DNA from: a virus
Length of the DNA stretch: 64,000 nt
Direction: 5' to 3' (one strand)
IMG/VR virus record: IMGVR_UViG_3300046542_000074
Span: 37,376-101,375 of that record
The position numbers were made by a program, and so were the translations under genes. Below are positions 1 through 64,000 of this stretch, piece after piece (the stretch's first letter is position 1; the number at the start of each line of letters is the position of its first letter). The notes under the pieces are model-generated. The model was not told where the DNA came from. It ran no database searches and saw only the letters and a list, made by a program, of their open reading frames with translations.

Positions 1-2
1 TT

Positions 3-953
3 CCTGATCCTGAAAAGAACGGCTTAACTCGTTACTTGCTCCGTGTTGAGGGCGAGTTGGTATGGGGCGATACATGGGAAGAGTTGTATGAGAAACATCA
101 TAAACCTGAATTCCCGGTAGACCACGAAGAACAAATTAGACCTATTCCTTTCCAAGTGTTGCTCGGGAATCTTTATGATAACCCAACACTTATGAAATCC
201 AACCCCGGCTATAAAGCTGCTCTTGAAGCACTGCCTGATGTAGAGCGTCGTCGCCTCCTGCTTGGAGATTGGAACGCTCGGGAAGTTGGTAGCACATACT
301 TTCAACGAGAGTGGTGTAAAGAGTTACTAGAAGAACCTCCGAAATCGGATATCGTTCGAACAGTCAGAGCATATGACTTTGCAGGTACGTTGAAGTCTTC
401 AGCTAACCCAAGTCCTGACTACACTGCTAGTGCAAAGATTAGCAAACTAAAGAACGGTGATTATTTTGTACATGATGTTCAACGGACTCGTATGCTCTTT
501 GGAGAATGGGAAAGTCACATTATTGCCAATGCACGTCGAGATGGTGGTGATTGCGAAATCATTGTCCCACTTGACCCCGGCGCACAAGCCAAAGTTGCAA
601 CTGGTATCATGACAAGATCACTGAGTGAGAAAGGTTATCGCGTTAGAACAATCAAGACAAGTCAATCAAAGCTTGATCGATTCCGTCCATTCTCTTCGCT
701 TGCTCATAATGGTCACATCTCTTTCCTTAAAGGTTGTGGATATGATTATGAGAACAACATTGAAGCCAACAACAACTTTGTGTTCAAAGAACTTGAAGCA
801 TTCAATGGTAAGCGGAAAGGTGGTGAAGCGGGCCACGATGATATCGTTGACGCCTGCTCTGACTGCATATCCATTCTCGCAACACGAGTAAACATCCCCA
901 ACATGGCGAACGCCTTGGGATCAATGAAACTAACAAACCCTACTTCATTCTGA
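3..953 (+). CDS. terL: Terminase large subunit, C-terminal part (5' end outside window)
   Basis: The reading frame is already open at the first bases, so the N-terminal ATPase domain lies before the window and only about 316 residues are seen. The visible part is the RNase H-like nuclease domain that cuts concatemeric DNA during packaging. The motif AYDFAG (about nt 369-386) supplies the first metal-binding Asp, and GHDDIVDAC near the C-terminus supplies the last acidic pair. Twelve bases separate it from the portal gene, which is the usual order in tailed phages. The family assignment is firm. The packaging type (cos or headful) cannot be told from this part. Confidence 0.93.
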   Translation, partial: PDPEKNGLTRYLLRVEGELVWGDTWEELYEKHHKPEFPVDHEEQIRPIPFQVLLGNLYDNPTLMKSNPGYKAALEALPDVERRRLLLGDWNAREVGSTYFQREWCKELLEEPPKSDIVRTVRAYDFAGTLKSSANPSPDYTASAKISKLKNGDYFVHDVQRTRMLFGEWESHIIANARRDGGDCEIIVPLDPGAQAKVATGIMTRSLSEKGYRVRTIKTSQSKLDRFRPFSSLAHNGHISFLKGCGYDYENNIEANNNFVFKELEAFNGKRKGGEAGHDDIVDACSDCISILATRVNIPNMANALGSMKLTNPTSF

Positions 954-965
954 TAAGGAGAAGCA

Positions 966-2465
966 ATGGCTGCTGAGTCAGACGATACAACACTCTCCTT
1001 GAAACAGGGAGACAATGATGTTCCCGCTATTACCAAGGGTGAAACAGGTTACAGTGGTTTAGTTACACTTGGTGGAAAGATTTGGGATCAATGCAATCAT
1101 GAGTTGATTTGGCCCCAAGCCTATCACACGTTCAAGAAGATGGCACTTGATGGTGCTGTCCATCCTTCACTGGACTTTGTTGAAACAAAGATTGCTGAAG
1201 CCACTTGGAAAGTTCGTATCCCTAAAGGGTATGAAAAAGAACTGAAAGAACATGCGAAGTTCCTAGACCAAGTTAAAGATGACATGGATCACAGTTGGAC
1301 ACAATTCATTCAGAACGCTGCAACCTTTAACCGCTACGGTTTCAGTGTTGTAGAGAAAGTATTCCGCTATCGCAACAAGGTTTACGGTAGTAAGTTTGAT
1401 GACGGCTTGTGGGGCTTGAAACGTCTCCCAATTCGTGGTCAAGGTACTATCCAAGAGTGGGACTGGCGCAACAGTGGTCGTGACCTAGACGGTTTCTGGC
1501 AACGTTGTGTAGTGCCCATTCCTTCGGCAGATAAGCTTGTCGATATGACTAATGCCCGCAAGCAAGAATACAAAGTTAAATGGATTCCACGTAAGAAGTT
1601 CATCCTCTTCCGCCACAACCCACAAGACGATAGCCCACAAGGTACATCGCCACTGACCGGTGTTTGGCAAGCGTGGAAAATGAAGCAGGCTTTCCAAGAA
1701 GCTGAAGCTATTGGTACAGCACAAGATAACAACGCCTTTAAGATTCTTTACCTTCCTCCTGAATATCTGGTTGACGATGCTGACGAAGATCGTAAGAAGA
1801 GTTATGAACTCTACCAGAAGATGATGGAGAACGCACACCAAGCTAAGTCGAGTGGGTTCATTCTGCCTATGCTTCTTGATGCTGACGGTAAAAAGATGTT
1901 TGACTTCGAACTGAAGAACATCTCTGGCGGTAAGTCTTACGATGTGAACATTATCATTCAACGTTACACCAAAGAGATTCAAGTTGGTTTGTTTACCGAT
2001 GTACTCTCGTTGGGTTCTGGAGGTGGTTCGTACTCTCTTGCTGAATCTAAAGTAAGCTTTGCAAACTTGGCTGTTAAGTCTCGACTGACAGAGATTAAAG
2101 ATCAACTTAACCACGACTTGGTTCCTCAACTCTTCGCGCTGAATGGTTGGCCTACCGATGTCATGCCTTACTTTGACTTTGATATGCCTGACCAAGAAAC
2201 AATGGACAACAAGGGTAAGTTCTACCAGCGTGTGAAAGCTGTTGGCTTGCTTCCAATTGTTCCTGCCACAATTAACCAAGTGTTGAAAGATGCTGGCATT
2301 GATTATTACGTTCCTGATGACATGAGTACAGAAGAACTTATGAAGTTACTGGGTACTCCCACTTCCGAAGCTGGCGGTGGTATGAAGTCTGGATTAAATG
2401 GGTCTAACGGTAGCGGCACTGGCAAGTCTGGTGATAGTTCTACTGGCAATAAGGAGAATTCTTGA
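966..2465 (+). CDS. Portal protein
   Basis: This 499-residue protein is the expected size for a portal, the dodecameric ring at one capsid vertex through which DNA enters and to which the tail connects. It follows terL and precedes the S49 protease. The segment FNRYGFSVVEKVF and the later GSGGGSYSLAES resemble DUF935/Mu gp29-type portals. The C-terminal 30 residues are a Gly/Ser/Asn-rich tail. The start ATG has AAGGAG upstream. Its stop codon directly abuts the ATG of the protease gene, so the two are probably translationally coupled. Confidence 0.88.
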   Translation: MAAESDDTTLSLKQGDNDVPAITKGETGYSGLVTLGGKIWDQCNHELIWPQAYHTFKKMALDGAVHPSLDFVETKIAEATWKVRIPKGYEKELKEHAKFLDQVKDDMDHSWTQFIQNAATFNRYGFSVVEKVFRYRNKVYGSKFDDGLWGLKRLPIRGQGTIQEWDWRNSGRDLDGFWQRCVVPIPSADKLVDMTNARKQEYKVKWIPRKKFILFRHNPQDDSPQGTSPLTGVWQAWKMKQAFQEAEAIGTAQDNNAFKILYLPPEYLVDDADEDRKKSYELYQKMMENAHQAKSSGFILPMLLDADGKKMFDFELKNISGGKSYDVNIIIQRYTKEIQVGLFTDVLSLGSGGGSYSLAESKVSFANLAVKSRLTEIKDQLNHDLVPQLFALNGWPTDVMPYFDFDMPDQETMDNKGKFYQRVKAVGLLPIVPATINQVLKDAGIDYYVPDDMSTEELMKLLGTPTSEAGGGMKSGLNGSNGSGTGKSGDSSTGNKENS

Positions 2466-3827
2466 ATGACGGCTCACAGCCTCGTTAGGATCAAAGGTTC
2501 TCTGGTTAACACGCCTCATCTGATTGAACAGAATAGTTTCAATAGTGTAATGGACTATGTTAACCAGCGGATTAAAGGTGACGCTGTAATTGCTCCTGAA
2601 GTTAAGACTGAAGAGTATATGAGCGGTGCTTTGTATTACAAAGAATCTCGTACTGGTGTGATGAACATCGATGGCCCACTAACTTACAAGTCTTCCGGTT
2701 GGGAGGCATTTTGTGGTGGCACATCTTACGAGATGCTGAAAGAACAAATGGTTGAGTTGGTTGAATCCGGTGCGAAGACTGTAGCTTGGATTTGTGACTC
2801 TGGTGGTGGTGAAGCCTTCGGTATGATGGACACAGCCAACTACCTGCGCAAACTTGCTGATGAAAATGACATTCAAATCATTGCCTTCGTTGAAGGTATG
2901 TCGGCATCTGCTTGTTATGGTTTGGCTTGTGTAGCTGATGAAATCGTAATGACTAAAGACTCTCAAGTCGGGTCTATTGGTGTGTTGATTCAATTGATGA
3001 ACAACTCTAAGGCTCTTGAGAAAGCCGGTTATGAACGAACCTTCATTACTGCTGGTAAAGATAAAGTTCCATTCGACAAAGATGGTGCTTTCACTGAAGC
3101 CTTTACCACTCGCTTGCAAGACCAAGTTAACGCTCTGTATGACGAGTTTACTTCTCACGTAGCCACTCACCGTGAACTCTCGGTTGATGCTGTTAAAGGT
3201 ACAGAAGCTAATGTATTCCTCAGTGCTGATGCTGTAAGTCTTGGACTTGCTGACAAGGTAATGACTGTTGAGGAATTTTATGAATATCTTGCGGAAACCG
3301 CACAGACAAACGGAGGCTCTATGCGAAACCCGCTGGAACGCATTCTAACCCAAACAACTAAAACTCAAATCGAGGACACTACTGAAATGGCTAAACTGGA
3401 AGAAATTCAAGCGTTGCTGGACACCGCCACTGGTAAGCTGGAAGCATCTAATACCGAACTGGCTACAATTAAAGCCGCTTATGAGAAACAAGCCGCTGAT
3501 CTAACTGCTGCTAAAGCTGCACTGGATGCTATCGACCAAGCCGCTGCTGTTGCTGAAGTAGAAGCTCGTCGCACCAAACTCTCGGCTGTACTGCCTGCTG
3601 ACAAAGTGGAAGCTAACTTGGCTGCTCTGACTGCACTTGATGGCGCTGCTTTCAATATCGTTGTTGCAGGTCTGCAAGCTGGTAAAGATGCCGCTATGGC
3701 TTCCGAAAGTGCTCAGGAGCTGGGTGAAGAGGGTGCTGAACTGGAAGATAAAACTGTAGATGCTCAAGCTGCTCACGATGCAATTACGGCTGCTGCCATT
3801 GCTCGTATTAAAGCCCAACGCGCTTAA
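2466..3827 (+). CDS. S49 head maturation protease with C-terminal scaffold domain
   Basis: The 453-residue protein has a ClpP/crotonase-fold S49 protease domain (about residues 60-275) and a coiled-coil, Ala-rich C-terminal part (about 300-450). The nucleophile is probably Ser148 in MSASACYGLA. A conserved Lys is likely K198 or K200 in AGKDK. The domain order matches lambda gpC, whose C-terminal part is also made separately as scaffold Nu3. The protease would process head proteins inside the procapsid. AAGGAG lies 10 bases before the ATG, which directly follows the portal stop. Confidence 0.9.
   Translation: MTAHSLVRIKGSLVNTPHLIEQNSFNSVMDYVNQRIKGDAVIAPEVKTEEYMSGALYYKESRTGVMNIDGPLTYKSSGWEAFCGGTSYEMLKEQMVELVESGAKTVAWICDSGGGEAFGMMDTANYLRKLADENDIQIIAFVEGMSASACYGLACVADEIVMTKDSQVGSIGVLIQLMNNSKALEKAGYERTFITAGKDKVPFDKDGAFTEAFTTRLQDQVNALYDEFTSHVATHRELSVDAVKGTEANVFLSADAVSLGLADKVMTVEEFYEYLAETAQTNGGSMRNPLERILTQTTKTQIEDTTEMAKLEEIQALLDTATGKLEASNTELATIKAAYEKQAADLTAAKAALDAIDQAAAVAEVEARRTKLSAVLPADKVEANLAALTALDGAAFNIVVAGLQAGKDAAMASESAQELGEEGAELEDKTVDAQAAHDAITAAAIARIKAQRA
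3321..3827 (+). CDS. Scaffold protein from internal in-frame start (Nu3-like)
   Basis: An in-frame ATG at codon 286 of the protease gene is preceded by GGAGG at 3312-3316, four bases upstream. This would give a separate 168-residue protein that starts MRNPLERILTQ. It is rich in Ala, Glu and Lys and is predicted to be largely coiled coil, as scaffold proteins are. Lambda makes Nu3 from the 3' end of gene C in the same way. The ribosome site is directly visible. That it is used in vivo is inferred. Confidence 0.7.
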   Translation: MRNPLERILTQTTKTQIEDTTEMAKLEEIQALLDTATGKLEASNTELATIKAAYEKQAADLTAAKAALDAIDQAAAVAEVEARRTKLSAVLPADKVEANLAALTALDGAAFNIVVAGLQAGKDAAMASESAQELGEEGAELEDKTVDAQAAHDAITAAAIARIKAQRA

Positions 3828-3862
3828 TACACCAACTTACTAAACAAAGAGGAAACACACTA

Positions 3863-4297
3863 ATGGCTTTCACAAACGTACCTTACGAAAAACGCATCTC
3901 TGATGTCATTGTAGATCAATACCCTGATGGCGGTTACAACTTCGACAATGCCAACATCACCCCTGCCGGTGTCATCCCACTGGGTACTATTGTATTCCGT
4001 GCTAAGAGTCAGGATGTAGCTGCTGCTTGGGCAACTGGTCTGGTAGCTGCTGATCTGGTAACTACTAACGAATTCGCGCTGGTTTATGGTGATGGTTTCA
4101 GTTTCAAAGCTGACTTCACTCCAGTTGCTATTGCCGGTGGTCGTTACAACGCTGTCGTTATGAAACGTGGCCCTGCAACTCTGAAAGAGTTCTACATCAA
4201 AGCCGCTCACTCGGGCCTGAACGCTGCTCAACTGGGCACACTGAAGTCCCTGTTGGCTGCTCAAGGTATTGTCGTTCTCGACGGTATCAACGCTTAA
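3863..4297 (+). CDS. Head decoration protein
   Basis: This 144-residue protein sits between the protease/scaffold and the major capsid gene, where lambda has gpD. The sequence has the N-terminal extended region and the PAGVIPLGTIVFRA segment seen in the HDPD/gpD-like head decoration family, with an Ala-rich C-terminal helix. It would bind the outside of the expanded capsid and stabilise it. AGAGGAAACACACTA precedes the ATG. Codon use is strongly biased, as in the capsid gene, which suggests high expression. Confidence 0.82.
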   Translation: MAFTNVPYEKRISDVIVDQYPDGGYNFDNANITPAGVIPLGTIVFRAKSQDVAAAWATGLVAADLVTTNEFALVYGDGFSFKADFTPVAIAGGRYNAVVMKRGPATLKEFYIKAAHSGLNAAQLGTLKSLLAAQGIVVLDGINA

Positions 4298-4319
4298 TAC
4301 ACTCTTCATAGATTAGATG

Positions 4320-4342
4320 AGGACACTCAGAGAAAGTGTCCT
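4320..4342 (+). terminator. Hairpin between decoration and capsid genes
   Basis: AGGACACT and AGTGTCCT form an 8-bp stem with a 7-base loop. No long T run follows, so it may be a weak terminator or an mRNA stabilising or processing element rather than a full stop. It lies 24 bases before the capsid ATG. Confidence 0.45.
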
Positions 4343-4365
4343 TGTCCTTACAAAAGGAATAAATA

Positions 4366-5448
4366 ATGACTCTGGTACTTAATCGTTCGAACACCAACAA
4401 GTATGTTGACCGTACTGATATTCTGGTGGAACTGCCTCGTAACATTGGTCTGACTGGCGCACTGGGCCTGTTCAACGAAACATTTACAACTCAGAAGACC
4501 ATCGAGATTGCCCGTAAGCAATACAAAAACAACCTCGTAAAAGATAAAAACTGGGATGAGAAAGATCAGACAGTAGTTGATCGCCCAACTCGTGGCTTCC
4601 TGCAACTCAAGATCCCACACTTCCCACTGCGTGACGCAATCAAGCCTTCGGATATCGACGGTATCGGTAAAGTGGATTCGATTCTGGAAGCTGCTGGTCT
4701 GGAACAAGTTCAAGATGTTCGTCTGGAAAAGATGGCTACTCTGCAAAACGCGCACTCCCTGACTCTGGAAGCTGCTCGTATGCAACTGATCACCGCTGGT
4801 ACTGTATATGCACCAAACGGTACTCTGGCTACTTCCTACGGCCCAACTGTTGACTGCTACACCGAAATGGGTGTGAGCCGTGTAACTAAAGTACTGCCAC
4901 TGTCCGGCTCTGCTGATCCACGTTTGATGTGCCAAGAGATTGTACGTGACATGCGTATGGCTCTGCGTAACTCCGAGGGTGGCCTGAAGCGTATTCTGGT
5001 TCTGTGTGGTTCGGCGTTCTTCTCGGCTGTTATCACTAACGCCTACGTTACTGACGCTGTGAAGTACTTCCAACAAGCTCAATCGATCAACATCCTGACC
5101 GGTGTTGCTGATCAGGCTGCTGGTTTCGATGTAGGCTTCGGTCAAATCACTCTGTGGGGTCTGACTTTCGTTGACGCTGGTACTTCGGGCTACGACGACA
5201 ACGCTGGTACTTTTGTTCCGTTCATCGCTGATGCCGAAGCAATCGTAATTCCACAAGGCGTTCGTAACATGTTCCGTACTTGGTACGCTCCAGCCAACAC
5301 CTTCAGTTCGATCAACCAAAAATCGAAAGGTTCGTACTACTCGGAATTCGCTTCTGAAGAAGACGATCTGATCAAGATCAAAACTGAGCAAAACTTCTTG
5401 AACTTCTGCCTGTTCCCACAAGCGATTTTCAAACTCACCAAGTCCTAA
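4366..5448 (+). CDS. Major capsid protein
   Basis: This 360-residue protein belongs to the lambda gpE-type (Phage_cap_E) capsid family by sequence pattern and by position directly after the decoration protein. It opens with a short N-arm and carries the TRGFLQLKIPHFPLRDAI segment and a C-terminal NFLNFCLFPQAIF strand typical of the family. Codon use is very biased to CTG, CGT, GGT and AAC, as expected for the most abundant virion protein. The gene is flanked by a hairpin upstream and a terminator downstream, so its mRNA may be handled as a separate unit. Confidence 0.92.
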   Translation: MTLVLNRSNTNKYVDRTDILVELPRNIGLTGALGLFNETFTTQKTIEIARKQYKNNLVKDKNWDEKDQTVVDRPTRGFLQLKIPHFPLRDAIKPSDIDGIGKVDSILEAAGLEQVQDVRLEKMATLQNAHSLTLEAARMQLITAGTVYAPNGTLATSYGPTVDCYTEMGVSRVTKVLPLSGSADPRLMCQEIVRDMRMALRNSEGGLKRILVLCGSAFFSAVITNAYVTDAVKYFQQAQSINILTGVADQAAGFDVGFGQITLWGLTFVDAGTSGYDDNAGTFVPFIADAEAIVIPQGVRNMFRTWYAPANTFSSINQKSKGSYYSEFASEEDDLIKIKTEQNFLNFCLFPQAIFKLTKS

Positions 5449-5461
5449 TAAGGCGAACACT

Positions 5462-5494
5462 AGGGCTGGCGTCATGCTGGCCCTTTCTTGTTTA
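5462..5494 (+). terminator. Terminator after the major capsid gene
   Basis: AGGGC...GCCCT with inner TGGC/GCTG pairing forms a hairpin with the loop GTCAT, followed by TTTCTTGTTT. It probably reduces transcription into the connector genes, which are needed in fewer copies. Confidence 0.75.
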
Positions 5495-5505
5495 AGGAGA
5501 ATGTA

Positions 5506-5877
5506 ATGACAGATGATGAAAAGAAGTCTCTCCTTGCCTTGATGATTGGTGATATTGCTGGCAATCCTTATTTCCCATTGTTTACAGTTGACCAATACGG
5601 ACAATTCCTGACTGGTTCATCTGGTAATGTTCAAAGGGCAGTTGTGACGGCTGCTACATCCGCTTCGTTTATTGTTGCTGGCAACCCTACACGGGAAGTG
5701 ATTGGTGATTTGCAAACATCTAATAACCTAAGTGCTAACTACCTGAAAGCCTTGGATTATCTGATTAAGAACGCATCAAGCACACCGCCATCAAATCTTA
5801 TGCCTTGGTTCGGTGGTATGGATAGTTGCCAACGTAACAAGTTGCTTGAGTTCACCTTGTGTGATCGTGGGTGCTAA
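5506..5877 (+). CDS. Putative head-tail connector region protein
   Basis: This 123-residue protein has no motif I recognise. The start is ATG 5506, with TTTAAGGAG eight bases upstream; an upstream in-frame TTG lacks such a site. It lies immediately after the capsid gene, where lambda-like phages encode connector or head completion proteins, and just before a head-closure-like gene. Two Cys residues lie near the C-terminus (DSCQRN and LCDRGC). The function is inferred from position only. Confidence 0.6.
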   Translation: MTDDEKKSLLALMIGDIAGNPYFPLFTVDQYGQFLTGSSGNVQRAVVTAATSASFIVAGNPTREVIGDLQTSNNLSANYLKALDYLIKNASSTPPSNLMPWFGGMDSCQRNKLLEFTLCDRGC

Positions 5878-5880
5878 CTT

Positions 5881-6276
5881 ATGGCATTAGGTATTCAGGA
5901 AAGAATGCGTGGTGTCGCAATCAAGATGCTTGGTCTTGCACCTAAAGGATACGGTGGGCCACTGACACTGACACAAGTTACAGAAGGTGTATTTGATCCA
6001 AGTACTGGTGGAATTACTGATCCAGTGGTGACGACTTATAACTGTAGTGGTTTGCGGATGAACTATGAAAGTTGGGACTACAGGAACACAGCAATTGCTT
6101 CTGGTGATTATCAAATCTACCTATCCCCTGTTCTGATTGATGGCACAGAATGCCCTAAGCCAGTCACTGGTAACACTATCACACTCGGCACCGAAGTTGG
6201 TGGGGTTGTAAGCATAGAACCTTTCAACAGTGATGTTGTTAATTGTGGTTGGAAACTCCAGATGAGGCTTGGTTAA
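5881..6276 (+). CDS. Putative head closure/neck protein
   Basis: This 131-residue, beta-rich protein begins MALGIQERMRG. Its length, composition and place between the connector and an HK97 gp10-like gene fit a head closure or neck component. The start lies three bases after the previous stop, and its stop overlaps the next start (TAATG), so translation is coupled. I do not recognise a definite family. Confidence 0.6.
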   Translation: MALGIQERMRGVAIKMLGLAPKGYGGPLTLTQVTEGVFDPSTGGITDPVVTTYNCSGLRMNYESWDYRNTAIASGDYQIYLSPVLIDGTECPKPVTGNTITLGTEVGGVVSIEPFNSDVVNCGWKLQMRLG

Positions 6277-6677
6277 TGTCTTTCATGGATACCATTAATC
6301 AATGGAAAGCTGAAACAGAAGAGACATTGGATAGCATCCTACAGACCGTCGCTTACAGGATTGGTGAGTCAGTTGTAATGCTCTCCCCTGTTGATACAGG
6401 TCTGTTCAAGGGTAACTGGCAATTCAGCTTAACTGGTACTAACGCAAGTCTATTGCGAGAGGACAAAGACGGAACTGCTGTACTTGCTGACATGCTCTCT
6501 GGCTCTAAGACATTCACTGCTGGACAAGTTGCTTACATTCAAAACCATCTTGATTATGGATGGGATCTTGAGCATGGCTACAGTCCACAAGCTCGTGATC
6601 CAGACGGTATGGTAAGGGTTACAGCACTTAGGTTCACAGAGATAGTTAACGAGGCAGTAAAGCTTCACAGTAAATAA
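6276..6677 (+). CDS. HK97 gp10-like tail completion/head-tail joining protein
   Basis: This 133-residue protein has the pattern of the gp10/lambda Z group: an N-terminal helix, then SPVDTGLFKGNWQFSL, which is the hallmark stretch of this family, and a hydrophobic ending with a C-terminal helix. It would join the tail to the head. ATG 6276 overlaps the preceding stop by one base. Longer in-frame alternatives start inside the previous gene and have no ribosome site. Confidence 0.78.
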   Translation: MSFMDTINQWKAETEETLDSILQTVAYRIGESVVMLSPVDTGLFKGNWQFSLTGTNASLLREDKDGTAVLADMLSGSKTFTAGQVAYIQNHLDYGWDLEHGYSPQARDPDGMVRVTALRFTEIVNEAVKLHSK

Positions 6678-6688
6678 GGAGATATAGC

Positions 6689-7102
6689 ATGAGTCATGCC
6701 AAAGCGAGGAACTTGTTCAACAAGGCTCTCCAAGACTATGCAACAACTAAAGGATACAAAGTTGCATACGACAACGTGAAGTACTCTCCTGTTGTTGGTG
6801 AAGTGTATCTGCAATCACATTTGATTCCAGCAAGCACACTGACAGAGACATTGGGTGGTGATCATAAGATGTTTCTTGGTTTGTACCAAGTAAGTATCGT
6901 TACAGCATATGGAACTGCTGTACTTGTATCAGACACCATCGCGGCAGAACTTCAAAACATATTCACAATCGATAAGGTGTTTACAGACACCACTGGATTC
7001 CAAGTACAAGTATATTCCCCGTTCCATACACCAGAAGGAAAGGTGGTAGGAACTAGCTGGATTGTACCAAGTTACTTTGAATATCGCTCAGACACAAACT
7101 AA
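6689..7102 (+). CDS. Tail terminator-like protein (DUF4128/gpU-like)
   Basis: This 137-residue protein resembles the DUF4128 tail terminator group in length, in its N-terminal helix (MSHAKARNLFNKAL) and in its central beta-strand pattern. It lies between the gp10-like gene and the tail tube gene, which is where lambda U sits. It would cap the tail tube when its length is complete. AAGGAG precedes the ATG. Confidence 0.7.
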   Translation: MSHAKARNLFNKALQDYATTKGYKVAYDNVKYSPVVGEVYLQSHLIPASTLTETLGGDHKMFLGLYQVSIVTAYGTAVLVSDTIAAELQNIFTIDKVFTDTTGFQVQVYSPFHTPEGKVVGTSWIVPSYFEYRSDTN

Positions 7103-7115
7103 AGAGGAAACACTA

Positions 7116-7763
7116 ATGGCTTTCAAACTTCCAAACGGTAGTACTTTCGACCACGCTGCTACATACAGCACTGCAAACACTATCACTTCCATTTCCAACG
7201 CTACTCAAGCTGTTGTTACTGGCACACACGCCTATTCGGTAGGTGACGTTGTTCTGATTACTTCGGGCTGGGTTAAGCTGACAGGTCGTGCATTCCGTGT
7301 TAAGACAGTAAGCACCACTGTATCGTTCACCATTGACCTCGATACCACAAACACTGCCAAATACCCTGTAGGTAGCTCGGCTGGTACTTCGAAGAAAGTG
7401 GCTACTTGGGTCAACATCCCACAAATCACTGCTGTAAGTTCGACCGGTGGCGAGCAACAGTTCTACACCTTCGGCTTCTTGGAAGACAGTGATGACCGTC
7501 AACTGCCTACAACTAAGACACCTTCTGTGTTGACACTGACTGTAGCGGATGACCCTGCTCAACCTTTCGTTCCAGTTGTTGAAGCTGCTGACGAAAACAA
7601 AACCATCGAAGTTCAACGTCTGAACTTGATCAACGGTGACGTTGTAATGTACGCCTCTGTTACCAGCATCAGTTACACACCAACACTGGAACGTAACAAT
7701 CTGATGACTCGTACAATTACACTGGCTCAACAAGGTCGTGTAACTCGTTACGTTGCTCCATAA
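7116..7763 (+). CDS. Major tail tube protein
   Basis: This 215-residue protein is Thr/Val/Ser-rich and beta-structured, with strongly biased codons. It precedes the tail chaperones and tape measure, the position of lambda gpV. Its N-terminal 70 residues contain THAYSVGDVVLITSGW, a small beta-domain common in tail tube proteins. GAGGAAACACTA precedes ATG 7116. A longer reading from 7062 would start inside the previous gene with no site. A hairpin terminator follows, consistent with high-level expression of this single gene. Confidence 0.85.
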   Translation: MAFKLPNGSTFDHAATYSTANTITSISNATQAVVTGTHAYSVGDVVLITSGWVKLTGRAFRVKTVSTTVSFTIDLDTTNTAKYPVGSSAGTSKKVATWVNIPQITAVSSTGGEQQFYTFGFLEDSDDRQLPTTKTPSVLTLTVADDPAQPFVPVVEAADENKTIEVQRLNLINGDVVMYASVTSISYTPTLERNNLMTRTITLAQQGRVTRYVAP

Positions 7764-7787
7764 GACAAACTAACGATGTAACCTTTG

Positions 7788-7821
7788 AAGCCTTGCCGCA
7801 AGGTGAGGCTTTTCTTATTTC
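7788..7821 (+). terminator. Terminator after the tail tube gene
   Basis: AAGCCT and AGGCTT enclose a second stem (CCTTG/CAAGG) and are followed by TTCTTATTT. It separates the abundant tail tube message from the chaperone and tape measure genes. Confidence 0.65.
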
Positions 7822-7833
7822 AAGGAGAATAAA

Positions 7834-8220
7834 ATGGCTAAACTATTCAAGATTGCTGTAGCACCAACTTTCAAATCCACTGTTAAAGTTCCTCGTGTTG
7901 GTGGTGATCCTCTCGACGTACAGTTCGAATTCAAAACTATGGATCGTAAGCAACTGGCTAAAGTGTACGGTGCTTGGGAGAAAGCAACTAAAGAAATGAT
8001 CCAAGAAGCAAATGATAAAGAGTGGAGTTTGGAGGAATGGGCAGACTCTGAGATTGCCCTGCAAGTAAGCCAACTGAAAGATGTTGTGGTTGGTTGGAAC
8101 TTTGATGATGAGTTCAATGACGAGAATATTGAAGCTCTGGTAAGTTCCAGCATCTCTGTTACTTCGGCTATCACAGAAGTTTATAACGAAGCTTACGTCA
8201 AGGCCAAGTCGGGAAACTAA
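7834..8220 (+). CDS. Tail assembly chaperone, short form (gpG-like)
   Basis: The 128-residue protein lies between the tube and tape measure genes, the place of lambda G. It is mostly helical and acidic towards the C-terminus. The last sense codons read through GGGAAAC immediately before TAA, which is a classic -1 slippage site. Most ribosomes should stop here and yield the short form. AAGGAG precedes the ATG. Confidence 0.88.
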   Translation: MAKLFKIAVAPTFKSTVKVPRVGGDPLDVQFEFKTMDRKQLAKVYGAWEKATKEMIQEANDKEWSLEEWADSEIALQVSQLKDVVVGWNFDDEFNDENIEALVSSSISVTSAITEVYNEAYVKAKSGN

Positions 8221-8555
8221 TCGACGTTGCCCATGCCATGTACGAACCTGACACCAGCGAGAAACAAGCTGCCATGTTTGGTTTGAACCTTTCTGAAATC
8301 CCTAATGAAGTTATCGAAGTGTGGGATATCAACTGGCCAGCCTTTAGTGTGTTCTATGCAATGAATACACAATGGCGAATGGCGGGTATGGGTGGCGAGA
8401 GAACAGGATTAGATTACAACGCAATTCCTGTTGTGGCTAAACTTCTCGGCTTGAAGTCCAAACAAACACAAGAGATATTCTCCAGTATTCAAGTTATGGA
8501 GAATGAAGCCTTAACCACAATGAGGGAAAGCACACCAAATGCCAACGATAGCTGA
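7834..8555 (+). CDS. Tail assembly chaperone, frameshifted long form (gpGT-like)
   Basis: A -1 shift at 8211-8217 joins the 128-residue chaperone to a downstream frame through codons for LIDVAHA and then a 105-residue domain, giving about 240 residues (segments 7834-8217 and 8217-8555). The downstream frame has an ATG at 8238 but no ribosome site before it, so translation by frameshift is the better explanation. In lambda the long form recruits tail tube subunits to the tape measure. The 3' end overlaps the tape measure start by 17 bases. Confidence 0.85.
8211..8217 (+). promoter_or_regulatory. Programmed -1 ribosomal frameshift site GGGAAAC
   Basis: The heptamer fits X XXY YYZ in the phase needed by the zero frame (G GGA AAC) and the next codon is TAA. 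Shifting back one base opens the downstream chaperone frame exactly. The lambda G-GT site is GGGAAAG. Confidence 0.85.
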
Positions 8556-11500
8556 GTTAGAAATTAGGGTAGACAGTACCCCAACAGAGAAAGCAACCAA
8601 AGCGTTGAATGACTTTGCCAGTGCCGCTGATAAAGCTGCTCAAGCTGGTAAGGCTAAAGTTACAGTTGACAGAGAAGCTGCTGCTGCAAACGAGATCACC
8701 GCTAAGTCTGAAAAGAACCTTTCTGAAGTTATCGACTACCAAGCTCGTAAGTTAGCAACACTGAAAGAACAACGACGTGAACTTAACAAGTCTGACATGC
8801 GCAGTACTGCACCAGAAGAGTTCCGTAGACTTAACAGTATTCTGGATGCAAACATTGCTCTGGTGTACAAACAAGGCACCGCAAAGGATGTTCTCAACGC
8901 GAAGGAAGAACGAGGCATTGAAAAGCTCAATGCTGTTGTAGCTGGTTACGACAAAGTTTCCAAAGCTACCCTTGAGTATGACCGGAACATTGCTGCACTG
9001 AATAAGGGTTATGACAATGGCCTTCTTAGTACAGTAGCCTACAATAAAGCTCTTGCTGACCAAGCTGCACAACTTGAGAAAGTTAAAGCTGCTCAACCGG
9101 GCAGTAGCCAGTCTGTTGCTGCTGGCTATGAGAATGCTTTGAACAAGCTTGTTCCATATCGTGTGGAGATGACAAACCTTGCTGCTCAGGAAAAGATTCT
9201 CCAACAACAACGTGATGCGGGTAGTGTTAAAACTCCGGCACAGATTGCTGAATGGGATCGTGCAACCGCTGCAATTGCCTCTCAGCGTAAAGAGTATGAG
9301 CGACGAATCAAAGCTGGTAATGAGATGGGTATCTCTGCCAAACAAGAGCAAGCTGCTCTCCGTGGACTTCCAGCACAATTCACCGACGTTGTTGTTTCCC
9401 TGCAAGGTGGTCAAAATCCACTGACAGTATTGCTGCAACAAGGTGGACAAGTTAAAGATATGTTCGGTGGTATTGTTCCAGCCTTCAAAGCTGTAAGTAC
9501 TGCTGTTCTCTCTATGATCAGTCCGCTCACTGTTGGTGTAGCTGCAATTACTGCTCTTGGTGTTGCTGCCTATCAGGGCAGTCAAGAGTTCACCAACCTG
9601 CAAAGATCATTGGTCAAAGGTGGTGGGTTCTCTGGAGCCACACTCTCAGACCTTTTGGTATTCCAAACAACATTGGATAAAACAGCAGGAACTGCCAGTG
9701 ATGCAGCCGAAGCGTTAACACTTCTTGAAGCCTCCGGTAAGATATCTAAAGAAGTTTTTGTGAGCATTGGTGCTGCTGCTATCCAAATGCGGGAAGCCAC
9801 GGGTCAGTCTATTCAAGACACTGTAGAGGACTTTGCATCTCTTGGTAAAGACCCTGTAGACTCTGCTGTTCGATTGAACGAGAAGTATAAGTTTCTTACT
9901 GCTTCTGTACTTGCTCAAGCTGAAGCATTGGCTAGAGCCGGGGAGGAACAAAAGGCTACAATCCTCCTGCAAAGCCAAATGTCAGATGCTGCCTCTGATT
10001 CAGCAGAAAGGATCATCGATAAAGCTGGTGGTATCGAACGTGCTTACCGTGGGGTAAAGGGTGCCATATTAGAAACTTGGAATGTTCTTAAGGATCTAGG
10101 TCGTACCGATGATGAGTACAGACTTGCTGATCTTACTGCAAGAGAGGCAGCACTAAAAGCTGAACTTGATAGGAACAAGAATGGAAACTTTCTTGATAAA
10201 GCCATGTCTCGCCCAGATGTCTTGGTGGAAGCTAAGCTCAAAGAAACACAGACAGCTATTGCCGAACTTAAGAAGAAGTCAGACAAGGAAGCTTCTGAGG
10301 AAGCCATCAAAAATGCGAGGATTGAAGCTGATAGGAAGGCTGCGGTTTCTCAAGATTACATCCGACGTATTGCTGCTGGGTACGGAACTGCATCTCAGAA
10401 GGCACAGGCAGAGTTAGACAAGATTGACCAGAAACAAAAGGAAGTCTTGGATGCTGGTGTGCCAAACAAAGACCAAATGGATTTGTATACCAAAGCACGA
10501 TCTGTAGCTCAAACCAATCTTGATAAGGCAAAGGAAGCAGAAGCTGCTGCGAACAAACCTAAGACTGATCCAGCTCAAACTCAAGAAGTCGTTGAAGTTA
10601 AGAGTAATCTAACTGCTCTGGAAGCTGAATACGATGGTTACTACAAACGTGTAACTGCACTAGGCAAAGCCAACATCGTGACTCAGGAAGCTACAGTTGC
10701 GAGCCAACAAGCCATTCTTGAGGCTGAAAAGAAGGCTATCTCTGAGAACTATGATGCACAGATTAAAGCCATTCAAGCCCTACAAGGTAAGAAGACTAAC
10801 TCTGCTGCTACCAACATCTCTCTGGATAACCAAGTAACTAAAGCTGAAGCTGCCAAGGTGGCTGCACTTGAGAAACTGAACACTCGTCAAGAAGTGCTGG
10901 CTGATCAAGAGAAAGGCAGACTGTCACAACGTTCTGCTGCTATTGCCGCTTATGCAGATGCAATGCAACTCCAAGTTGATAACATTGTTGAACAAGGAGA
11001 ACGCCAAGCTAAGGCTGTAGGTCAAGGTGCTCGACAAGGCAAGTTGAATGAAGACCTCCGTGAGAATGATCGTAACTTCGAAAAGAACACACTCTCTCTT
11101 GCCAAGCGTAAAGATGAGATGGACCCAATCGAATATGCCGCTAATCTGAAAGCTGCTACACAAGCACACGATGATATGCGCAATGCCATCATCAACAATG
11201 ATCGCCAGATTGCTGCTGCTGAAGCTGATTGGACTAATGGTGTTACTCGTGCTTATGAGGATTATGCAGATAAGTCTCGTGACCTTGCCAGTACTGTGGA
11301 AGGTGCTATTACGGGTGCATTCAGTTCGATGGAAGATGCAATGGCTGAGTTTGCCACAACCGGTAAACTTAACTTCCGCAGTCTTGCCAACAGTATCATC
11401 AGTGACATGGCTAAGATCGCTGCTAAGCAAGCCACAAGCTCAGCTCTATCCAGTTTGTTTGGTATGGCACTTGGTGCTTATGGTGGTGGAGCTAACGGCT

Positions 11501-11997
11501 TTGCCTCGGGTAGTGCAGCGGCTGCTTCCTCTTCTGCTGGTGCATCTCAGGCTGGTTATGCCAACTTGAGTAACTGGAACATTAACGCTAAGGGTGGTGC
11601 ATTCACTGGTGGCCTTAAGTACTTTGCGAACGGTGGTGCATTCACCAACTCTATTGTTTCCTCTCCTACTGAGTTTGGTATGAGTAATGGTCAACGCGGA
11701 GTTATGGGTGAAGCTGGCCCTGAAGCAATCATGCCATTGAGCCGCACTTCTGACGGTAGCCTTGGTGTTCGTATGACTGGCGGCACTAGTACTTCAACAA
11801 GTAATTCTGGTGGGGTTCAAGTAAACATCAGCATCTCGGATAGCGGAGTATCCAGTAAAACAGAAGGTGGTGCAGGTGCAGGCTTCGATCAATTCGGTAA
11901 AGAGATTGGCGACTTTGTTGACGCTCGTTATCGTGTTCTTATTGGTCGTGACTTGAGAGACGGTGGTGCGATTAAGACAGCAATGTCTGGTCGCTAA
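8539..11997 (+). CDS. Tape measure protein
   Basis: At 1152 residues this is the tail length ruler. It has long Ala/Lys/Glu-rich coiled-coil stretches (about 1-280 and 480-880), a hydrophobic segment around residues 310-345 that may insert in the host membrane, and a C-terminal part with repeated GGAFTG/GGAFTN and GVMGEAGPEAIMPL, a motif common at the ends of tape measures. At roughly 0.15 nm per residue, a known rule, the tail would be about 170 nm long. It follows the chaperone pair and overlaps the long form. Confidence 0.93.
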   Translation: MPTIAELEIRVDSTPTEKATKALNDFASAADKAAQAGKAKVTVDREAAAANEITAKSEKNLSEVIDYQARKLATLKEQRRELNKSDMRSTAPEEFRRLNSILDANIALVYKQGTAKDVLNAKEERGIEKLNAVVAGYDKVSKATLEYDRNIAALNKGYDNGLLSTVAYNKALADQAAQLEKVKAAQPGSSQSVAAGYENALNKLVPYRVEMTNLAAQEKILQQQRDAGSVKTPAQIAEWDRATAAIASQRKEYERRIKAGNEMGISAKQEQAALRGLPAQFTDVVVSLQGGQNPLTVLLQQGGQVKDMFGGIVPAFKAVSTAVLSMISPLTVGVAAITALGVAAYQGSQEFTNLQRSLVKGGGFSGATLSDLLVFQTTLDKTAGTASDAAEALTLLEASGKISKEVFVSIGAAAIQMREATGQSIQDTVEDFASLGKDPVDSAVRLNEKYKFLTASVLAQAEALARAGEEQKATILLQSQMSDAASDSAERIIDKAGGIERAYRGVKGAILETWNVLKDLGRTDDEYRLADLTAREAALKAELDRNKNGNFLDKAMSRPDVLVEAKLKETQTAIAELKKKSDKEASEEAIKNARIEADRKAAVSQDYIRRIAAGYGTASQKAQAELDKIDQKQKEVLDAGVPNKDQMDLYTKARSVAQTNLDKAKEAEAAANKPKTDPAQTQEVVEVKSNLTALEAEYDGYYKRVTALGKANIVTQEATVASQQAILEAEKKAISENYDAQIKAIQALQGKKTNSAATNISLDNQVTKAEAAKVAALEKLNTRQEVLADQEKGRLSQRSAAIAAYADAMQLQVDNIVEQGERQAKAVGQGARQGKLNEDLRENDRNFEKNTLSLAKRKDEMDPIEYAANLKAATQAHDDMRNAIINNDRQIAAAEADWTNGVTRAYEDYADKSRDLASTVEGAITGAFSSMEDAMAEFATTGKLNFRSLANSIISDMAKIAAKQATSSALSSLFGMALGAYGGGANGFASGSAAAASSSAGASQAGYANLSNWNINAKGGAFTGGLKYFANGGAFTNSIVSSPTEFGMSNGQRGVMGEAGPEAIMPLSRTSDGSLGVRMTGGTSTSTSNSGGVQVNISISDSGVSSKTEGGAGAGFDQFGKEIGDFVDARYRVLIGRDLRDGGAIKTAMSGR

Positions 11998-12037
11998 GAT
12001 GCCGATTAAGTTGCCTCTATCGATCACCAAGAATCGA

Positions 12038-12067
12038 TTGACAAAATCTATCCCTACCTAGTAGAAT
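12038..12067 (+). promoter_or_regulatory. Sigma70-like promoter before the M-like tail gene
   Basis: TTGACA (12038-12043) and TAGAAT (12062-12067) are 18 bases apart, in the non-coding gap after the tape measure gene. It could boost the tail tip genes independently of the main late transcript. The hairpin just downstream would lie in its first transcribed bases. Confidence 0.6.
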
Positions 12068-12079
12068 AGATACTTATAA

Positions 12080-12116
12080 GGGAGGACTATTCACTTAGTT
12101 CCTCCCATTTTTATTT
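12080..12116 (+). terminator. Terminator/attenuator after tape measure gene
   Basis: GGGAGGA pairs with TCCTCCC, extended by CTA/TAG, and is followed by ATTTTTATTT. It lies only 13 bases after the -10 box of the promoter at 12038, so it may act as an attenuator for that promoter and as a terminator for the tape measure transcript. Confidence 0.75.
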
Positions 12117-12129
12117 CAGGAGATTAATA

Positions 12130-12477
12130 ATGGCAACACAGACATTTACATGGCGTGTAGAGAGAGCGCCTGCTCCAACTATCAACTATCGAACAATCGA
12201 AGCTCAGTTTGGTGATGGGTTCAAACAAGTTAGCGCTGATGGTATCAACACAAAAGATGAATCGTTTGATATCACCACCAACGGTACAGATGCTGTGATT
12301 CAGGCTATCGTGGATTTCTTTGATGCTCACAATGGAACTAAGAGTTTCTTGTGGAAACCACCTTTCGGTAAGTTGTCCCTCTTCACATGCAAGACATTCA
12401 AAGCTGTCCCTCAAGGACCAAATATCAATGTGCTGACAGCAACCTTTGTTAAATCATTTTCGAGTGGAGTACCTTAA
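12130..12477 (+). CDS. Minor tail protein M-like
   Basis: The 115-residue protein matches the Phage_min_tail family (lambda gpM) in length and pattern, with TINYRTIEAQFGDGFKQ near the N-terminus and KSFLWKPPFG in the middle. It belongs to the tail tip complex that starts tail assembly. TTCAGGAG precedes the ATG, and its stop overlaps the next start by one base. Confidence 0.85.
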   Translation: MATQTFTWRVERAPAPTINYRTIEAQFGDGFKQVSADGINTKDESFDITTNGTDAVIQAIVDFFDAHNGTKSFLWKPPFGKLSLFTCKTFKAVPQGPNINVLTATFVKSFSSGVP

Positions 12478-13211
12478 TGGCAGTAGTTGACATTCATCAG
12501 ACGATCCAGAATCTTGAAGCAGGCAACAAAGTTAAGTTGATCGAAGTGGATTGTACTGAGTTTGGTGGTTCTGTTCTGAGGTTCCATAATTACAACGTCG
12601 ATTACACAGAAGCTGAACTTCTGGCTTTAGCGGGTGCTGCAAGTATCCCTCCTAAAGCAATTATGTTTCAAGGTAAGGCTTACAGTTGCTGGCCTTATGA
12701 ACTAACAGGCATGGATCAAGATGGTACTGGTTCCAGTCCAACTCCAACACTGACAGTGGCTAACCTTGACGGAACAATCAGTAGCATGTGTCTTCAGCTT
12801 CAGAACTTGTTTGAAGCTAAGGTGACAGAGCATACAACATTCTTGCCCTATCTGGATGGTAACTCAGACGCTGACCCAACAATGGAATTTACCCAAACTT
12901 GGTATATCAGCCGTAAGAGTAACGAGGATAACGTAAGTGTTTCTTGGGACTTGTCTTCTCCTGCTGATCTAACTGGACAGCAACTTCCACGTAGGCAGAT
13001 TCACAGCATGTGCCATTGGGCCTTGAATGGTCAGTATCGTGGTGCAGATTGTGGATACACAGGCACAAACTACTTCACCGACAAAGGTGTACCAACAGCT
13101 AACCCAGCGTTAGATGTGTGCGGTGGACTATGTAGCGACTGTAAGTTAAGGTTTGGCGCAGAACAACCCTTAAACTTCGGCGGGTTCATTGCAAGTAGTT
13201 TGATTGCTTAA
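12477..13211 (+). CDS. Minor tail protein L-like
   Basis: This 244-residue protein matches lambda gpL in length, gene order and its C-terminal Cys pattern: CHWALNGQYRGADC and later CGGLCSDC. Lambda gpL is known to hold an iron-sulfur cluster through C-terminal cysteines, and these are the likely ligands here. It is part of the tail tip. ATG 12477 overlaps the preceding stop. Confidence 0.85.
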   Translation: MAVVDIHQTIQNLEAGNKVKLIEVDCTEFGGSVLRFHNYNVDYTEAELLALAGAASIPPKAIMFQGKAYSCWPYELTGMDQDGTGSSPTPTLTVANLDGTISSMCLQLQNLFEAKVTEHTTFLPYLDGNSDADPTMEFTQTWYISRKSNEDNVSVSWDLSSPADLTGQQLPRRQIHSMCHWALNGQYRGADCGYTGTNYFTDKGVPTANPALDVCGGLCSDCKLRFGAEQPLNFGGFIASSLIA

Positions 13212-13222
13212 TAGGAGTAGAC

Positions 13223-14011
13223 ATGGACGAGAAAATTGTAAATGCGATGCTCAGGCACGCTGAGAAAGAATACCCGAATGAGAGTTGTGGTGTAGTTGTC
13301 AAGTTGAAGACTACGGATAAATACATTCCGTGTAAGAACATTGCCAAAGACCCAACTACAGGATTTAAGATGTGCCCTGAGTCCTATGCTAAAGCAGAAG
13401 ACATTGGTGACGTAATTGGTATTGTCCATAGTCACCCTGACGGCACAACAGTTCCTAGCGCACATGACTTAGCAATCATGAGTGTAAATCGAGAGATTGA
13501 ACTAGCTGTTAACCCAAACAGCGACGTTATCCCTTGGCACATAGTATCATGGCCTGAAGGTGATTATCGTCAAATTGATCCTGTAATACATGGTGATCTA
13601 TTGGGTAAACCCTTTGTACATGGTGTATGGGATTGCTGGCAGAGTTGTGCAGACTTCTACAAGAAACATTATGGCATTGACTTCCCTCATTACGAACGTG
13701 AAGACCTCTGGTGGGAAAAGAAAGATGGTCCTTCGCACTATGAAGATTTCTACGAGAGCGCAGGCTTCTATATAGTAAGTGAACCTGAGTATGGGGACAT
13801 GATTGTCATGCAAGTGGGTCATTCATACCATCCCAACCATGCGGGTATTTACCTTGGCTCGGTTACTGAGTTTGATGGTACACCACTTGGTGGTAATGGA
13901 CCATTCATGTTTCATCACATGTACAACAAGAAAAGTGAAGTGGTTGTATACGGTGGTCAATGGTCACAACGTACCCGACTTATATTGAGACATAAAAACA
14001 AAGGAGTTTAA
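13223..14011 (+). CDS. Tail tip assembly protein K-like (JAMM plus NlpC/P60)
   Basis: The 262-residue protein has an N-terminal JAMM metalloprotease-like domain with ESCG and the HSHPDGTTVPSAHD metal motif (about residues 73-86), then an NlpC/P60-type cysteine peptidase domain with the catalytic Cys in VWDCWQSC (about 137) and a His in HAGIYLG (about 213). This two-domain layout is that of lambda gpK. It works in tip assembly and may cut peptidoglycan during DNA entry. Confidence 0.9.
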   Translation: MDEKIVNAMLRHAEKEYPNESCGVVVKLKTTDKYIPCKNIAKDPTTGFKMCPESYAKAEDIGDVIGIVHSHPDGTTVPSAHDLAIMSVNREIELAVNPNSDVIPWHIVSWPEGDYRQIDPVIHGDLLGKPFVHGVWDCWQSCADFYKKHYGIDFPHYEREDLWWEKKDGPSHYEDFYESAGFYIVSEPEYGDMIVMQVGHSYHPNHAGIYLGSVTEFDGTPLGGNGPFMFHHMYNKKSEVVVYGGQWSQRTRLILRHKNKGV

Positions 14012-14014
14012 TAG

Positions 14015-14629
14015 ATGGCAGAGAAATGGGTTGAGGTTCGCCTCGGTGGTTATCTCAGACAATTCGGTAAGAGTCATCGGTTCCTCGTATCCAAACCTGC
14101 TGAAGCAATCCGTGCAATGTGTTTGCAGATTAAAGGCTTTGAGAATGCCATGCGTACAGCACACCATAAAGGTATTAAGTTCGCTGTGTTCAATGGTACA
14201 CGCAACGTAGAGGATCCAGACGAACTCTGGCTGGGCACTAAGGATGTACTTCGTATTGTTCCTCAGTATGAAGGTAGTAAAAGTGGACTTGGCACAGCAC
14301 TTGTAGGTGCATTGATTATTGCAGCGGTTGTACTTGCTGGCCCCGCTGGCTATGCCGCTGCCGGTGGTTTCCTCGCTAGTGGTACGGCTGCTGCATCTAT
14401 CGCAATGGGTGTGGGTGTTTCCCTCTTACTTGGTGGTGTTACACAAATGTTAACGCCACAAACACAAGGACTTAGTACAACAGAGGATGCCGACAACTCA
14501 GCGTCTTATGCCTTTGGTGGCCCTGTAGTTACAACAGCGCAAGGTAATCCGGTTCCACTGTTTTATGGGGATCGAGAGGTAGGTGGAGCATGTGTTTCCG
14601 TCTATATGATTTCTGAAGATCAAGCTTAA
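14015..14629 (+). CDS. Tail tip assembly protein I-like
   Basis: The 204-residue protein begins with a ubiquitin-like beta-grasp region (VEVRLGGYLRQFG) and has a long Gly/Ala hydrophobic stretch (about residues 90-145), followed by PVPLFYGDREVGG near the end. These match lambda gpI. It lies between K- and J-like genes and is needed to build the tip, but it is not usually found in the finished virion. Confidence 0.88.
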   Translation: MAEKWVEVRLGGYLRQFGKSHRFLVSKPAEAIRAMCLQIKGFENAMRTAHHKGIKFAVFNGTRNVEDPDELWLGTKDVLRIVPQYEGSKSGLGTALVGALIIAAVVLAGPAGYAAAGGFLASGTAAASIAMGVGVSLLLGGVTQMLTPQTQGLSTTEDADNSASYAFGGPVVTTAQGNPVPLFYGDREVGGACVSVYMISEDQA

Positions 14630-14646
14630 TTAAAGGAGAACGTACC

Positions 14647-17600
14647 TTGCTTGAATACAATATCGAGGGTAGTAAGGGTGGGGGTGATAAACCTCACACT
14701 CCGGTAGAAACCCCAAACAACTTGCTGTCCGTAGCTCAAGCAAAGATTCTGATTGCTGTTGCTGAAGGTACACTGGGTGGCACTCCAACCGGTAAGGATA
14801 TCTTTCTTGGTGGCACTCCACTCTTAGATGCAAATGGCAATCCAAACTTTGGCGGTGTTACTTGGGAATGGCGTTCTGGTACTTCCCCACAAACTTACAT
14901 TCAAGGTATGCCGGATGTAAGTAATGAGATGACTGTCGGTGTAGAACTGACCAGCACTACGCCATACGTCCGTGCAATCACCAAGAGCACATTGTCTGCT
15001 GTACGAGTTACCCTGTCTTGGGCTGCTCTTATGCAACAGCAAAGTAACGGTGACACCACTGGCTACAAAATTGATTACGCTATCGACATCGCTACCAACG
15101 GTGGTGCTTATGTCTTGTATTCCAACTACACAGTTGATGGTAAGACTAACACAACTTACGAGCGTACCCACCGTGTGAACTTGCCTACAGGCACTAACTG
15201 GTCGTTGCGTGTTCGTCGTATTACCCCTAACTCTCAGTCAAGTACTATTCAAGATACCATGACTATCAAGAGTGTGGCTGAAGTAATCGACGTTAAGCAA
15301 ACCTACCCGAACACGGCTCTGCTGTTTGTACAGTTTGATTCCCGTTTGTTCGGCGGTACTATTCCAAAGATTTCTGTTCGCACCAAAGGTAAAGTAATTC
15401 GTGTCCCTGACAACTACGATCCTGAGACACGTTCTTACTCGGGTACATGGTCTGGTGCGTTCAAATGGGCATACAGCAACAACCCGGCTTGGGTGTTCTA
15501 TGACATTGTTACTGGTGATCGTTATGGTTTGGGTAGTCGTGTTACTGCCGACCAGATTGACAAGTGGGCTTTATATGAAGTAGCTCAATACTGTGACGTT
15601 CTAGTGGATGATGGCAAGGGTGCTGGCACTAAAGAACCTCGTCACACTTGCAACATCTACATTCAATCGAAAGCTGATGCTTGGACTGTATTGCGAGATA
15701 TCGCCAGTATCTTTAACGGCATGACCTACTGGAACGGTAACAAGTTTGTTGCTGTAGCTGATAAACAAGAGCCTCTGGATAACATCCCGGTGTTCGGTCG
15801 TTCCAACGTTGTAAATGGTAAGTTCAACTATCAAACCACTGACGTTCGTAGTATCAACACGTCGGCTCTGGTAAGTTACGATGATCCAAACAACCACTTC
15901 AACACAGAAGTCGAAGCTGTTTGGGAGAAGAGTCAAATTCTGCGATGGGGCGGTGATAAGCAAACTACTATGTCTGCTATCGGCTGTACCTCCCGTGGTC
16001 AAGCTCAGCGAATGGGTAAGTACAACCTAATCACTAACATGTACAACCGTACTGTCGTGTTCAAAACTGGCCTGCAAGGTCTGAATGAGCAAGTGGCTCC
16101 GGGTTCTGTTATTGGTGTAGCTGATCCACTGATTGCTGGTAAACCCTTCACAGGTCGCTTGGCTTCGGGTACAACCACTGTCGTAACTCTGGATCGTACA
16201 ACAGAAGCTAAAGCCGGTGACAAGTTGTTCATCACTAAGTCGGATGGCACTACCCAAGGCCGTACTGTTTCTGCTGTTTCGGGTAAAGTGATTACTCTAA
16301 CTACAGCCTACAGTGAAGTTCCAAAGATTGATGCTGTGTGGTACTTGGAAGCGTCAGACCTCAAGTCTCAACTGTTCCGAGTTATCAAGATCACTTCCCC
16401 AAGTGAATCTATTTACGAGATTACGGCTGCTGAGTACAATGACAGTAAGTTCGCTGCTATCGACAACGGCGCACGTCTGGAAGCTCGACCAATCAGTAAA
16501 GTTCCTTCTGGCTCTCAAGCTGCACCAGCTTCTGTAACTGTATCTGCGAAGAGTTACACAGAACAAACTCTTGCTGTAACCACAATGACTGTATCTTGGC
16601 CTCAAACACCAAATGCAACCTTGTATGAAGGCCAATGGCGAGTTGGTAGTGGTGATTGGGTTCCATTGGGCACAACTGGTGGATTGAACTTCGATGTGAA
16701 GGGTATTTACACTGGCGCCTACATTGCTCGTGTTCGTGCAATCAATGCCAGTGGTGTTATGTCTGTCTGGAAAGAGTCTGTACAAACAAACTTGGCTGGT
16801 AAAGTTGGTGCGCCTCCTGCACTGACAAGTTTGACAGTTACACCAATAGTGTTTGGTATGCAAATCAACTGGACCTTCCCTCAAGGTGCTGAAGACAGCG
16901 CACGTACAGAAATTATGTATAGTCAAACTCAATTCTTTGCTGATGCCAAGAAACTGGGTGACTTCGCATATCCACAAGCATCACACGAGATGAACGGATT
17001 GAAGGCTGGTCAACGGTTCTTCTTTTGGGGTCGTCTGGTAGACAGGACTGGTAACGTTGGTCCTTACTTCCCACTGACAACTGCTGTTGGTGTAATGGGT
17101 GAGTCAAGCACAGACTTTAGCGAGTATGAGGAATACTTCAAAGATCAAATCAACAACTCTGCACTTGGTCAAGAGCTAGCTGAGCGTATTGACAAGATCG
17201 AAGTCATTGAACGCACCACTGAAATTATTGAAGCTCAGCTTGGTGCAACTGAGGCAAGTGTTGCTGAAGTTAAAGAATCTACCGATCTTGCTGTTTCTGA
17301 TTTGAACCGAGATGTTGACCTGCTGAATAATGACTTAGCTGCATTGCAGACACAAGTAGATAACATCAAGGATGCTGCACTTTATGATCCAACAAAGACT
17401 TATGTGAAGGGTGATAGTGTCCGTGTTGGAGATCGCCTGTATCAAGCTAAGCAAGCTGTGCCGATCAACACTTCACCACCTAACACCACTTACTGGCTCG
17501 ATGTAGGTCAGGTGGTTGAAGAGGCTGGAGCGGTAGCGGTACAGGTTGGACTTAACACTGTGGCGATTTCAAACCAAGGCGGAATTCTTACTGCACAAGG

Positions 17601-20115
17601 CCAGAAACTTGATGCCCTAGATGTTCGTATCGAAGATGCTGAAGGCGATATCATCACTCAAGCCGGTGCCATCTCTAACCTTCAAACAACAGTTACAACT
17701 CAAGGCAACACTATTACCTCTCAGGGTAATAGCATTACGGCGTTGAACAACAGCCTAATCACAACCAACACTAACGTTACAGCCGCTCAGAATGCCGCTA
17801 ACGCAGCTAACACTCTGGCTGGTGGCAAAGGTAAGGTACTTGTCCAATCCACTACTCCAGTTGCGGCTGATCAGCTTGCACAGAACTTGTGGATCGATAC
17901 AACAGGTGGTGCTAACACACCTAAACGTTGGTCTGGTAGTGCATGGCTCGCAGTAACTGATAAAGTTGCTACAGACGCAGCAGCAGCAGCTTCAAGCGCA
18001 TTGACGCAGGTAGCAACTAAGGCTGATTCCTCTGTTGTGTCTGCATTGACTGGACGTGTTACAACTGCCGAAGGTTTGATTACTTCTCAAGGCAGTGACA
18101 TTGTTGCATTGAACCAGAGCATCGGTAGTGTAGGTGGTGAAAACCTCCTGTACAACCCTTCGTTCGATAAGCCTAGTACAACTACCGGATTAGCGGATGG
18201 TTGGACATCAGGCGGAACAGCAGTTGTTGTGCCTACACTCGTAGCCTCTACCTTAGACCCTGCTGGGTTCACACAACGAGTTGATGCAACTAGCCTGAGT
18301 GCATCAGTCTATGCAGATGTGATCACCGCTGTAACTAAACGTCCAGTAGCAGTGACAGGACAGATCCATACCGTGTCTGCTTATGTTCGGGCAACGGTAG
18401 GGTGTAGTGTACGTCTTTATGTGCAGTGTGTTAACTCTGCTGGATCTGCAATTGGTACAACCAACGGAACTCTAGTTACTACAGATGGCACTTGGCAACG
18501 TATAGTTGTTACATCTAACGCAGCTCCAGCAGGTGTTGCTAAAATCTCCATTATCGCTCGTTTCTACGGAACAGCAGCAATCAATACAGGGTTTGCGGAA
18601 TGGGATCGGGCACAGCTTGAGATTTCCCCTGTAGTAACTGGTTGGAGGGATAGTGGACTTGCATTGTCGTCGGCTCAATCAGCAACCTCTACAGCACTAG
18701 ACGCTCTAACTTCTGTAGTTACAACTCAAGGCAACACTATTACTAGTGTAGGTGCTCGTACTACAACACTGGAAAACTCAGTAAACTCCCCAACTACGGG
18801 TCTGGGTTCTAAAGCCAGTGCGACCAGTGTTGACACCTTAACTAACCGTGTTACCGCCACTGAAACCGCAATCACTGCCTCTGCCCAAGATATCACCAGT
18901 CTGACAACAGAAGTTCACTTCCGTGAACTGGAAGAGTTGTATGCAGGTGACGAGACAGACGCGCAGATTGATGATAGTTTGCGCATCGCAAGTGGAGCGG
19001 CAAGTGCTACAGAAGCTCTAACATCTAAAGTGACACAAGTTGACGGTAAGGTTACAGCACAAGCAGAGCAAATTACTAACCTGACAGCTAGCCTGAGTAA
19101 TACTGATGGTGTAGTTGCAGGACAAGCCGCTGCTGTTTCTTCTTTAACTGCAACCGTTACCTCACAAGGTGACGCAATAACCAGTCAAAGTGCTTCTATC
19201 ACATCGCTTGGTAGTCGTGTTACAACTGCCGAAGGAACAATAACTGCTCAAGCTGGTGCCATCTCAACAATGGATACCAAAGTTACTGATCTTGATGGTA
19301 AAGTAACAGCTACATCCACTAAGGTTGACGGTGTATATGCTCAAGTCAACCCAACCTTGGCAGGTGAGGATGCTGGTTATGCTGGCTCTGATCAGGCGTT
19401 AGCTGGTGCATGGTCTGAACAGTCTGCACGTATTGAAGATGGTATTGCTATGGGTCAACGTGTTGATACCGTACAAGCTTCTATCGATGATGTGAGTGCT
19501 GCTGTACAAACCGAAACTCTAGCTCGCGTTAATGCTGACGGCGCACTTGCTAGTCAAGTCACTACGGTACAAGCAAGTGTCACTGTTGCTCAAAATACAG
19601 CAGACGCTGCATACAATGGTATGGTGACTAACACTGCCGCTGTTCAAACTGTCGCACAAGCACAAGTTACAGCAGACGGTAAGGCAAGTGCAATGTGGGG
19701 TGTTAAGTTGCAAGTCAACCAATGGGGTCAATATGTAGTTGCTGGTATTGGGCTAGGTATTGAAAACACTAGTGCTGGTTTGCAGAGTTCGTTGATTGTA
19801 AATGCGAACAACTTCTACATCTCTAACGGTGTGAATGCTAACGTTGCAGTTCCATTCGCTGTAGTTGGTGGTCAGACATTCATCAGTAGTGCAGTTATCC
19901 AAGATGCTTCGATTACAATGTTGAAGATTGGTGATAACCTACAATCAGATAACTACGTCGCTGGTGTATCGGGTTGGAGAATGCTGAAATCTGGCACTTT
20001 TGAAATCAATGGGAATATCGCCGGTCAAGGTCGTATGACAATGACTAACCGCTCGTTGCGAGTCTACGACGGTAACGGTGTTAAACGTGTGCAATTGGGA
20101 GATTTAACAGAATGA
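14647..20115 (+). CDS. Tail tip host-specificity protein J-like
   Basis: This 1822-residue protein is the central tip protein that binds the host. The N-terminal 600 residues match the J family core (NNLLSVAQAKILIAVAEG, then TWEWRSGTSPQ). Fibronectin type III-like domains follow (about 620-830), then long Thr/Gln-rich coiled repeats such as TTQGNTITSQGNSITALN, a carbohydrate-binding-like module opening at ENLLYNPSF (about 1163), and a DUF1983-type C-terminus. The start is TTG 14647, with AAAGGAG eight bases upstream; no better start is seen. Confidence 0.92.
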   Translation: MLEYNIEGSKGGGDKPHTPVETPNNLLSVAQAKILIAVAEGTLGGTPTGKDIFLGGTPLLDANGNPNFGGVTWEWRSGTSPQTYIQGMPDVSNEMTVGVELTSTTPYVRAITKSTLSAVRVTLSWAALMQQQSNGDTTGYKIDYAIDIATNGGAYVLYSNYTVDGKTNTTYERTHRVNLPTGTNWSLRVRRITPNSQSSTIQDTMTIKSVAEVIDVKQTYPNTALLFVQFDSRLFGGTIPKISVRTKGKVIRVPDNYDPETRSYSGTWSGAFKWAYSNNPAWVFYDIVTGDRYGLGSRVTADQIDKWALYEVAQYCDVLVDDGKGAGTKEPRHTCNIYIQSKADAWTVLRDIASIFNGMTYWNGNKFVAVADKQEPLDNIPVFGRSNVVNGKFNYQTTDVRSINTSALVSYDDPNNHFNTEVEAVWEKSQILRWGGDKQTTMSAIGCTSRGQAQRMGKYNLITNMYNRTVVFKTGLQGLNEQVAPGSVIGVADPLIAGKPFTGRLASGTTTVVTLDRTTEAKAGDKLFITKSDGTTQGRTVSAVSGKVITLTTAYSEVPKIDAVWYLEASDLKSQLFRVIKITSPSESIYEITAAEYNDSKFAAIDNGARLEARPISKVPSGSQAAPASVTVSAKSYTEQTLAVTTMTVSWPQTPNATLYEGQWRVGSGDWVPLGTTGGLNFDVKGIYTGAYIARVRAINASGVMSVWKESVQTNLAGKVGAPPALTSLTVTPIVFGMQINWTFPQGAEDSARTEIMYSQTQFFADAKKLGDFAYPQASHEMNGLKAGQRFFFWGRLVDRTGNVGPYFPLTTAVGVMGESSTDFSEYEEYFKDQINNSALGQELAERIDKIEVIERTTEIIEAQLGATEASVAEVKESTDLAVSDLNRDVDLLNNDLAALQTQVDNIKDAALYDPTKTYVKGDSVRVGDRLYQAKQAVPINTSPPNTTYWLDVGQVVEEAGAVAVQVGLNTVAISNQGGILTAQGQKLDALDVRIEDAEGDIITQAGAISNLQTTVTTQGNTITSQGNSITALNNSLITTNTNVTAAQNAANAANTLAGGKGKVLVQSTTPVAADQLAQNLWIDTTGGANTPKRWSGSAWLAVTDKVATDAAAAASSALTQVATKADSSVVSALTGRVTTAEGLITSQGSDIVALNQSIGSVGGENLLYNPSFDKPSTTTGLADGWTSGGTAVVVPTLVASTLDPAGFTQRVDATSLSASVYADVITAVTKRPVAVTGQIHTVSAYVRATVGCSVRLYVQCVNSAGSAIGTTNGTLVTTDGTWQRIVVTSNAAPAGVAKISIIARFYGTAAINTGFAEWDRAQLEISPVVTGWRDSGLALSSAQSATSTALDALTSVVTTQGNTITSVGARTTTLENSVNSPTTGLGSKASATSVDTLTNRVTATETAITASAQDITSLTTEVHFRELEELYAGDETDAQIDDSLRIASGAASATEALTSKVTQVDGKVTAQAEQITNLTASLSNTDGVVAGQAAAVSSLTATVTSQGDAITSQSASITSLGSRVTTAEGTITAQAGAISTMDTKVTDLDGKVTATSTKVDGVYAQVNPTLAGEDAGYAGSDQALAGAWSEQSARIEDGIAMGQRVDTVQASIDDVSAAVQTETLARVNADGALASQVTTVQASVTVAQNTADAAYNGMVTNTAAVQTVAQAQVTADGKASAMWGVKLQVNQWGQYVVAGIGLGIENTSAGLQSSLIVNANNFYISNGVNANVAVPFAVVGGQTFISSAVIQDASITMLKIGDNLQSDNYVAGVSGWRMLKSGTFEINGNIAGQGRMTMTNRSLRVYDGNGVKRVQLGDLTE

Positions 20116-20438
20116 GTTATGGGCTAAAAACATGGAGTGATAATGGCACTCCTGAGCTTGATACAGATAATTTCACGTATCAAGTTATCCACAATGGGTT
20201 GTATCAGTTGACAGTAAACCAAGTGCTAACTATCCCCATTGCGGGGTTTAGCCCTTCAAACTGTGCTGCTGCAATTCTTCCGACACAAGCTGCTGGATTC
20301 GAAAACAGTGCAAATGCACTACCCTATGAAACGGTAAGTGAGGGTTCTGTGACTATTCGGTCGCGTAACCCTTCTGAGCCAAGTTCATCTATTGGATCAG
20401 CTATCGAGTTTAGACTTTTAGTAATGAGGTATGCATGA
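20112..20438 (+). CDS. Small tip-associated protein, MSYGL family
   Basis: The 108-residue protein starts MSYGLKTWSDNGTPELD, a pattern seen in small proteins next to tail tip genes of many phages. Its start overlaps the J-like stop, so it is coupled to it. The next gene begins with the same MSYGL. It is likely a virion or fibre accessory component, but the function is not known. Confidence 0.65.
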   Translation: MSYGLKTWSDNGTPELDTDNFTYQVIHNGLYQLTVNQVLTIPIAGFSPSNCAAAILPTQAAGFENSANALPYETVSEGSVTIRSRNPSEPSSSIGSAIEFRLLVMRYA

Positions 20439-21127
20439 GTTATGGATTAACGGCAATTAACGGTAGTAACTACGTTCAAATTGATTCGGAAACACCACGA
20501 TTGTGTTCTTTGTACAATGGGACATATCAAGCAACAAGTGATCACTATGCAAGGGTATACTTTCCAGCACCGATTACAACAAGTGAACCACCTTGCATTT
20601 TTATCCGCAATGATCCTTCCAGACCAAATGACCTTTACTATAAGATGACCTTATATGGAAGTCCCGGTAACTGGACAGGTTTTGAAGTGATGGCAGCTAA
20701 CGTAACTTTCAGACCACTTGGTAAATGGTTTGCTGCTGTATTTGCATCGGTGGCTAAGAACTCTTATGGTTTACGAATTTGGAATGCCGGTGGTGGTCTT
20801 TGTTATGACTCTGGTGCGATTCCAGTGATTGTAACTCGTGCTAATCATTCTTGGGCTTATGCTGGTAGTGCTCAACTTCCTGATTATGGTGCTCAATATT
20901 ACTGGCAGAATGGTTCAGTTGGAGCATTGGCATCTGATGAATACTTCATGATCAATCCCTTCTCTCGTGGTCTGTTACGACCTCAGAATAATGGGTGGAT
21001 TAACTTAGGGGTACGGTTCAACTACAATGAAAATAGATTGCAACTTTATTGTGTTGCACTTGGTGCTGGTCCTTGGACTGATAATGGTCAACCAGCAGCG
21101 GTATTTGCTCGACTACCCGGCACTTAA
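20435..21127 (+). CDS. Tip-associated protein, MSYGL family
   Basis: The 230-residue protein shares its first five residues with the preceding protein and contains a second, internal copy of the motif at NSYGLRIWNAGGG (about residue 108). That suggests two modules of one fold. It is rich in aromatic residues and beta-strands. The start overlaps the preceding stop (ATGA). A role in the tail tip or receptor interaction is inferred from position. Confidence 0.62.
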   Translation: MSYGLTAINGSNYVQIDSETPRLCSLYNGTYQATSDHYARVYFPAPITTSEPPCIFIRNDPSRPNDLYYKMTLYGSPGNWTGFEVMAANVTFRPLGKWFAAVFASVAKNSYGLRIWNAGGGLCYDSGAIPVIVTRANHSWAYAGSAQLPDYGAQYYWQNGSVGALASDEYFMINPFSRGLLRPQNNGWINLGVRFNYNENRLQLYCVALGAGPWTDNGQPAAVFARLPGT

Positions 21128-21159
21128 TGCTTAATACACTTAATTAAGGAGAAACAGAA

Positions 21160-21888
21160 ATGGCTAAACAAACGATTAACTTGGGTACTTTACCAACTGG
21201 TGTTGGTGGTGATACACCACGAAGTGCTTTTACAAAAGCTCAGGCAAACTTTGATGAGCTTTATACTCAACTTGGTGGAACCACTTTACCCGCAGCATTA
21301 CCGGTAACAAAAGGTGGCACTGGTGGTACAACAGCAGCAACGGCTCGTACATCTCTTGGACTTGTACCACAAACATCAGCAACTGACACAACAGCAGGAG
21401 CATTGCTGACGCCGGGAGCTTTCGGTTGGGGTTTGAATGGTGGAACTCTTACAACTATTTCAGATGCTAACGGTCAACGACCATCGGGATTGTACTACAT
21501 TTTAAGTGGTTCTGGTAATGTGCCAGTCGTAGGCGATGGTCTGTTGGAGGTTAGAAACCTATCAAACGCCGTCCTATACCAAGCCCTCACTTATTGGGGT
21601 ACTGGTCGAAAGTTTGAGAGAATCTATGTTACAAACTCATGGTCTCCTTGGTTTGAAATTCTCACAACTAGGAACTTTGTAGTCTCTATTGTTCCGGGTG
21701 AGATTGGCTCGCTATCAATACTAAAGAACTTAACCGGTACTACTATTACGAGCAACAGCAACGTTGCTGGATCACAACTTAGTTACAGTGACACTGCTAA
21801 CGCTTCATGGGGTGCGCCACCGGGTAGTTGGAAATGTATGAGTGCTGTTGGTGCAAATAACGCTACTTTGTTCATGAGGGTCGCATAA
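21160..21888 (+). CDS. Tail fibre protein
   Basis: The 242-residue protein has a fibre-like layout: an N-terminal anchor with AFTKAQANFDELYTQLGG, a Gly/Thr linker (VTKGGTGGTTAATARTSLGL) of the type common in short fibres, and a globular end with pyocin-knob-like WGTGRKFERIYVTNSWSPWFE. The last 50 residues include WGAPPGSWKCMSA. AAGGAGAAACAG precedes the ATG. Confidence 0.75.
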   Translation: MAKQTINLGTLPTGVGGDTPRSAFTKAQANFDELYTQLGGTTLPAALPVTKGGTGGTTAATARTSLGLVPQTSATDTTAGALLTPGAFGWGLNGGTLTTISDANGQRPSGLYYILSGSGNVPVVGDGLLEVRNLSNAVLYQALTYWGTGRKFERIYVTNSWSPWFEILTTRNFVVSIVPGEIGSLSILKNLTGTTITSNSNVAGSQLSYSDTANASWGAPPGSWKCMSAVGANNATLFMRVA

Positions 21889-22412
21889 TGGAAGTTAGAA
21901 ATCTATGTTATAATAAATGTGGAACAATTGACTGTGAAATCTTACACGAAGATTTTGGTTGGATTCCCTTCACAGCCTCCCCTCATGATAATGTCGGTAA
22001 TGGTGCTGAAGTGTATGAATCAGCCATTTCTGGTGATTATGGTGACATTGAACCGTATATGGAAGTACCGCCAACTGAAGCGCAGTACAAAGCTATTATC
22101 GCTGAAAGACGATACAAGGCTGAAACGGCTGGAGTGACTGTAAATGGTGTTTCTGTTTACACTGATAGGACAACACAGAACAAACTTACGGCTACATCAG
22201 TAAGAGCACAACGTGATCCTAGTTATAAAGTTAAGTGGAAGCAGACAGACAACACATTTGTTGAGCTTACAGCGGAACAAATCATTATGATCGGTGATGT
22301 AGTTGGTGATTATGTTCAAGAATGTTACACACGCGAGTCTGAACTAATTCAAGCACTGGTAGACGGTTTGTTTACTGAAGAAATGTTAACGGAGGGATGG
22401 CCTAATGGCTAA
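21888..22412 (+). CDS. Tail fibre assembly-like protein (DUF4376)
   Basis: The 174-residue protein directly follows the fibre gene and overlaps its stop. The second half has AERRYKAETAGVTVNGV and the YTDRTTQNKLTA segment typical of DUF4376 proteins, which sit beside fibre genes and resemble fibre chaperones. It may help the fibre fold or be part of it. Confidence 0.7.
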   Translation: MEVRNLCYNKCGTIDCEILHEDFGWIPFTASPHDNVGNGAEVYESAISGDYGDIEPYMEVPPTEAQYKAIIAERRYKAETAGVTVNGVSVYTDRTTQNKLTATSVRAQRDPSYKVKWKQTDNTFVELTAEQIIMIGDVVGDYVQECYTRESELIQALVDGLFTEEMLTEGWPNG

Positions 22413-22983
22413 GCAAACTTATATCAACGCCACATCTGGTGGTGGTTGGGTTGATATTGTAGCAGGTGAATGCACGATTGCATCGCTCGTTATGAACGCA
22501 ACCTCTCAAGATACAATCGTGGCATTGCGGATTCTCAAGGGTGGAACAACACCATCTTTGATTATTCCTAGCAACATTCTGAAGTATAACTCACCACACA
22601 GACCAGCAGTGGGTGGTATCGCTCTTAAACCTACAGACAAGTTGCAATGCTTGTCTGAGTATTCGGTAGATTGGATCACCACTACTATCACTGGTGCAGC
22701 ATACAACACTTTGGTTGCAACATCTCCCGCTGGTAAAGCATGGGTAACTCTAGTTAGTGGTCCGGTTACTGTCCGTGCAATCTTTGCATGTGTTCCATAC
22801 GGTGGTGTTGTAGGAATTCGACTCCATAAGACAGCCTCCGATGCTGCCGTTGTCTTAGCAGAAGAGGTTACATCAGCGGGTTCTAAGCGGCTAGTTACTC
22901 CCATCGTTCTAGCTACGGGGGATTCAATTCAAGTTCAAAGTACAGAAAACGCCCAGTGGATTGCTACCGGTGTGGGTACATAA
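22405..22983 (+). CDS. Fibre-region protein with internal duplication
   Basis: This 192-residue protein has two related halves of about 95 residues. Each begins with a Gly-Trp-Val segment (GGGWVDIVAGE, GKAWVTLVSG), has an ALRI/GIRL strand and a late DKLQC/DSIQVQS strand. This suggests a duplicated beta-sandwich, perhaps a receptor-binding or virion surface protein. I do not recognise a family. The start overlaps the preceding gene by 8 bases. Confidence 0.65.
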   Translation: MAKQTYINATSGGGWVDIVAGECTIASLVMNATSQDTIVALRILKGGTTPSLIIPSNILKYNSPHRPAVGGIALKPTDKLQCLSEYSVDWITTTITGAAYNTLVATSPAGKAWVTLVSGPVTVRAIFACVPYGGVVGIRLHKTASDAAVVLAEEVTSAGSKRLVTPIVLATGDSIQVQSTENAQWIATGVGT

Positions 22984-22998
22984 GTAAGGAGAAATAAT

Positions 22999-25677
22999 AT
23001 GAGTGCAATGGGTCTTGTGACCACGCTTCAGGGTGTGGACAACACTGCTAACTTGAACCTAGACTTCATTAACCAGAAGTATTCGGTTAACGGAGTTAAC
23101 AAAAACTTCAACGATATCATCACGTTCACACGTAGCAGCACAGCCACTTATTTTGGTAGTGACGGTCTACTTAAAACCGCTGATGTTAACACACCACGAT
23201 TTGAATATGACCCTGTTACCAAAGCCATGAGAGGGCTTCTGGCTGAAGAGTCACGTACAAACTTCCTAACATACAGCGAACAGATTGATAACACCACATG
23301 GACCAAAGCTGGCTGCACAATTGGCTCTAATATAGCTACGGCACCTAACGGACTTGCTTCTGCTGATAAACTCACCGAGACGGCTATCACAGGGTCACAC
23401 TATGTTGAGCAAGTTTACAACTCTACCTTCACATCAGGTGTAGTGTACTGTTTCTCTGTGTATCTAAAGGCAAGTGAAAGGACATTTGCAAGGCTCGCGT
23501 CATATTACGCGGTAGGGAGTTCTGGTGGTCTGAGTATGTGGGTGGACCTTGGAAACAAGACCGTGCAATCTACGTCTGCAAGCATCTTAGCTAGTGGTAT
23601 TGTTGATGTTGGGAACGGGTGGCTTCGCTGCTGGTTTACGGCAGCCGTCGATACTCCCGCTGAAGCCAGAGTTCTGTTCCGCATCCACACTACACTAGCT
23701 GGTCAAGTTAGTTCTTATGCTGGTGACGGTGTTTCGGGTGTATATGTTTGGGGTGCTCAACTTGAGACTGGTTTGTTTGCAACATCGTACATGCCGACAC
23801 AGCCAGTGTTCACTGGGAGAACTAGTACAGCCACTTACTTTGACAATACTGGTGTGTTGAGAACGGCTGCATCGGGTGTTGCTCGTAACGGTTTCATCTT
23901 GATTGGAGCAACATGGGTTCCACAAGGACTGGTACTAGAAACTGCTGCAACTAATATCACAACATACTCTGCATTGAATCATTCTGTCTGGACAAGAGGG
24001 ACAGGCGCTACATGGACCGATGGGCAGGTATTTGTTGATGGCACTAATACAGCAATACTAGCTACAGGGCTTACAGGTAGTTCAATTGTCTTTTCAGGTA
24101 CAACCATGTATCGTACACTTATCCCTGTGACTGCTGCTTCGACCTACACATTCAGTGTGTTTGCTAAGTTGAAGACTGCAAGCACTACAGGGCTTAGGTT
24201 GCGGGTACAGTCCAACCCGTCTGCCACTAACTTCAACGTTGATATCCCGCTGACAACAACCGACTGGACACGAGCATCTATCACTGTAACGATCCCGGCT
24301 GGAGACACGAGTGTTGTACTTCTAATGGGTACTGCTACATCACCTATCGATGTTTACCTTGGCGGTGTTCAACTGGAGTTAGGGACATATCCAACATCCT
24401 ATGTTCCGACACCAGCAACTTTTACATCTCGTTCAAGTGTAGCCACTTACCAAGATTCCGCTGGAGTATTGCAGACAGCAGCAACTAACGTGGCTCGTAG
24501 TAGTGCTTACAGTTACGACTCGACAGGCACGTTACGTCCAATCGGTCTGTTGATTGAGTCTACTGCTGCAACCAATCTTCAACCATACAGTGAGCAGTTT
24601 GAAAATGCGGTGTATACGAGGGCAGGTTCCTCGGTTGTTGCAAACTCTACAGCCGCTCCTAACGGTACAACCACTGCTGATAAACTTGTTGAGAGTACAG
24701 CGGCAGGTGCCCACTACACGGACTACACATATAATGGAACTTTTGCGACAGGGGATACATATACTTACTCGGTATTTGTGAAACCTGCTGGTCGCACGTT
24801 TGTTCGGCTCAACCTCTACTATGCAATAGGTGCGTCTGGTGGTGCTAACGCGCTATTTAATCTGACGAATAAAACAGCAACTCCGGGTGGTGTGTCGTCA
24901 ACTCAGGGTGTTGTTGACATGGGTAATGGTTGGCTGCGTTGCTGGATTTCTGGTGTTGTTGACACACCGGCTGAAACACGCCTTCTTGCAAGAACAATGA
25001 TTAGCGACGGTACTGTTGGTAGCTCGTACACTGGTGATGGTGTTTCTGGTCTGTTTCTGTGGGGCAGTCAACTTGAGGCTGGTAAAGTACCTACTAGCTA
25101 TATCCAGACAGTGGCAACAAGTGCAACTCGTGCGGCAGATGTTTCTACCAGCGTTGCTGCTACAAGAACTGCTGATACATCCACTAGCTCTACTACAACT
25201 CGTGTGAAAGATGGTGTATCTATTAATACACTAACTCCTTGGTACAACCAGTCGGCTGGTACTATCGCACTTAACTATACACCACTTGGGCCACGGAGTG
25301 GATCGGGATTCACTGCTTCGTTTTCGACCGACGCTAACAACTACTTAGGCTTCTGTTATCAGAATACTAGTCCTACTGGTGCTGTTGGTAACACTTATTG
25401 GAGGAATGGTGGTAGTGGTCTTATTTCCACTTTCGTCAACGGGAACTTCAATATCCGACACAAAGTGGTTAATGCTTGGTCAGGAACTACGCTGTCTACT
25501 TCTGCTGATGGGGCAACAACCCTGACAGGCACATCTGTTACAGCCATCCCTGCTGCGACGAAGTTTGAACTTGGTGGTAGATTGAGTGGTTATGACACTT
25601 CTAACTACTTCAGCGGCGTTCAATTCTATTCTCGTAGATTGACTGACAGTATGCTTCAAGTAATGAGTTCTTCATGA
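22999..25677 (+). CDS. Large tail fibre/lectin-like protein with three repeats
   Basis: This 892-residue protein has three related modules that start near residues 42, 271 and 474 (RSSTATYFGSDG, RTSTATYFDNTG, RSSVATYQDSAG). Each runs into a CBM-like domain with AEESRTNFLTYSEQ or a variant and ends with GAQLETG...TSYMPT. Modules 1 and 3 are the most alike. The C-terminal 160 residues (from about 735) look like a concanavalin/LamG-type lectin. It likely binds surface sugars of the host. It follows the fibre genes and precedes lysis. Confidence 0.78.
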   Translation: MSAMGLVTTLQGVDNTANLNLDFINQKYSVNGVNKNFNDIITFTRSSTATYFGSDGLLKTADVNTPRFEYDPVTKAMRGLLAEESRTNFLTYSEQIDNTTWTKAGCTIGSNIATAPNGLASADKLTETAITGSHYVEQVYNSTFTSGVVYCFSVYLKASERTFARLASYYAVGSSGGLSMWVDLGNKTVQSTSASILASGIVDVGNGWLRCWFTAAVDTPAEARVLFRIHTTLAGQVSSYAGDGVSGVYVWGAQLETGLFATSYMPTQPVFTGRTSTATYFDNTGVLRTAASGVARNGFILIGATWVPQGLVLETAATNITTYSALNHSVWTRGTGATWTDGQVFVDGTNTAILATGLTGSSIVFSGTTMYRTLIPVTAASTYTFSVFAKLKTASTTGLRLRVQSNPSATNFNVDIPLTTTDWTRASITVTIPAGDTSVVLLMGTATSPIDVYLGGVQLELGTYPTSYVPTPATFTSRSSVATYQDSAGVLQTAATNVARSSAYSYDSTGTLRPIGLLIESTAATNLQPYSEQFENAVYTRAGSSVVANSTAAPNGTTTADKLVESTAAGAHYTDYTYNGTFATGDTYTYSVFVKPAGRTFVRLNLYYAIGASGGANALFNLTNKTATPGGVSSTQGVVDMGNGWLRCWISGVVDTPAETRLLARTMISDGTVGSSYTGDGVSGLFLWGSQLEAGKVPTSYIQTVATSATRAADVSTSVAATRTADTSTSSTTTRVKDGVSINTLTPWYNQSAGTIALNYTPLGPRSGSGFTASFSTDANNYLGFCYQNTSPTGAVGNTYWRNGGSGLISTFVNGNFNIRHKVVNAWSGTTLSTSADGATTLTGTSVTAIPAATKFELGGRLSGYDTSNYFSGVQFYSRRLTDSMLQVMSSS

Positions 25678-25689
25678 GGAATCTGTGAA

Positions 25690-26052
25690 ATGACAAGCGA
25701 GTTTGCAACAACACTAAAGACTGAGCAATTGGAGCGAACGAAGTTTAGGCTTCTCGCTCCGCTGCACTTCCGTGATCCAGTTGGTGACGTAATTGTACCT
25801 GCTGAGTTCACCACAGACTTCGCCAGTTTGAAAGCTGTACACAACATGTTCCTGTATCCTCTGTATGCTCTTGTGAGTGGGTATGGGAACTACGGTTCCA
25901 CTGTTCATGACTACCTTTACACCACTAAGATGGTAAGCCGTAGGGTAGCCGACAAGTATCTCTATCGTGCCTTGCGTGCAGAAGGAGTAGCTAAATGGCG
26001 CTCTTTCCTCTTCTATATCGGTGTACGTCTAGGTGGTTGGAAGCATTACTAA
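25690..26052 (+). CDS. DUF1353 family protein
   Basis: The 120-residue protein fits DUF1353: FTTDFASLKAV, then the HDYLYTT segment, and a C-terminal RLGGWKHY. Members are common beside phage lysis genes. Their role is not established, though a peptidoglycan or virion link has been suggested by context. ATG 25690 follows GAGGAATCTGTGAA. Confidence 0.8.
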   Translation: MTSEFATTLKTEQLERTKFRLLAPLHFRDPVGDVIVPAEFTTDFASLKAVHNMFLYPLYALVSGYGNYGSTVHDYLYTTKMVSRRVADKYLYRALRAEGVAKWRSFLFYIGVRLGGWKHY

Positions 26053-26064
26053 AGAGGGTAAAAT

Positions 26065-26622
26065 ATGGGTGTTAGAATAACTGATTCACTTAAGAAGAAA
26101 ATACTGGTGGCCCTTGTGGCTGCTGGTATCTCTGGCCCAAGTGCTTATGTCGCCACACAACTTACTGTTCCATCAGAAGGCTTTGAGTTGGTTGTCTATG
26201 CTGATCCAGTGGGATTGCCCACCGTGTGTATTGGTCACATGGATAAGAAGCTTGTTGTCGGAACAAAGGTGACAGAAGAGTATTGTGTTCGAACATTCGT
26301 TGAGGATTGGAATAAACATGAGAAACTTCTGAATGGAGTTGTCAAGGTTGACTATAAGTCTGAGTGGATGTACGGGGCACTGACAGACTTCACATTCAAC
26401 AAAGGCATTGGTAATGTCCAATCCAGTACGCTGCTTAAGCTGTTGAATAATAAGAAATATGACCAAGCTTGTGAGCAACTGTCTCGCTGGGTCTACGCAA
26501 AGAAAAATGGAGTTGCTGTTGTACTGCCGGGGCTGGTAATTAGGGCAAGTAAACAATACTCCTACTGTATGGGTATTGAGCCTGCCGATTATAAACAAAC
26601 GATGTCTAGATATCTAGAATGA
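26065..26622 (+). CDS. Endolysin, GH24 lysozyme with signal-anchor N-terminus
   Basis: The 185-residue protein is a T4/P21-type muramidase. Residues 13-33 form a weak hydrophobic segment rich in Ala/Gly, as in signal-arrest-release endolysins, so it may be exported inactive and membrane-tethered. The likely catalytic triad is Glu in SEGFELVVY, Asp in ADPVG and Thr in LPTVCIG. VLPGLVIRASKQ matches the C-terminal family pattern. It would cut the glycan backbone at lysis. Confidence 0.88.
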   Translation: MGVRITDSLKKKILVALVAAGISGPSAYVATQLTVPSEGFELVVYADPVGLPTVCIGHMDKKLVVGTKVTEEYCVRTFVEDWNKHEKLLNGVVKVDYKSEWMYGALTDFTFNKGIGNVQSSTLLKLLNNKKYDQACEQLSRWVYAKKNGVAVVLPGLVIRASKQYSYCMGIEPADYKQTMSRYLE

Positions 26623-26632
26623 GGAATGCTGA

Positions 26633-26890
26633 ATGAAAACAAAGTTAGATCGGTGGTTGAGTAAGTTCTACATTCACTTGCTGAATCACTACGCTGCCTA
26701 CTCGGTGGCTTCCAACATCTTGATTGCTGTTGCAATGTCTGGACTGGCTCTCTTGGGTGTGCTGAATAGTGTGCTTACACCATACGCATTGATTGTATGG
26801 GGTTTGATTCTTGCTGCCATGTACTCTGTTGGAAAGTGGCTTGATTCAGAAGTGGATGACGCTGATAAAATAAGGAATCGGAAATGTTGA
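26633..26890 (+). CDS. Putative holin
   Basis: The 85-residue protein has two predicted membrane helices (about 22-43 and 47-68) and a charged C-terminal tail (DSEVDDADKIRNRKC). It sits between endolysin and spanin genes, as small holins do. It would make or trigger the membrane lesion. No family motif is certain; another membrane protein at 27471 is a second candidate. Confidence 0.68.
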   Translation: MKTKLDRWLSKFYIHLLNHYAAYSVASNILIAVAMSGLALLGVLNSVLTPYALIVWGLILAAMYSVGKWLDSEVDDADKIRNRKC

Positions 26891-27267
26891 GTGTGCTATC
26901 CAAATACGTCACAACAGGTCTTCTTGTTCTACTGGTGGCTTCTGTTGGCTTGAACAGTAAGTTGTACAAAGACAACATTACTCTGCATAAGAGTATGTCT
27001 GAAACGACTCTGGCTAACACAGGCTTAGTTGAACAGGTGAGCATTCTCCAACTACAAATCGACACAGAGATTCCCCAAGTGATTTACATCGCAAAGGAAG
27101 TTGACAAAGAGATTTGTGATTCAGAGAAGCTGGCAGAAGGGATACTCAGCTTACCTCCTACAAACATCGAAGGAAAACGAGAGAATGAACGGGAAAACAC
27201 CACTCAAAACGACGTTGTTGATATTGACGGTAAGTTGCCTACTGAGCTTATCAGGCTGCTCCAATAA
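26884..27267 (+). CDS. Inner-membrane spanin (Rz-like)
   Basis: The 127-residue protein has one N-terminal membrane helix (about 9-25) and a long periplasmic helical part, the layout of Rz. The overlapping lipoprotein gene in another frame supports this. The pair would fuse inner and outer membranes in the last step of lysis. It overlaps the holin gene by 7 bases. Confidence 0.78.
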   Translation: MLSVLSKYVTTGLLVLLVASVGLNSKLYKDNITLHKSMSETTLANTGLVEQVSILQLQIDTEIPQVIYIAKEVDKEICDSEKLAEGILSLPPTNIEGKRENERENTTQNDVVDIDGKLPTELIRLLQ

Positions 27268-27520
27268 GCCTACAGAGCCTACAATCGTCTATCAAACAAA
27301 GCAGACATACATTCCGTCTGAGTTGCTGGTGGTTGATTGTAAAGAGCAAGGTGCAGGAACAACAGTAAGGACACTAGCGCATGGCTACGTGGTTAACAGA
27401 GGATGTCTCAGGGCTTATGTTAAGCTGATTGAAGGTATTCGACAAACATATACTAAAGAAGGGATAGATAATGCCAAACACAACACCGCAAGTACCACAA
27501 GCACCAGTGACACAAGATAA
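27185..27520 (+). CDS. Outer-membrane spanin lipoprotein (Rz1-like)
   Basis: The gene starts inside the Rz-like gene in a different frame. The 111-residue product has a lipoprotein signal with the lipobox LSGC at about residues 24-27, followed by a Pro/Thr segment, as in Rz1. The start ATG 27185 is preceded by GAACGAGAGA. It would be an outer-membrane lipoprotein facing the periplasm and bind the Rz-like partner. It is longer than lambda Rz1. Confidence 0.8.
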   Translation: MNGKTPLKTTLLILTVSCLLSLSGCSNKPTEPTIVYQTKQTYIPSELLVVDCKEQGAGTTVRTLAHGYVVNRGCLRAYVKLIEGIRQTYTKEGIDNAKHNTASTTSTSDTR

Positions 27521-27824
27521 CAAACTTCAAGCACTGATTGAGAAATTCGGAGGCTGGACTGCTGTTGCTCTTTTGAGTTTGGTTGTTTACTCCTACCAAT
27601 CTGGTCAGGCAGAGAACCAAGCCAAGTTTGATCAGATTAACGCTCGATTCACCGTAAGTGAGAAAGCTATTAATCGTCTGAGTGAGGGCAAGGCCAGCCG
27701 AGCGGAGTTGAAAGAGTTGCAAGAATCTTTCCTTCGTGAAACTGCCGGTCTTCGTCAGGATATGCGTGAGGGATTCGCTGTCATCCGAAGTGATATTGCA
27801 GCAAGGAATGGTTTTCAGAAATAA
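27471..27824 (+). CDS. Membrane protein in lysis region
   Basis: The 117-residue protein has a single membrane helix (about 27-44, TAVALLSLVVYSY) and a coiled-coil C-terminal part (about 45-110). It overlaps the lipoprotein gene by 50 bases. It could be an alternative holin, an antiholin or a lysis regulator. I do not recognise a family. Confidence 0.6.
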   Translation: MPNTTPQVPQAPVTQDNKLQALIEKFGGWTAVALLSLVVYSYQSGQAENQAKFDQINARFTVSEKAINRLSEGKASRAELKELQESFLRETAGLRQDMREGFAVIRSDIAARNGFQK

Positions 27825-27827
27825 GAA

Positions 27828-27860
27828 AAGCCCCGGACATTACGTCGCGGGGCTTCTTTT
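27828..27860. terminator. Bidirectional terminator between convergent blocks
   Basis: AAGCCCCG (27828-27835) pairs with CGGGGCTT (27848-27855) and is followed by CTTTTC on the + strand. Read on the - strand it ends with TTTTCTTATTT. It separates the rightward late genes from the leftward block. Confidence 0.88.
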
Positions 27861-27870
27861 CGTCTGCTAG

Positions 27871-28800
27871 TTACAACTGAGCAACAAATGCAGTTCGTAC
27901 CACTTGAGTTGCTTCTTTGGTGAACAGTTTGTTAATAACCTTCCACTCTTCACCAGCGGCTGTCTTGGCGTGATAACCTTCCTCACGTTCGAACTCGTCC
28001 AGTACATCTAGCATGAACTCTCCAAACAACAAACCAAATTGCTTGTTAGTAAGTTCACCAAGCTTACTCAGCACATTACTTACACGAGCTTCAGTACAAC
28101 GGGAAGTAAGAAGTTCCAGAAGCTCACCGCCCTCTTCGCTCACTTCAACTTGTGGTTTGTGGACTGGCTTATCTTTCTTCTCTTTGAAAGCAGCAGATTT
28201 ATGCTTTAAGTAGACACGCTTACCACTTCTCAAGTAAGTAGGAATCACAGGCTCAAACACAAAACCTTCAGAGCTATCACGATCACCTACAACGGCAGCC
28301 TCTTTGGATACGAACTCTGGAGACAGTTCAAGAAGCTCTTGCAGAGTACCAAACTTAATAACTGGTACAATGGGGAAGCCCGCTTGCAGTGCGAAGCTAC
28401 CAAGTGCAACATCTTTCTTCAGAACTACACCGTCGATGGTTACATCAAAAGCTGCAAACCGTTTCTCACCGTAAAAGATTCCGGGTGAAACCTTACCACC
28501 AATGAGCTCACCGTAAACAACCACAACACTGTTTGGGTAATGTTCTTCACAGAACTCAGCAAAGTTGGCAGAGTGTTTGTTGATTACATTAGTGCAAGAG
28601 TAAAAGCTGCCATCAACAAAGTCGGAGCGGTTGGCTACACGAACACCATTCACCTTATCCCACCAGAAGCTGAAGTTGGCACCATGAAGTTTCTCAGTGG
28701 CAATCCACTCTTCCTTATAGCAAGGTTCGAATGCGATCATCTCAAGGAACTTCTTGTTGTAGGTGTTCTCTAGCGAGTTGAACTTACGGAACTCGGTCAT
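27871..28800 (-). CDS. RNA ligase, T4 Rnl2-like
   Basis: The 309-residue protein carries the nucleotidyltransferase motifs in order: EKLHGAN with nucleophile Lys37, YGELIGG, EGFVFEP and LKHKS. This matches Rnl2, which seals nicks in double-stranded RNA through a 5'-adenylated intermediate; T4 Rnl2 uses Lys35. A helical C-terminal domain (about 230-309) is present. TAAAGGAG precedes the ATG. It may repair host or phage RNA cut by defence nucleases. No polynucleotide kinase is visible in the window. Confidence 0.9.
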   Translation of the reverse strand: MTEFRKFNSLENTYNKKFLEMIAFEPCYKEEWIATEKLHGANFSFWWDKVNGVRVANRSDFVDGSFYSCTNVINKHSANFAEFCEEHYPNSVVVVYGELIGGKVSPGIFYGEKRFAAFDVTIDGVVLKKDVALGSFALQAGFPIVPVIKFGTLQELLELSPEFVSKEAAVVGDRDSSEGFVFEPVIPTYLRSGKRVYLKHKSAAFKEKKDKPVHKPQVEVSEEGGELLELLTSRCTEARVSNVLSKLGELTNKQFGLLFGEFMLDVLDEFEREEGYHAKTAAGEEWKVINKLFTKEATQVVRTAFVAQL

Positions 28801-29411
28801 TTCTTTTCTCCTTTAACTTCAGGCGTTAGTGCCTTATTCTCAACTTTCAGTAGAAAAGCAGAAGCCAGTCGTTCACAATTAATGAACTGAAGCAACTGCT
28901 TACTAGTCTTTATCCGTGCGTCCAGCCACGCTGTATGCGCTGCCTCGGGTGTAGTAAAGTATCCCAAGTGTGTACGCTTACCGTCGATATCATTGCTTTG
29001 TGCGACATATCGCCCTTTCTTCTCATGAACACCTGTCGGCAGAGTAGAACTCTTCGACTTTCTGTGAGTCAGGAACCGATTTATCCGAGTATGCACGAAA
29101 ACACAATGGTCTGGTGAGTATATCTGCCCAGTCCCTAGGATATCTTTATCTAAATCCTTCCCTTCCCAACTTTGTGCCTCCATCCAAGTCTTGAATACAG
29201 AGAAGGTGTGCCACTCTTCGGCAACTAATACGCCTCGATAGGTTGGGTGCTTATCTTGAAACTTCTCAGAATAGCACCGCTGTATCATCCCCTTCCAGAT
29301 CGAAAAGAAGGGGCAGATCCACAAGAGCTTCTTTTCACTAGTGTTGATCTGCACTACATAGCCAGCATCATTTATGCCGACCCCATAAATCAGACTACGC
29401 CTACTTCCCAT
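28797..29411 (-). CDS. AP2-type, HNH-like mobile endonuclease
   Basis: The 204-residue protein has an N-terminal part with WKGMIQRCYSEKF, LDKDILGTGQIYSPDHC and a C-terminal AP2-like DNA-binding region (GYFTTPEAAHTAWLDARI). The same layout is seen in the protein at 44881. Such proteins are usually annotated as HNH/AP2 homing endonucleases. It overlaps the RNA ligase start (ATGA) and the membrane protein before it, so it looks inserted between them. The start is uncertain because its ribosome site is weak. Confidence 0.68.
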   Translation of the reverse strand: MGSRRSLIYGVGINDAGYVVQINTSEKKLLWICPFFSIWKGMIQRCYSEKFQDKHPTYRGVLVAEEWHTFSVFKTWMEAQSWEGKDLDKDILGTGQIYSPDHCVFVHTRINRFLTHRKSKSSTLPTGVHEKKGRYVAQSNDIDGKRTHLGYFTTPEAAHTAWLDARIKTSKQLLQFINCERLASAFLLKVENKALTPEVKGEKK

Positions 29412-29838
29412 CCGCGATCTTCTCTACCTTTTTCTGTGGGATTAATTTCGGTTCATCCAGAGCTTCACTTATTTTTTGTTCCAGCAGGTCAACGGCCTTG
29501 CCACCAATACGCTTGCCAGTTTCACTTGTTACAGCTTGGTAGGTAACACCAGCACCGACAATGATTGCCAAGTTCTTTTGGTCAGGAATCAGTTTACTTG
29601 CGCCAACCAAAACAACTCCGACAACAACAAATACAATACCCCATTTTCGTGCCTTCTTGATTACGGGGTTTTCCATTCCCTCTTGGAAGTCCTCAAGGTC
29701 GGTTGAGTTAAACGCTGCAATGAGTGTAGGGATAGCTAGCAGAAGAAATCCGATAAAGATCATAAATCCCATATCATCAAGCACGCCAGAAATTGCCTCA
29801 CACATCACCATCAAGTAAATCAAGAAAAATTCCATCAT
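29401..29838 (-). CDS. Membrane protein
   Basis: The 145-residue protein has three predicted membrane helices: about 2-20, 26-44 and 66-84 (GIVFVVVGVVLVGASKL). A Lys/Glu-rich cytoplasmic tail follows. GGAG precedes the first of two adjacent ATGs. I do not recognise a family. It lies in the leftward early block with a lipoprotein and another membrane peptide. Confidence 0.65.
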   Translation of the reverse strand: MMEFFLIYLMVMCEAISGVLDDMGFMIFIGFLLLAIPTLIAAFNSTDLEDFQEGMENPVIKKARKWGIVFVVVGVVLVGASKLIPDQKNLAIIVGAGVTYQAVTSETGKRIGGKAVDLLEQKISEALDEPKLIPQKKVEKIADGK

Positions 29839-30167
29839 TTGTTCTCCACTTGTTTAATACGTTCAAAGAAAGTTTCACACATCTTTTGTACACTTCGTTC
29901 TACTTCAGAACAGAAGTTGATACTTGGGCCTGCCTCACGGCAAGAAGGGTAGTCCACTGTACCATCCTCGGAACAAATCTGAAGAACGTTCTCTACCAGT
30001 TCCTCAAACAATCCCTTCCGTTCTTCTCGCTTGTTAATCTCTTCCAACGAGACGTTATAGAACGACCAATTCTCTACACCGTGTACAACTAGACAACGGT
30101 ACTTCTCAGCTTCTAGTTTGAGTCGTGCAAGTTCCTTTACACAGATACTGGTACTCACAATTGTCAT
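29835..30167 (-). CDS. Hypothetical protein
   Basis: The 110-residue protein is helical with five Cys residues (for example CREAGPSINFCSE). No family is recognised. It overlaps the starts and stops of both neighbours, so it belongs to the leftward operon. Confidence 0.6.
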   Translation of the reverse strand: MTIVSTSICVKELARLKLEAEKYRCLVVHGVENWSFYNVSLEEINKREERKGLFEELVENVLQICSEDGTVDYPSCREAGPSINFCSEVERSVQKMCETFFERIKQVENK

Positions 30168-30301
30168 TGTTCGCTCAACCGTTTCAATGCTTTACGGTAG
30201 TCCTTAACTGCCTCATCAGCAGTAGCCACGATGAAACTCTTCCCTGCACGCACACAGGCAACATATACCTCCATCCACAATTGACGCTCATCAGTATTCA
30301 T
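30164..30301 (-). CDS. Small hypothetical protein (45 residues)
   Basis: It begins MNTDERQLWMEVYVACV and has a Lys/Arg-rich helix near the end (DYRKALKRL). A strong site, GGGAGAAAAGAA, precedes the ATG, and its stop overlaps the start of the next gene. Short proteins with a similar W-x-x-V-Y...A-V-x-D-Y-R-K pattern are common in phages. The function is unknown. Confidence 0.62.
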   Translation of the reverse strand: MNTDERQLWMEVYVACVRAGKSFIVATADEAVKDYRKALKRLSEQ

Positions 30302-30524
30302 TTCTTTTCTCCCGAATAATTTTAAATGCTTCAACTTTAGTGAAGTCTGGAATCATCTCAGCGTTGTACAGAATACGCCAAGACCCGTCTGGTAGTTGAT
30401 CAAAATGGATGAATTTAGGCCCAACCTTAATAGCAGCAGCCTTTGTAACCTCCAAGGTGATGTCACACCCTACTACCTCAATTGCGCGTCTTTCAGTGCT
30501 AGCAGCAGTACTCGATTTACCCAT
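30291..30524 (-). CDS. Hypothetical protein
   Basis: The 77-residue protein is small and slightly basic, with a central FIHFDQLPDGSWRIL strand pair. It overlaps the start of the 45-residue gene. No family is recognised. Confidence 0.6.
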   Translation of the reverse strand: MGKSSTAASTERRAIEVVGCDITLEVTKAAAIKVGPKFIHFDQLPDGSWRILYNAEMIPDFTKVEAFKIIREKRNEY

Positions 30525-30526
30525 AC

Positions 30527-30919
30527 TTACAAACCCTCCTTACGCATCTTTTGAAGTAGCTCTTTAGCCGAGGCGAGTAGTGTATCATCAGCACCGTAAA
30601 CTACAAGCATTGTTAGCAAGTCTTTCATTTCTTTCTGGTAATTTGACACAACAGCTTTTCTCACAACGTGCTCAGGATAAATACCACTGATTGGCGGAAT
30701 ATCTAAGGTTTCACCTACCCGATATATCACAAAGGCGAATCCATCTGCTCCGGGAAGGACCTGAACCAGACCATCTTTATGCACTTGAGAGCGAACGAAT
30801 TGAGCAACCTCTGCTGCTCTATCAGAGGAAACTCCAATATTCACCAGTTCACGGTACAATGCTTGAGGACTTACAGCCTCCACTACAGGTACTACGCTAC
30901 CAATATACTTACTTACCAT
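30527..30919 (-). CDS. Hypothetical protein
   Basis: The 130-residue protein begins MVSKYIGSVVPVVEAVSP. The start is chosen at 30919 because GGAGGGAG lies six bases upstream; a longer form would begin at 30946 with no site. It is a mix of helices with a central beta region. No family is recognised. Confidence 0.6.
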   Translation of the reverse strand: MVSKYIGSVVPVVEAVSPQALYRELVNIGVSSDRAAEVAQFVRSQVHKDGLVQVLPGADGFAFVIYRVGETLDIPPISGIYPEHVVRKAVVSNYQKEMKDLLTMLVVYGADDTLLASAKELLQKMRKEGL

Positions 30920-31134
30920 CAAACACTCCCTCCACATACTTTCCACAAATGATGGTCACGAGACAAGCCTTCCATCTCCAGACGTTTGTTAATACGGAGT
31001 TGAATCAAATCATCCGCATTCTGTTCACCCATGTTCTTGCGAACAATGTCTTGACAATCCCAATGGCATTTAAGAAGGCCATTGAGCGCTTGACCATCTT
31101 TCATGGGTTTGTTACAGCCGGGGCAAGTACTCAT
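30919..31134 (-). CDS. Small zinc-binding protein
   Basis: The 71-residue protein has CPGC near the N-terminus and KCHWDC at about 22-27, which can bind one zinc. Its start overlaps the stop of a 24-residue membrane peptide (TAATG). It may bind nucleic acid or a host protein; this is only inferred. Confidence 0.62.
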   Translation of the reverse strand: MSTCPGCNKPMKDGQALNGLLKCHWDCQDIVRKNMGEQNADDLIQLRINKRLEMEGLSRDHHLWKVCGGSV

Positions 31135-31208
31135 TAGTTGACCACCATCACGACAGAGACGATTGCCACAACAACAATCCCAACAGTTTGAAGTGCTTCA
31201 CAAAACAT
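31134..31208 (-). CDS. 24-residue membrane peptide
   Basis: It begins MFCEALQTVG and consists largely of a Val/Ile-rich membrane segment. AGGAG stands six bases before its ATG, and the stop overlaps the next start, which is strong context for real translation. Such peptides can alter membrane proteins or act in translational coupling only. Confidence 0.55.
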   Translation of the reverse strand: MFCEALQTVGIVVVAIVSVVMVVN

Positions 31209-31232
31209 ATAAAACTCCTGCATCAGTTACTC

Positions 31233-31532
31233 CTATTTGAAAATGAAATAAGGTTCGGAATCATCGTAGTACGGTGGTTTGTGGTATTCCACAGTCCATC
31301 CTGCCTTACGGTAATAATCCTCCACATCAAGCAAGTTGGTAGCAAACACTTCCCGACGGTTTGTGTTAGGGTTAAGTTCAAGGATACGATCCATCACTTG
31401 ATTCTGACCAACACGGTTTGTGTGTTTGATCCTTGATTCCCGGATGCACTCATTGAATGCTTGGATAATGTAGTCAGGGAACTCACGACTTTCTATGGCT
31501 TCATTCAGTTGTTCTTTAGTGATGGCTTGCAT
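31233..31532 (-). CDS. Hypothetical protein
   Basis: The 99-residue protein starts MQAITKEQLNEAIESR. ATG 31532 has AAGGAG six bases upstream and is preferred over the TTG one codon earlier. The protein is charged, with aromatic residues at the C-terminus (PPYYDDSEPYFIFK). No family is recognised. Confidence 0.6.
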   Translation of the reverse strand: MQAITKEQLNEAIESREFPDYIIQAFNECIRESRIKHTNRVGQNQVMDRILELNPNTNRREVFATNLLDVEDYYRKAGWTVEYHKPPYYDDSEPYFIFK

Positions 31533-31858
31533 CAATTACTCCTTGCACAAATGGCTTCAGTACCAACAAGCTTGCTGAAATAGCGCTTGCTCTCAGGGTA
31601 GACGTATTGTACTTCAACTACATCCCAACGACTACCGATTTTTATATTCTTTGCCTTAGTCTTTGAACAACTCAAACGTTGGTCACGGTAGACATAGCCA
31701 CCCTTGACTTCACGCAAGTCTACTTTACTGTTGGACTTTGAGTTTAGCTTGACAGAAACAACTTCCATCAGGATGCGTTTCTCACTGACAACTTGTGGTT
31801 GTTCACAGCCTGTCAACAGGAGTGAGGCCAGCAGGATGACGCTTAGTTTAGTTTTCAT
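31532..31858 (-). CDS. Phage lipoprotein
   Basis: The 108-residue protein has a typical lipoprotein signal, MKTKLSVILLASLLLTGCEQ, with the lipid-bearing Cys at residue 18. The mature part is basic with two further Cys residues. An upstream start at 31873 would add five residues before the signal and is less likely. Small phage lipoproteins can block receptors against superinfection, as with T5 Llp, but this is inference here. Confidence 0.72.
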   Translation of the reverse strand: MKTKLSVILLASLLLTGCEQPQVVSEKRILMEVVSVKLNSKSNSKVDLREVKGGYVYRDQRLSCSKTKAKNIKIGSRWDVVEVQYVYPESKRYFSKLVGTEAICARSN

Positions 31859-32070
31859 TCTGACAGGTTCCATTCAAACACTTCATCCTTGAGGATAGAA
31901 GCCGCTGACACAAAGATATGAGTAACATCCCACATCTCATTATGGAAAACTTGACCTGCTTGGAATACAGCATGAACAAGGTTGTCGCCCACGACTTGGT
32001 ATTCTCGTGTCTTCATTTCTTTTGTATCACAGTGCTGTCTTGTGCAGGTTACATCATAGATGTTTTTCAT
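31855..32070 (-). CDS. Hypothetical protein, first gene of leftward block
   Basis: The 71-residue protein begins MKNIYDVTCTRQHCDTKE and is mostly beta. AGGAG precedes its ATG. It is the first gene after the leftward promoter at 32107-32135 and overlaps the lipoprotein start. No family is recognised. Confidence 0.65.
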   Translation of the reverse strand: MKNIYDVTCTRQHCDTKEMKTREYQVVGDNLVHAVFQAGQVFHNEMWDVTHIFVSAASILKDEVFEWNLSE

Positions 32071-32106
32071 TTCAGCTCTCCTAGTGGTTCGTTTCTGATG
32101 GCGGCA

Positions 32107-32135
32107 AGGTTACAGACCACCATTCGTCGTGTCAA
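32107..32135 (-). promoter_or_regulatory. Sigma70-like promoter for the leftward block
   Basis: On the - strand, TTGACA and TAACCT are 17 bases apart. It would start transcription about 30 bases before the first leftward gene. The only other strong box nearby is the divergent promoter at 32178. Confidence 0.65.
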
Positions 32136-32177
32136 CAGTTATTTTGCAAAAGATTTACACACAGGTTGGCACGAATG

Positions 32178-32206
32178 TTGACATGGCTTGCCTGAGTCTG
32201 TACAAT
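32178..32206 (+). promoter_or_regulatory. Sigma70-like promoter for the rightward early region
   Basis: TTGACA (32178-32183) and TACAAT (32201-32206) have a 17-base spacer. It is the strongest promoter match upstream of the early genes and faces away from the leftward promoter, with 42 bases between the two -35 boxes. Confidence 0.72.
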
Positions 32207-32842
32207 GGGTGCATGTGGTAGGGAAAGCTTACCTCGGAATGAGAGTTTTACGTTATCACTCGGGTTGCTCATTCTTAAAGCGCATTAACGGCAGCGGGCG
32301 CAACGTGTGGAAGTGGATCTTAAATGGTTCTGGTGTGACACGGCGGTCTGTCCTCAACGACAGAAACACACCACGGGAAAGACTTGTTGTGAAAGTTGAT
32401 CCTACTCTGCACATCTCTTCTATATAGATGTGTGTCTCGCTCAGCGGGAGAATATTGCGGCTCGGGGGTGATGTATCCTTGAGGGTGAATTCACGAGGAC
32501 TCTCCTATAGTTCTTCTTAGGTGTCTTTATGGCATATGGGGAGCTATAGGGGAAGTCTACTCAGAATTTGCTCTCAAGGGTGATATAAGAGATAGGGTCT
32601 ATAGAACAGACCAACATGATAGAAACAATCAATCAAGAAATATCAAATAAACACTTGCACTGCCAGATTCATCACGCTAGTATTCATCTCAAGCAGCCAA
32701 ACATGCTGCAAAGGAAAGACAACAGCGTTGCTAGGGTAGCTTCTCAGGAAGCAAGGAAAGAAGTCAGGAACGCTAGGCACTTGTCTACATAGACACGTAC
32801 AAATGTCCTAAACAACTTTACGAACATCCCAAGGTGAATCTG
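32207..32842 (+). ncRNA. Long structured leader without a convincing gene
   Basis: About 630 bases follow the rightward promoter before the first clear gene. It contains hairpins such as CACATCT/AGATGTG (around 32409-32431) and TCCTATAG/CTATAGGG (32503-32551), three CTATAG palindromes (32505, 32544, 32599), and GCAG...CTGC near 32690. The only notable reading frame is 58 residues at 32616-32792, with no ribosome site and many AGG codons. It may be a regulatory RNA, a replication origin or an early leader; none is proven. Confidence 0.45.
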
Positions 32843-33106
32843 ATGAACACTGAACAAACTGTAAACACCACTGCAAGCCGTCCACGTACCACTCGTTCGG
32901 TTAAGAACCGTACCACTGTCAAAGGTAAATTCAGCACAGTGTCTGGTACTACTGTACGGCATGTATACACCACCGATGGTCAACTGTTGGGCTTCATTCG
33001 TAAGCAAGCAGATGGAACCTACGAAGTACACCGTACCACTGACAACAAACGTCGAGTGAAACCTACATTGGATCAGGCTTTTGCCACCATTGCAAGGGCG
33101 AACTGA
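32843..33106 (+). CDS. Small basic protein
   Basis: The 87-residue protein begins MNTEQTVNTTASRPRTTR and is rich in Arg, Lys and Thr, as nucleic-acid-binding proteins often are. ATG 32843 has AAGG eight bases upstream; the GTG at 32834 is inside that site. A strong terminator follows, so it is a stand-alone early transcript. No family is recognised. Confidence 0.68.
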   Translation: MNTEQTVNTTASRPRTTRSVKNRTTVKGKFSTVSGTTVRHVYTTDGQLLGFIRKQADGTYEVHRTTDNKRRVKPTLDQAFATIARAN

Positions 33107-33124
33107 CCAAACCCGATGTACCCC

Positions 33125-33151
33125 AAGCCCTCCCTAACCGGAGGGCTTTTT
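33125..33151 (+). terminator. Strong terminator after the first early gene
   Basis: AAGCCCTCC and GGAGGGCTT form a stem with loop CTAACC, followed by a T run. Its stem-loop is almost the same as the terminator at 60971. Confidence 0.9.
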
Positions 33152-33202
33152 CATGCCTGTAGATAAGTTCAAAAAGAAATGAATTATTTTTCATAAAGGC
33201 TA

Positions 33203-33231
33203 TTGCTAAAGGATTGGATCACATCTATGAT
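33203..33231 (+). promoter_or_regulatory. Possible promoter for the 33303 gene
   Basis: TTGCTA (33203-33208) and TATGAT (33226-33231) are 17 bases apart, just after a terminator. The -35 box is weak. Confidence 0.45.
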
Positions 33232-33253
33232 GCACCCACACAACGAAGACACC

Positions 33254-33276
33254 GGGAGTCACGGGGAGTGATTCCC
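33254..33276 (+). other. Leader hairpin
   Basis: GGGAGTCAC pairs with GTGATTCCC around loop GGGGA, a 9-bp stem in the 5' leader of the gene at 33303. It could stabilise the mRNA or affect translation. Confidence 0.45.
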
Positions 33277-33302
33277 ACCAACCATAGCCACTAGGAGAAA
33301 TA

Positions 33303-33554
33303 ATGAACTGTTCACAAGCGATGTTGTCTGCAATTGGTGAAGCTTCCGTAGCACAGAACATGATTCTGGAGGCGCTTGTAGAGATTGATGACATTCGCTT
33401 GACAGATGCACAGAAAATCAAGGCTCGTGTCTATCGTGCCAAAGGTTGGGAAGTGTACATCGAAAGCAAGAATGACCGTCACATGGCAGTGTTGGTAGAA
33501 TGGGAAAACAATGGTTTCAAGGTAATTGATGAGCTTGGAACTGACATTGCTTGA
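33303..33554 (+). CDS. Hypothetical protein
   Basis: The 83-residue protein begins MNCSQAMLSAIGEA. It has an N-terminal helical half and a C-terminal beta half (KGWEVYIESKNDRHMAVLVEW). AGGAGAAATA precedes the ATG. A promoter box overlaps its end. No family is recognised. Confidence 0.6.
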   Translation: MNCSQAMLSAIGEASVAQNMILEALVEIDDIRLTDAQKIKARVYRAKGWEVYIESKNDRHMAVLVEWENNGFKVIDELGTDIA

Positions 33555-33578
33555 CATAGCGTAAAGATCCTGTAGACT
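33551..33578 (+). promoter_or_regulatory. Sigma70-like promoter
   Basis: TTGACA (33551-33556) and TAGACT (33573-33578) are 16 bases apart. It lies right at the end of the 33303 gene and before the next gene. Confidence 0.55.
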
Positions 33579-33635
33579 GCTAGGCACAAGGGGAGGGTGA
33601 TAACACCTTCTCCACAACATACAAAAGGAGAAGAA

Positions 33636-33950
33636 ATGAGCACTGTATCTGTCAAACCAAGTGAAGTTATCCGTATGGCCTTGAGTGATCCATCCTACCT
33701 TGATGGGCAGAATTGGTTCTGTTCTGTGGTGTGTGATTTACAAGAAGCTGGTAAGTTTTCTGAAAACGAGCACCAAGATACAAGCGATGAGATTTACCTG
33801 TCCCTTGGCAGTTCGGCGTTGCTTCGCCGGAAGTTGATTAATGAAGGAATAATCACAGGCAACACTAAATACTACAGCGAAGAGTACAAAGTGGCAGCAC
33901 ATGCCCACTGGAATGCACTTATTCTGAAACTTGAACAGGAGGGTAAATAA
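33636..33950 (+). CDS. Hypothetical protein
   Basis: The 104-residue protein starts at ATG 33636, with AAAGGAG eight bases upstream; earlier in-frame codons are not credible. It is helical with many Ser and Leu residues. Its stop overlaps the next start. Confidence 0.6.
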   Translation: MSTVSVKPSEVIRMALSDPSYLDGQNWFCSVVCDLQEAGKFSENEHQDTSDEIYLSLGSSALLRRKLINEGIITGNTKYYSEEYKVAAHAHWNALILKLEQEGK

Positions 33951-34924
33951 TGAAGTTGGTAGAACTGTTGGCAGCACATCTGACAGTGTGGCCGAATGAG
34001 TACCGTGACCGAGGTGAAACAGAAGCGATGACACAGGACGAAAACAAATGTCTGAGCACCTTGGATGGTGGTAAGGAAGCTGATGTTAGCCAGTTCCGTA
34101 GTGAGGGTGGAATTGGTGACGGTGTTTGGGCTGGGAGCCATTGGACTCATGCCGGTATCAGCGCTCCTAGTGAATTGGCAGAAGACTACAAGACAGCAAT
34201 CGTAACTAAAGAAATGTGGGAAGCTGAGAAAAATAAAACAAAAGGGCAAGTGAACGAACAGGCCCAAGAGCCACAATGGAAACGTCATCGTGGTGGTAAA
34301 CAACCTGTTGCTGATGGTGTTATGGTTGAGGTTAAGTTTCGTTGTGGTGAGACTAATACGGGAATTCTTGGGGATAGCCCAATCGCTGATTGGTCACACA
34401 CAAATCACAGTTACGACATCATGCAATACCGTGTTGTTGACCAACCAGAAGAACAAACCAAAGAACAACCTCAAACTAAACAGGAGAATGAAATGCCAAC
34501 CGTAGCAGAACTCAAAGTCAACGTGGACGTAGTTGTAGGCTTCAACCCAATGTTCGCTCGTGACCGTATCCGTGCAATCAACAGTCAGTTTGAAGTACTT
34601 ACCGCCGAGCGTGCAGCATTGATTCAGGCTCTGGCTGATGAGGGTTTCACTCTTGTTTCTGAGACGGCTATTGACCCTCTGTTGATGCCAGTCGTGGAAG
34701 GTAAGGTACAACCTAAACAGCCACGAGAGTTTCAAGTTGGTGATAGCGTGCGGTTGTTCCGAGAAGTTAATAGCAGTACCTGTATGGAAGTTGGCGAAGT
34801 TGGAACCATCACTGGACTGTGCCTTTCCGATGAAACAGCTATGGTTATCAAGGATAATGATAGCTACGAATACTGGCCTAGCGTAAAAGACCTTGAACTG
34901 GTTAAAGCAGTAGAGGATAAATAA
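33950..34924 (+). CDS. Hypothetical protein with C-terminal SH3-like part
   Basis: The 324-residue protein has three parts. The first has WPNEYRDRGETEAMTQDE (about 14-31), a pattern recurring in early phage proteins. The middle is a Gln/Glu-rich linker (about 165-180). The last begins at an in-frame ATG (34493) with AGGAG upstream and carries FQVGDSVRLF...GEVGTITGL, an SH3/KOW-like barrel. The last part may also be made alone (143 residues). The function is unknown. Confidence 0.6.
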   Translation: MKLVELLAAHLTVWPNEYRDRGETEAMTQDENKCLSTLDGGKEADVSQFRSEGGIGDGVWAGSHWTHAGISAPSELAEDYKTAIVTKEMWEAEKNKTKGQVNEQAQEPQWKRHRGGKQPVADGVMVEVKFRCGETNTGILGDSPIADWSHTNHSYDIMQYRVVDQPEEQTKEQPQTKQENEMPTVAELKVNVDVVVGFNPMFARDRIRAINSQFEVLTAERAALIQALADEGFTLVSETAIDPLLMPVVEGKVQPKQPREFQVGDSVRLFREVNSSTCMEVGEVGTITGLCLSDETAMVIKDNDSYEYWPSVKDLELVKAVEDK

Positions 34925-35364
34925 TGGAGATTGATATCTCTGAGTACTTGTCTCAAAGTGAGATGAAACTCATCGCTGAAACAGAATGGCGAAGGATGTG
35001 TGGTGCGAAGTTTCTTTCAGATAGTGAGCGAATCTTTTCCAACGCTGCTTATGCCTCTGTCCAAAAGATGGTCGATGAGCAAATGGGCGGAAAGCTTGAA
35101 GAGATTATCCGTGACAAGGTGATAGTGATCCTAAACAAGATGTCTGATTTCAACGTCTTCAAGAAAGCAGATGCTTGGGACAGGGATGAGTCGAAGGGCT
35201 GGACATACCTTCAACAAGCAGTAGAGGACAATAAGCACTTGATTAATGATAGAGTAAGGCGTATCATTAGTTCTGTTGATGAAGGATACATTCGTGGAAA
35301 ACTTGAAGACTTAATGTATCAAGTTATCGAAGATCGATTAATTGGAAAGAAACAAGATGACTGA
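34924..35364 (+). CDS. Hypothetical helical protein
   Basis: The 146-residue protein is almost all helical and acidic, with MEIDISEYLSQSEMK at the start. ATG 34924 overlaps the preceding stop. Its end overlaps the next start. No family is recognised. Confidence 0.58.
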   Translation: MEIDISEYLSQSEMKLIAETEWRRMCGAKFLSDSERIFSNAAYASVQKMVDEQMGGKLEEIIRDKVIVILNKMSDFNVFKKADAWDRDESKGWTYLQQAVEDNKHLINDRVRRIISSVDEGYIRGKLEDLMYQVIEDRLIGKKQDD

Positions 35365-35617
35365 GAAAGTATACAAACTGGATGTGTCTGACATGGGCAA
35401 CCCAAAGTATACCCTGATGCGTGACCAATACGGACAAATCAGAGCACTTCGACATGGGGAGCCTTGGTATGCAAAGAACGTCGATTTATTGGGTGACAAT
35501 CTTACAGCAGCTTTATTGAACCGAATAGACGAGTTGGAGGATAAGGTTTACAGGCTGGAAGAACAAATTGAGGATGCTTGGCACGATCAACGGGAACGAA
35601 GTGAACGGGAGGACTAG
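35357..35617 (+). CDS. Hypothetical protein with C-terminal coiled coil
   Basis: The 86-residue protein begins MTEKVYKLDVSDMG and ends with a charged coiled coil (RIDELEDKVYRLEEQIED). Its start overlaps the end of the preceding gene. It may form dimers. Confidence 0.58.
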   Translation: MTEKVYKLDVSDMGNPKYTLMRDQYGQIRALRHGEPWYAKNVDLLGDNLTAALLNRIDELEDKVYRLEEQIEDAWHDQRERSERED

Positions 35618-35620
35618 AGA

Positions 35621-35821
35621 GTGATTGAAGTATTTGAAAAGCCAACAGATGGCACACAGTTTATTGCAGCTTGGACTTATCAGGGGAATCTTTGGTCTGG
35701 TAATTATCGTTACTGCAATGATGCAGAGGACTTCCAAGAATACAAAGACGAGGATGAGAGCTGGGGTCGTGCTGGATTTCCCATTGATGAGTCCTCTATT
35801 AAATATTTCGTAGCAAACTAA
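35621..35821 (+). CDS. Small hypothetical protein
   Basis: The 66-residue protein is acidic and aromatic (WGRAGFPIDESSIKYF). It starts with GTG 35621, preceded by GGGAGG. No family is recognised. Confidence 0.58.
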   Translation: MIEVFEKPTDGTQFIAAWTYQGNLWSGNYRYCNDAEDFQEYKDEDESWGRAGFPIDESSIKYFVAN

Positions 35822-35832
35822 AGGAGAAACAA

Positions 35833-36168
35833 GTGAAACGTTCCACAATCAAATTTGTATGTAACATTGTAGCAGCCACATCACTGACAGCCATGTTGGG
35901 TATTGTAGCTCTCACACCATCTCAAGCTAATGCCAAAGCAGAAGATGAATATTGCGCAGGCTTGTACAATCTTGCCAGCACCATCATGGATGCGCGACAG
36001 TCTGACGTTCCACTGCCGGACGTACTCAAGATCGTCAAAGGTAATGAAATAAGCACTCTGCTGGTGAAGCAAGCTTATTCCAAAGACCAGATGGTTACTG
36101 ACGAATACAAGCAGCGTTCGATTAAGCGCTTTGCTGAAGAAACCTTCGCCATGTGTACCGAGGCTTAA
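35833..36168 (+). CDS. Exported periplasmic protein
   Basis: The 111-residue protein has an N-terminal signal peptide: basic MKRSTIK, a hydrophobic core (about 12-28) and an ANA or AKA cleavage site at 34-36. The mature part has two Cys residues (41 and 108) that could form a disulfide. GTG 35833 follows AAAGGAGAAACAA. It would act in the periplasm, possibly in host takeover or exclusion of other phages; this is inference. Confidence 0.7.
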   Translation: MKRSTIKFVCNIVAATSLTAMLGIVALTPSQANAKAEDEYCAGLYNLASTIMDARQSDVPLPDVLKIVKGNEISTLLVKQAYSKDQMVTDEYKQRSIKRFAEETFAMCTEA

Positions 36169-36170
36169 GT

Positions 36171-36290
36171 ATGCCACTGTTCGCTGTCGCTTGGTACATC
36201 GGCATCATGGTTGTGCCACACTACAAACGTAAGTTGTTTCGTAAGGTGAGTATTTGGAAAGGAGACACCAATGAAAAGTTATTGGGTTGA
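36171..36290 (+). CDS. Small membrane protein (39 residues)
   Basis: It begins MPLFAVAWYIGIMVV, a single membrane helix, then a basic tail. GAGG lies seven bases before the ATG. Its end overlaps the next gene by 20 bases. It may be real but could be a chance frame. Confidence 0.45.
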   Translation: MPLFAVAWYIGIMVVPHYKRKLFRKVSIWKGDTNEKLLG

Positions 36291-36513
36291 CTGTAACAAG
36301 CTGAAAGACGTAGAAGAGTGGAAAGGGTACGACTACGAGCCAACAGATGTTGATATCGAAGTTGTCCTTATGTCCACTCACAAACTGGAAATTCATAAGT
36401 TGAAGCACGCACTACTTGAGATATCTTTGATCCAAGACCGGTTTAATTGCGGTGACTGGGATGAGATTGAAGAAGCCCGTGGTATTGCAAACAAAGCTCT
36501 TAAAGAACTCTGA
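36271..36513 (+). CDS. Hypothetical protein
   Basis: The 80-residue protein begins MKSYWVDCNKLKDVEEW and is helical at the end. AAAGGAG precedes its ATG. No family is recognised. Confidence 0.6.
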   Translation: MKSYWVDCNKLKDVEEWKGYDYEPTDVDIEVVLMSTHKLEIHKLKHALLEISLIQDRFNCGDWDEIEEARGIANKALKEL

Positions 36514-36538
36514 CAACTTTAAACACTAGGAGAAATAA

Positions 36539-36709
36539 ATGAACGATTTGATTATCAACAGCAGTGACTGTGACGGTGTGTTCCATGTTCACGCCATCTC
36601 GGAAACAGAGTTTCATATCGATGGTGCAGAGGAACTAGACCTTGATGTGGATGACGCCAAACAACTGCGCGCATGGCTAGACCGATTCATTAACCTACAA
36701 GGAGAGTAA
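36539..36709 (+). CDS. Small acidic protein (56 residues)
   Basis: It begins MNDLIINSSDCDGVFHVH. AGGAGAAATAA precedes the ATG, and the codon use matches neighbours. It is acidic with a C-terminal helix (KQLRAWLDRF). No family is recognised. Confidence 0.62.
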   Translation: MNDLIINSSDCDGVFHVHAISETEFHIDGAEELDLDVDDAKQLRAWLDRFINLQGE

Positions 36710-36710
36710 C

Positions 36711-37175
36711 ATGCAAGTATTTGGTAATTGGTTGACAAACTGTGCCACTCAAGATGGTGCTGAGTTCTTTCTGTCACTGTACGACATGACGGCTCAACAA
36801 ATGATTGAGCATTACGAACTTGAGAACAACGCAACACTGACCAAAGATGATGTGCAAGCAATTGTCATCCTTGAGTCTGATAGTGATGTGAACCAAGTGT
36901 TTGTATTGGAAGACGGAGATAAGGTGTGCGTGTATGCCGAGGGTTGCTGTGATACTATTTTCAATACTGATGGTTTTGCCTTCATGGAAGTTTGGAATAG
37001 TGGGGTGCTGAGCGGACTCTATGCCATTGACAATTCCCCATACCAACTGGTAGATGCTTGCGACATGGCTGATAATGAAGACATTGACTTTACAGACTTG
37101 AAAGAACATCTGCTGAAAGAGTATAATCTCAGCCGCGTAACATTTGAGAACACGATTTTCATTCGTCAATTGTAA
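36711..37175 (+). CDS. Hypothetical protein
   Basis: The 154-residue protein is acidic and begins MQVFGNWLTNCATQDG. It directly precedes the primase-helicase gene, whose ribosome site covers its stop. AAGGAGAG precedes the ATG. No family is recognised. Confidence 0.6.
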   Translation: MQVFGNWLTNCATQDGAEFFLSLYDMTAQQMIEHYELENNATLTKDDVQAIVILESDSDVNQVFVLEDGDKVCVYAEGCCDTIFNTDGFAFMEVWNSGVLSGLYAIDNSPYQLVDACDMADNEDIDFTDLKEHLLKEYNLSRVTFENTIFIRQL

Positions 37176-37185
37176 GGAGGGTACG

Positions 37186-38853
37186 TTGGGGTACGAGAAA
37201 AAGAAGTTCAATAAGTCTGGAGAAGTAATGCAGGAGTATGTACCAAAAGAAACAATCAAGGATATTGCTGAGTATAAAGCTCGTGATATCCCTGAGCGGG
37301 GCATTCGTAAAGAAACACTGGAGAGGTTTGGTGTAAAGGTTGCTGTCGATACCAAAGATGGCGTGACACCAATTGCAGTATACTTCCCGTCGTTCAACCA
37401 GAAAGACCAAGTAACAGGTTATACCAAGCAAGACCTTACCAAGTCAAAGGAAGAGAAATACCACTGGAGTACGGTAGGTTCTGTTAGTATCAGTAACAAG
37501 TTGTTCGGTCAAAGTGTAGCAGAGAAACAATCCCGTAAGCGTAGCAACTTGATTATTACCGAAGGCCAGTGGGACACAATATCCGTATGGCAATCTGGTG
37601 TTGATTCTGTCGCAGGAACCAAGTACGCAGGTATTGAACCTCTAGTTTCAAGTATCCCACTTGGTACTGCCAATGCTGTAGAAAGTATTTTGCACAATGG
37701 TAAGTTTGTGGAGTCTTATGATGCACTGACTATTTTCTTTGATGACGACCACTGTACACCAGCGGAACTCAAGAAAGGAATCATGAAAGGTCATGAAGCT
37801 CGGGATGCTGTAGCTAGTGCAATGGTGGGTAATGGTCAATCGTTGTTCACAATTACACCAGACGATGGATTCAAAGATGCCTCGGATTACATTCAGGCAG
37901 GTAAAAGTGCTGACCTTGCGAAGTTGATTCAATTTGGTAAGCGAGCCTACTCTTCCGAGAAGATCGTAAAGTCTTCTGACATTACTTTGGATGAACTACT
38001 TGAACCACGAGTTGAAGGTTTATATGTAGATTGCTTCCCTGAGCTGATGCGTAAGATTCACGGCTTCCGCTTGCGAGAGTTGGTATTGTTGACCAGTCCA
38101 TCTGGTGTTGGTAAGAGTACTGTAACATCTTTGTTTGCTTCGGCATTCATGGAGAAAGACGAACGACTGGGCATGATCTTTCTGGAAGAGGGTAACAAAG
38201 AAACTCTTCAACGATTGATTGCATTCAAACTCAAAGTTAACTTCCTTGAGTTCAAGAATAACCCGCTGAGTGTTGCAAGTCGTGAGGATATTGCTCGTGC
38301 CAAGGCAGAGATTGATGAGAACGACAAACTCATCATGTTGGGTCACTTCGGTAGTATGCCAATTACTGAGTTGATGGCTAAGATCAAACACATGCACTTG
38401 GTTGAAGGTTGTAAGTACATTGTACTTGATCACTTGAGTTTGGTTATCTCTGGCTCTGGTGTTGCTGATGAACGGAAAGAGTTGGACATGGTGATGACTG
38501 AGCTTGCCGCATTCTGTGCAGCCAATGATGTTTGCATTATCGCCATTAGCCACATTAACCGGACTGGTGCAGAACAATTCAAACCACCACGACTACGTGA
38601 CGGAGAAGAACCACAACCATTTTGGGTTCAAGTGACTAAAGAAATGATGCGTGGTTCTGCTGCACTGGAACAACTGTCTTGGATTATTCTTGGACTTGAA
38701 CCTGAAATTCTGGTTGATCGAAGTCGGGGACGTGTACGACTTGTTGTGTTGAAGAACCGACCTTGGAGTTATCTTGGTGAGGCAGATACATTCTCGATTG
38801 ACAATGAAACTTGGGAAGTGGTGCTATCAGAGGGAGAAGACCGAAGCTATTGA
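37186..38853 (+). CDS. Primase-helicase, T7 gp4-like, without zinc domain
   Basis: The 555-residue protein has a TOPRIM-type domain with LIITEGQWDT (about 122-131) and FFDDDH (about 183-188), then a RecA-type helicase with Walker A SPSGVGKST (about 303-311), Walker B YIVLDH and RGSAALEQLSW. No N-terminal zinc motif is seen, so it may be a helicase with reduced priming ability, like T7 gp4B. The start is TTG 37186, with AAGGAGG five bases upstream; no ATG has a comparable site. Confidence 0.9.
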   Translation: MGYEKKKFNKSGEVMQEYVPKETIKDIAEYKARDIPERGIRKETLERFGVKVAVDTKDGVTPIAVYFPSFNQKDQVTGYTKQDLTKSKEEKYHWSTVGSVSISNKLFGQSVAEKQSRKRSNLIITEGQWDTISVWQSGVDSVAGTKYAGIEPLVSSIPLGTANAVESILHNGKFVESYDALTIFFDDDHCTPAELKKGIMKGHEARDAVASAMVGNGQSLFTITPDDGFKDASDYIQAGKSADLAKLIQFGKRAYSSEKIVKSSDITLDELLEPRVEGLYVDCFPELMRKIHGFRLRELVLLTSPSGVGKSTVTSLFASAFMEKDERLGMIFLEEGNKETLQRLIAFKLKVNFLEFKNNPLSVASREDIARAKAEIDENDKLIMLGHFGSMPITELMAKIKHMHLVEGCKYIVLDHLSLVISGSGVADERKELDMVMTELAAFCAANDVCIIAISHINRTGAEQFKPPRLRDGEEPQPFWVQVTKEMMRGSAALEQLSWIILGLEPEILVDRSRGRVRLVVLKNRPWSYLGEADTFSIDNETWEVVLSEGEDRSY

Positions 38854-38855
38854 AC

Positions 38856-38884
38856 AAAGGAGCCTTGCGCTCCTTTTTGTTTTT
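38856..38884 (+). terminator. Terminator after the primase-helicase gene
   Basis: AAAGGAGC pairs with GCTCCTTT across loop CTTGC, followed by a T-rich run. A promoter -35 box lies inside it. Confidence 0.85.
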
Positions 38885-38893
38885 GTGTAGAAT
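38865..38893 (+). promoter_or_regulatory. Promoter overlapping the terminator
   Basis: TTGCGC (38865-38870) and TAGAAT (38888-38893), 17 bases apart, overlap the terminator hairpin. It would drive the DNA polymerase genes. The -35 box is partial. Confidence 0.45.
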
Positions 38894-38921
38894 CAACGGG
38901 TTAATTCAATAGGAGAGAATT

Positions 38922-40538
38922 TTGAAGGCCATTACAAACTGGAGAAACGCAACAGTATTTGACGCGGAGTCTGATGGATTCCTTGATGTTGCAACTAAGC
39001 TACATGTACTGTCGTATCAAATGCAAATGAAGGGTGTGTCAAGCTTTAATGCTGCACTACAAACAGAGCGTATCAAGGCTTTGTTCATCTGGCATATGGA
39101 TAATAAAGTACCTGTCGTCGCACACAATGGTATTTGTTTCGACATTCCACTGATCGAGAAACTTCTTGGACTCGACCTGACAAACTTGATGGTGATCGAT
39201 ACCCTTGCTATTAGTTGGTATTTGAATCCCGAGAGGAACTTGCATGGTCTGGATTCCTTTCACGAGGATTACGGTATTGCGAAACCAAAGGTACAAGATT
39301 GGGATAACCAACCGTATGAAGTTTACGAGAACCGTTGCCAAGAAGACGTTAAGATCAACAAAGCACTTTGGGAAGACCTGAAGTCTCGGTTGATTGACAT
39401 GTACTCACGCGCCAAAGTTGAGATTGATCTTGGTAAAGTGGGTGGCAAGCGTATGTTCCCAACTGAGGTCATTTACATTGACCAGTACAAGGGGAGTACT
39501 GTAGACGAAGCAATTGATCGTATCCTGACATTCCTGATGTTCAAGATGGATTGTGCCCGTCTGCAAGAGCGTACTCAGTGGGAAGCGGACGTTGTTTCAT
39601 TGACTGCTTCACAAGAAAAGCTGAGTAAGATCGTACTTGAGGCAAAGGCTAAGCTTGAGTCTGTAATGCCTAAAGTACCTAAGTACACGTTGAAAAAGAA
39701 GCCAGCAGACCCATATAAGATGAGTGGTGACTTGTCTGTTCATGGTGAGAAGTGGTTTAAGGTATTGGCTCAGTTCGAAGCTAAAGAGGTTGATGACCTC
39801 GGCAACTTGATGGTTAAAGAGTCCAACAAACCAAACGAACTTAAGACCTTGAAAGAGTATGAACCACCTTCTGCATCGTCACCTTTGCAGATTAAGTCTT
39901 TCTTGTTCTCCAAGGGTTGGGTGCCGTTAACTTTCAAGTATGAGAAAGATGAGGAACTGTTTGCAGCATGGGTTGCCAGTAAACCAAAGGAAGGCGCTCA
40001 ACGGGGATCTTGGACTGCTTGGAAAGCTAAGAAGCCACCAGAGCGAGAGATTCCACAAGTAACTAAAGCAGGCGAAGACGGAAAAGAGTTGTGCCAATCT
40101 GTCTTGGACTTGGCCGAAGAAATTCCAGAGATTATGTTGTATGCCGATTACAACGTAGCGAAACACCGTCTTGGTGTAGTGGATGGATTCCTTCGTGACT
40201 TGCGGGATGGTAAGTGGTTGCAAGCTCGTATTGGTGGTTTCACTAACACATTGCGAGTACAACATCGGGAACTTGTGAACTTGCCGGGAGTTGATAAAGC
40301 TCACGGGGAAGACATTCGTGGGGGTTTGATTGCTGGATTCAAGAAAATTCTTCTTGGTTCTGACATGTCAAGTCTTGAGGATAGGATTAAAATTAACTTC
40401 ATGATGACACACGACCAAGTTTATGTGGAACAGCTTAGTGAGAAGGGGTACGACCCACACCTAGCAATGGCTGTGGTTGCTGGCATGATTACAGAAGACG
40501 AGAAGGAGTTCTACAAATGGTACAAAGCGAACCACTAA
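38922..40538 (+). CDS. DNA polymerase family A, N-terminal part (exonuclease to motif A)
   Basis: The 538-residue protein has a 3'-5' exonuclease with FDAESDG (about 12-18), VAHNGICFD and YENRCQEDVKIN, and a polymerase palm motif A, LGSDMSSLEDR (about 478-488). It stops at EFYKWYKANH, before motif B. The rest of the polymerase is encoded at 41070-41660, after an inserted HNH gene. The start is TTG 38922, preceded by AGGAG. The two parts probably assemble into a working enzyme. Confidence 0.9.
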   Translation: MKAITNWRNATVFDAESDGFLDVATKLHVLSYQMQMKGVSSFNAALQTERIKALFIWHMDNKVPVVAHNGICFDIPLIEKLLGLDLTNLMVIDTLAISWYLNPERNLHGLDSFHEDYGIAKPKVQDWDNQPYEVYENRCQEDVKINKALWEDLKSRLIDMYSRAKVEIDLGKVGGKRMFPTEVIYIDQYKGSTVDEAIDRILTFLMFKMDCARLQERTQWEADVVSLTASQEKLSKIVLEAKAKLESVMPKVPKYTLKKKPADPYKMSGDLSVHGEKWFKVLAQFEAKEVDDLGNLMVKESNKPNELKTLKEYEPPSASSPLQIKSFLFSKGWVPLTFKYEKDEELFAAWVASKPKEGAQRGSWTAWKAKKPPEREIPQVTKAGEDGKELCQSVLDLAEEIPEIMLYADYNVAKHRLGVVDGFLRDLRDGKWLQARIGGFTNTLRVQHRELVNLPGVDKAHGEDIRGGLIAGFKKILLGSDMSSLEDRIKINFMMTHDQVYVEQLSEKGYDPHLAMAVVAGMITEDEKEFYKWYKANH

Positions 40539-41083
40539 CGTTGTATGGGTTCACAAAAGAAGAGTTCCTTGGTTTCACCTATGTGGATGTAACTTCGCCG
40601 TCGGGTTTGAGGTGGGCGAAGGGCGCCAGTTCAACGGCAACAAAGGGAAGTGTTTTCGGCACATACTCCCGTGCTGTAAAGCACCCATGTTGGCGAGTGA
40701 AGTACAATGGAGTTCCCATGGTGGTGGCAAGGGTGTTGTATTTTCTGACAAAAGGAATCCCACCAGTTGGTTTTGTAGATCACAGGAATGGGGATACTTA
40801 TGACCATAACCACGATAACTTAAGGGATGTCGTGATTAAGGTTAACTGCGAGAACAGGGTTGTGCTAAATGAAACAGGCGTACCCGGTGTTTATTTTTCT
40901 GATGGAAGGTGTCCGTCTTGGAGATGCCAAGGTGTTTCTGCTGATGGCGTTAGGTGGGTGAAAAGTTACTCAGTAAATAAATACGGCTATGAAAATGCCT
41001 TGTCCCTTGCCAAAAAGCACCGTCTTGGTAAAGAGGAAGAAAACAACACACAAACTAGGAGAAAGACACTTGTTGACACTTGA
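40517..41083 (+). CDS. HNH-AP2 homing endonuclease splitting the polymerase
   Basis: The 188-residue protein has an HNH motif, VDHRNGDTYDHNHDNL (about residues 89-104), and an AP2-type DNA-binding domain (GVPGVYFSDGRCPSWRC, then a helix). It starts inside the polymerase N-part with AAGGAG upstream and ends inside the start region of the polymerase C-part. Its coding frame fills nearly all of the insertion, which leaves no space for a group I intron core, so it acts as a free-standing mobile gene. Confidence 0.88.
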   Translation: MVQSEPLTLYGFTKEEFLGFTYVDVTSPSGLRWAKGASSTATKGSVFGTYSRAVKHPCWRVKYNGVPMVVARVLYFLTKGIPPVGFVDHRNGDTYDHNHDNLRDVVIKVNCENRVVLNETGVPGVYFSDGRCPSWRCQGVSADGVRWVKSYSVNKYGYENALSLAKKHRLGKEEENNTQTRRKTLVDT

Positions 41084-41660
41084 CCAAATGAAAGCCCTAC
41101 CACCAGAGAAGCAAAAAGAAATCATTGCAAAAATCACGGCAGCACGTAAAAAAGGCAAGACAACCAACTACGCAAGTGTGTATAATGCAGGTGCGGCAGC
41201 GATTGCTCGGGCTGCTGGTGTTAGTTTGGAAGAGGGTAAGATTCTACACGAGGCTTACTGGAAACTGAACTGGGCAGTAAAAGCTATTGCCGAAGAACAG
41301 ATTGTCATCACAGACAAACGCGGTAATAAGTGGTTGATCAACCCGGTTAACGGCTTCCTGTATTCCTTGCGTAAAGACTCTGACCGATTCAGTACGTTGG
41401 CTCAGGGTACTGGCTCATATATGTTTGATATGTGGGTTGACGCAGTGTTGGAAGAGATGTATAGTCTGTTCAAGCGCAAGACTCTGACTGGATCTTTTCA
41501 CGATGAGCTGATTTTGTGTATTGCTGACGACGAGAAGTGGAAAAATCTTTTCAAAGAAATTGTTGAAAAGGCTATTGACACCATCAACGAACGGTATAAA
41601 CTACGACGGCTGCTGGGTTGCGATGTTCAATTTGGCTACCGTTATTCGGAAATTCACTAA
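41070..41660 (+). CDS. DNA polymerase family A, C-terminal part (motifs B and C)
   Basis: The 196-residue protein carries the fingers motif B (RKKGKTTNYASVYNAG, about 24-39) and palm motif C (GSFHDEL, about 140). Without the N-part it has no exonuclease and no motif A. The likely start is TTG 41070 or 41073, with AGGAG eight bases upstream. A much longer upstream frame falls in the HNH gene and is not credible. Translation probably couples to the HNH stop. Confidence 0.85.
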   Translation: MLTLDQMKALPPEKQKEIIAKITAARKKGKTTNYASVYNAGAAAIARAAGVSLEEGKILHEAYWKLNWAVKAIAEEQIVITDKRGNKWLINPVNGFLYSLRKDSDRFSTLAQGTGSYMFDMWVDAVLEEMYSLFKRKTLTGSFHDELILCIADDEKWKNLFKEIVEKAIDTINERYKLRRLLGCDVQFGYRYSEIH

Positions 41661-41674
41661 CTAGGAGAAACTAA

Positions 41675-42028
41675 GTGACAGCTAAAACAAACTTCGCTAT
41701 TCGCACCACCGATAAGACATTCAAGTCCAACGTTAATACACTGGAAGCTCTTGGGTATCAAATCTTCCCTGATACCAAAAAAGCAGCACAACGTGGCGAT
41801 AGAATTTCAAACCGCATGGATGGGTGGGATGCTCTTAGTCCACAGGATGGTGGGATCGCTCGTGCTAGTTTTAGTAGCAGCCACCGCTTCCTGTTCGAAA
41901 ACATTTCCGACTTCCTAGAGTGGCACTTCACACCAGAACAAACACAAGAACAACTGGAAATTGCTAAGTTGGAAGGTAAGATCAAAGTTATGCAAGATCG
42001 TATTGCGTGCTTGAAGGAAGTTTCGTAA
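41675..42028 (+). CDS. Hypothetical protein
   Basis: The 117-residue protein starts with GTG 41675, after AGGAGAAACTAA. It has a helical C-terminus with coiled-coil character (EQLEIAKLEGKIKVMQDR). It follows the polymerase; a role in replication is only inferred. Confidence 0.58.
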   Translation: MTAKTNFAIRTTDKTFKSNVNTLEALGYQIFPDTKKAAQRGDRISNRMDGWDALSPQDGGIARASFSSSHRFLFENISDFLEWHFTPEQTQEQLEIAKLEGKIKVMQDRIACLKEVS

Positions 42029-42029
42029 G

Positions 42030-42344
42030 ATGCTAGGCTTTACAGCCCGCTGGGTATTTCACTTCTACGATGGTGAGTACATTGAAACTCTGGAGAGCGA
42101 GATTACGGAGTCTGAATTTACAGCAGACGATGATATCTGCGACGAAGAGATTGGCACTTATATGCCTTTGTGGGAGTCTGCTCTAGAGGAAGCAAAGAAA
42201 TACAAAAGTGGTGATCACACTGAGATGGTGGAAGTGCTTGCAGGATGTGAAGTGTGGTATTCCCGTGATGACTTCACGAGAGAAGTGGACGCTGATTATG
42301 GCTTCGAAGTTATTTCTGTTAAACAAGTGGAGGATGTATATTGA
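42030..42344 (+). CDS. Hypothetical acidic protein
   Basis: The 104-residue protein is acidic (ESEITESEFTADDDICDEE). The ATG lies just after the previous stop. Its stop overlaps the next start. No family is recognised. Confidence 0.58.
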   Translation: MLGFTARWVFHFYDGEYIETLESEITESEFTADDDICDEEIGTYMPLWESALEEAKKYKSGDHTEMVEVLAGCEVWYSRDDFTREVDADYGFEVISVKQVEDVY

Positions 42345-42613
42345 GCAAAAGAAACAAACAACAAGTTATGGGTGTAAGTGTTGACCTGAAACGTGGTGAC
42401 TTCTCGGAGTCATTCGATTTAGCAGCACAGTTTGAAGTGGTGATTGAGTACAAGAAAGGTGGCACTCCAAAGGATTTCGTTAGTCCTCTTGACACCATCG
42501 GGATTGACGGTGAATACTTGCGAGTCACTAATCACATCAGCGAATATTGCTACAAGTACTTGCTGAAAGATTTGAAATCTGTCATGATTATCCCCACAGA
42601 GTTTTCTTTCTAA
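42341..42613 (+). CDS. Hypothetical protein
   Basis: The 90-residue protein starts with TTG 42341, preceded by GGAGG. It begins MSKRNKQQVMGVSVDLKRG and is mostly beta. No family is recognised. Confidence 0.58.
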   Translation: MSKRNKQQVMGVSVDLKRGDFSESFDLAAQFEVVIEYKKGGTPKDFVSPLDTIGIDGEYLRVTNHISEYCYKYLLKDLKSVMIIPTEFSF

Positions 42614-42620
42614 GAAAAGG

Positions 42621-42650
42621 TTGCAAAACAAAGGATAAGGGTTGTATAAT
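42621..42650 (+). promoter_or_regulatory. Sigma70-like promoter for the SSB gene
   Basis: TTGCAA (42621-42626) and a perfect TATAAT (42645-42650) are 18 bases apart. The leader that follows (about 100 bases) has CATCC/GGATG and GGGA/TCCC stems. Confidence 0.75.
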
Positions 42651-42754
42651 AGACCTTCATCCAGCTAGACATCTAATGGATGTAAAACTGCAAAACTGCT
42701 GTACATATCGGGAATTGTCCCACAAACTATAATCTGCAAAAGGAAAATAAATTA

Positions 42755-43801
42755 ATGTTTCAGTTTCATATCGAAGGCGCCCCAACCAACACTAACACTT
42801 CCGGTGAGTCCACTGGTTCTAAAGTAGATTGGGATGGCCGTCGTGAATATCTGGTAGCGAATTGCGGTACTGCTGAGAAGGCCGAGTCTACCATTGCAAT
42901 TGTTTCTGCTATCGTTGATTGTGGTCTTCAGCCTCAAGAAGACGCCAAGATGGAGTGGAAAGGTACTGATGCACAAAAGTCCGAGATTGAAGCCAAAGGT
43001 GTTGCTGGTCAAACCAAAGAGTACTTCGAAGTATTGCCAAACGATAACAAAGTTCCAACCCTGTATAAGCGCTGGCCTGTAAATGCAACACAGTCCTTCG
43101 CAGTGTTTGTGGATATTCCAAGTGTTCAACTGAATCAAAGCAAGTTCTTCGGTGAAGACGATGGTGAAAGTCACCCACTGCGTATGCTGCTGAACAACGA
43201 ATACTACCAACAAGGTGTTGGCAAGATCGTGAACAAAGGTGGTTACATTGTTAAGGAGAAGAACCATAGCACCACTGGTGGCAAGCAGTATGGTTTGGCT
43301 AAGACCAACACTCTGCACAAACTGGCTGATGCTACTGACAACTTGAACGAAGACAAGCTGTTCAAGCCTCAACAACTGGGCGCTCTGCTGGGTAAAGCAG
43401 TATTGGTTGAATACCAAGTAAATGAAACAGAGTCCAAGGGCAAGAAGTACTTGAACGAGAAAGTTTCTCTGAAAGGTCAAGTTCCGGGCATGATGAAAGC
43501 GATGATCCCAACTCTTGATCCTAAGTATATCTTTGGTGTAAGTTTCAAAGGTGAGCAAGATGAGGCTGTACTGAAGCAGTTGCGTCAATCGGTGATTACC
43601 ACCATGCAACAAGCAACTAACTTCAAAGGTAGTACTCTGGAAGCTGCACTTGTTAAACTTGGTCGAGTTAAGGCAAGCGAAGGGAATAGTGAGGGTGAGC
43701 AAAAAGAACCTGAGCCACAACCGCGTCAACTGGCTCCACAACAAAGTACTCCGCAACCGGCTCCGGATTTCGACAGTTTCGATGACGATATCCCATTTTA
43801 A
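42755..43801 (+). CDS. Single-stranded DNA-binding protein
   Basis: The 348-residue protein ends with DFDSFDDDIPF, the acidic tip used by bacterial SSB proteins to recruit partners, after a Pro/Gln-rich linker. The N-terminal 270 residues are a distinct DNA-binding domain with many Lys and aromatic residues. The gene has its own promoter and biased codons, as expected for an abundant protein. The gene product would cover single strands at replication forks and recruit other enzymes. The family name is not certain; the SSB role rests on the tail and context. Confidence 0.82.
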   Translation: MFQFHIEGAPTNTNTSGESTGSKVDWDGRREYLVANCGTAEKAESTIAIVSAIVDCGLQPQEDAKMEWKGTDAQKSEIEAKGVAGQTKEYFEVLPNDNKVPTLYKRWPVNATQSFAVFVDIPSVQLNQSKFFGEDDGESHPLRMLLNNEYYQQGVGKIVNKGGYIVKEKNHSTTGGKQYGLAKTNTLHKLADATDNLNEDKLFKPQQLGALLGKAVLVEYQVNETESKGKKYLNEKVSLKGQVPGMMKAMIPTLDPKYIFGVSFKGEQDEAVLKQLRQSVITTMQQATNFKGSTLEAALVKLGRVKASEGNSEGEQKEPEPQPRQLAPQQSTPQPAPDFDSFDDDIPF

Positions 43802-43862
43802 TTTGGTTGACTAAAGTAATAAGGCTGGCTAACAAAGCAGCCTCATGAATAAAGGAGAAAGT

Positions 43863-44039
43863 ATGAAAAGTGTAATTGTGTTTGTTCGTAACTACCACGA
43901 TGAAACCGATTGGGTTGAAACTGCGACATTTGGTACTGATTGCCATTATCACAGTGCTGCTCAATTTGTAAGTGAGCTTCAGAAGTTGTATAAACAACAC
44001 AATCCTGATAATGTAATTACTGATGTGGTGATTGGGTAA
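43863..44039 (+). CDS. Small hypothetical protein
   Basis: The 58-residue protein starts at ATG 43863, with AAAGGAG upstream; an ATG six codons earlier has no site. It begins MKSVIVFVRNYHDETDWVE. No family is recognised. Confidence 0.6.
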   Translation: MKSVIVFVRNYHDETDWVETATFGTDCHYHSAAQFVSELQKLYKQHNPDNVITDVVIG

Positions 44040-44221
44040 TGGGCAGTCAAATGTACACAAAGCAACAAATTCAACAGGCTTTCAAACAATGGCACGCTGA
44101 GAGCATTGCAAACCCTGAAGACTTCGATCAAGCCTACATTCACGCTAATGAAACAAGCGAAGACTACGGCAAAGAAATGGCTGAAGGTCTTATCAACTAC
44201 ATCAACAAACAACCTGTTTAA
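44039..44221 (+). CDS. Small hypothetical protein
   Basis: The 60-residue protein begins MGSQMYTKQQIQQAFKQW; its start overlaps the preceding stop. It is helical and acidic. The true start could be the fifth codon. No family is recognised. Confidence 0.58.
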   Translation: MGSQMYTKQQIQQAFKQWHAESIANPEDFDQAYIHANETSEDYGKEMAEGLINYINKQPV

Positions 44222-44238
44222 TAATTTAGGAGAAACAA

Positions 44239-44517
44239 ATGACTGAAGAGAATCGCATCACCCTGACCGAAGACCAACTGGCTTCCCGTCTGGTAGAACT
44301 GGAGAAACAAATCGAAGTACTGAAATCTGATGTCAAGGCTGTCAAGAAAGATGCTTCTTTCCATAAAGACGACAACCCAAAGGGTATCGCCAAAGATGAT
44401 GTAAAACGTATTCACAACTCGGCTAAGTTGTTTGTTAAGGATAACTTCTTTGAGAAGCGTGCTGAAGCTCTGGCAACCTTCGCCAAGTTCGAAGAACTGA
44501 ATCCAGATTACAATTGA
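44239..44517 (+). CDS. Hypothetical coiled-coil protein
   Basis: The 92-residue protein has a Leu/Glu/Lys coiled coil (about 13-45). A rho-independent terminator follows. AGGAGAAACAA precedes the ATG. No family is recognised. Confidence 0.6.
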   Translation: MTEENRITLTEDQLASRLVELEKQIEVLKSDVKAVKKDASFHKDDNPKGIAKDDVKRIHNSAKLFVKDNFFEKRAEALATFAKFEELNPDYN

Positions 44518-44543
44518 ATTACAATTAATACATAGAAGTATCG

Positions 44544-44574
44544 GCCTCGCATTCTTCGGAGTGCGGGGCTTTTT
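44544..44574 (+). terminator. Strong terminator with UUCG tetraloop
   Basis: An 11-bp stem, GCCTCGCATTC with GAGTGCGGGGC, closes the tetraloop TTCG and runs into TTTTT. It is among the most stable terminators in the window. Confidence 0.92.
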
Positions 44575-44599
44575 GTTGACTTAAATAAAGGAGATGTAA

Positions 44600-44878
44600 A
44601 TGGGTGTTGAGTATAAAGCCAAACTTTTGGTGGGTTTACCTTACGAGAAACTTGAAGAGTTCCTAGACGGCAAAGATCCTGAAGACTTCGGATTGGACTA
44701 TGCAAGTCCTTATTACGACTCTGATCCAAGCGAATGGATTGTCGGTGTAGAGGTCGCCTCCACAGAGGATTTTAGTTGGTGTGAAGTTGACGTACACGAA
44801 CATAAGAAAGCATTTGAAAAGTTTAAAGAAATTACAGGGTTGGTCGGTGAACTGATTCTTAGCCCACACGGACATTAA
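44600..44878 (+). CDS. Hypothetical protein
   Basis: The 92-residue protein is acidic and begins MGVEYKAKLLVGLPYEKLEE. AAGGAGATGTAA precedes the ATG. It lies between a terminator and an AP2-type mobile gene. No family is recognised. Confidence 0.6.
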   Translation: MGVEYKAKLLVGLPYEKLEEFLDGKDPEDFGLDYASPYYDSDPSEWIVGVEVASTEDFSWCEVDVHEHKKAFEKFKEITGLVGELILSPHGH

Positions 44879-44880
44879 GG

Positions 44881-45510
44881 ATGAACAAGTTTGGTAGACC
44901 ACTAAAGCCAAAGAACCTCAGTGCTGATGGATTCTACAATTCAGGTGGTAAGTACAAAACACGAATAAACGGCATTAAGGAGCCTGCTTGTAGATTGTGG
45001 GAGAACATGAAGTCCCGTATCTACTACCTGCCAAAGATGAACGAGGGTAAGTTTGGAAAGTACTCTGACCAAGTTATCTGTGAGGATTGGAAGGATTATC
45101 AGAACTTCGCTGCTTGGTTTGAGGATGCAACTTCCAAGCACTATGACAAGGGTTGGCAACTTGACAAAGACTTAATAAGTACAGAGAAACTTTACTCACC
45201 AGAAACTTGTGTATTCTTACCTGAAGAGGTAAATAAGGCTCTCAACATTAAGAGTCGAGCACGGGGTGAGGTTTGCTTGGGTGTAAGTTACAGCAAAGAC
45301 GCCACCAAATTGTATGTTCAATACGCCTGCAAACACTCTGATTTCGCAGTTAGAAAGTGGTTCAGCTTAGATAAATTGCAAGAAGGGTTCCAGATGTACA
45401 AGACTGCTCGTGAGCGGTACATCAAGCATCTGGCAGAGAAGTACAAAGATAAGCTTGACCCGAGGGCATATGCTGCTCTTGTTTCATATAAAATTACAAT
45501 GGAGGATTAA
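44881..45510 (+). CDS. AP2-type, HNH-like mobile endonuclease
   Basis: The 209-residue protein resembles the protein at 28797 in its order of elements: RLWENMKSRIYYL, VICEDWKDYQNFAAWF, LDKDLISTEKLYSPETC, then an AP2-like region. Proteins of this kind are mobile DNA-binding or cutting enzymes. Its stop overlaps the next start (5'-3' exonuclease), so it may have inserted in front of that gene. TAAGGATG spans the start. Confidence 0.68.
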   Translation: MNKFGRPLKPKNLSADGFYNSGGKYKTRINGIKEPACRLWENMKSRIYYLPKMNEGKFGKYSDQVICEDWKDYQNFAAWFEDATSKHYDKGWQLDKDLISTEKLYSPETCVFLPEEVNKALNIKSRARGEVCLGVSYSKDATKLYVQYACKHSDFAVRKWFSLDKLQEGFQMYKTARERYIKHLAEKYKDKLDPRAYAALVSYKITMED

Positions 45511-46475
45511 TGACTAGAAGTTTTTGTGCAATCGACGGAGATTTGGTGGGGTTCAAGGCAGCAGCCGCTTGTGAGACCCGGACAATTGAAGTATCCAAAG
45601 ATGATATTTCGGTTGGGAACTTCCCAAACAGAACTAAGTTCAAAGCTTGGCTGAAAGACCAAGTTGGAAGTCCAGACTACTCAGAGTTCACAATCAAAGA
45701 TGTTCAAACTGTTGAGGACATTGCAAACTGCCTGCACACAGTCAAAGTAATGATCCAGAGTATTCATGCTGCTACAGGCTGCGATGATGTTCGTGTGGTT
45801 GTGCAAGGAGAAGGCAACTTCCGAGATAAACTGCTGTTGCCAAGTAAATACAAAGGTAATCGTAAAGATACACTCAAACCCTTGTACTTGAAAGAGGCGC
45901 GTGAGTACTTGATTATCCGCTTCGATGCAGAACTTGCACACGGTAAAGAAAGTGACGATGTGTTGGCTGCCTATGCTTATCAGGGTTACATGAACAAGAC
46001 TAAAATTGTTCAATGCTCTACTGATAAAGATGCGAACAGCAACGTCGGTTACTTGTACAATTGGGATAAGATGGAAGAACCTGAGTTGATCCAAGGTCTT
46101 GGACATTTGATTCGAAACGACAAAGGGGAGGTTAAGGGTAAAGGTCGTAAGTGGTTCTATCACCAAATTCTGTTCGGTGATCGTTCTGACAACTATATCC
46201 CATATGCCCTTACTAAATCGAAGTTTGGAGAGAAGGCAGCGTTCGACGTGATTAACGAACTTGCGACTGATAAAGAATGTTGGCAGGCAATTTACAACAC
46301 ATACAAGACTTGGTATCCAGAGACTTTCGAGTACACAGCTTGGGACGGGACGGCTGTGCAAGGCGATGCACTGCAACAAATGCAAATGTATATCGACTGT
46401 GCGCACATGCAACGATTTGAAAATGATCGTTTGATTGCCGCAGATATTCTTGACCGCATGGGGATCGAACAATGA
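45510..46475 (+). CDS. 5'-3' exonuclease (FEN/T5-like)
   Basis: The 321-residue protein has the metal motifs of phage flap exonucleases: IDGDLV (about 8-13), SKYKGNRKDT, LKEAREYL, ESDDVLA and STDKDAN, and LFGDRSDN with the helix-hairpin-helix region. It would remove primers or flaps and process replication forks. ATG 45510 overlaps the preceding stop. Confidence 0.88.
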   Translation: MTRSFCAIDGDLVGFKAAAACETRTIEVSKDDISVGNFPNRTKFKAWLKDQVGSPDYSEFTIKDVQTVEDIANCLHTVKVMIQSIHAATGCDDVRVVVQGEGNFRDKLLLPSKYKGNRKDTLKPLYLKEAREYLIIRFDAELAHGKESDDVLAAYAYQGYMNKTKIVQCSTDKDANSNVGYLYNWDKMEEPELIQGLGHLIRNDKGEVKGKGRKWFYHQILFGDRSDNYIPYALTKSKFGEKAAFDVINELATDKECWQAIYNTYKTWYPETFEYTAWDGTAVQGDALQQMQMYIDCAHMQRFENDRLIAADILDRMGIEQ

Positions 46476-46693
46476 GTTGGGTTGTAATTACAGATAATCC
46501 GTATTACCCAAGTGTGTTGGTAGTGGCTACAGCCAATGAGGCGTGTAAGGTGTATGATGCCATCAAAGAAACCCGCGACTACCGAGATGACAATGAGTAT
46601 GCGTATGCTGTTGAAATCACACACATTCCGGGTACTAAGTTAAAGACACAAGACTGGGAACATGTTACTGTCGAAGGTGTTACTTATCTATGA
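46472..46693 (+). CDS. Small hypothetical protein
   Basis: The 73-residue protein overlaps both neighbours (ATGA junctions), so it is part of the nuclease operon. It begins MSWVVITDNPYYPSVLVV. No family is recognised. Confidence 0.6.
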   Translation: MSWVVITDNPYYPSVLVVATANEACKVYDAIKETRDYRDDNEYAYAVEITHIPGTKLKTQDWEHVTVEGVTYL

Positions 46694-47277
46694 CAGTACC
46701 CTCACCAGCAGACCTAAAGAAACGGGAAGCCAAACTTAAAGAGTTCACGAAACGATTGACAGATGAAGGTAAACCTCAAGAAAAACATGTGGTTGCAGTG
46801 GTTCGCTCAGCCATCCGTCAGGCGTGGATGAAATCGGACGTGAAGTTGAGCTTTCTGTATAAAAACACTATTCCTGATATGGATCCACTTACCCGGACAA
46901 AGTGGTTGTACAAGTGCGAGATTTGTGGGAACATGTTCAAACAAAATGAAATCGAAGTTGACCACCGACATACTGGTGGTACAAAGTTCACAGAGGTACA
47001 TGAGTTTGAACAGTTCTTCAGGAACGTACTGATGGTGAGTGAAAATGACTTGCAGATTCTTTGTAAGGCAGACCATGCAACTAAAACGCTGTCGGAGGTT
47101 TTAGGTATTAGCTTTGAAGAAGCAGTAATTGAGAAGCTTGTAATCGGCACGATGAAAGAATCAGCTAAAAATATTGATAGCTTTCTCGCTCAACACGGTG
47201 TATCATGTGCCCGTAACAAAGATGCAAGGCGAATTGCAGTGCGGGGAGTACTTACAAAACTAGGAGTAAAAGAGTGA
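46690..47277 (+). CDS. HNH nuclease of the replication region
   Basis: The 195-residue protein has a zinc-stabilised HNH domain: YKCEICG (about 74-80), IEVDHRHTGG (about 89-98) and LQILCKADHATKT. The N-terminal RSAIRQAWMKSDVKL and DMDPLTRTKWLYKC match a set of HNH proteins widely linked to phage replication genes. It is likely a recombination or DNA-processing nuclease rather than a mobile gene. Its start overlaps the previous stop. Confidence 0.85.
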   Translation: MTVPSPADLKKREAKLKEFTKRLTDEGKPQEKHVVAVVRSAIRQAWMKSDVKLSFLYKNTIPDMDPLTRTKWLYKCEICGNMFKQNEIEVDHRHTGGTKFTEVHEFEQFFRNVLMVSENDLQILCKADHATKTLSEVLGISFEEAVIEKLVIGTMKESAKNIDSFLAQHGVSCARNKDARRIAVRGVLTKLGVKE

Positions 47278-47450
47278 AAACAGTTCGTGTGACGGTTGAT
47301 TATGCCCATGATACAACCAAGGGTAAGTTGTACCAGACAATCGCAGAGCCGTATGAGTGTTACACGCCGAATAGCGTGTGGATTGTGGACGACGTTGGAG
47401 AAGAGTACATACTATTAGCTGGAGAGTACGAAGTGCTTTCCGAATGCTAA
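47274..47450 (+). CDS. Small SH3-like protein (58 residues)
   Basis: It starts with GTG 47274, overlapping the HNH stop, with AGGAG upstream. It carries TTKGKLYQTI and SVWIVDDVGEEYILLAGE. The T-x-G-K-x-Y...D-x-G-E pattern recurs in the proteins at 48008 and 48211. These look like small SH3-type barrels. The function is unknown. Confidence 0.62.
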   Translation: MKTVRVTVDYAHDTTKGKLYQTIAEPYECYTPNSVWIVDDVGEEYILLAGEYEVLSEC

Positions 47451-47671
47451 CCCACAACTACCGAATTCTCCGTGATTATGACAAAGAGTTCGGAGGTCAT
47501 CTGTATAAAATGGTTTGTGTATATTATGTAGATGACAAGCTTAGTTCTTTCTCTTACACTGATACTGGTAGCGCTGAGACTCGTGAGGGCATCTACTTTG
47601 ATGTTCTTCGCTTGAATCAAGCGCTTTCCCTTCCAACATTACACCCGGAGGACTTTCCTGATGAAAAGTAA
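47444..47671 (+). CDS. Hypothetical protein
   Basis: The 75-residue protein starts at ATG 47444, overlapping the previous stop; an upstream frame lies in that gene. It begins MLTHNYRILRDYDKEFGG and is beta in its first half. No family is recognised. Confidence 0.58.
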   Translation: MLTHNYRILRDYDKEFGGHLYKMVCVYYVDDKLSSFSYTDTGSAETREGIYFDVLRLNQALSLPTLHPEDFPDEK

Positions 47672-47915
47672 ATTAAGCATTGAAGAGTTGGCTCGCATTG
47701 TTGCAGACTTGCAGGTTAGAGTTCGTGCATTGGAGATTGGTCAACAACAGTCACGACATGACAACCCGGACAAGAGTTACTGGCAGAATCCAAACGGTAT
47801 CGGTCATAGCCACTCTATCACCTCTATTGGTGCAGTAGATGCTTACGGAGATACACACCAGCCATTCTCGATTACCTGTTCTCCAAGACTCAAAGACTTG
47901 GATCAAATTAAATGA
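47661..47915 (+). CDS. Hypothetical protein
   Basis: The 84-residue protein has an N-terminal coiled coil (ELARIVADLQVRVRALEIG) and a Ser/His-rich end. GGAGG lies 10 bases upstream. It overlaps the preceding gene. No family is recognised. Confidence 0.58.
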   Translation: MKSKLSIEELARIVADLQVRVRALEIGQQQSRHDNPDKSYWQNPNGIGHSHSITSIGAVDAYGDTHQPFSITCSPRLKDLDQIK

Positions 47916-48007
47916 CGGTTTACAACCTGATAAGTTTCGACTATACTGCTCAGCTTATCCAATGCTGTTTGGTATTCCAATACCTGATTGATTAAAGGAG
48001 AGACAAA

Positions 48008-48214
48008 ATGAGAGTTAAGTGTCTGGTTACTGAGTACGATGTAACTGAGGGTACTATTTACGAAGTGGCTAGTTCGTATTCGTTTGCTGGCAGTAATCTG
48101 TTTGAAGTTGAAGTGCGAGATAACGTCGGTGAACTCTGGAGTCTTCATAATAATGAACACCTCAACGAGTTTGAAGTTGTGGAAGAAGAGGATGTAATCG
48201 TGTGTGAAGAATGA
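48008..48214 (+). CDS. Small SH3-like protein
   Basis: The 68-residue protein has TEGTIYEVASSY...RDNVGELWSLHNNEH and ends EFEVVEEED, the same order of elements as its neighbours at 47274 and 48211. AAAGGAGAGACAAA precedes the ATG. The function is unknown. Confidence 0.62.
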   Translation: MRVKCLVTEYDVTEGTIYEVASSYSFAGSNLFEVEVRDNVGELWSLHNNEHLNEFEVVEEEDVIVCEE

Positions 48215-48387
48215 GTATGATGAAAGTTAGAATGATCGCTGATCTTGGGGAGGGCACTGAGTTTGTCACAGTGGGTAAGGTGTACGACTGCAAGCGTGTA
48301 AGTACGCAAGGTACGGCTTATATCAGCGATAACGAAGGCATGACTTCTGAACTTTACAAAGGTGAATGGGAGATGGTTGATGAATAA
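48211..48387 (+). CDS. Small SH3-like protein (58 residues)
   Basis: It begins MSMMKVRMIADLGEG and has VGKVYDCKRV...SDNEGMTSELYKGEWEMVDE, parallel to the preceding protein. Its start overlaps the preceding stop. The pair may have arisen by duplication. Confidence 0.62.
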   Translation: MSMMKVRMIADLGEGTEFVTVGKVYDCKRVSTQGTAYISDNEGMTSELYKGEWEMVDE

Positions 48388-48673
48388 TGTGTTTCCGCTG
48401 TATCCAAATGGTATTCCACACGATGTGCTCGGTCGTCTTGCTAAGATTAGCGTAGATAAGCGCGGCCAAGTAAAAGCAACTGGAACTTTTGCTGACAGTA
48501 TTGCGACCAGCATTGAAGAGGAACGACAGTTTCTGCACAACACTTTGAATGATACTTTGGCAGCCTTGCACACGATGAGTGTTAACGAGAAGTATGAGAC
48601 TTTTGCAGGGTTGAGTGAGAGTATGAAGGATGTCTTTGACTTGTACATTAACGAGAAATTGAAGGGGAATTAA
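48380..48673 (+). CDS. Hypothetical protein
   Basis: The 97-residue protein starts at ATG 48380, with GGGAG seven bases upstream, and is mostly helical with a conserved-looking YPNGIPHDVLG segment. It overlaps its neighbours on both sides. No family is recognised. Confidence 0.58.
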   Translation: MNNVFPLYPNGIPHDVLGRLAKISVDKRGQVKATGTFADSIATSIEEERQFLHNTLNDTLAALHTMSVNEKYETFAGLSESMKDVFDLYINEKLKGN

Positions 48674-48897
48674 TGGCATACGCAATTAGTCTTAAAACTG
48701 AGAGTGGTGACGATTACTTGTACTGTGTAGATGTTTTGGATGACGCTGTATTCAAAATCAAACAAGGCATGGGCGAAGAACTCGCTTACGTGTATAGTGC
48801 CGGCATTGCATCTAGTATTAGCCCTGACGAGAAGTGCATCAATCAACTACGAGAGTTGATTGGCGAAGCAATTGAAAAAGCCCAAGAATCTATTTAA
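48673..48897 (+). CDS. Small hypothetical protein
   Basis: The 74-residue protein begins MAYAISLKTESGDDYLYC. It overlaps the previous stop by one base. AAGGGGAATTA precedes the ATG. No family is recognised. Confidence 0.58.
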   Translation: MAYAISLKTESGDDYLYCVDVLDDAVFKIKQGMGEELAYVYSAGIASSISPDEKCINQLRELIGEAIEKAQESI

Positions 48898-48906
48898 GGA
48901 GAATTA

Positions 48907-49878
48907 ATGCAATACACTATGCGACCACTGAAGGATTGGCATCAAGAAGCTGTACAGCTTAAAGGTTTGGGTTACAGCAGTCGTCAGATTGCTAAGTTGT
49001 TGAACGTAGGTAAGACTTCGGTTAACGATATATTGTCGAAGCTAAACGGTAGTTTCTACGGCTGGAAAGATGAAACAGACGTTGCACTAGAGGGTGAGTA
49101 CATACCCAAGGGTGGCCCGCGTATCCTTGTTTACGACACAGAAACAGCACCACTTTTAGGTTATGTTTGGAAGTTGTGGGATAACAATGTTGGGCTGAAT
49201 CAGATTCATTCTGACTGGCACTTCTTGTCTTGGGCTGCTAAGTGGCTGGGCGAAGAGGAAGTGTACTATGAAGACCAGAAAGATGCTGCAAACATCGAGG
49301 ATGACTTCCTGTTGCTGCAAGGTATCTGGCGTCTGTTGGACGAAGCGGACTTTGTAATCACACAGAATGGTAAGAAGTTTGACCAGAAGAAATTGAATGC
49401 CCGCTTTGTATTACACGGCATGAAACCACCTTCGGCTTATCGACACATTGATGTTCTGCAAATTGCTAAGGCAGTGTTTGGCTTCACTTCGAATAAATTG
49501 GAGTACATGACTAACGCGCTGTGCAAGAAGTACAAGAAGTCTGGACACCCAACCTTCGCAGGGTTTGAGTTGTGGAGTGAATGTATGAAGCGCAACCCAT
49601 TGGCTTGGGCAGAGATGAAGGAATACAACATTCTGGATATCTTGAGTCTGGAAGAACTGTTTTACATTCTGGCTCCGTGGGATAACAAACTTCCAAACTT
49701 CGATGTGTACCAAGATGAGGTAAGTGATAATAGTGACTGGACTACCAATGGGTTTGTATATTCTAATCTTGGTAAGTACGATCGTTATGTTCATTCTGAG
49801 ACTGGGCAACAACGTCGTGGTGCTGTAAACTTGCTGAGCAAAGAGAAACGTAACAGTCTTATGAGGAACATTGTGTGA
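48907..49878 (+). CDS. HTH-exonuclease fusion, DEDD (RNase H-like) type
   Basis: The 323-residue protein has an N-terminal helix-turn-helix (about 11-47, GYSSRQIAKLLNVGKTSV) and a DEDD exonuclease domain: VYDTETAPL (about 74-82), ITQNGKKFD (about 151-159) and YNILDILSLEEL. It would digest or proofread DNA, or degrade RNA, at sites chosen by the HTH part. The family resembles YprB-type RNase H-like nucleases. AAGGAGAATTA precedes the ATG. Confidence 0.8.
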   Translation: MQYTMRPLKDWHQEAVQLKGLGYSSRQIAKLLNVGKTSVNDILSKLNGSFYGWKDETDVALEGEYIPKGGPRILVYDTETAPLLGYVWKLWDNNVGLNQIHSDWHFLSWAAKWLGEEEVYYEDQKDAANIEDDFLLLQGIWRLLDEADFVITQNGKKFDQKKLNARFVLHGMKPPSAYRHIDVLQIAKAVFGFTSNKLEYMTNALCKKYKKSGHPTFAGFELWSECMKRNPLAWAEMKEYNILDILSLEELFYILAPWDNKLPNFDVYQDEVSDNSDWTTNGFVYSNLGKYDRYVHSETGQQRRGAVNLLSKEKRNSLMRNIV

Positions 49879-50102
49879 AAGAAGCACTGATTAAACTGAT
49901 TGCTGGCCTTGAGGGTCAGTACAAGCATGAAAGCAACTTCTACAACGCTTACATGGGTTTGGACGATAACGATGGTGATATCAGCAACTGGTGTAATAAC
50001 CACTTCGAAGACTCTGTTGAAATGGGTTTTGGTGTAGGAGAACGCTCAGCTACATTTGATATCATTGAACAACTTAAACAAATCGTAGGAGAACACGCTT
50101 GA
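49875..50102 (+). CDS. Small hypothetical protein
   Basis: The 75-residue protein starts with GTG 49875, overlapping the preceding stop. It is acidic and helical. Its stop overlaps the dUTPase start. No family is recognised. Confidence 0.58.
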   Translation: MKEALIKLIAGLEGQYKHESNFYNAYMGLDDNDGDISNWCNNHFEDSVEMGFGVGERSATFDIIEQLKQIVGEHA

Positions 50103-50533
50103 AAGGCTTGAAAGTAAAACTGAAGAAGCTGCACCCAAAAGCAATTACCCCAACTTATGCTACCGATGGCAGTGGTTGTTTCGATATCTACAGCCTTACA
50201 TCAGGCGAAGTAACACAGACCCTTACTGTTGATACCGGGTTGGCCTTTGAAGTGCCAGAAGGCCATGTGATGCTTGTGTTCTCTCGTTCTGGACACGGAT
50301 TTAAGAACAATGTACGGCTGGCAAACTGTGTTGGTGTGATTGATGCAGATTACCGGGGAGAGCTGAAAGTAAAACTAACTTCTGACACTGAGTGGAATTC
50401 GTTCTACGTCAATGTAGGTGATCGAATTGCTCAAGGTATGGTGTTGCCAATCGAGCAAGTGCAGTTTGAGGAAGTAGAAGAGTTGTCGGATACAGAACGT
50501 GGTGCGGGCGGTTTTGGCTCTAGCGGGCAATAA
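50099..50533 (+). CDS. dut: dUTPase
   Basis: The 144-residue protein has the trimeric dUTPase motifs: GSGCFDIY, SRSGHGFKNN, GVIDADYRGE, RIAQGM and the C-terminal RGAGGFGSSG. It converts dUTP to dUMP, which feeds the ThyX reaction and keeps uracil out of DNA. The start is TTG 50099, with AGGAG upstream. Confidence 0.92.
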   Translation: MKGLKVKLKKLHPKAITPTYATDGSGCFDIYSLTSGEVTQTLTVDTGLAFEVPEGHVMLVFSRSGHGFKNNVRLANCVGVIDADYRGELKVKLTSDTEWNSFYVNVGDRIAQGMVLPIEQVQFEEVEELSDTERGAGGFGSSGQ

Positions 50534-50543
50534 GGAGAATAGT

Positions 50544-51416
50544 ATGAAAGTTGAGTTCCAAGTAGGCGACATGGTTGAGGTAATCACAAACACATTTGAG
50601 GGTAAACACCCTCGTGCAGTGGCTAAGGGTACACGGCTAAAAGTCGTAAAAGAGCTACCACCAGAGGATGATGGTTGGTGGATCAGTAAGAATGGAGTGA
50701 AGCCTTATAACATGAATGTAAATCGTCATGACTTCAAACTTGTAAGTACAGGTACGCAGCTTCTGGATGTTGAGGTAGGTGATACACTCAAGTGTGTTTG
50801 TGTTGACCACTCCAATTGGTACAAAGTTGGTGATGAGGAAGTTGTTCGCACTAAGTTGTACGCTAAAGCTCCCCATAGTTACTGTGTTAATGTTGAGTCC
50901 AACCCCTCTAATAGTGTTTGGGTTGATCTGAAGCACTTCCGGGTCATTAAGAAGAAAGCTGATGAAATGGCTGACCCTGTAAATGTTGTAAACATCACTG
51001 TGAATCCAAGTGATAATACCCACCCTGATAAGGGCTTTAGTGAAGAAATTGGTAAGTTTATTGCGGACAAGTACAAAGCTGTACTTAGCAAGGATGCTGG
51101 CATGTTCCGACCTGTATTGGAAGAACGTAAAGTTGGTAAAGTGAGTATTGAGTTGTTTGATACAGGCTTCCCGAATGCTGTGTGGGAAATCAGCAAGCTG
51201 ATGTCATGGGCTGCCGAGAACAAAGGGTACAAACCTAATGACTGGAAGAGTCTGCCTAATGCAGAAGTAAGCCTGCCAGCAGCGGCAAGTCGTCACCGTA
51301 TTAAACCTTTGTTGGGTGAGAAGTATGATGATGAAAGTAAGTTGCTGCATAAAGCACACGAAGCTTTCAACGTACTTGCAGAACTTGAGTTGATGTTGAC
51401 TGGAGTTATCAAGTAA
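50544..51416 (+). CDS. SH3-like plus DUF5664 (dNTP diphosphohydrolase-like) protein
   Basis: The 290-residue protein has two SH3-like barrels (about 5-62 and 75-135) and a C-terminal domain with FPNAVWEISKLMSWAAENKG, LPAAASRHRIKPLLG and an ending helix, which resembles the DUF5664 dATP/dGTP diphosphohydrolase N-terminal family. It sits beside dUTPase and ThyX, in line with a nucleotide role. AAGGAGAATAGT precedes ATG 50544. Confidence 0.68.
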   Translation: MKVEFQVGDMVEVITNTFEGKHPRAVAKGTRLKVVKELPPEDDGWWISKNGVKPYNMNVNRHDFKLVSTGTQLLDVEVGDTLKCVCVDHSNWYKVGDEEVVRTKLYAKAPHSYCVNVESNPSNSVWVDLKHFRVIKKKADEMADPVNVVNITVNPSDNTHPDKGFSEEIGKFIADKYKAVLSKDAGMFRPVLEERKVGKVSIELFDTGFPNAVWEISKLMSWAAENKGYKPNDWKSLPNAEVSLPAAASRHRIKPLLGEKYDDESKLLHKAHEAFNVLAELELMLTGVIK

Positions 51417-51444
51417 GATTAAGTAAGTATCAAGTAAATAAAGA

Positions 51445-51473
51445 TTGCAATATAACGAGTGTTCCTGTAAAAT
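51445..51473 (+). promoter_or_regulatory. Sigma70-like promoter for the thyX-nrd genes
   Basis: TTGCAA (51445-51450) and TAAAAT (51468-51473) are 17 bases apart. An inverted repeat covers the -10 box. Confidence 0.65.
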
Positions 51474-51481
51474 GGACACTC
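51458..51481. promoter_or_regulatory. Inverted repeat over the -10 box, possible operator
   Basis: GAGTGTTCC and GGACACTC flank the -10 region with eight bases between the arms. This is the layout of a repressor site, but it could also be a leader hairpin. Confidence 0.45.
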
Positions 51482-51505
51482 AACCCCGAATAATAGGAGA
51501 GTAAA

Positions 51506-52219
51506 TTGTCCCAAGTTTCCAACGTTGTAGAATTCGACCAAGAGTACCTGTCGTTCATTAAGACCCGTCTGATTGGCATCACCACTCCCGTAGTTGATTT
51601 TATCCCCGATAGTGAAGGCATCCTCAGTTTCTGCGCCCGTGTAAGTAGCCCACAAAACCAAGACAACTTCGAAACAGCCAACAAACTTCTGGCGTATTGT
51701 GTCCGTCAAAGTCACTGGTCAGTCTTCGATATGGTGAACGTAGTTGTTGAAGTTGAAGTTCCTCGTGACATTGCTCGCCAGTTTCTTCGTCATTCGTCTA
51801 TCAAGTTCCAAGAATTCAGTCAGCGTTATGCTGAAGCCCAAGAGTTTGTGATTCGTGAAGCTCGCCTGCAAGATAGTAAGAATCGTCAGAACAGTATCGA
51901 CCTTGATGTGTTGGTGTATGAAGACGCTCAGATGTTGCAACGAGAGTGGAACAAACGACAACGCGAAGTTATCGACCTTGTTAAGAAGAACTACCAATGG
52001 GCAATTGATAACGATATCGCTAAAGAGTGTGCCCGTGTTGTACTGCCAGAAGGTAACACCATGAGTTACTTGTACGCAAATATGACAGTCCGTCAACTAA
52101 TCACTTACTTGAAAGTTCGTGATGATGTAGGTGTAACACAGAAAGAGCACGTTGATATGGCTCGTAAGATTCGTGTGGTTGCTTTGGATAAGCTGCCAAG
52201 TATTGAGGGTCTGGTATGA
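51506..52219 (+). CDS. thyX: Flavin-dependent thymidylate synthase
   Basis: The 237-residue protein has the ThyX fold signature RQFLRHSSIKFQEFSQRY (about residues 91-108) and QSHWSVFDMVNV before it. It makes dTMP from dUMP with FAD and methylene-tetrahydrofolate. It lies next to dUTPase and the reductase genes. The start is TTG 51506, with AGGAG upstream. Confidence 0.92.
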   Translation: MSQVSNVVEFDQEYLSFIKTRLIGITTPVVDFIPDSEGILSFCARVSSPQNQDNFETANKLLAYCVRQSHWSVFDMVNVVVEVEVPRDIARQFLRHSSIKFQEFSQRYAEAQEFVIREARLQDSKNRQNSIDLDVLVYEDAQMLQREWNKRQREVIDLVKKNYQWAIDNDIAKECARVVLPEGNTMSYLYANMTVRQLITYLKVRDDVGVTQKEHVDMARKIRVVALDKLPSIEGLV

Positions 52220-52644
52220 CAGAAGTAAAACAAAAGAAACAAGAAACATGTGAATACACTCAGTACCTCACACAACTGGATTTGGAACATCACCCGGACT
52301 TTGCTGAAGCTTGGAAGTCTCAAGACCAAACTAAGTTTGAGAAAGTTCTAAATGATATGGGTGTCGATCTAAGTTACGGTTATGAGATTAGTGTGTGCCA
52401 GTGCCGGAGTCGTATCTCACAGAAAGTTGAAACAGGTATGCGTATCAGCTTCCGTGAACGCTCCGACCAATACTGGCTGAAGAACGGAGCTGCCGTAGAA
52501 GACATCATTGAACTAACCCCACCGGGAATTGGTCGTTTGGGTATGATCAACGCCTTGAACAGCAGCCGTAATGTCGAGGAAGAACAACGACTGAAAGTGG
52601 CAATTGATTTTGATGAATTGGAAGAGAAGGAAAAGGCGAAGTGA
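52216..52644 (+). CDS. Hypothetical protein
   Basis: The 142-residue protein begins MTEVKQKKQETCEYTQYL. It has two Cys in SVCQCRSRIS and ends with a charged helix. It overlaps thyX and the redoxin gene by four bases each, so it is part of the nucleotide operon. No family is recognised. Confidence 0.58.
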   Translation: MTEVKQKKQETCEYTQYLTQLDLEHHPDFAEAWKSQDQTKFEKVLNDMGVDLSYGYEISVCQCRSRISQKVETGMRISFRERSDQYWLKNGAAVEDIIELTPPGIGRLGMINALNSSRNVEEEQRLKVAIDFDELEEKEKAK

Positions 52645-52883
52645 AGATTGAATTGTTTGGTGCGGATTACTGCGCAGGGTGTAAGGTTGTTGAAAAAGTT
52701 CTAACTCAACGTGAGGTTGCATTCGACAAACTCAACATTGACAACAGTGAGGTGATGGAACAAGCCATGCAACTGGGTATACGACAAATCCCCGTGACAG
52801 TGTTCACGTTTGAAAATGGTCGTGAAACAGTGGTTGGTGCTTCGAAAGAAGCGATTGACCGTATTATTGAAATTGTGCAGTAA
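52641..52883 (+). CDS. NrdH/glutaredoxin-like redoxin
   Basis: The 80-residue protein has the thioredoxin fold with active site CAGC at about residues 11-14 and the cis-Pro segment QIPVTVF. It would supply electrons to the ribonucleotide reductase encoded next to it. It starts with GTG 52641, overlapping the preceding stop. Confidence 0.85.
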   Translation: MKIELFGADYCAGCKVVEKVLTQREVAFDKLNIDNSEVMEQAMQLGIRQIPVTVFTFENGRETVVGASKEAIDRIIEIVQ

Positions 52884-52892
52884 GGAGTAACC

Positions 52893-53915
52893 TTGAGTAA
52901 GCCAGAAAAGAAGTACCTCAGTCAGATTGAAACACCAACCGATTCATATGTAACACACTACCCTTGGGCAACTGAGATGGCGATTCAGCAACAGTCATTG
53001 TTCTGGCCTGCCGAAGAACTGGGTGTAGATGAGGATGAACAAGACTTCCGAACTAACCTTCTTGGAGGTGAACTACACGGTATCCTGACAGCACAGTCTA
53101 TCCTGACTCAATACGAGTTGCTGATTGGTGGTGAAGAACTTTGGGGCGGTAAGATTGCTAAGCTGTTCCCTCGTCCAGAGATTCAACGGATGTGTGCGTG
53201 CTTCGCTAACGTAGAACTTGGTTCACATGCACCGTTCTATGCTTTGGGCAATGAAGTGCTGGGTAAAGCGACAGACGAGTTTTACACTCAATGGAAACAA
53301 GATCCAGTCTTGGCTGAGCGTATGAAGTTCATTAGTGAGTGTGCTGCCAGTGATGATGCTTTGGAAGTTACTGCTGCACTGGCGTTCTTGGAAGGTGCAA
53401 TTCTGTTTAGTATCTTTGGTTACTTCAAAGGTTTCAACAGCCGTGGTTACAACCTGATTTCCCACTTTGTCAGTGGTATCGATGGCAGTACAAAAGATGA
53501 GAACTTTCACAGCATCGCCTCGGCTAACTTGTTCCGTCAATGTAAGTCTGAGCGTACAGAGTTGGGCAATCACAGTGCTCGTCGTGAGAACGCACTGAAT
53601 AAGAAAATCGATAAGATTGCTTTGGACGTGTACAACCACGAACTGCTGATCATTGACAAGATGTTTGAAGTTGGTACTAACCGAGTGGTTAAGAAGCAAG
53701 AGTGCATTGAGTTCCTGCAAGATCGTTTGAACGTAGTGTTGAATCGCCTTGGTCGTCCTCCTATGTTTGAACGTGTACAAGGTGTGATTAGTAAGTGGTT
53801 CTACCAGCAACTGAGTACAGTAAAGATTCCTGACTTCTTTGCAGCAACACAACTCCAGTACACACGTAATTGGAAGAAATATAAACTAGGTTTTAAACGA
53901 GATTTGGTACAGTGA
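52893..53915 (+). CDS. nrdB: Ribonucleotide reductase class Ia, beta subunit
   Basis: The 340-residue protein has iron-ligand motifs ANVELGSHAPFY (with the likely radical Tyr at its end), FLEGAILFS and DENFHSI, as in viral NrdB. It houses the di-iron-tyrosyl cofactor and works with the alpha subunit. The start is TTG 52893, with AAGGAG upstream. An HNH-AP2 gene overlaps its stop. Confidence 0.92.
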   Translation: MSKPEKKYLSQIETPTDSYVTHYPWATEMAIQQQSLFWPAEELGVDEDEQDFRTNLLGGELHGILTAQSILTQYELLIGGEELWGGKIAKLFPRPEIQRMCACFANVELGSHAPFYALGNEVLGKATDEFYTQWKQDPVLAERMKFISECAASDDALEVTAALAFLEGAILFSIFGYFKGFNSRGYNLISHFVSGIDGSTKDENFHSIASANLFRQCKSERTELGNHSARRENALNKKIDKIALDVYNHELLIIDKMFEVGTNRVVKKQECIEFLQDRLNVVLNRLGRPPMFERVQGVISKWFYQQLSTVKIPDFFAATQLQYTRNWKKYKLGFKRDLVQ

Positions 53916-54436
53916 TTCACCCTCTTAAATCTGAAATCATGGAAAGGTTTGAGTATGTAGACGGTAAAATCCTCGTAAAGAAAGCCGGACAATGGAAAGG
54001 TAAAGTTGGTGAGGAAGCTGGTAGTGTGAGGGGTGATGGTCGTAGAATAATTCAAATAAAAGGTGTTAGGTTATTCACGCACCAAGTTGTTTGGTTGATG
54101 TTCAATGATGACTTGCCAGATGAAACGATTGACCATAAGAATGTTGATTGCTCTGCTAATGAAATCGAGAATCTACGACCAGCTACAACCACGGAACAGC
54201 AAGGCAACAAGAAGGTTCAGAGTAACAACACCACCGGGTACAAAGGTGTAAGTTATTCTGACACCAGAAACAAAACTAAACCTTGGCGAGCCTCCATAAC
54301 AGATCAAGGTAAAGCTGTACACCTTGGGTACTTCGCAACAGCAGAGACTGCTGCTAAAGCATACGACATTGCTGCGTTAGAAAAGTTTGGGAATTTTGCA
54401 CTATTGAATTTTAAGGAGTATATTGATGTTGTTTGA
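53912..54436 (+). CDS. HNH-AP2 homing endonuclease between nrdB and nrdA
   Basis: The 174-residue protein has an HNH part with TIDHKNVDCSANEIENLRP (about 71-89) and an AP2 DNA-binding domain (GYKGVSYSDTRNKT...AVHLGYFATAETAAKAYD). The GTG at 53912 overlaps the nrdB stop; ATG 53939 is an alternative. The end of its gene holds the AAGGAG of nrdA. It looks like a free-standing mobile gene inserted in the reductase operon. Confidence 0.85.
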   Translation: MIHPLKSEIMERFEYVDGKILVKKAGQWKGKVGEEAGSVRGDGRRIIQIKGVRLFTHQVVWLMFNDDLPDETIDHKNVDCSANEIENLRPATTTEQQGNKKVQSNNTTGYKGVSYSDTRNKTKPWRASITDQGKAVHLGYFATAETAAKAYDIAALEKFGNFALLNFKEYIDVV

Positions 54437-56156
54437 AGATATTATGGGTGAAGATATTGAGGAACTGCAACGTTTAGAGCAGTTGAGTAAGGAACGGAAA
54501 GAGTTGCAAGAAAAAGGGTATCTACCGTCGTGGTATACGACTCAGGGATATCAAATGTTCAAAGAAAAGTATCAGTACGACGGTGAAGAGGCTGTACTTG
54601 GTCGTCATACCAAGATCGCTCAGACTCTCGCCAAACACATGAAAGGTCGTGAACAAGAGTGGGAAGAGAAGTTCTTCCATGAACTGTGGGATGGTGTGCT
54701 GTCTCCTAGTTCCCCGGCGCTGGCTAACACTGGTACTGACCGTGGGATGATGGTTGCTTGTTCTGGTCAAGTGGTAGGGGATAGTGTAGAAGAGTTCTAC
54801 GACGGCATGAAAGAAACTGCACTGCTGTCTAAACAAGGTTTCGGTACTAGTGCAAACTTCAGTCACATCCGACCTCGTGGAAGCAAGATTTCTAAAGGTG
54901 GTAAGGCCAACGGTGCGGTACAGGTAATCAACCGTTACTTTGAGACTGTGTCTGATATCAGTCAAGGTGGTAAACGTCGTGGTTCGATTGGTGCTTACTT
55001 GGATATTGAACACGGAGACTGGGATGAAGCCTGTGACTCTCTGGCTCACGACCACAACGGTAAGAACTATGGTTGGATCGTTAAAGATACTTTCATTGAG
55101 AAGTTGAAGAACGATGATCCAGAAGCTAACCGACGTTGGATTAAGGCTGTATACACCAAGCTGATTACTGGCAAGGGTTACATCTTTAAAGTGGACTGTG
55201 CCAACCGTCATCGTCCAAAGATGTACAAAGACTGGAACTTGTTCATTGAAGCTTCCAACCTGTGTACTGAGATTATGCTACATAGTTCGGAAATGTTGAC
55301 TTACTCGTGTATTCTGGCTTCGTTGAACTTGGTACATTGGGATGCCATCCCTGAGCGGGAATCGGTGTTCATTGGTACTGTGTTCCTTGATTGTCTGTGT
55401 TCTGAGTTTATTGAGAAGTCTGCTGGTATTGCCGGACTGGAGAAGGTAAGAGAATTCACCATTAAAGGTCGTGCGATTGGTTTGGGTATTATGGGTTTCC
55501 ATACTTACTTGCAATCGAAAGGTATTCCTTACATTGGTTTGGAAGCTCAGTTCCTGTCTAACCAGATTGCCAAGCATATGCACGATGAATCGTTGCGTGC
55601 AAGTCAATGGTTGGCTCAAGAGTATGGTGAACCTGAGTGGTGTGCTGGTTATGGTGTTCGTAATACACACCGTACAGCGTATGCCCCAACTAAGACAACT
55701 AGCCTGCTAATGGGCGGTGTATCGGAGTCGTGGTTCCCTGATCCGGGTATGATCTTTGATGCTGGTAGTGCAGTTGGTGAGCTTCGTCGTATCCCGCCAA
55801 TCTTTTATAAGTTGATGAAAGATAAGGGTGTTTACAACGAAGAAACTATTCAAGACATTATCAACAACCTTGGTTCGGTGCAACACGTTGACTGGATGAC
55901 AGATGCTGAGAAACTTGTATTCCTTCATGCATATGAAATGGATCAAATGATTCTGCTTCGCCATGCGAGTCAGCGACAACGGCATACATGTCAAGGTCAA
56001 AGCTTGAACTTCTATGTACCAGAGGATGGTAGCGAGGATTTGATTGCGATCCTGTTGACAAAGCTATTGTTGGACGACAATGTAATCAGTCAATACTACA
56101 TCTACTCTCGCTCGGGTGTGGTGATTAAGGATGAATGTGTAGCATGTAGCGCGTAA
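54426..56156 (+). CDS. nrdA: Ribonucleotide reductase class Ia, alpha subunit
   Basis: The 576-residue protein reduces ribonucleotides to deoxyribonucleotides. It has the active-site Cys in MVACSG (about 108-113), NLCTEI and YSCILASLNL, and the C-terminal redox pair CVACSA. At 576 residues it is short against about 760 in E. coli and lacks an obvious N-terminal ATP-cone, so dATP inhibition may be absent. ATG 54426 has AAGGAG eight bases upstream. Confidence 0.92.
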   Translation: MLFEDIMGEDIEELQRLEQLSKERKELQEKGYLPSWYTTQGYQMFKEKYQYDGEEAVLGRHTKIAQTLAKHMKGREQEWEEKFFHELWDGVLSPSSPALANTGTDRGMMVACSGQVVGDSVEEFYDGMKETALLSKQGFGTSANFSHIRPRGSKISKGGKANGAVQVINRYFETVSDISQGGKRRGSIGAYLDIEHGDWDEACDSLAHDHNGKNYGWIVKDTFIEKLKNDDPEANRRWIKAVYTKLITGKGYIFKVDCANRHRPKMYKDWNLFIEASNLCTEIMLHSSEMLTYSCILASLNLVHWDAIPERESVFIGTVFLDCLCSEFIEKSAGIAGLEKVREFTIKGRAIGLGIMGFHTYLQSKGIPYIGLEAQFLSNQIAKHMHDESLRASQWLAQEYGEPEWCAGYGVRNTHRTAYAPTKTTSLLMGGVSESWFPDPGMIFDAGSAVGELRRIPPIFYKLMKDKGVYNEETIQDIINNLGSVQHVDWMTDAEKLVFLHAYEMDQMILLRHASQRQRHTCQGQSLNFYVPEDGSEDLIAILLTKLLLDDNVISQYYIYSRSGVVIKDECVACSA

Positions 56157-56162
56157 CAAGTC

Positions 56163-56196
56163 AAGCCCTGCACCTAACCGTGTGGGGCTTTTCTTT
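56163..56196 (+). terminator. Terminator after nrdA
   Basis: AAGCCCTGCAC pairs with GTGTGGGGCTT (with two G-T pairs) across loop CTAACC, then TTCTTT. Confidence 0.85.
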
Positions 56197-56211
56197 GTCT
56201 GAAATAAAGTG

Positions 56212-56240
56212 TTGACAGGGTGTTCTGGTTCACGCATAAT
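56212..56240 (+). promoter_or_regulatory. Promoter for the TelA-VWA region
   Basis: TTGACA (56212-56217) and CATAAT (56235-56240) are 17 bases apart, just after the nrdA terminator. Confidence 0.75.
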
Positions 56241-56273
56241 CCTCCCAACAAAATGAAACAAAGGAATTGACAG

Positions 56274-56567
56274 ATGATCCTAAACATGCAACAAGACTCC
56301 ACACGTAAATGGATCGCTTGTGTTGTGGCAGCCAGCGATGGTGTTCTCAGTAATAAGTTTAACCAGATGGTGAATGCTCCCGGTTGGAGTGATGAGACAA
56401 TTGACTTCCGTGTCACAATGAATGGTGTAGAATTCACCAATCTGGATGACATGTTTGATCGTCTTCACAAGCACTACACAGAACAGAATAATAAGATTCG
56501 TGAGTTAGAGGAAGCTCTGATTGACACTCCCTTTGATATCAAGGATACTGACGATGAACCAATTTGA
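56274..56567 (+). CDS. Hypothetical protein
   Basis: The 97-residue protein begins MILNMQQDSTRKWIACVV and has a coiled-coil end. AAAGGAATTGACAG precedes the ATG. It is the first gene of the TelA transcription unit. No family is recognised. Confidence 0.6.
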   Translation: MILNMQQDSTRKWIACVVAASDGVLSNKFNQMVNAPGWSDETIDFRVTMNGVEFTNLDDMFDRLHKHYTEQNNKIRELEEALIDTPFDIKDTDDEPI

Positions 56568-56588
56568 AGAACTAAAGGAGAAACAACA

Positions 56589-56867
56589 ATGAGCATTAAC
56601 GTACAAGACGTATTCACTAAAGTAATGAACGCTGGTATTTACAGCGAAGGCCAACAAGAGCTGATGTGTCACGCACTACAGCAGGCTGCTTACGATGGTG
56701 TTATCACCGAAGCTGAGTGGTGTGCAGCACGAGGTGAGATTAACGGATACCTCCGTGGTTTTGGTTCTCTTGGTGGTTTTCTGGATAAGAATGGTCATCC
56801 GTTCTACTTCACGGACCGATTGGCTATCTACTTGGATTGGGCCAACAAACCAACCTTTAAGAAGTGA
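56589..56867 (+). CDS. Hypothetical protein
   Basis: The 92-residue protein begins MSINVQDVFTKVMNAG and is helical first, then with aromatic residues (NGHPFYFTDRLAIYLDW). AAGGAGAAACAACA precedes the ATG. No family is recognised. Confidence 0.6.
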   Translation: MSINVQDVFTKVMNAGIYSEGQQELMCHALQQAAYDGVITEAEWCAARGEINGYLRGFGSLGGFLDKNGHPFYFTDRLAIYLDWANKPTFKK

Positions 56868-56877
56868 GTAGAAGCAA

Positions 56878-57210
56878 ATGAGTATAGTATTACCAGATTT
56901 CTTGGAAGACCTGATTAAAGCTGGCATCCAAGTCACGATTGAACAAAGCGACAAGTATGCGGATGGTTATTACTTTGACCTGAACCTTCAATCCAAGAGT
57001 CACATGCACTTGTTCCGTCACGAAGGTGGACAGTGGCGAGTGGACATGCGATATGGGGAAGAGTATGTCATTGAGGAATTCAGTGATTTGTTGTATTCCG
57101 CTAAGAAGGGAATGCACGGACGTGATTTTATCCACTACAAGTGGGAACAGTTGCTTGTTAAGCACGAATACCTTAAAGTACACATCACCACAACCAAGAG
57201 CTATTCCTAA
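56878..57210 (+). CDS. Hypothetical protein
   Basis: The 110-residue protein begins MSIVLPDFLEDLIKAG and has a beta-rich middle. Its ribosome site is weak (GAGTAGAAGCAA). Its stop overlaps the next start. No family is recognised. Confidence 0.58.
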   Translation: MSIVLPDFLEDLIKAGIQVTIEQSDKYADGYYFDLNLQSKSHMHLFRHEGGQWRVDMRYGEEYVIEEFSDLLYSAKKGMHGRDFIHYKWEQLLVKHEYLKVHITTTKSYS

Positions 57211-57527
57211 TGAACAATGACAAACCAAAGATCCTAATACTTGGTTTTGAACCCGGTGTAAGTTATCACGACATCTGGAGCCATACTTCTCGTGGTAAGT
57301 CAATGGTGTTTGGTATGCTGAAAGGTCTTGAAGCTGAAGGTCTGGTTGAACTCGTGTATGATATCGAGGCATACGAACCAAACTTTGACAAGCTTGAGGA
57401 ACGCTGCACTCAGTTCTGGTTTGATGAGGCTACAAACCTCCAAGAATCGTTTGACATGCACACACCACTTACGTACAATTCGCTTCGTAAGCCTAAACCC
57501 TACTACCGACAAAAGGAGCGGTATTGA
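57210..57527 (+). CDS. Hypothetical protein
   Basis: The 105-residue protein begins MNNDKPKILILGFEPGVSY, a Rossmann-like opening, but has no further motif I recognise. It ends two bases before the TelA ATG. Confidence 0.58.
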   Translation: MNNDKPKILILGFEPGVSYHDIWSHTSRGKSMVFGMLKGLEAEGLVELVYDIEAYEPNFDKLEERCTQFWFDEATNLQESFDMHTPLTYNSLRKPKPYYRQKERY

Positions 57528-57528
57528 C

Positions 57529-58659
57529 ATGAGTGTATTCCAACGAGCATCAGCTCAACCCTCAGTGTTGAAAGAAGTGAATGTCGGTTACGCAACTGAC
57601 ACAAACCCAGTCAACCTAAGCCCACTGAAGCCAAGTGTATTTGGTACACAGATGGTGGCTCCAACACAACTCCGTCAACTGACTGTCGTGTCTGATGATG
57701 ACATCGATAAGATTGGTGAAAGTGTTAGCCGTGAGATTGGGCAAACCACTCAAAAGATTATTGACAAGATGGCAGTGGGCAAGTTCGATGAGCTTGGTGC
57801 TATCCTGACAGCGATTAATGGTGAAGTGGATAAACTTGACCCAGCTTCGTTGCAGAAAGGTGGTGTTGTAGGTTGGTTCCAATCCAACTTCACAAACATG
57901 AAAGCAAAGTTGACAATGCGCCTCAAGTCTGCACAAGATGTCTTCACTGATCTTGAGGGTAAGATTGGTAATCACATCACTGTACAGCAAGAGTGGGTGC
58001 GTGATTTGGAACTGTTGTACAATGAAAACTATGCTCACTACCAAAAGATCAACGAAGAGAGTGTATCAGCTCAATCTCTTATTGACTATGTTGTGAATCA
58101 ACTGCAAACTTGGCCTGAGATTGATCTGAATGACAATACGGCTGCCATGCAAGTGCAGATGAAACGAGACGCTGAGACTCGCTTGAACCGTCTTCGTATG
58201 AAACTTGACAATCTTGGTCGCTTGCGTGTAATGACGGAAACCAACAGTCCAAAGATTCGCCAGCAACAGGATACAAGTCGGATGACTATCAGCACGTTGA
58301 AAGATGTGATTAGTCAGACGATCCCGATTGTCAAGATGGAATTTGCTATGTTCTTGCAAACACTGGACGTACAGAAGAGTGTAAGCCTGACAAATGAAGT
58401 ACGAAATCTTGCAACAAAGACGTTGACACAGGGTGCTGACAGCGCTAAGATAGCTGCCATCGAGAGTGCTAAGGCAATGAATACTTCGGTAATCACCACT
58501 GACACTCTTCAAACAATTCGTGCTCGTATGCTGGAAACAGTTGTCGAGGTTAAGCGGATTGAGAACACAGCTCAAGTGCAACGTGAGACTGATGCAAAAC
58601 TGATTCAAGATGGGCAAAAAAGTTTGTTGACAGCACTACAGCAAATGAATACAATTTAA
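57529..58659 (+). CDS. telA: TelA-like tellurite/toxic anion resistance protein
   Basis: The 376-residue, all-helical protein resembles TelA/KlaA. It has a Met- and Glu-rich core, helices with many Arg residues (RLNRLRMKLDNLGRLRV) and a C-terminal coil. ATG 57529 follows AAAGGAG; the longer reading from 57328 belongs to another gene's overlap. TelA proteins go with Ter stress systems in bacteria. Here it stands before a VWA, a TerC and a TerD protein, which supports one functional set. Confidence 0.78.
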   Translation: MSVFQRASAQPSVLKEVNVGYATDTNPVNLSPLKPSVFGTQMVAPTQLRQLTVVSDDDIDKIGESVSREIGQTTQKIIDKMAVGKFDELGAILTAINGEVDKLDPASLQKGGVVGWFQSNFTNMKAKLTMRLKSAQDVFTDLEGKIGNHITVQQEWVRDLELLYNENYAHYQKINEESVSAQSLIDYVVNQLQTWPEIDLNDNTAAMQVQMKRDAETRLNRLRMKLDNLGRLRVMTETNSPKIRQQQDTSRMTISTLKDVISQTIPIVKMEFAMFLQTLDVQKSVSLTNEVRNLATKTLTQGADSAKIAAIESAKAMNTSVITTDTLQTIRARMLETVVEVKRIENTAQVQRETDAKLIQDGQKSLLTALQQMNTI

Positions 58660-58681
58660 CACACCAACCAAGGAGCATGTC

Positions 58682-58888
58682 ATGAAAGAACACCAACAGA
58701 TGTTCTACTTTGATGCAGCTAACACCCAACCAAAGTTTGAAGACGCAGACAAGAACCACAAAGTTCTTGCCTACCATGTTGATGGTTTCTGGATGGAAGC
58801 TCGTTACACACAGGTACACCAGTACTCTGAATTCACCCACTGGATGCAGATGCCAAAAGCACCATCCGATAAAGACTTTACTTACTAA
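58682..58888 (+). CDS. DUF551-like small protein
   Basis: The 68-residue protein has FWMEARYTQVHQ...THWMQMPKAPS, the Trp-rich pattern of DUF551. Such proteins are common in phages; their role is unknown. AAGGAGCATGTC precedes the ATG. Confidence 0.68.
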   Translation: MKEHQQMFYFDAANTQPKFEDADKNHKVLAYHVDGFWMEARYTQVHQYSEFTHWMQMPKAPSDKDFTY

Positions 58889-58902
58889 CTAAGGAGAAAT
58901 AA

Positions 58903-59547
58903 ATGGAACTGCTGAATCTGAACAAAACTCTGGAACTGAACCTCGTCAAAGCCGGTATCACTATCGTGCCAAAGATGGAAGTCAAGATGGCACTGGACAT
59001 TTCTGGTTCGATGGACGATGAAATTCGTTGCGGTTGGGCACAGGATACAGTAGACTTGCTGTTGGTTGCAGCGATGAAGTTTGACGACAACGGTAAGATG
59101 GAATTTGGTACATTCAATACCCAATTCAAACAACTGGCTGATGTCACTGAAGCTGATGCTGGTCGTTACATCCGTGACAAAGGCATTCGTGCAAATGGTG
59201 GTACTTGCTTTGCTGATGCGATCAAGGATCTGAAAGGTGGCTTCGCCAAGAAGGGTTTCTTTGGTTTTGGTGCTTCCAAACCACAACACCCGACTCACAT
59301 TGCACTGATCACTGACGGTGATAACTCCGACAAGCACGAGTTTGAAGCACAACTTCACTCTCTGGAAAACACCTTTGTGCAAATCATTGCCATCGGTACT
59401 GGTGTGAACAAGCGCTACATTGATCAAGTTGTGCAGCAATATAAGAACGTTGGTGTGGTGTACCTGCCTAACCCTCGTGAAGTAACTCCAGATGCTTTCT
59501 ATGAGAAACTTCTGAATGACAAGTTCAAAGCTTTCATCGGCGCATAA
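58903..59547 (+). CDS. VWA-domain protein, TerF-like
   Basis: The 214-residue protein has a von Willebrand A domain with MIDAS residues DISGSM (about 32-37), a Thr in GGTCFADAI (about residue 99) and TDGDNSD (about 139-145), which bind a metal ion. Its first 20 residues (LNLNKTLELNLVKAG) resemble the start of the TerD protein at 60374. In bacterial TerF, a TerD domain is fused to a VWA domain, so this may be a shortened relative. The protein may bind partners in the stress response. Confidence 0.8.
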   Translation: MELLNLNKTLELNLVKAGITIVPKMEVKMALDISGSMDDEIRCGWAQDTVDLLLVAAMKFDDNGKMEFGTFNTQFKQLADVTEADAGRYIRDKGIRANGGTCFADAIKDLKGGFAKKGFFGFGASKPQHPTHIALITDGDNSDKHEFEAQLHSLENTFVQIIAIGTGVNKRYIDQVVQQYKNVGVVYLPNPREVTPDAFYEKLLNDKFKAFIGA

Positions 59548-59554
59548 ATAACAG

Positions 59555-59583
59555 TTGACACGGTAAGGGCTAGTCATTAGAAT
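59555..59583 (+). promoter_or_regulatory. Sigma70-like promoter for terC-terD
   Basis: TTGACA (59555-59560) and TAGAAT (59578-59583) are 17 bases apart, about 50 bases before the terC start. Confidence 0.78.
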
Positions 59584-59629
59584 AGCCCACAAGCCAAAAG
59601 GCTAGAACCCAAACAAACGGAGAAATAAA

Positions 59630-60319
59630 TTGGAATACGTACAAACCCTGCTGAGCACCATTGACTACTCAGCCATCCTCAAGATCGTAATGATTGACTT
59701 GCTATTGGGTATCGACAACGCTGTTGTTATCGCTCTGGCATGTGCAACACTGGCAGTAAGTGTACGAGGTAAAGCAATCTTTATTGGTACAGCAGGTGCT
59801 GTTATCCTGCGAGCAGTTCTTCTGGTGTTTGCCACCTTCTTGCTTGGTGTGCCATACTTGAAACTTGTAGCCGGTGCTTACCTCTTGTGGATTGGTTACA
59901 GTCTGCTGACAGCAAGTGATGATGGACATGAAGTGGAACAGAAAGATACAATCTTTGGTGCAGTATGGACTATCATTGTAGCTGACTTCATGCTCTCTCT
60001 GGATAACGTAATGGCAGTAGCCGGTGCAGCAAGTGGTACAGAACACAGTACAGTGTATGCAATTGCCGGTATCGTCTTCAGTATTCCAGTGATCATTTAC
60101 GGTGCTAAGTACCTGACCAATTGGATGGATAAGTACCCTGTAATTATCTGGATTGGTGCAGCAATGCTCGGTGTTGTAGGTGCTGAAATGTTCGTAAGTG
60201 ATCCACTGATGGCTGACTATGGGATTAACCATATCGTGGCTAAAATTGTAGGTGGTAGTGCAGTTGTAATCCCTGCATTCGTTGTTAAGAAGCTTTACAA
60301 GAAACCCGTGACGGCGTAA
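59630..60319 (+). CDS. terC: TerC-family membrane protein
   Basis: The 229-residue protein has about seven membrane helices and the two Asp-containing motifs of TerC, GIDNAVVIAL (about 27-36) and SLDNVMAVAG (about 123-132). TerC proteins act with TerD and are linked to tellurite resistance and manganese export. The start is TTG 59630, with CGGAGAAATAAA upstream. Confidence 0.88.
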   Translation: MEYVQTLLSTIDYSAILKIVMIDLLLGIDNAVVIALACATLAVSVRGKAIFIGTAGAVILRAVLLVFATFLLGVPYLKLVAGAYLLWIGYSLLTASDDGHEVEQKDTIFGAVWTIIVADFMLSLDNVMAVAGAASGTEHSTVYAIAGIVFSIPVIIYGAKYLTNWMDKYPVIIWIGAAMLGVVGAEMFVSDPLMADYGINHIVAKIVGGSAVVIPAFVVKKLYKKPVTA

Positions 60320-60373
60320 GCTGTCACTCCCAACCAAACATAAAGAACCAAATAAACCTTTAGGAGAAACAAA

Positions 60374-60952
60374 ATGGAGATGCTGAACTTGTCTAAGACT
60401 ACTATGATGCTTGACCTGACCAAAGCTGCACCGGGCCTGACCAAACTGCGTGGCGCACTTAACTGGGACGTACACCCACTGAAAAACAACGGACATGAGT
60501 TTGACTTGGACATTTTCATGTTCATCACTGGTGGCGGTAAAATTGGTTCTGCAAGTGACGTAGTGTTCTTCAACAACCAAAATGCTTACAACGGTGCAGT
60601 AGTGTACCCTCGTGATAACCGTAGCGGCGCTGACGTTGCTGGACAAGATGACGAAGAAGTGTTTGTTGAAATCGCTAAGATTCCAGCCAACAAAGATAAG
60701 GTTGAACACTTTGTCTTCCTGCATGATGCACAGGCTCGTGGTCAAGACTTCTCGGCAATTTCTGGTGGTAGTTTCTGCCTGTATGACCAGAACAACAAAC
60801 TGATTCAAGAGTACAAACTGCAACAATTCGTGAATGGTACTGTTCTGCATGTTGGTACTTTGACCCGGTTGTCTGGTGATTCGTGGGGCTTCCAACCAGT
60901 AGGTGAGGCTAACACCCTTGATCCAAACCAAGTAATGCAAGCGTTCATTTAA
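60374..60952 (+). CDS. terD: TerD-family stress protein
   Basis: The 192-residue protein is a full-length TerD: FDLDIFMFITGGGKIG and VFFNN (about 39-60), VVYPRDNRSGADVAGQDDEE (about 76-95) with calcium-binding acidic residues, and VEHFVFLHDA. AGGAGAAACAAA precedes the ATG. TerD proteins bind calcium and join the Ter complexes. A strong terminator follows. Confidence 0.9.
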   Translation: MEMLNLSKTTMMLDLTKAAPGLTKLRGALNWDVHPLKNNGHEFDLDIFMFITGGGKIGSASDVVFFNNQNAYNGAVVYPRDNRSGADVAGQDDEEVFVEIAKIPANKDKVEHFVFLHDAQARGQDFSAISGGSFCLYDQNNKLIQEYKLQQFVNGTVLHVGTLTRLSGDSWGFQPVGEANTLDPNQVMQAFI

Positions 60953-60970
60953 CACATAGCCCTACCTAAC

Positions 60971-60996
60971 AGCCCTCCCCAACCGGAGGGCTTTTT
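60971..60996 (+). terminator. Terminator after terD
   Basis: AGCCCTCC and GGAGGGCT form a stem with loop CCAACC, then TTTT. It is a near copy of the terminator at 33125. Confidence 0.9.
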
Positions 60997-61023
60997 CGTG
61001 TCTGAAATAAATGAATAAAGTTG

Positions 61024-61052
61024 TTGACAGAGGTAGTTGCCAGTGTCATAAT
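61024..61052 (+). promoter_or_regulatory. Sigma70-like promoter for the last operon
   Basis: TTGACA (61024-61029) and CATAAT (61047-61052) are 17 bases apart. The -10 and spacer resemble the promoter at 56212. Confidence 0.75.
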
Positions 61053-61082
61053 TCTCGGCACAAACAAGGAGATACAACTGAA

Positions 61083-61313
61083 ATGAGTAAGCTTAGTTAC
61101 AAAGAAATTGATCAGGCTCACGATGATATTGCTGTTGAAGACTTCCCTGATTTTGATCTACAATTCATTCCAGCAGAACACGATGAATGTGTGGAAGAAC
61201 CTTATGACTACTCACAAGATGACTGGTTGTTTGACGACTATTACCACGACTTGGAACCAGAATACGATGATCGTTATTATGATCCATACCCATACGAAGG
61301 AGAATACCTGTGA
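61083..61313 (+). CDS. Highly acidic Tyr-rich protein (DNA mimic candidate)
   Basis: The 76-residue protein begins MSKLSYKEIDQAHDD and contains 26 Asp/Glu and 11 Tyr, with only three Lys/Arg, giving a net charge near -23. Such proteins can imitate DNA and inhibit DNA-binding host enzymes. ATG 61083 has AAGGAG 12 bases upstream; the upstream frame from 61011 is not credible. It is the first gene after its own promoter. Confidence 0.68.
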   Translation: MSKLSYKEIDQAHDDIAVEDFPDFDLQFIPAEHDECVEEPYDYSQDDWLFDDYYHDLEPEYDDRYYDPYPYEGEYL

Positions 61314-61702
61314 AAATTAATGCACAACTCAGCATCAACCGAAGTAGCCGTGATGTGATTACCCTTGAAGTGAACTGTGAAGATTCTCATACACGATTCC
61401 TTCAGATTGAGATGACACCACACGACTTTGCAATGATTATCACTGGCTTGAGTCGTTACAATTTGGAAGCCGAAGTGTTGGGGCTTGATCGTGTTGGCAA
61501 AGTACGAGTCCGTGAATCACGTTCAATTGTGATGCCTTCAAGTACATACAACCGGGATGAACAAGAGGCTTGGCTGAAAGAGAACGCACAAGAGGAAGGT
61601 TGGATTCTTGATCCAGCACTCCGTTCTCAAGGTAGTACAAGCAGTGTCAAAGATGGCACTAAACTGAATTACAGTGTTTATAAATTTGTGGAGAAAGAAT
61701 AA
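61310..61702 (+). CDS. Hypothetical protein
   Basis: The 130-residue protein starts with GTG 61310, with AAGGAG upstream, overlapping the acidic gene's stop. It begins MKINAQLSINRSSRDV and is beta in the first half. No family is recognised. Confidence 0.6.
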   Translation: MKINAQLSINRSSRDVITLEVNCEDSHTRFLQIEMTPHDFAMIITGLSRYNLEAEVLGLDRVGKVRVRESRSIVMPSSTYNRDEQEAWLKENAQEEGWILDPALRSQGSTSSVKDGTKLNYSVYKFVEKE

Positions 61703-62073
61703 TGAAGCAGTTTAAAGTTGAAGACTTGAGAACAGGTATGCGTGTGGTGTACGAGTGCGGTATCGTCGGCTTGGTTATGAAAGACATCGGCGTTATCGCA
61801 ATGGCAAGACCACCCGTGATAGGTGAATGGGGTCAGTTTGGGTATAACTGTATTAAAGAAATCCAGTGCGAGTCAAACTCAGACTACGATATCATCAAAG
61901 TCTACGAAGGCTTCACCACTTGGGGTATACTTAACCTTGAGAGTCTTGGGAAGCTCTTGTGGAGTAGGGACTCTGAGAAAGACTTTACAGAACTTCGGAA
62001 GTTAGAAGAGGCACAGGAATTTCTTGAGGATAAAATCAAAGACTTGAAGACTAAACTAGGAGTGTTGGAATAA
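61702..62073 (+). CDS. Hypothetical protein
   Basis: The 123-residue protein begins MKQFKVEDLRTGMRVVYECG, an SH3-like opening, and ends with a coiled coil (KLEEAQEFLEDKIKDLKTKL). It overlaps both neighbours by a base. No family is recognised. Confidence 0.6.
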   Translation: MKQFKVEDLRTGMRVVYECGIVGLVMKDIGVIAMARPPVIGEWGQFGYNCIKEIQCESNSDYDIIKVYEGFTTWGILNLESLGKLLWSRDSEKDFTELRKLEEAQEFLEDKIKDLKTKLGVLE

Positions 62074-62291
62074 TGGGTGTCATGTCCTGTAATCGGAGTG
62101 GTTGTGATCGTGTATGTTGCGACCACTACAGCAGTAACTACGGCTACCTGTGCTACGGGTGTCGAGAAGAGTTGAAGGACAAAGGCCCGTGTAATGTGGC
62201 TGAGTTCATGGCAACAGCGCCACGAAAGCTGTCAGACGATAAAGCTTGGAATCGTTATGTGGATGATGAGTTTGAATGGAGTCATGGCTGA
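62073..62291 (+). CDS. Small zinc-binding protein
   Basis: The 72-residue protein has many Cys and His residues (CNRSGCDRVCCDHY...CYGCREEL), which could bind two zinc ions. Similar short proteins occur in many phages. It overlaps its neighbours. The function is unknown. Confidence 0.65.
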   Translation: MGVMSCNRSGCDRVCCDHYSSNYGYLCYGCREELKDKGPCNVAEFMATAPRKLSDDKAWNRYVDDEFEWSHG

Positions 62292-63268
62292 TGACAGCAC
62301 CAACGCCGCACTTGCCAGTATTGAAAGTGGTTAGTATCACTGACCTCGGGATCACAGTTGTTGAACTGCCTCAAGGCCGATTCTTGATTGACAGTGAGAT
62401 TGTCACTAACGAGGGATTCAACAGTTACAACCAGAAACGACAAGTAAGTGTACGGGATGTGGACAACATACGTCAGATTCACACAAAGAAAATCATCAGT
62501 AAGTACCAAGATGAGTCTGGTAATGAGATGACAGTAAGTCGGTACGATGACCGAACAACAGAACTACTCTCAAACGCTGAACACTATGATGATGAAGTGC
62601 AATGGAAGAACTTAGACGACGAGTTTGAGTATCGCAGGTTTGTATCTACGTGGAAGCCAGTGTACAAAGAAATAGTTCAATACAGTGAGCCACTTCTGGT
62701 TGAATTCACTTACATCAAACAAGATACAGGCAATCCACACATCACCGCTGGCTTCATGACTAACTCTGGTAGTCCTTTGTACGACTACAACCGAAGTACT
62801 GCTGTCGCTTCTTGTCTTCATGCCAAGTTCAAGTCGCTCGGCATGGAATACAAAGAGGGTGTGAACTATGGTGCCACCGAAGGTAAGAAATTGTATGGCA
62901 ACAGCACTCATTCTGGTCTTGAGTATGTGACTGCCTTCGGTAAGTATATTATCGGTAAGGACTTGGTTCGTAAGACTGTAGGCCAGTTCAAAGGTTCTCT
63001 TGAGCATCTAGAATCAATGTATGAAGCTGATAAGAAATGGATTGACGATCATATTCAAGGTCTGTACAATCTGCACTTCAGAAACGAAGCTGCATCTGGT
63101 GTCTTGATTGGTGAAGTACACAAGAAAATGCTGAATGTACGAGCCTTTGTGAATACAATGGATGTCAAAGTAAAATCGGAAACAAGTAAACGATCAGCCT
63201 TGAAAGTGATTGATGGTTTGATCGATCTGGTTAATAAAGAAATTCTTGAAAATACACAGGAGAGCTAA
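62291..63268 (+). CDS. Hypothetical protein
   Basis: The 325-residue protein begins MTAPTPHLPVLKVVSITD, starting at ATG 62291, which overlaps the preceding stop. The middle has FTYIKQDTGNPHITAGFMTN. The C-terminal half is helical. No family is recognised. Confidence 0.6.
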   Translation: MTAPTPHLPVLKVVSITDLGITVVELPQGRFLIDSEIVTNEGFNSYNQKRQVSVRDVDNIRQIHTKKIISKYQDESGNEMTVSRYDDRTTELLSNAEHYDDEVQWKNLDDEFEYRRFVSTWKPVYKEIVQYSEPLLVEFTYIKQDTGNPHITAGFMTNSGSPLYDYNRSTAVASCLHAKFKSLGMEYKEGVNYGATEGKKLYGNSTHSGLEYVTAFGKYIIGKDLVRKTVGQFKGSLEHLESMYEADKKWIDDHIQGLYNLHFRNEAASGVLIGEVHKKMLNVRAFVNTMDVKVKSETSKRSALKVIDGLIDLVNKEILENTQES

Positions 63269-63270
63269 AA

Positions 63271-63684
63271 ATGAATAAAAGTGAATTGCGTACTGGTGAC
63301 TTGATCCTGACTACTATCAAAAATGATGTAGCACCGTTCGGGAAGTTTGTGAAAGTGTACATTGACCATCATAATCGGTATGACGACTTGGTGAGTGGCT
63401 GTACTTGGTTTCCACTAAAGTCGCGAAACGATGAACACCTCTTTGAGTGGGATAAGGTTAATCATTTTGGTGATCAGTTTGTAGAAGTGTGGCGTCCAAA
63501 GGCAAACATTGGTTTCAAAGAAAACATTCCATCGGTCCATACACACGATCTGATCTGGAAGAAAGAGATCAAACCAGTCAATACAGCGAACCAGATTCAA
63601 TTGGAAGCTGTACAACTGAAAGCCTTCGAACTTAACGAAGAGATTACTCGCCTACAACAACTGATTGCCGGAGAACAAGCATGA
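63271..63684 (+). CDS. Hypothetical protein
   Basis: The 137-residue protein begins MNKSELRTGDLILTTIKN, an SH3-like opening, and ends with a coiled coil. AGGAGAGCTAAAA precedes the ATG. Its stop overlaps the next start. Confidence 0.6.
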   Translation: MNKSELRTGDLILTTIKNDVAPFGKFVKVYIDHHNRYDDLVSGCTWFPLKSRNDEHLFEWDKVNHFGDQFVEVWRPKANIGFKENIPSVHTHDLIWKKEIKPVNTANQIQLEAVQLKAFELNEEITRLQQLIAGEQA

Positions 63685-63947
63685 CCACTGTAGTTAAGAT
63701 TGATACAACTGTCGCACCAGAGGGTGATGAGGGTATCTTTGTACCGGGCAACTTGGTCCGTTATGTGAAAGACACTAGCGTTGTAGTCATGGTTATTTCA
63801 AGTGAGCACGACTACAAAGGCAGCGATTTGTTTTCGGGGATTGCAATCGCTGGCTCACTTCATGATTTGTTTGATTACGACTATACTTGGGATAAAGATA
63901 GTTTTGAACAGTTTGTGGGTACTGTCACTCTTACAGGGAGTTTGTAA
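63681..63947 (+). CDS. Hypothetical protein
   Basis: The 88-residue protein begins MTTVVKIDTTVAPEGDEG. It has FVPGNLVRYV, an SH3-like segment. Its start overlaps the preceding stop. No family is recognised. Confidence 0.58.
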   Translation: MTTVVKIDTTVAPEGDEGIFVPGNLVRYVKDTSVVVMVISSEHDYKGSDLFSGIAIAGSLHDLFDYDYTWDKDSFEQFVGTVTLTGSL

Positions 63948-64000
63948 TGGATCAGAATATTTGGGAATTGTTTATAGATGATCCAGCACACTGTGCAGTT
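63947..64000 (+). CDS. Start of a further gene (3' end outside window)
   Basis: ATG 63947 overlaps the preceding stop (TAATG) and the frame is open to the end, giving MDQNIWELFIDDPAHCAV. CAGGGAG precedes it. Too short to assign. Confidence 0.5.
   Translation, partial: MDQNIWELFIDDPAHCAV

Follow-up and report, generated by a model that had tools for sequence, protein, structure and literature searches.

The genes for TelA, a TerF-like VWA protein, TerC, and TerD follow one another in this order in the analysed 64-kb window (bases 37376-101375 of a 101,375-base IMG/VR virus record) and, as judged from their sequences, form an abbreviated Ter module of an Otagovirus-like phage, the same kind of module as already described in relatives (Table 1). 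The products may make up a putative membrane-linked, metal-binding complex, which would most plausibly shield the infected cell from other phages and from bacteriocins, and also blunt envelope or metal stress; a probability of about 0.45 is given to this reading. All components of an abbreviated phage-type set were found, namely TerD, a TerF-type VWA with a MIDAS, TelA, and a TerC-like membrane protein, adjacent and in order. Among the proteins of 56274-61313 there are no TerA/B/E/Z-type paralogues and no PRTase or HAD genes, which would mark a complete Ter system, and no nucleotide-synthesis genes. Therefore, the description of the set as near-complete in an earlier sequence-only reading is too generous, and the literature likewise speaks of abbreviated or incomplete sets (PMC7824862, PMC9796965).

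Table 1. Features of the Ter cassette and its flanks, in window coordinates.
Feature	Position	Strand	Remarks
Terminator-like hairpin	56163-56190	+	Divides nrdA block from cassette
Promoter-like site	56212-56240	+	TTGACA-17-CATAAT, 11/12; precedes small-gene block
Small ORF, 97 aa	56274-56567	+	No family (Pfam, PHROGs)
Small gene, PHROG 35632	56589-56867	+	5.2e-26
Small ORF, PHROG 11295	56878-57210	+	1.7e-13
Small ORF, 105 aa	57210-57527	+	MarR-like helix-turn-helix match, E 0.0062, below cut-off
Promoter-like site	57451-57479	+	11/12; precedes TelA
TelA, 376 aa	57529-58659	+	PF05816, E 7.5e-21; PHROG 5890, 2.1e-106
Promoter-like site	58627-58655	+	11/12; precedes DUF551-like gene and VWA
DUF551-like small gene	58682-58888	+	22.5 bits against a cut-off of 22; variable TelA-VWA slot
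TerF-like VWA	58903-59547	+	vWA-TerF-like PF10138, 2.9e-16, above curated cut-off
Double tag of VWA (codons)	58912-58950	+	LNLNK...LNLVK
Promoter-like site	59555-59583	+	11/12; precedes TerC
TerC membrane protein	59630-60319	+	TTG start; PF03741, 4.4e-42, above curated cut-off
TerD	60374-60952	+	PF02342, 2e-29, above curated cut-off
Double tag of TerD (codons)	60383-60424	+	LNLSK...LDLTK
Terminator-like hairpin	60971-60992	+	Closes cassette, 3' of TerD

The assignment of the four proteins to Ter families, proposed from the sequence alone, was borne out by profile searches in which every Pfam match, that of TelA included, lies above its curated cut-off; NCBIfam further places TerC in the YjbE subfamily of putative metal transport (TIGR03717, 4.1e-56, above cut-off). 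Since PHROGs holds a family for each of them (TelA 2.1e-106, VWA 2.1e-61, TerC 3.4e-62, TerD 1.3e-46), phage versions of all four are already catalogued; none of the PADLOC defence models was matched by the nine cassette proteins. The MIDAS of the VWA protein is complete (D32-x-S34-x-S36, T101, and D138), its residues do not vary among twelve phage proteins with identities as low as 24%, and the predicted model of the protein matches VWA structures. The TerD family is calcium-binding; D44, L45, D46, D81, G90, and E94 of TerD are invariant across diverged phages, with D44, D46, D81, and E94 kept in thirteen proteins, and the protein can be aligned with 2kxt and 3ibz, two solved structures of TerD. 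TelA, which starts at the ATG at 57529 behind an AAAGGAG ribosome site (most searches used a start coordinate six bases downstream), is predicted to consist of long helices and to be scaffold-like, and its low-confidence model gave no significant match to solved structures.

In protein comparison, the cassette is closest to Otagovirus-type Pseudomonas phages, with top identities of 74% for TelA (over 87% of its length), 64% for VWA, 77% for TerC, and 72% for TerD; megablast against GenBank phages gave no match to the cassette DNA and no near-identical phage. The four genes stand in one order in all eleven Otagovirus-type cassettes compared. With the families confirmed and the order shared in this way, the proteins neither fall outside the Ter families nor come from genes scattered among relatives. 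The observation made in the sequence-only reading is confirmed, and its interpretation is partly supported. In phiPsa374 and other Otagovirus-type phages (PMC9796965), the same four families occur in the same order at about 53-77% protein identity, together with the closing hairpin and promoter-like sites before TelA, VWA, and TerC; the window differs in having the DUF551-like gene in the TelA-VWA gap and the PHROG 35632 gene upstream of TelA. In a 2024 paper, terC was noted in Pyxisvirus phages (PMC11256456).

Otagovirus-type phages share the order TelA-VWA-membrane protein-TerD with Rhizobium TM30, Pseudomonas Cygsa01, Caulobacter CcrColossus and CcrC1, Brevundimonas Domovoi, and the IMG/VR record L040. 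The order is the same in the clusters of two Burkholderiaceae replicons, Burkholderia vietnamiensis pBVIE01 and Caballeronia grimmiae p1, which differ from the window in lying on bacterial replicons and in that DUF475 replaces TerC (TelA-VWA-DUF475-TerD). Because this order recurs in phage groups and bacterial replicons, the four genes probably act together. Reordered or incomplete sets occur in Klebsiella KP13-16, Escherichia phiWec179, Acinetobacter ME3, AciJM_313, and Lysinibacillus LysYB1, and a divergent TelA hidden in ME3 or AciJM_313 was sought by profile comparison and not found. Matches to broad alignments in IMG/VR were set aside because of too much divergence. A single-sequence TerD scan of IMG/VR gave no match, nor did scans of genome contigs for a bacterial donor of the cassette or for host Ter content.

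The membrane slot is filled by TerC in some elements and by DUF475 in others. The abbreviated Ter operons of Caulobacter jumbo phages (PMC7824862) resemble the cassette in the order TelA, VWA, TerC-like membrane protein, TerD; however, the membrane protein of CcrColossus is annotated as DUF475, while that of the window is a YjbE-type TerC, and the shared proteins are only 18-31% identical. CcrColossus and Domovoi both belong to the Dolichocephalovirinae and both have a homologous gene and RtcB downstream, and their membrane slots hold DUF475 (by annotation) and TerC (by Pfam), respectively, which are barely alike by BLAST. Since the TerC model also picks up the DUF475 proteins of ME3 and TM30, TerC and DUF475 look functionally interchangeable. 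Complete Ter systems (R478 terZABCDEF, Acinetobacter phage ME3, and the Pseudomonas FeN3W plasmid) have a TerF-type VWA in common with the window, and R478 and ME3 also have TerD and a TerC or DUF475 protein. Unlike the window, these systems contain further genes (TerA/B/E/Z, or PRTase, HAD, and ATP-grasp), and the VWA of the window, in contrast to theirs, lacks a fused TerD domain.

The promoter- and terminator-like sites are consensus matches of predicted activity. Two promoters (56212 and 59555) and a closing terminator at 60971 had been proposed from the sequence; all three are present as such matches, and the block holds four promoter-like sites of 11/12 strength rather than two (56212, 57451, 58627, and 59555), with another at 61024 past the terminator. 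Of the eight sites this strong in the whole window, five fall within 56.2-61.05 kb, all of them on the + strand, and Markov-simulated sequences contain 0-3 such sites (mean 1.3) per 64 kb. Twelve Otagovirus-type cassettes, the window included, were compared at a threshold of at least 10/12; since the phages are related, the counts are not independent. Such a site lies within 130 nt of TelA in 11 of the twelve, within 130 nt before TerC in all twelve, and directly upstream of VWA in eight, while three further cassettes, the window among them, have it 5' of the small gene in the TelA-VWA gap; the background rate is 0.06 per 130 nt. Read by eye, all twelve cassettes have a G+C-rich hairpin and a T-run 3' of TerD.

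In the phage VWA and TerD proteins, the N-terminus carries a doubled LxLxK motif, with a spacing of a few residues. Within the 101 kb of the window's phage, only these two genes show the pair where a plausible gene begins, the single further match being a 62-codon ORF. Across thirteen elements, in which the Otagovirus group is represented by the window alone and relatives with crossed tags are left out, VWA and TerD agree in all of the first three residues of tag 1 in 11, compared with 1.7 under random pairing; 0 of 100,000 shuffles reach this match, to be read with the reservation that the motif was noticed post hoc, the elements are partly related, and shuffles ignore ancestry. When one element per lineage is taken, the three-residue match is 7/9 (P 0.00006). 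Residue 1 of tag 1 is identical in 13/13 elements, even in AciJM_313 with its rare F/F, and tag 2 gives a weaker signal (3/13, P 0.018). In L040, L042, L047, and L050, which were fetched after the idea had been noted, residue 1 matches in 4/4 and all three residues in 3/4. Several Otagovirus relatives have a crossed order, with LDLTK-LNLEK in VWA against LNLSK-LDLTK in TerD; therefore, the tag-for-tag match is incomplete even among close relatives of the window.

No comparable co-variation was seen in the bodies of the VWA and TerD proteins or in the N-termini of TelA (z 0.07). The z of the tags is 5.5, against 1.4 for letter-shuffled tags and 1.8 for residues 27-51, so that composition accounts for the match only partly. 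Recent gene conversion is not favoured either, because identical residues share their codon in only 27/52 cases, and translation-start effects may contribute. Similar repeats precede the VWA domain in bacterial proteins, TerD-VWA fusions included, and the confidently predicted fold of the VWA model does not include the tag (residues 1-12, pLDDT <50). Leaving aside the 2012 Ter analysis (Anantharaman), which lay outside the comparison, the co-variation of the VWA and TerD tags looks new. It is conceivable, although it is put forward tentatively, that the double LxLxK is an assembly code, by which VWA and TerD pair (e.g. by beta-strand exchange) or occupy the same partner, and which evolves in concert within a given mobile element, so that its Ter complex would stay self-specific and would not mix with the complexes of the host or of competing phages. 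The co-varying tags provide a concrete handle on which Ter proteins touch, and are the part that deserves follow-up.

We infer the complex, its docking, and its function as follows. TerC (or DUF475) would anchor the set in the inner membrane and move or bind divalent metal; TerD and the MIDAS-bearing VWA would dock via their matching N-terminal LxLxK peptides, mutually or onto a shared partner; and TelA would serve as a helical scaffold. Expressed from the cassette's own promoters during infection, the complex may stiffen the envelope or balance envelope metals, by which other phages and bacteriocins would be excluded and envelope or metal stress blunted. Ter loci confer phage inhibition and colicin resistance, for which terC, terD, and terZ are needed according to Whelan 1995 as cited in PMC12054061. 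Loss of terC in Klebsiella leads to larger plaques and lower Zn/Mn resistance; the effect of K. pneumoniae terC on phages is modest, the wild type still being lysed by all eight phages (PMC12054061). Since the TerC of the window is of YjbE type and not the TerC of plasmid R478, these phenotypes may not transfer. Iyer 2021 proposed that the abbreviated Ter operons of jumbo phages act against superinfecting phages, and suggested that TelA and VWA form sub-membrane structures (PMC7824862). Therefore, the blocking of rival phages, to which the sequence-only reading had also pointed, was already in print as a hypothesis and is plausible, and protection of the infected host cell is possible. A literature search found no experiments on phage Ter sets. 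Further points against this reading are that the set is short of components held to be needed for tellurite resistance (PMC9796965) and that the TelA model is of low confidence.

The main rival reading is metal supply, in which TerC would export Mn or hand it to enzymes that are exported or sit in the membrane, with TerD, VWA, and TelA acting as metal sensors, so that the cell and its metalloenzymes are sustained rather than rivals blocked. The YjbE assignment of TerC and the preservation of all metal sites agree with it, as do the Bacillus TerC proteins MeeF/MeeY, which metalate Mn enzymes at the secretion channel (PMC10550928), and the induction of K. pneumoniae ter genes by Zn and Mn (PMC12054061). 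However, by itself it leaves unexplained that mobile elements carry TelA, VWA, and TerD along with TerC or DUF475, and an Rfam search of the cassette gave no family and no Mn riboswitch; overall, metal supply appears unlikely as the main role. Raised host tolerance of xenobiotics, toxic oxyanions among them, in soil and plant habitats, which the family names suggest and which has been proposed for P. syringae phages (PMC11256456), is improbable. Warring 2022, who listed terC, terD, terF, and telA for phiPsa374, described them as an incomplete set of unknown function and judged resistance unlikely (PMC9796965); Ter components that resistance needs are missing, and a virulent infection leaves little time for such a benefit. 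It is similarly hard to believe that phage TerD, VWA, and TelA act by poisoning or replacing subunits of a phage-inhibiting host Ter system: host Ter loci do inhibit phages (PMC12054061) and phage proteins might join host complexes through the matching tags, but the cassette is a whole, working-looking module with its membrane part and intact metal sites, and not a set of truncated decoys.

Ter genes occur widely, with copies on plasmids and in pathogens and phages alike. The four-gene module, with its order kept across several unrelated phage groups and bacterial replicons, is a minimal and easily deleted version, by which superinfection blocking and envelope metal management could be told apart.

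The small genes had also been suggested to belong to the cassette. Those at 56274, 56878, and 57210 and the DUF551-like gene were not found beside the cassette in the relatives examined. At least three records whose host is P. aeruginosa also carry the PHROG 35632 family; this species does not appear as a host among the Ter matches listed. The gene at 56589-56867 is nevertheless probably cassette-associated, since its homologues sit between TelA and VWA in phiPsa374, Pyxpy02, and the IMG/VR record L004.

Conservation of the order TelA-VWA-DUF475-TerD extends to bacterial replicons, namely a conjugative plasmid of Burkholderia vietnamiensis (pBVIE01) and p1 of Caballeronia grimmiae. Within one phage subfamily, the Dolichocephalovirinae, the slot between the VWA and TerD genes is filled by DUF475 or TerC, each replacing the other, when the loci of CcrColossus and Domovoi are compared. 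For the two proteins encoded upstream of TelA in Stephanstirmvirinae phages, a Pfam search gave no match for either, and the two have no mutual BLAST match.

Features discussed in the text
Feature	Location	Remark
Nucleotide-metabolism block	window 50099-54400	upstream of Ter cassette; Pfam and reading by eye
HNH + AP2 domain ORF	window 53912-54436	domain matches
HNH + AP2 domain ORF	window 40517-41083	domain matches, weak
ORF with mechanically set start	window 61011-61313	
Protein of unknown family, ~290 aa	L013 (Stephanstirmvirinae) 7978-8856	upstream of TelA
Protein of unknown family, ~290 aa	L014 (Stephanstirmvirinae) 4478-5347	upstream of TelA
TelA-VWA-DUF475-TerD, same order	L042 (pBVIE01) 7880-11483	conjugative Burkholderia plasmid
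TelA-VWA-DUF475-TerD, same order	L047 (p1) 7855-11448	Caballeronia replicon

In the nucleotide-metabolism block, Pfam identifies a dUTPase (PF00692) and a dATP/dGTP diphosphohydrolase N-domain (PF18909), while putative ThyX, glutaredoxin, and ribonucleotide reductase were recognized by eye only. The HNH + AP2 ORF beginning at 53912 is flanked by putative nrdB and nrdA, both named by eye; this position makes it a candidate homing endonuclease. On the 3' side of the cassette, a promoter-like site (61024-61052) falls within the ORF as mechanically called, and the true start of this gene is probably the ATG near 61083, which is preceded by AAGGAG.

In phiPsa374, an Otagovirus-type relative, gp11 is described as terC and gp12 as terD (Warring 2022, PMC9796965). 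In record NC_023601.2 the membrane protein is gp12 and the TerD homologue is gp11; the published labels thus look swapped relative to the record.
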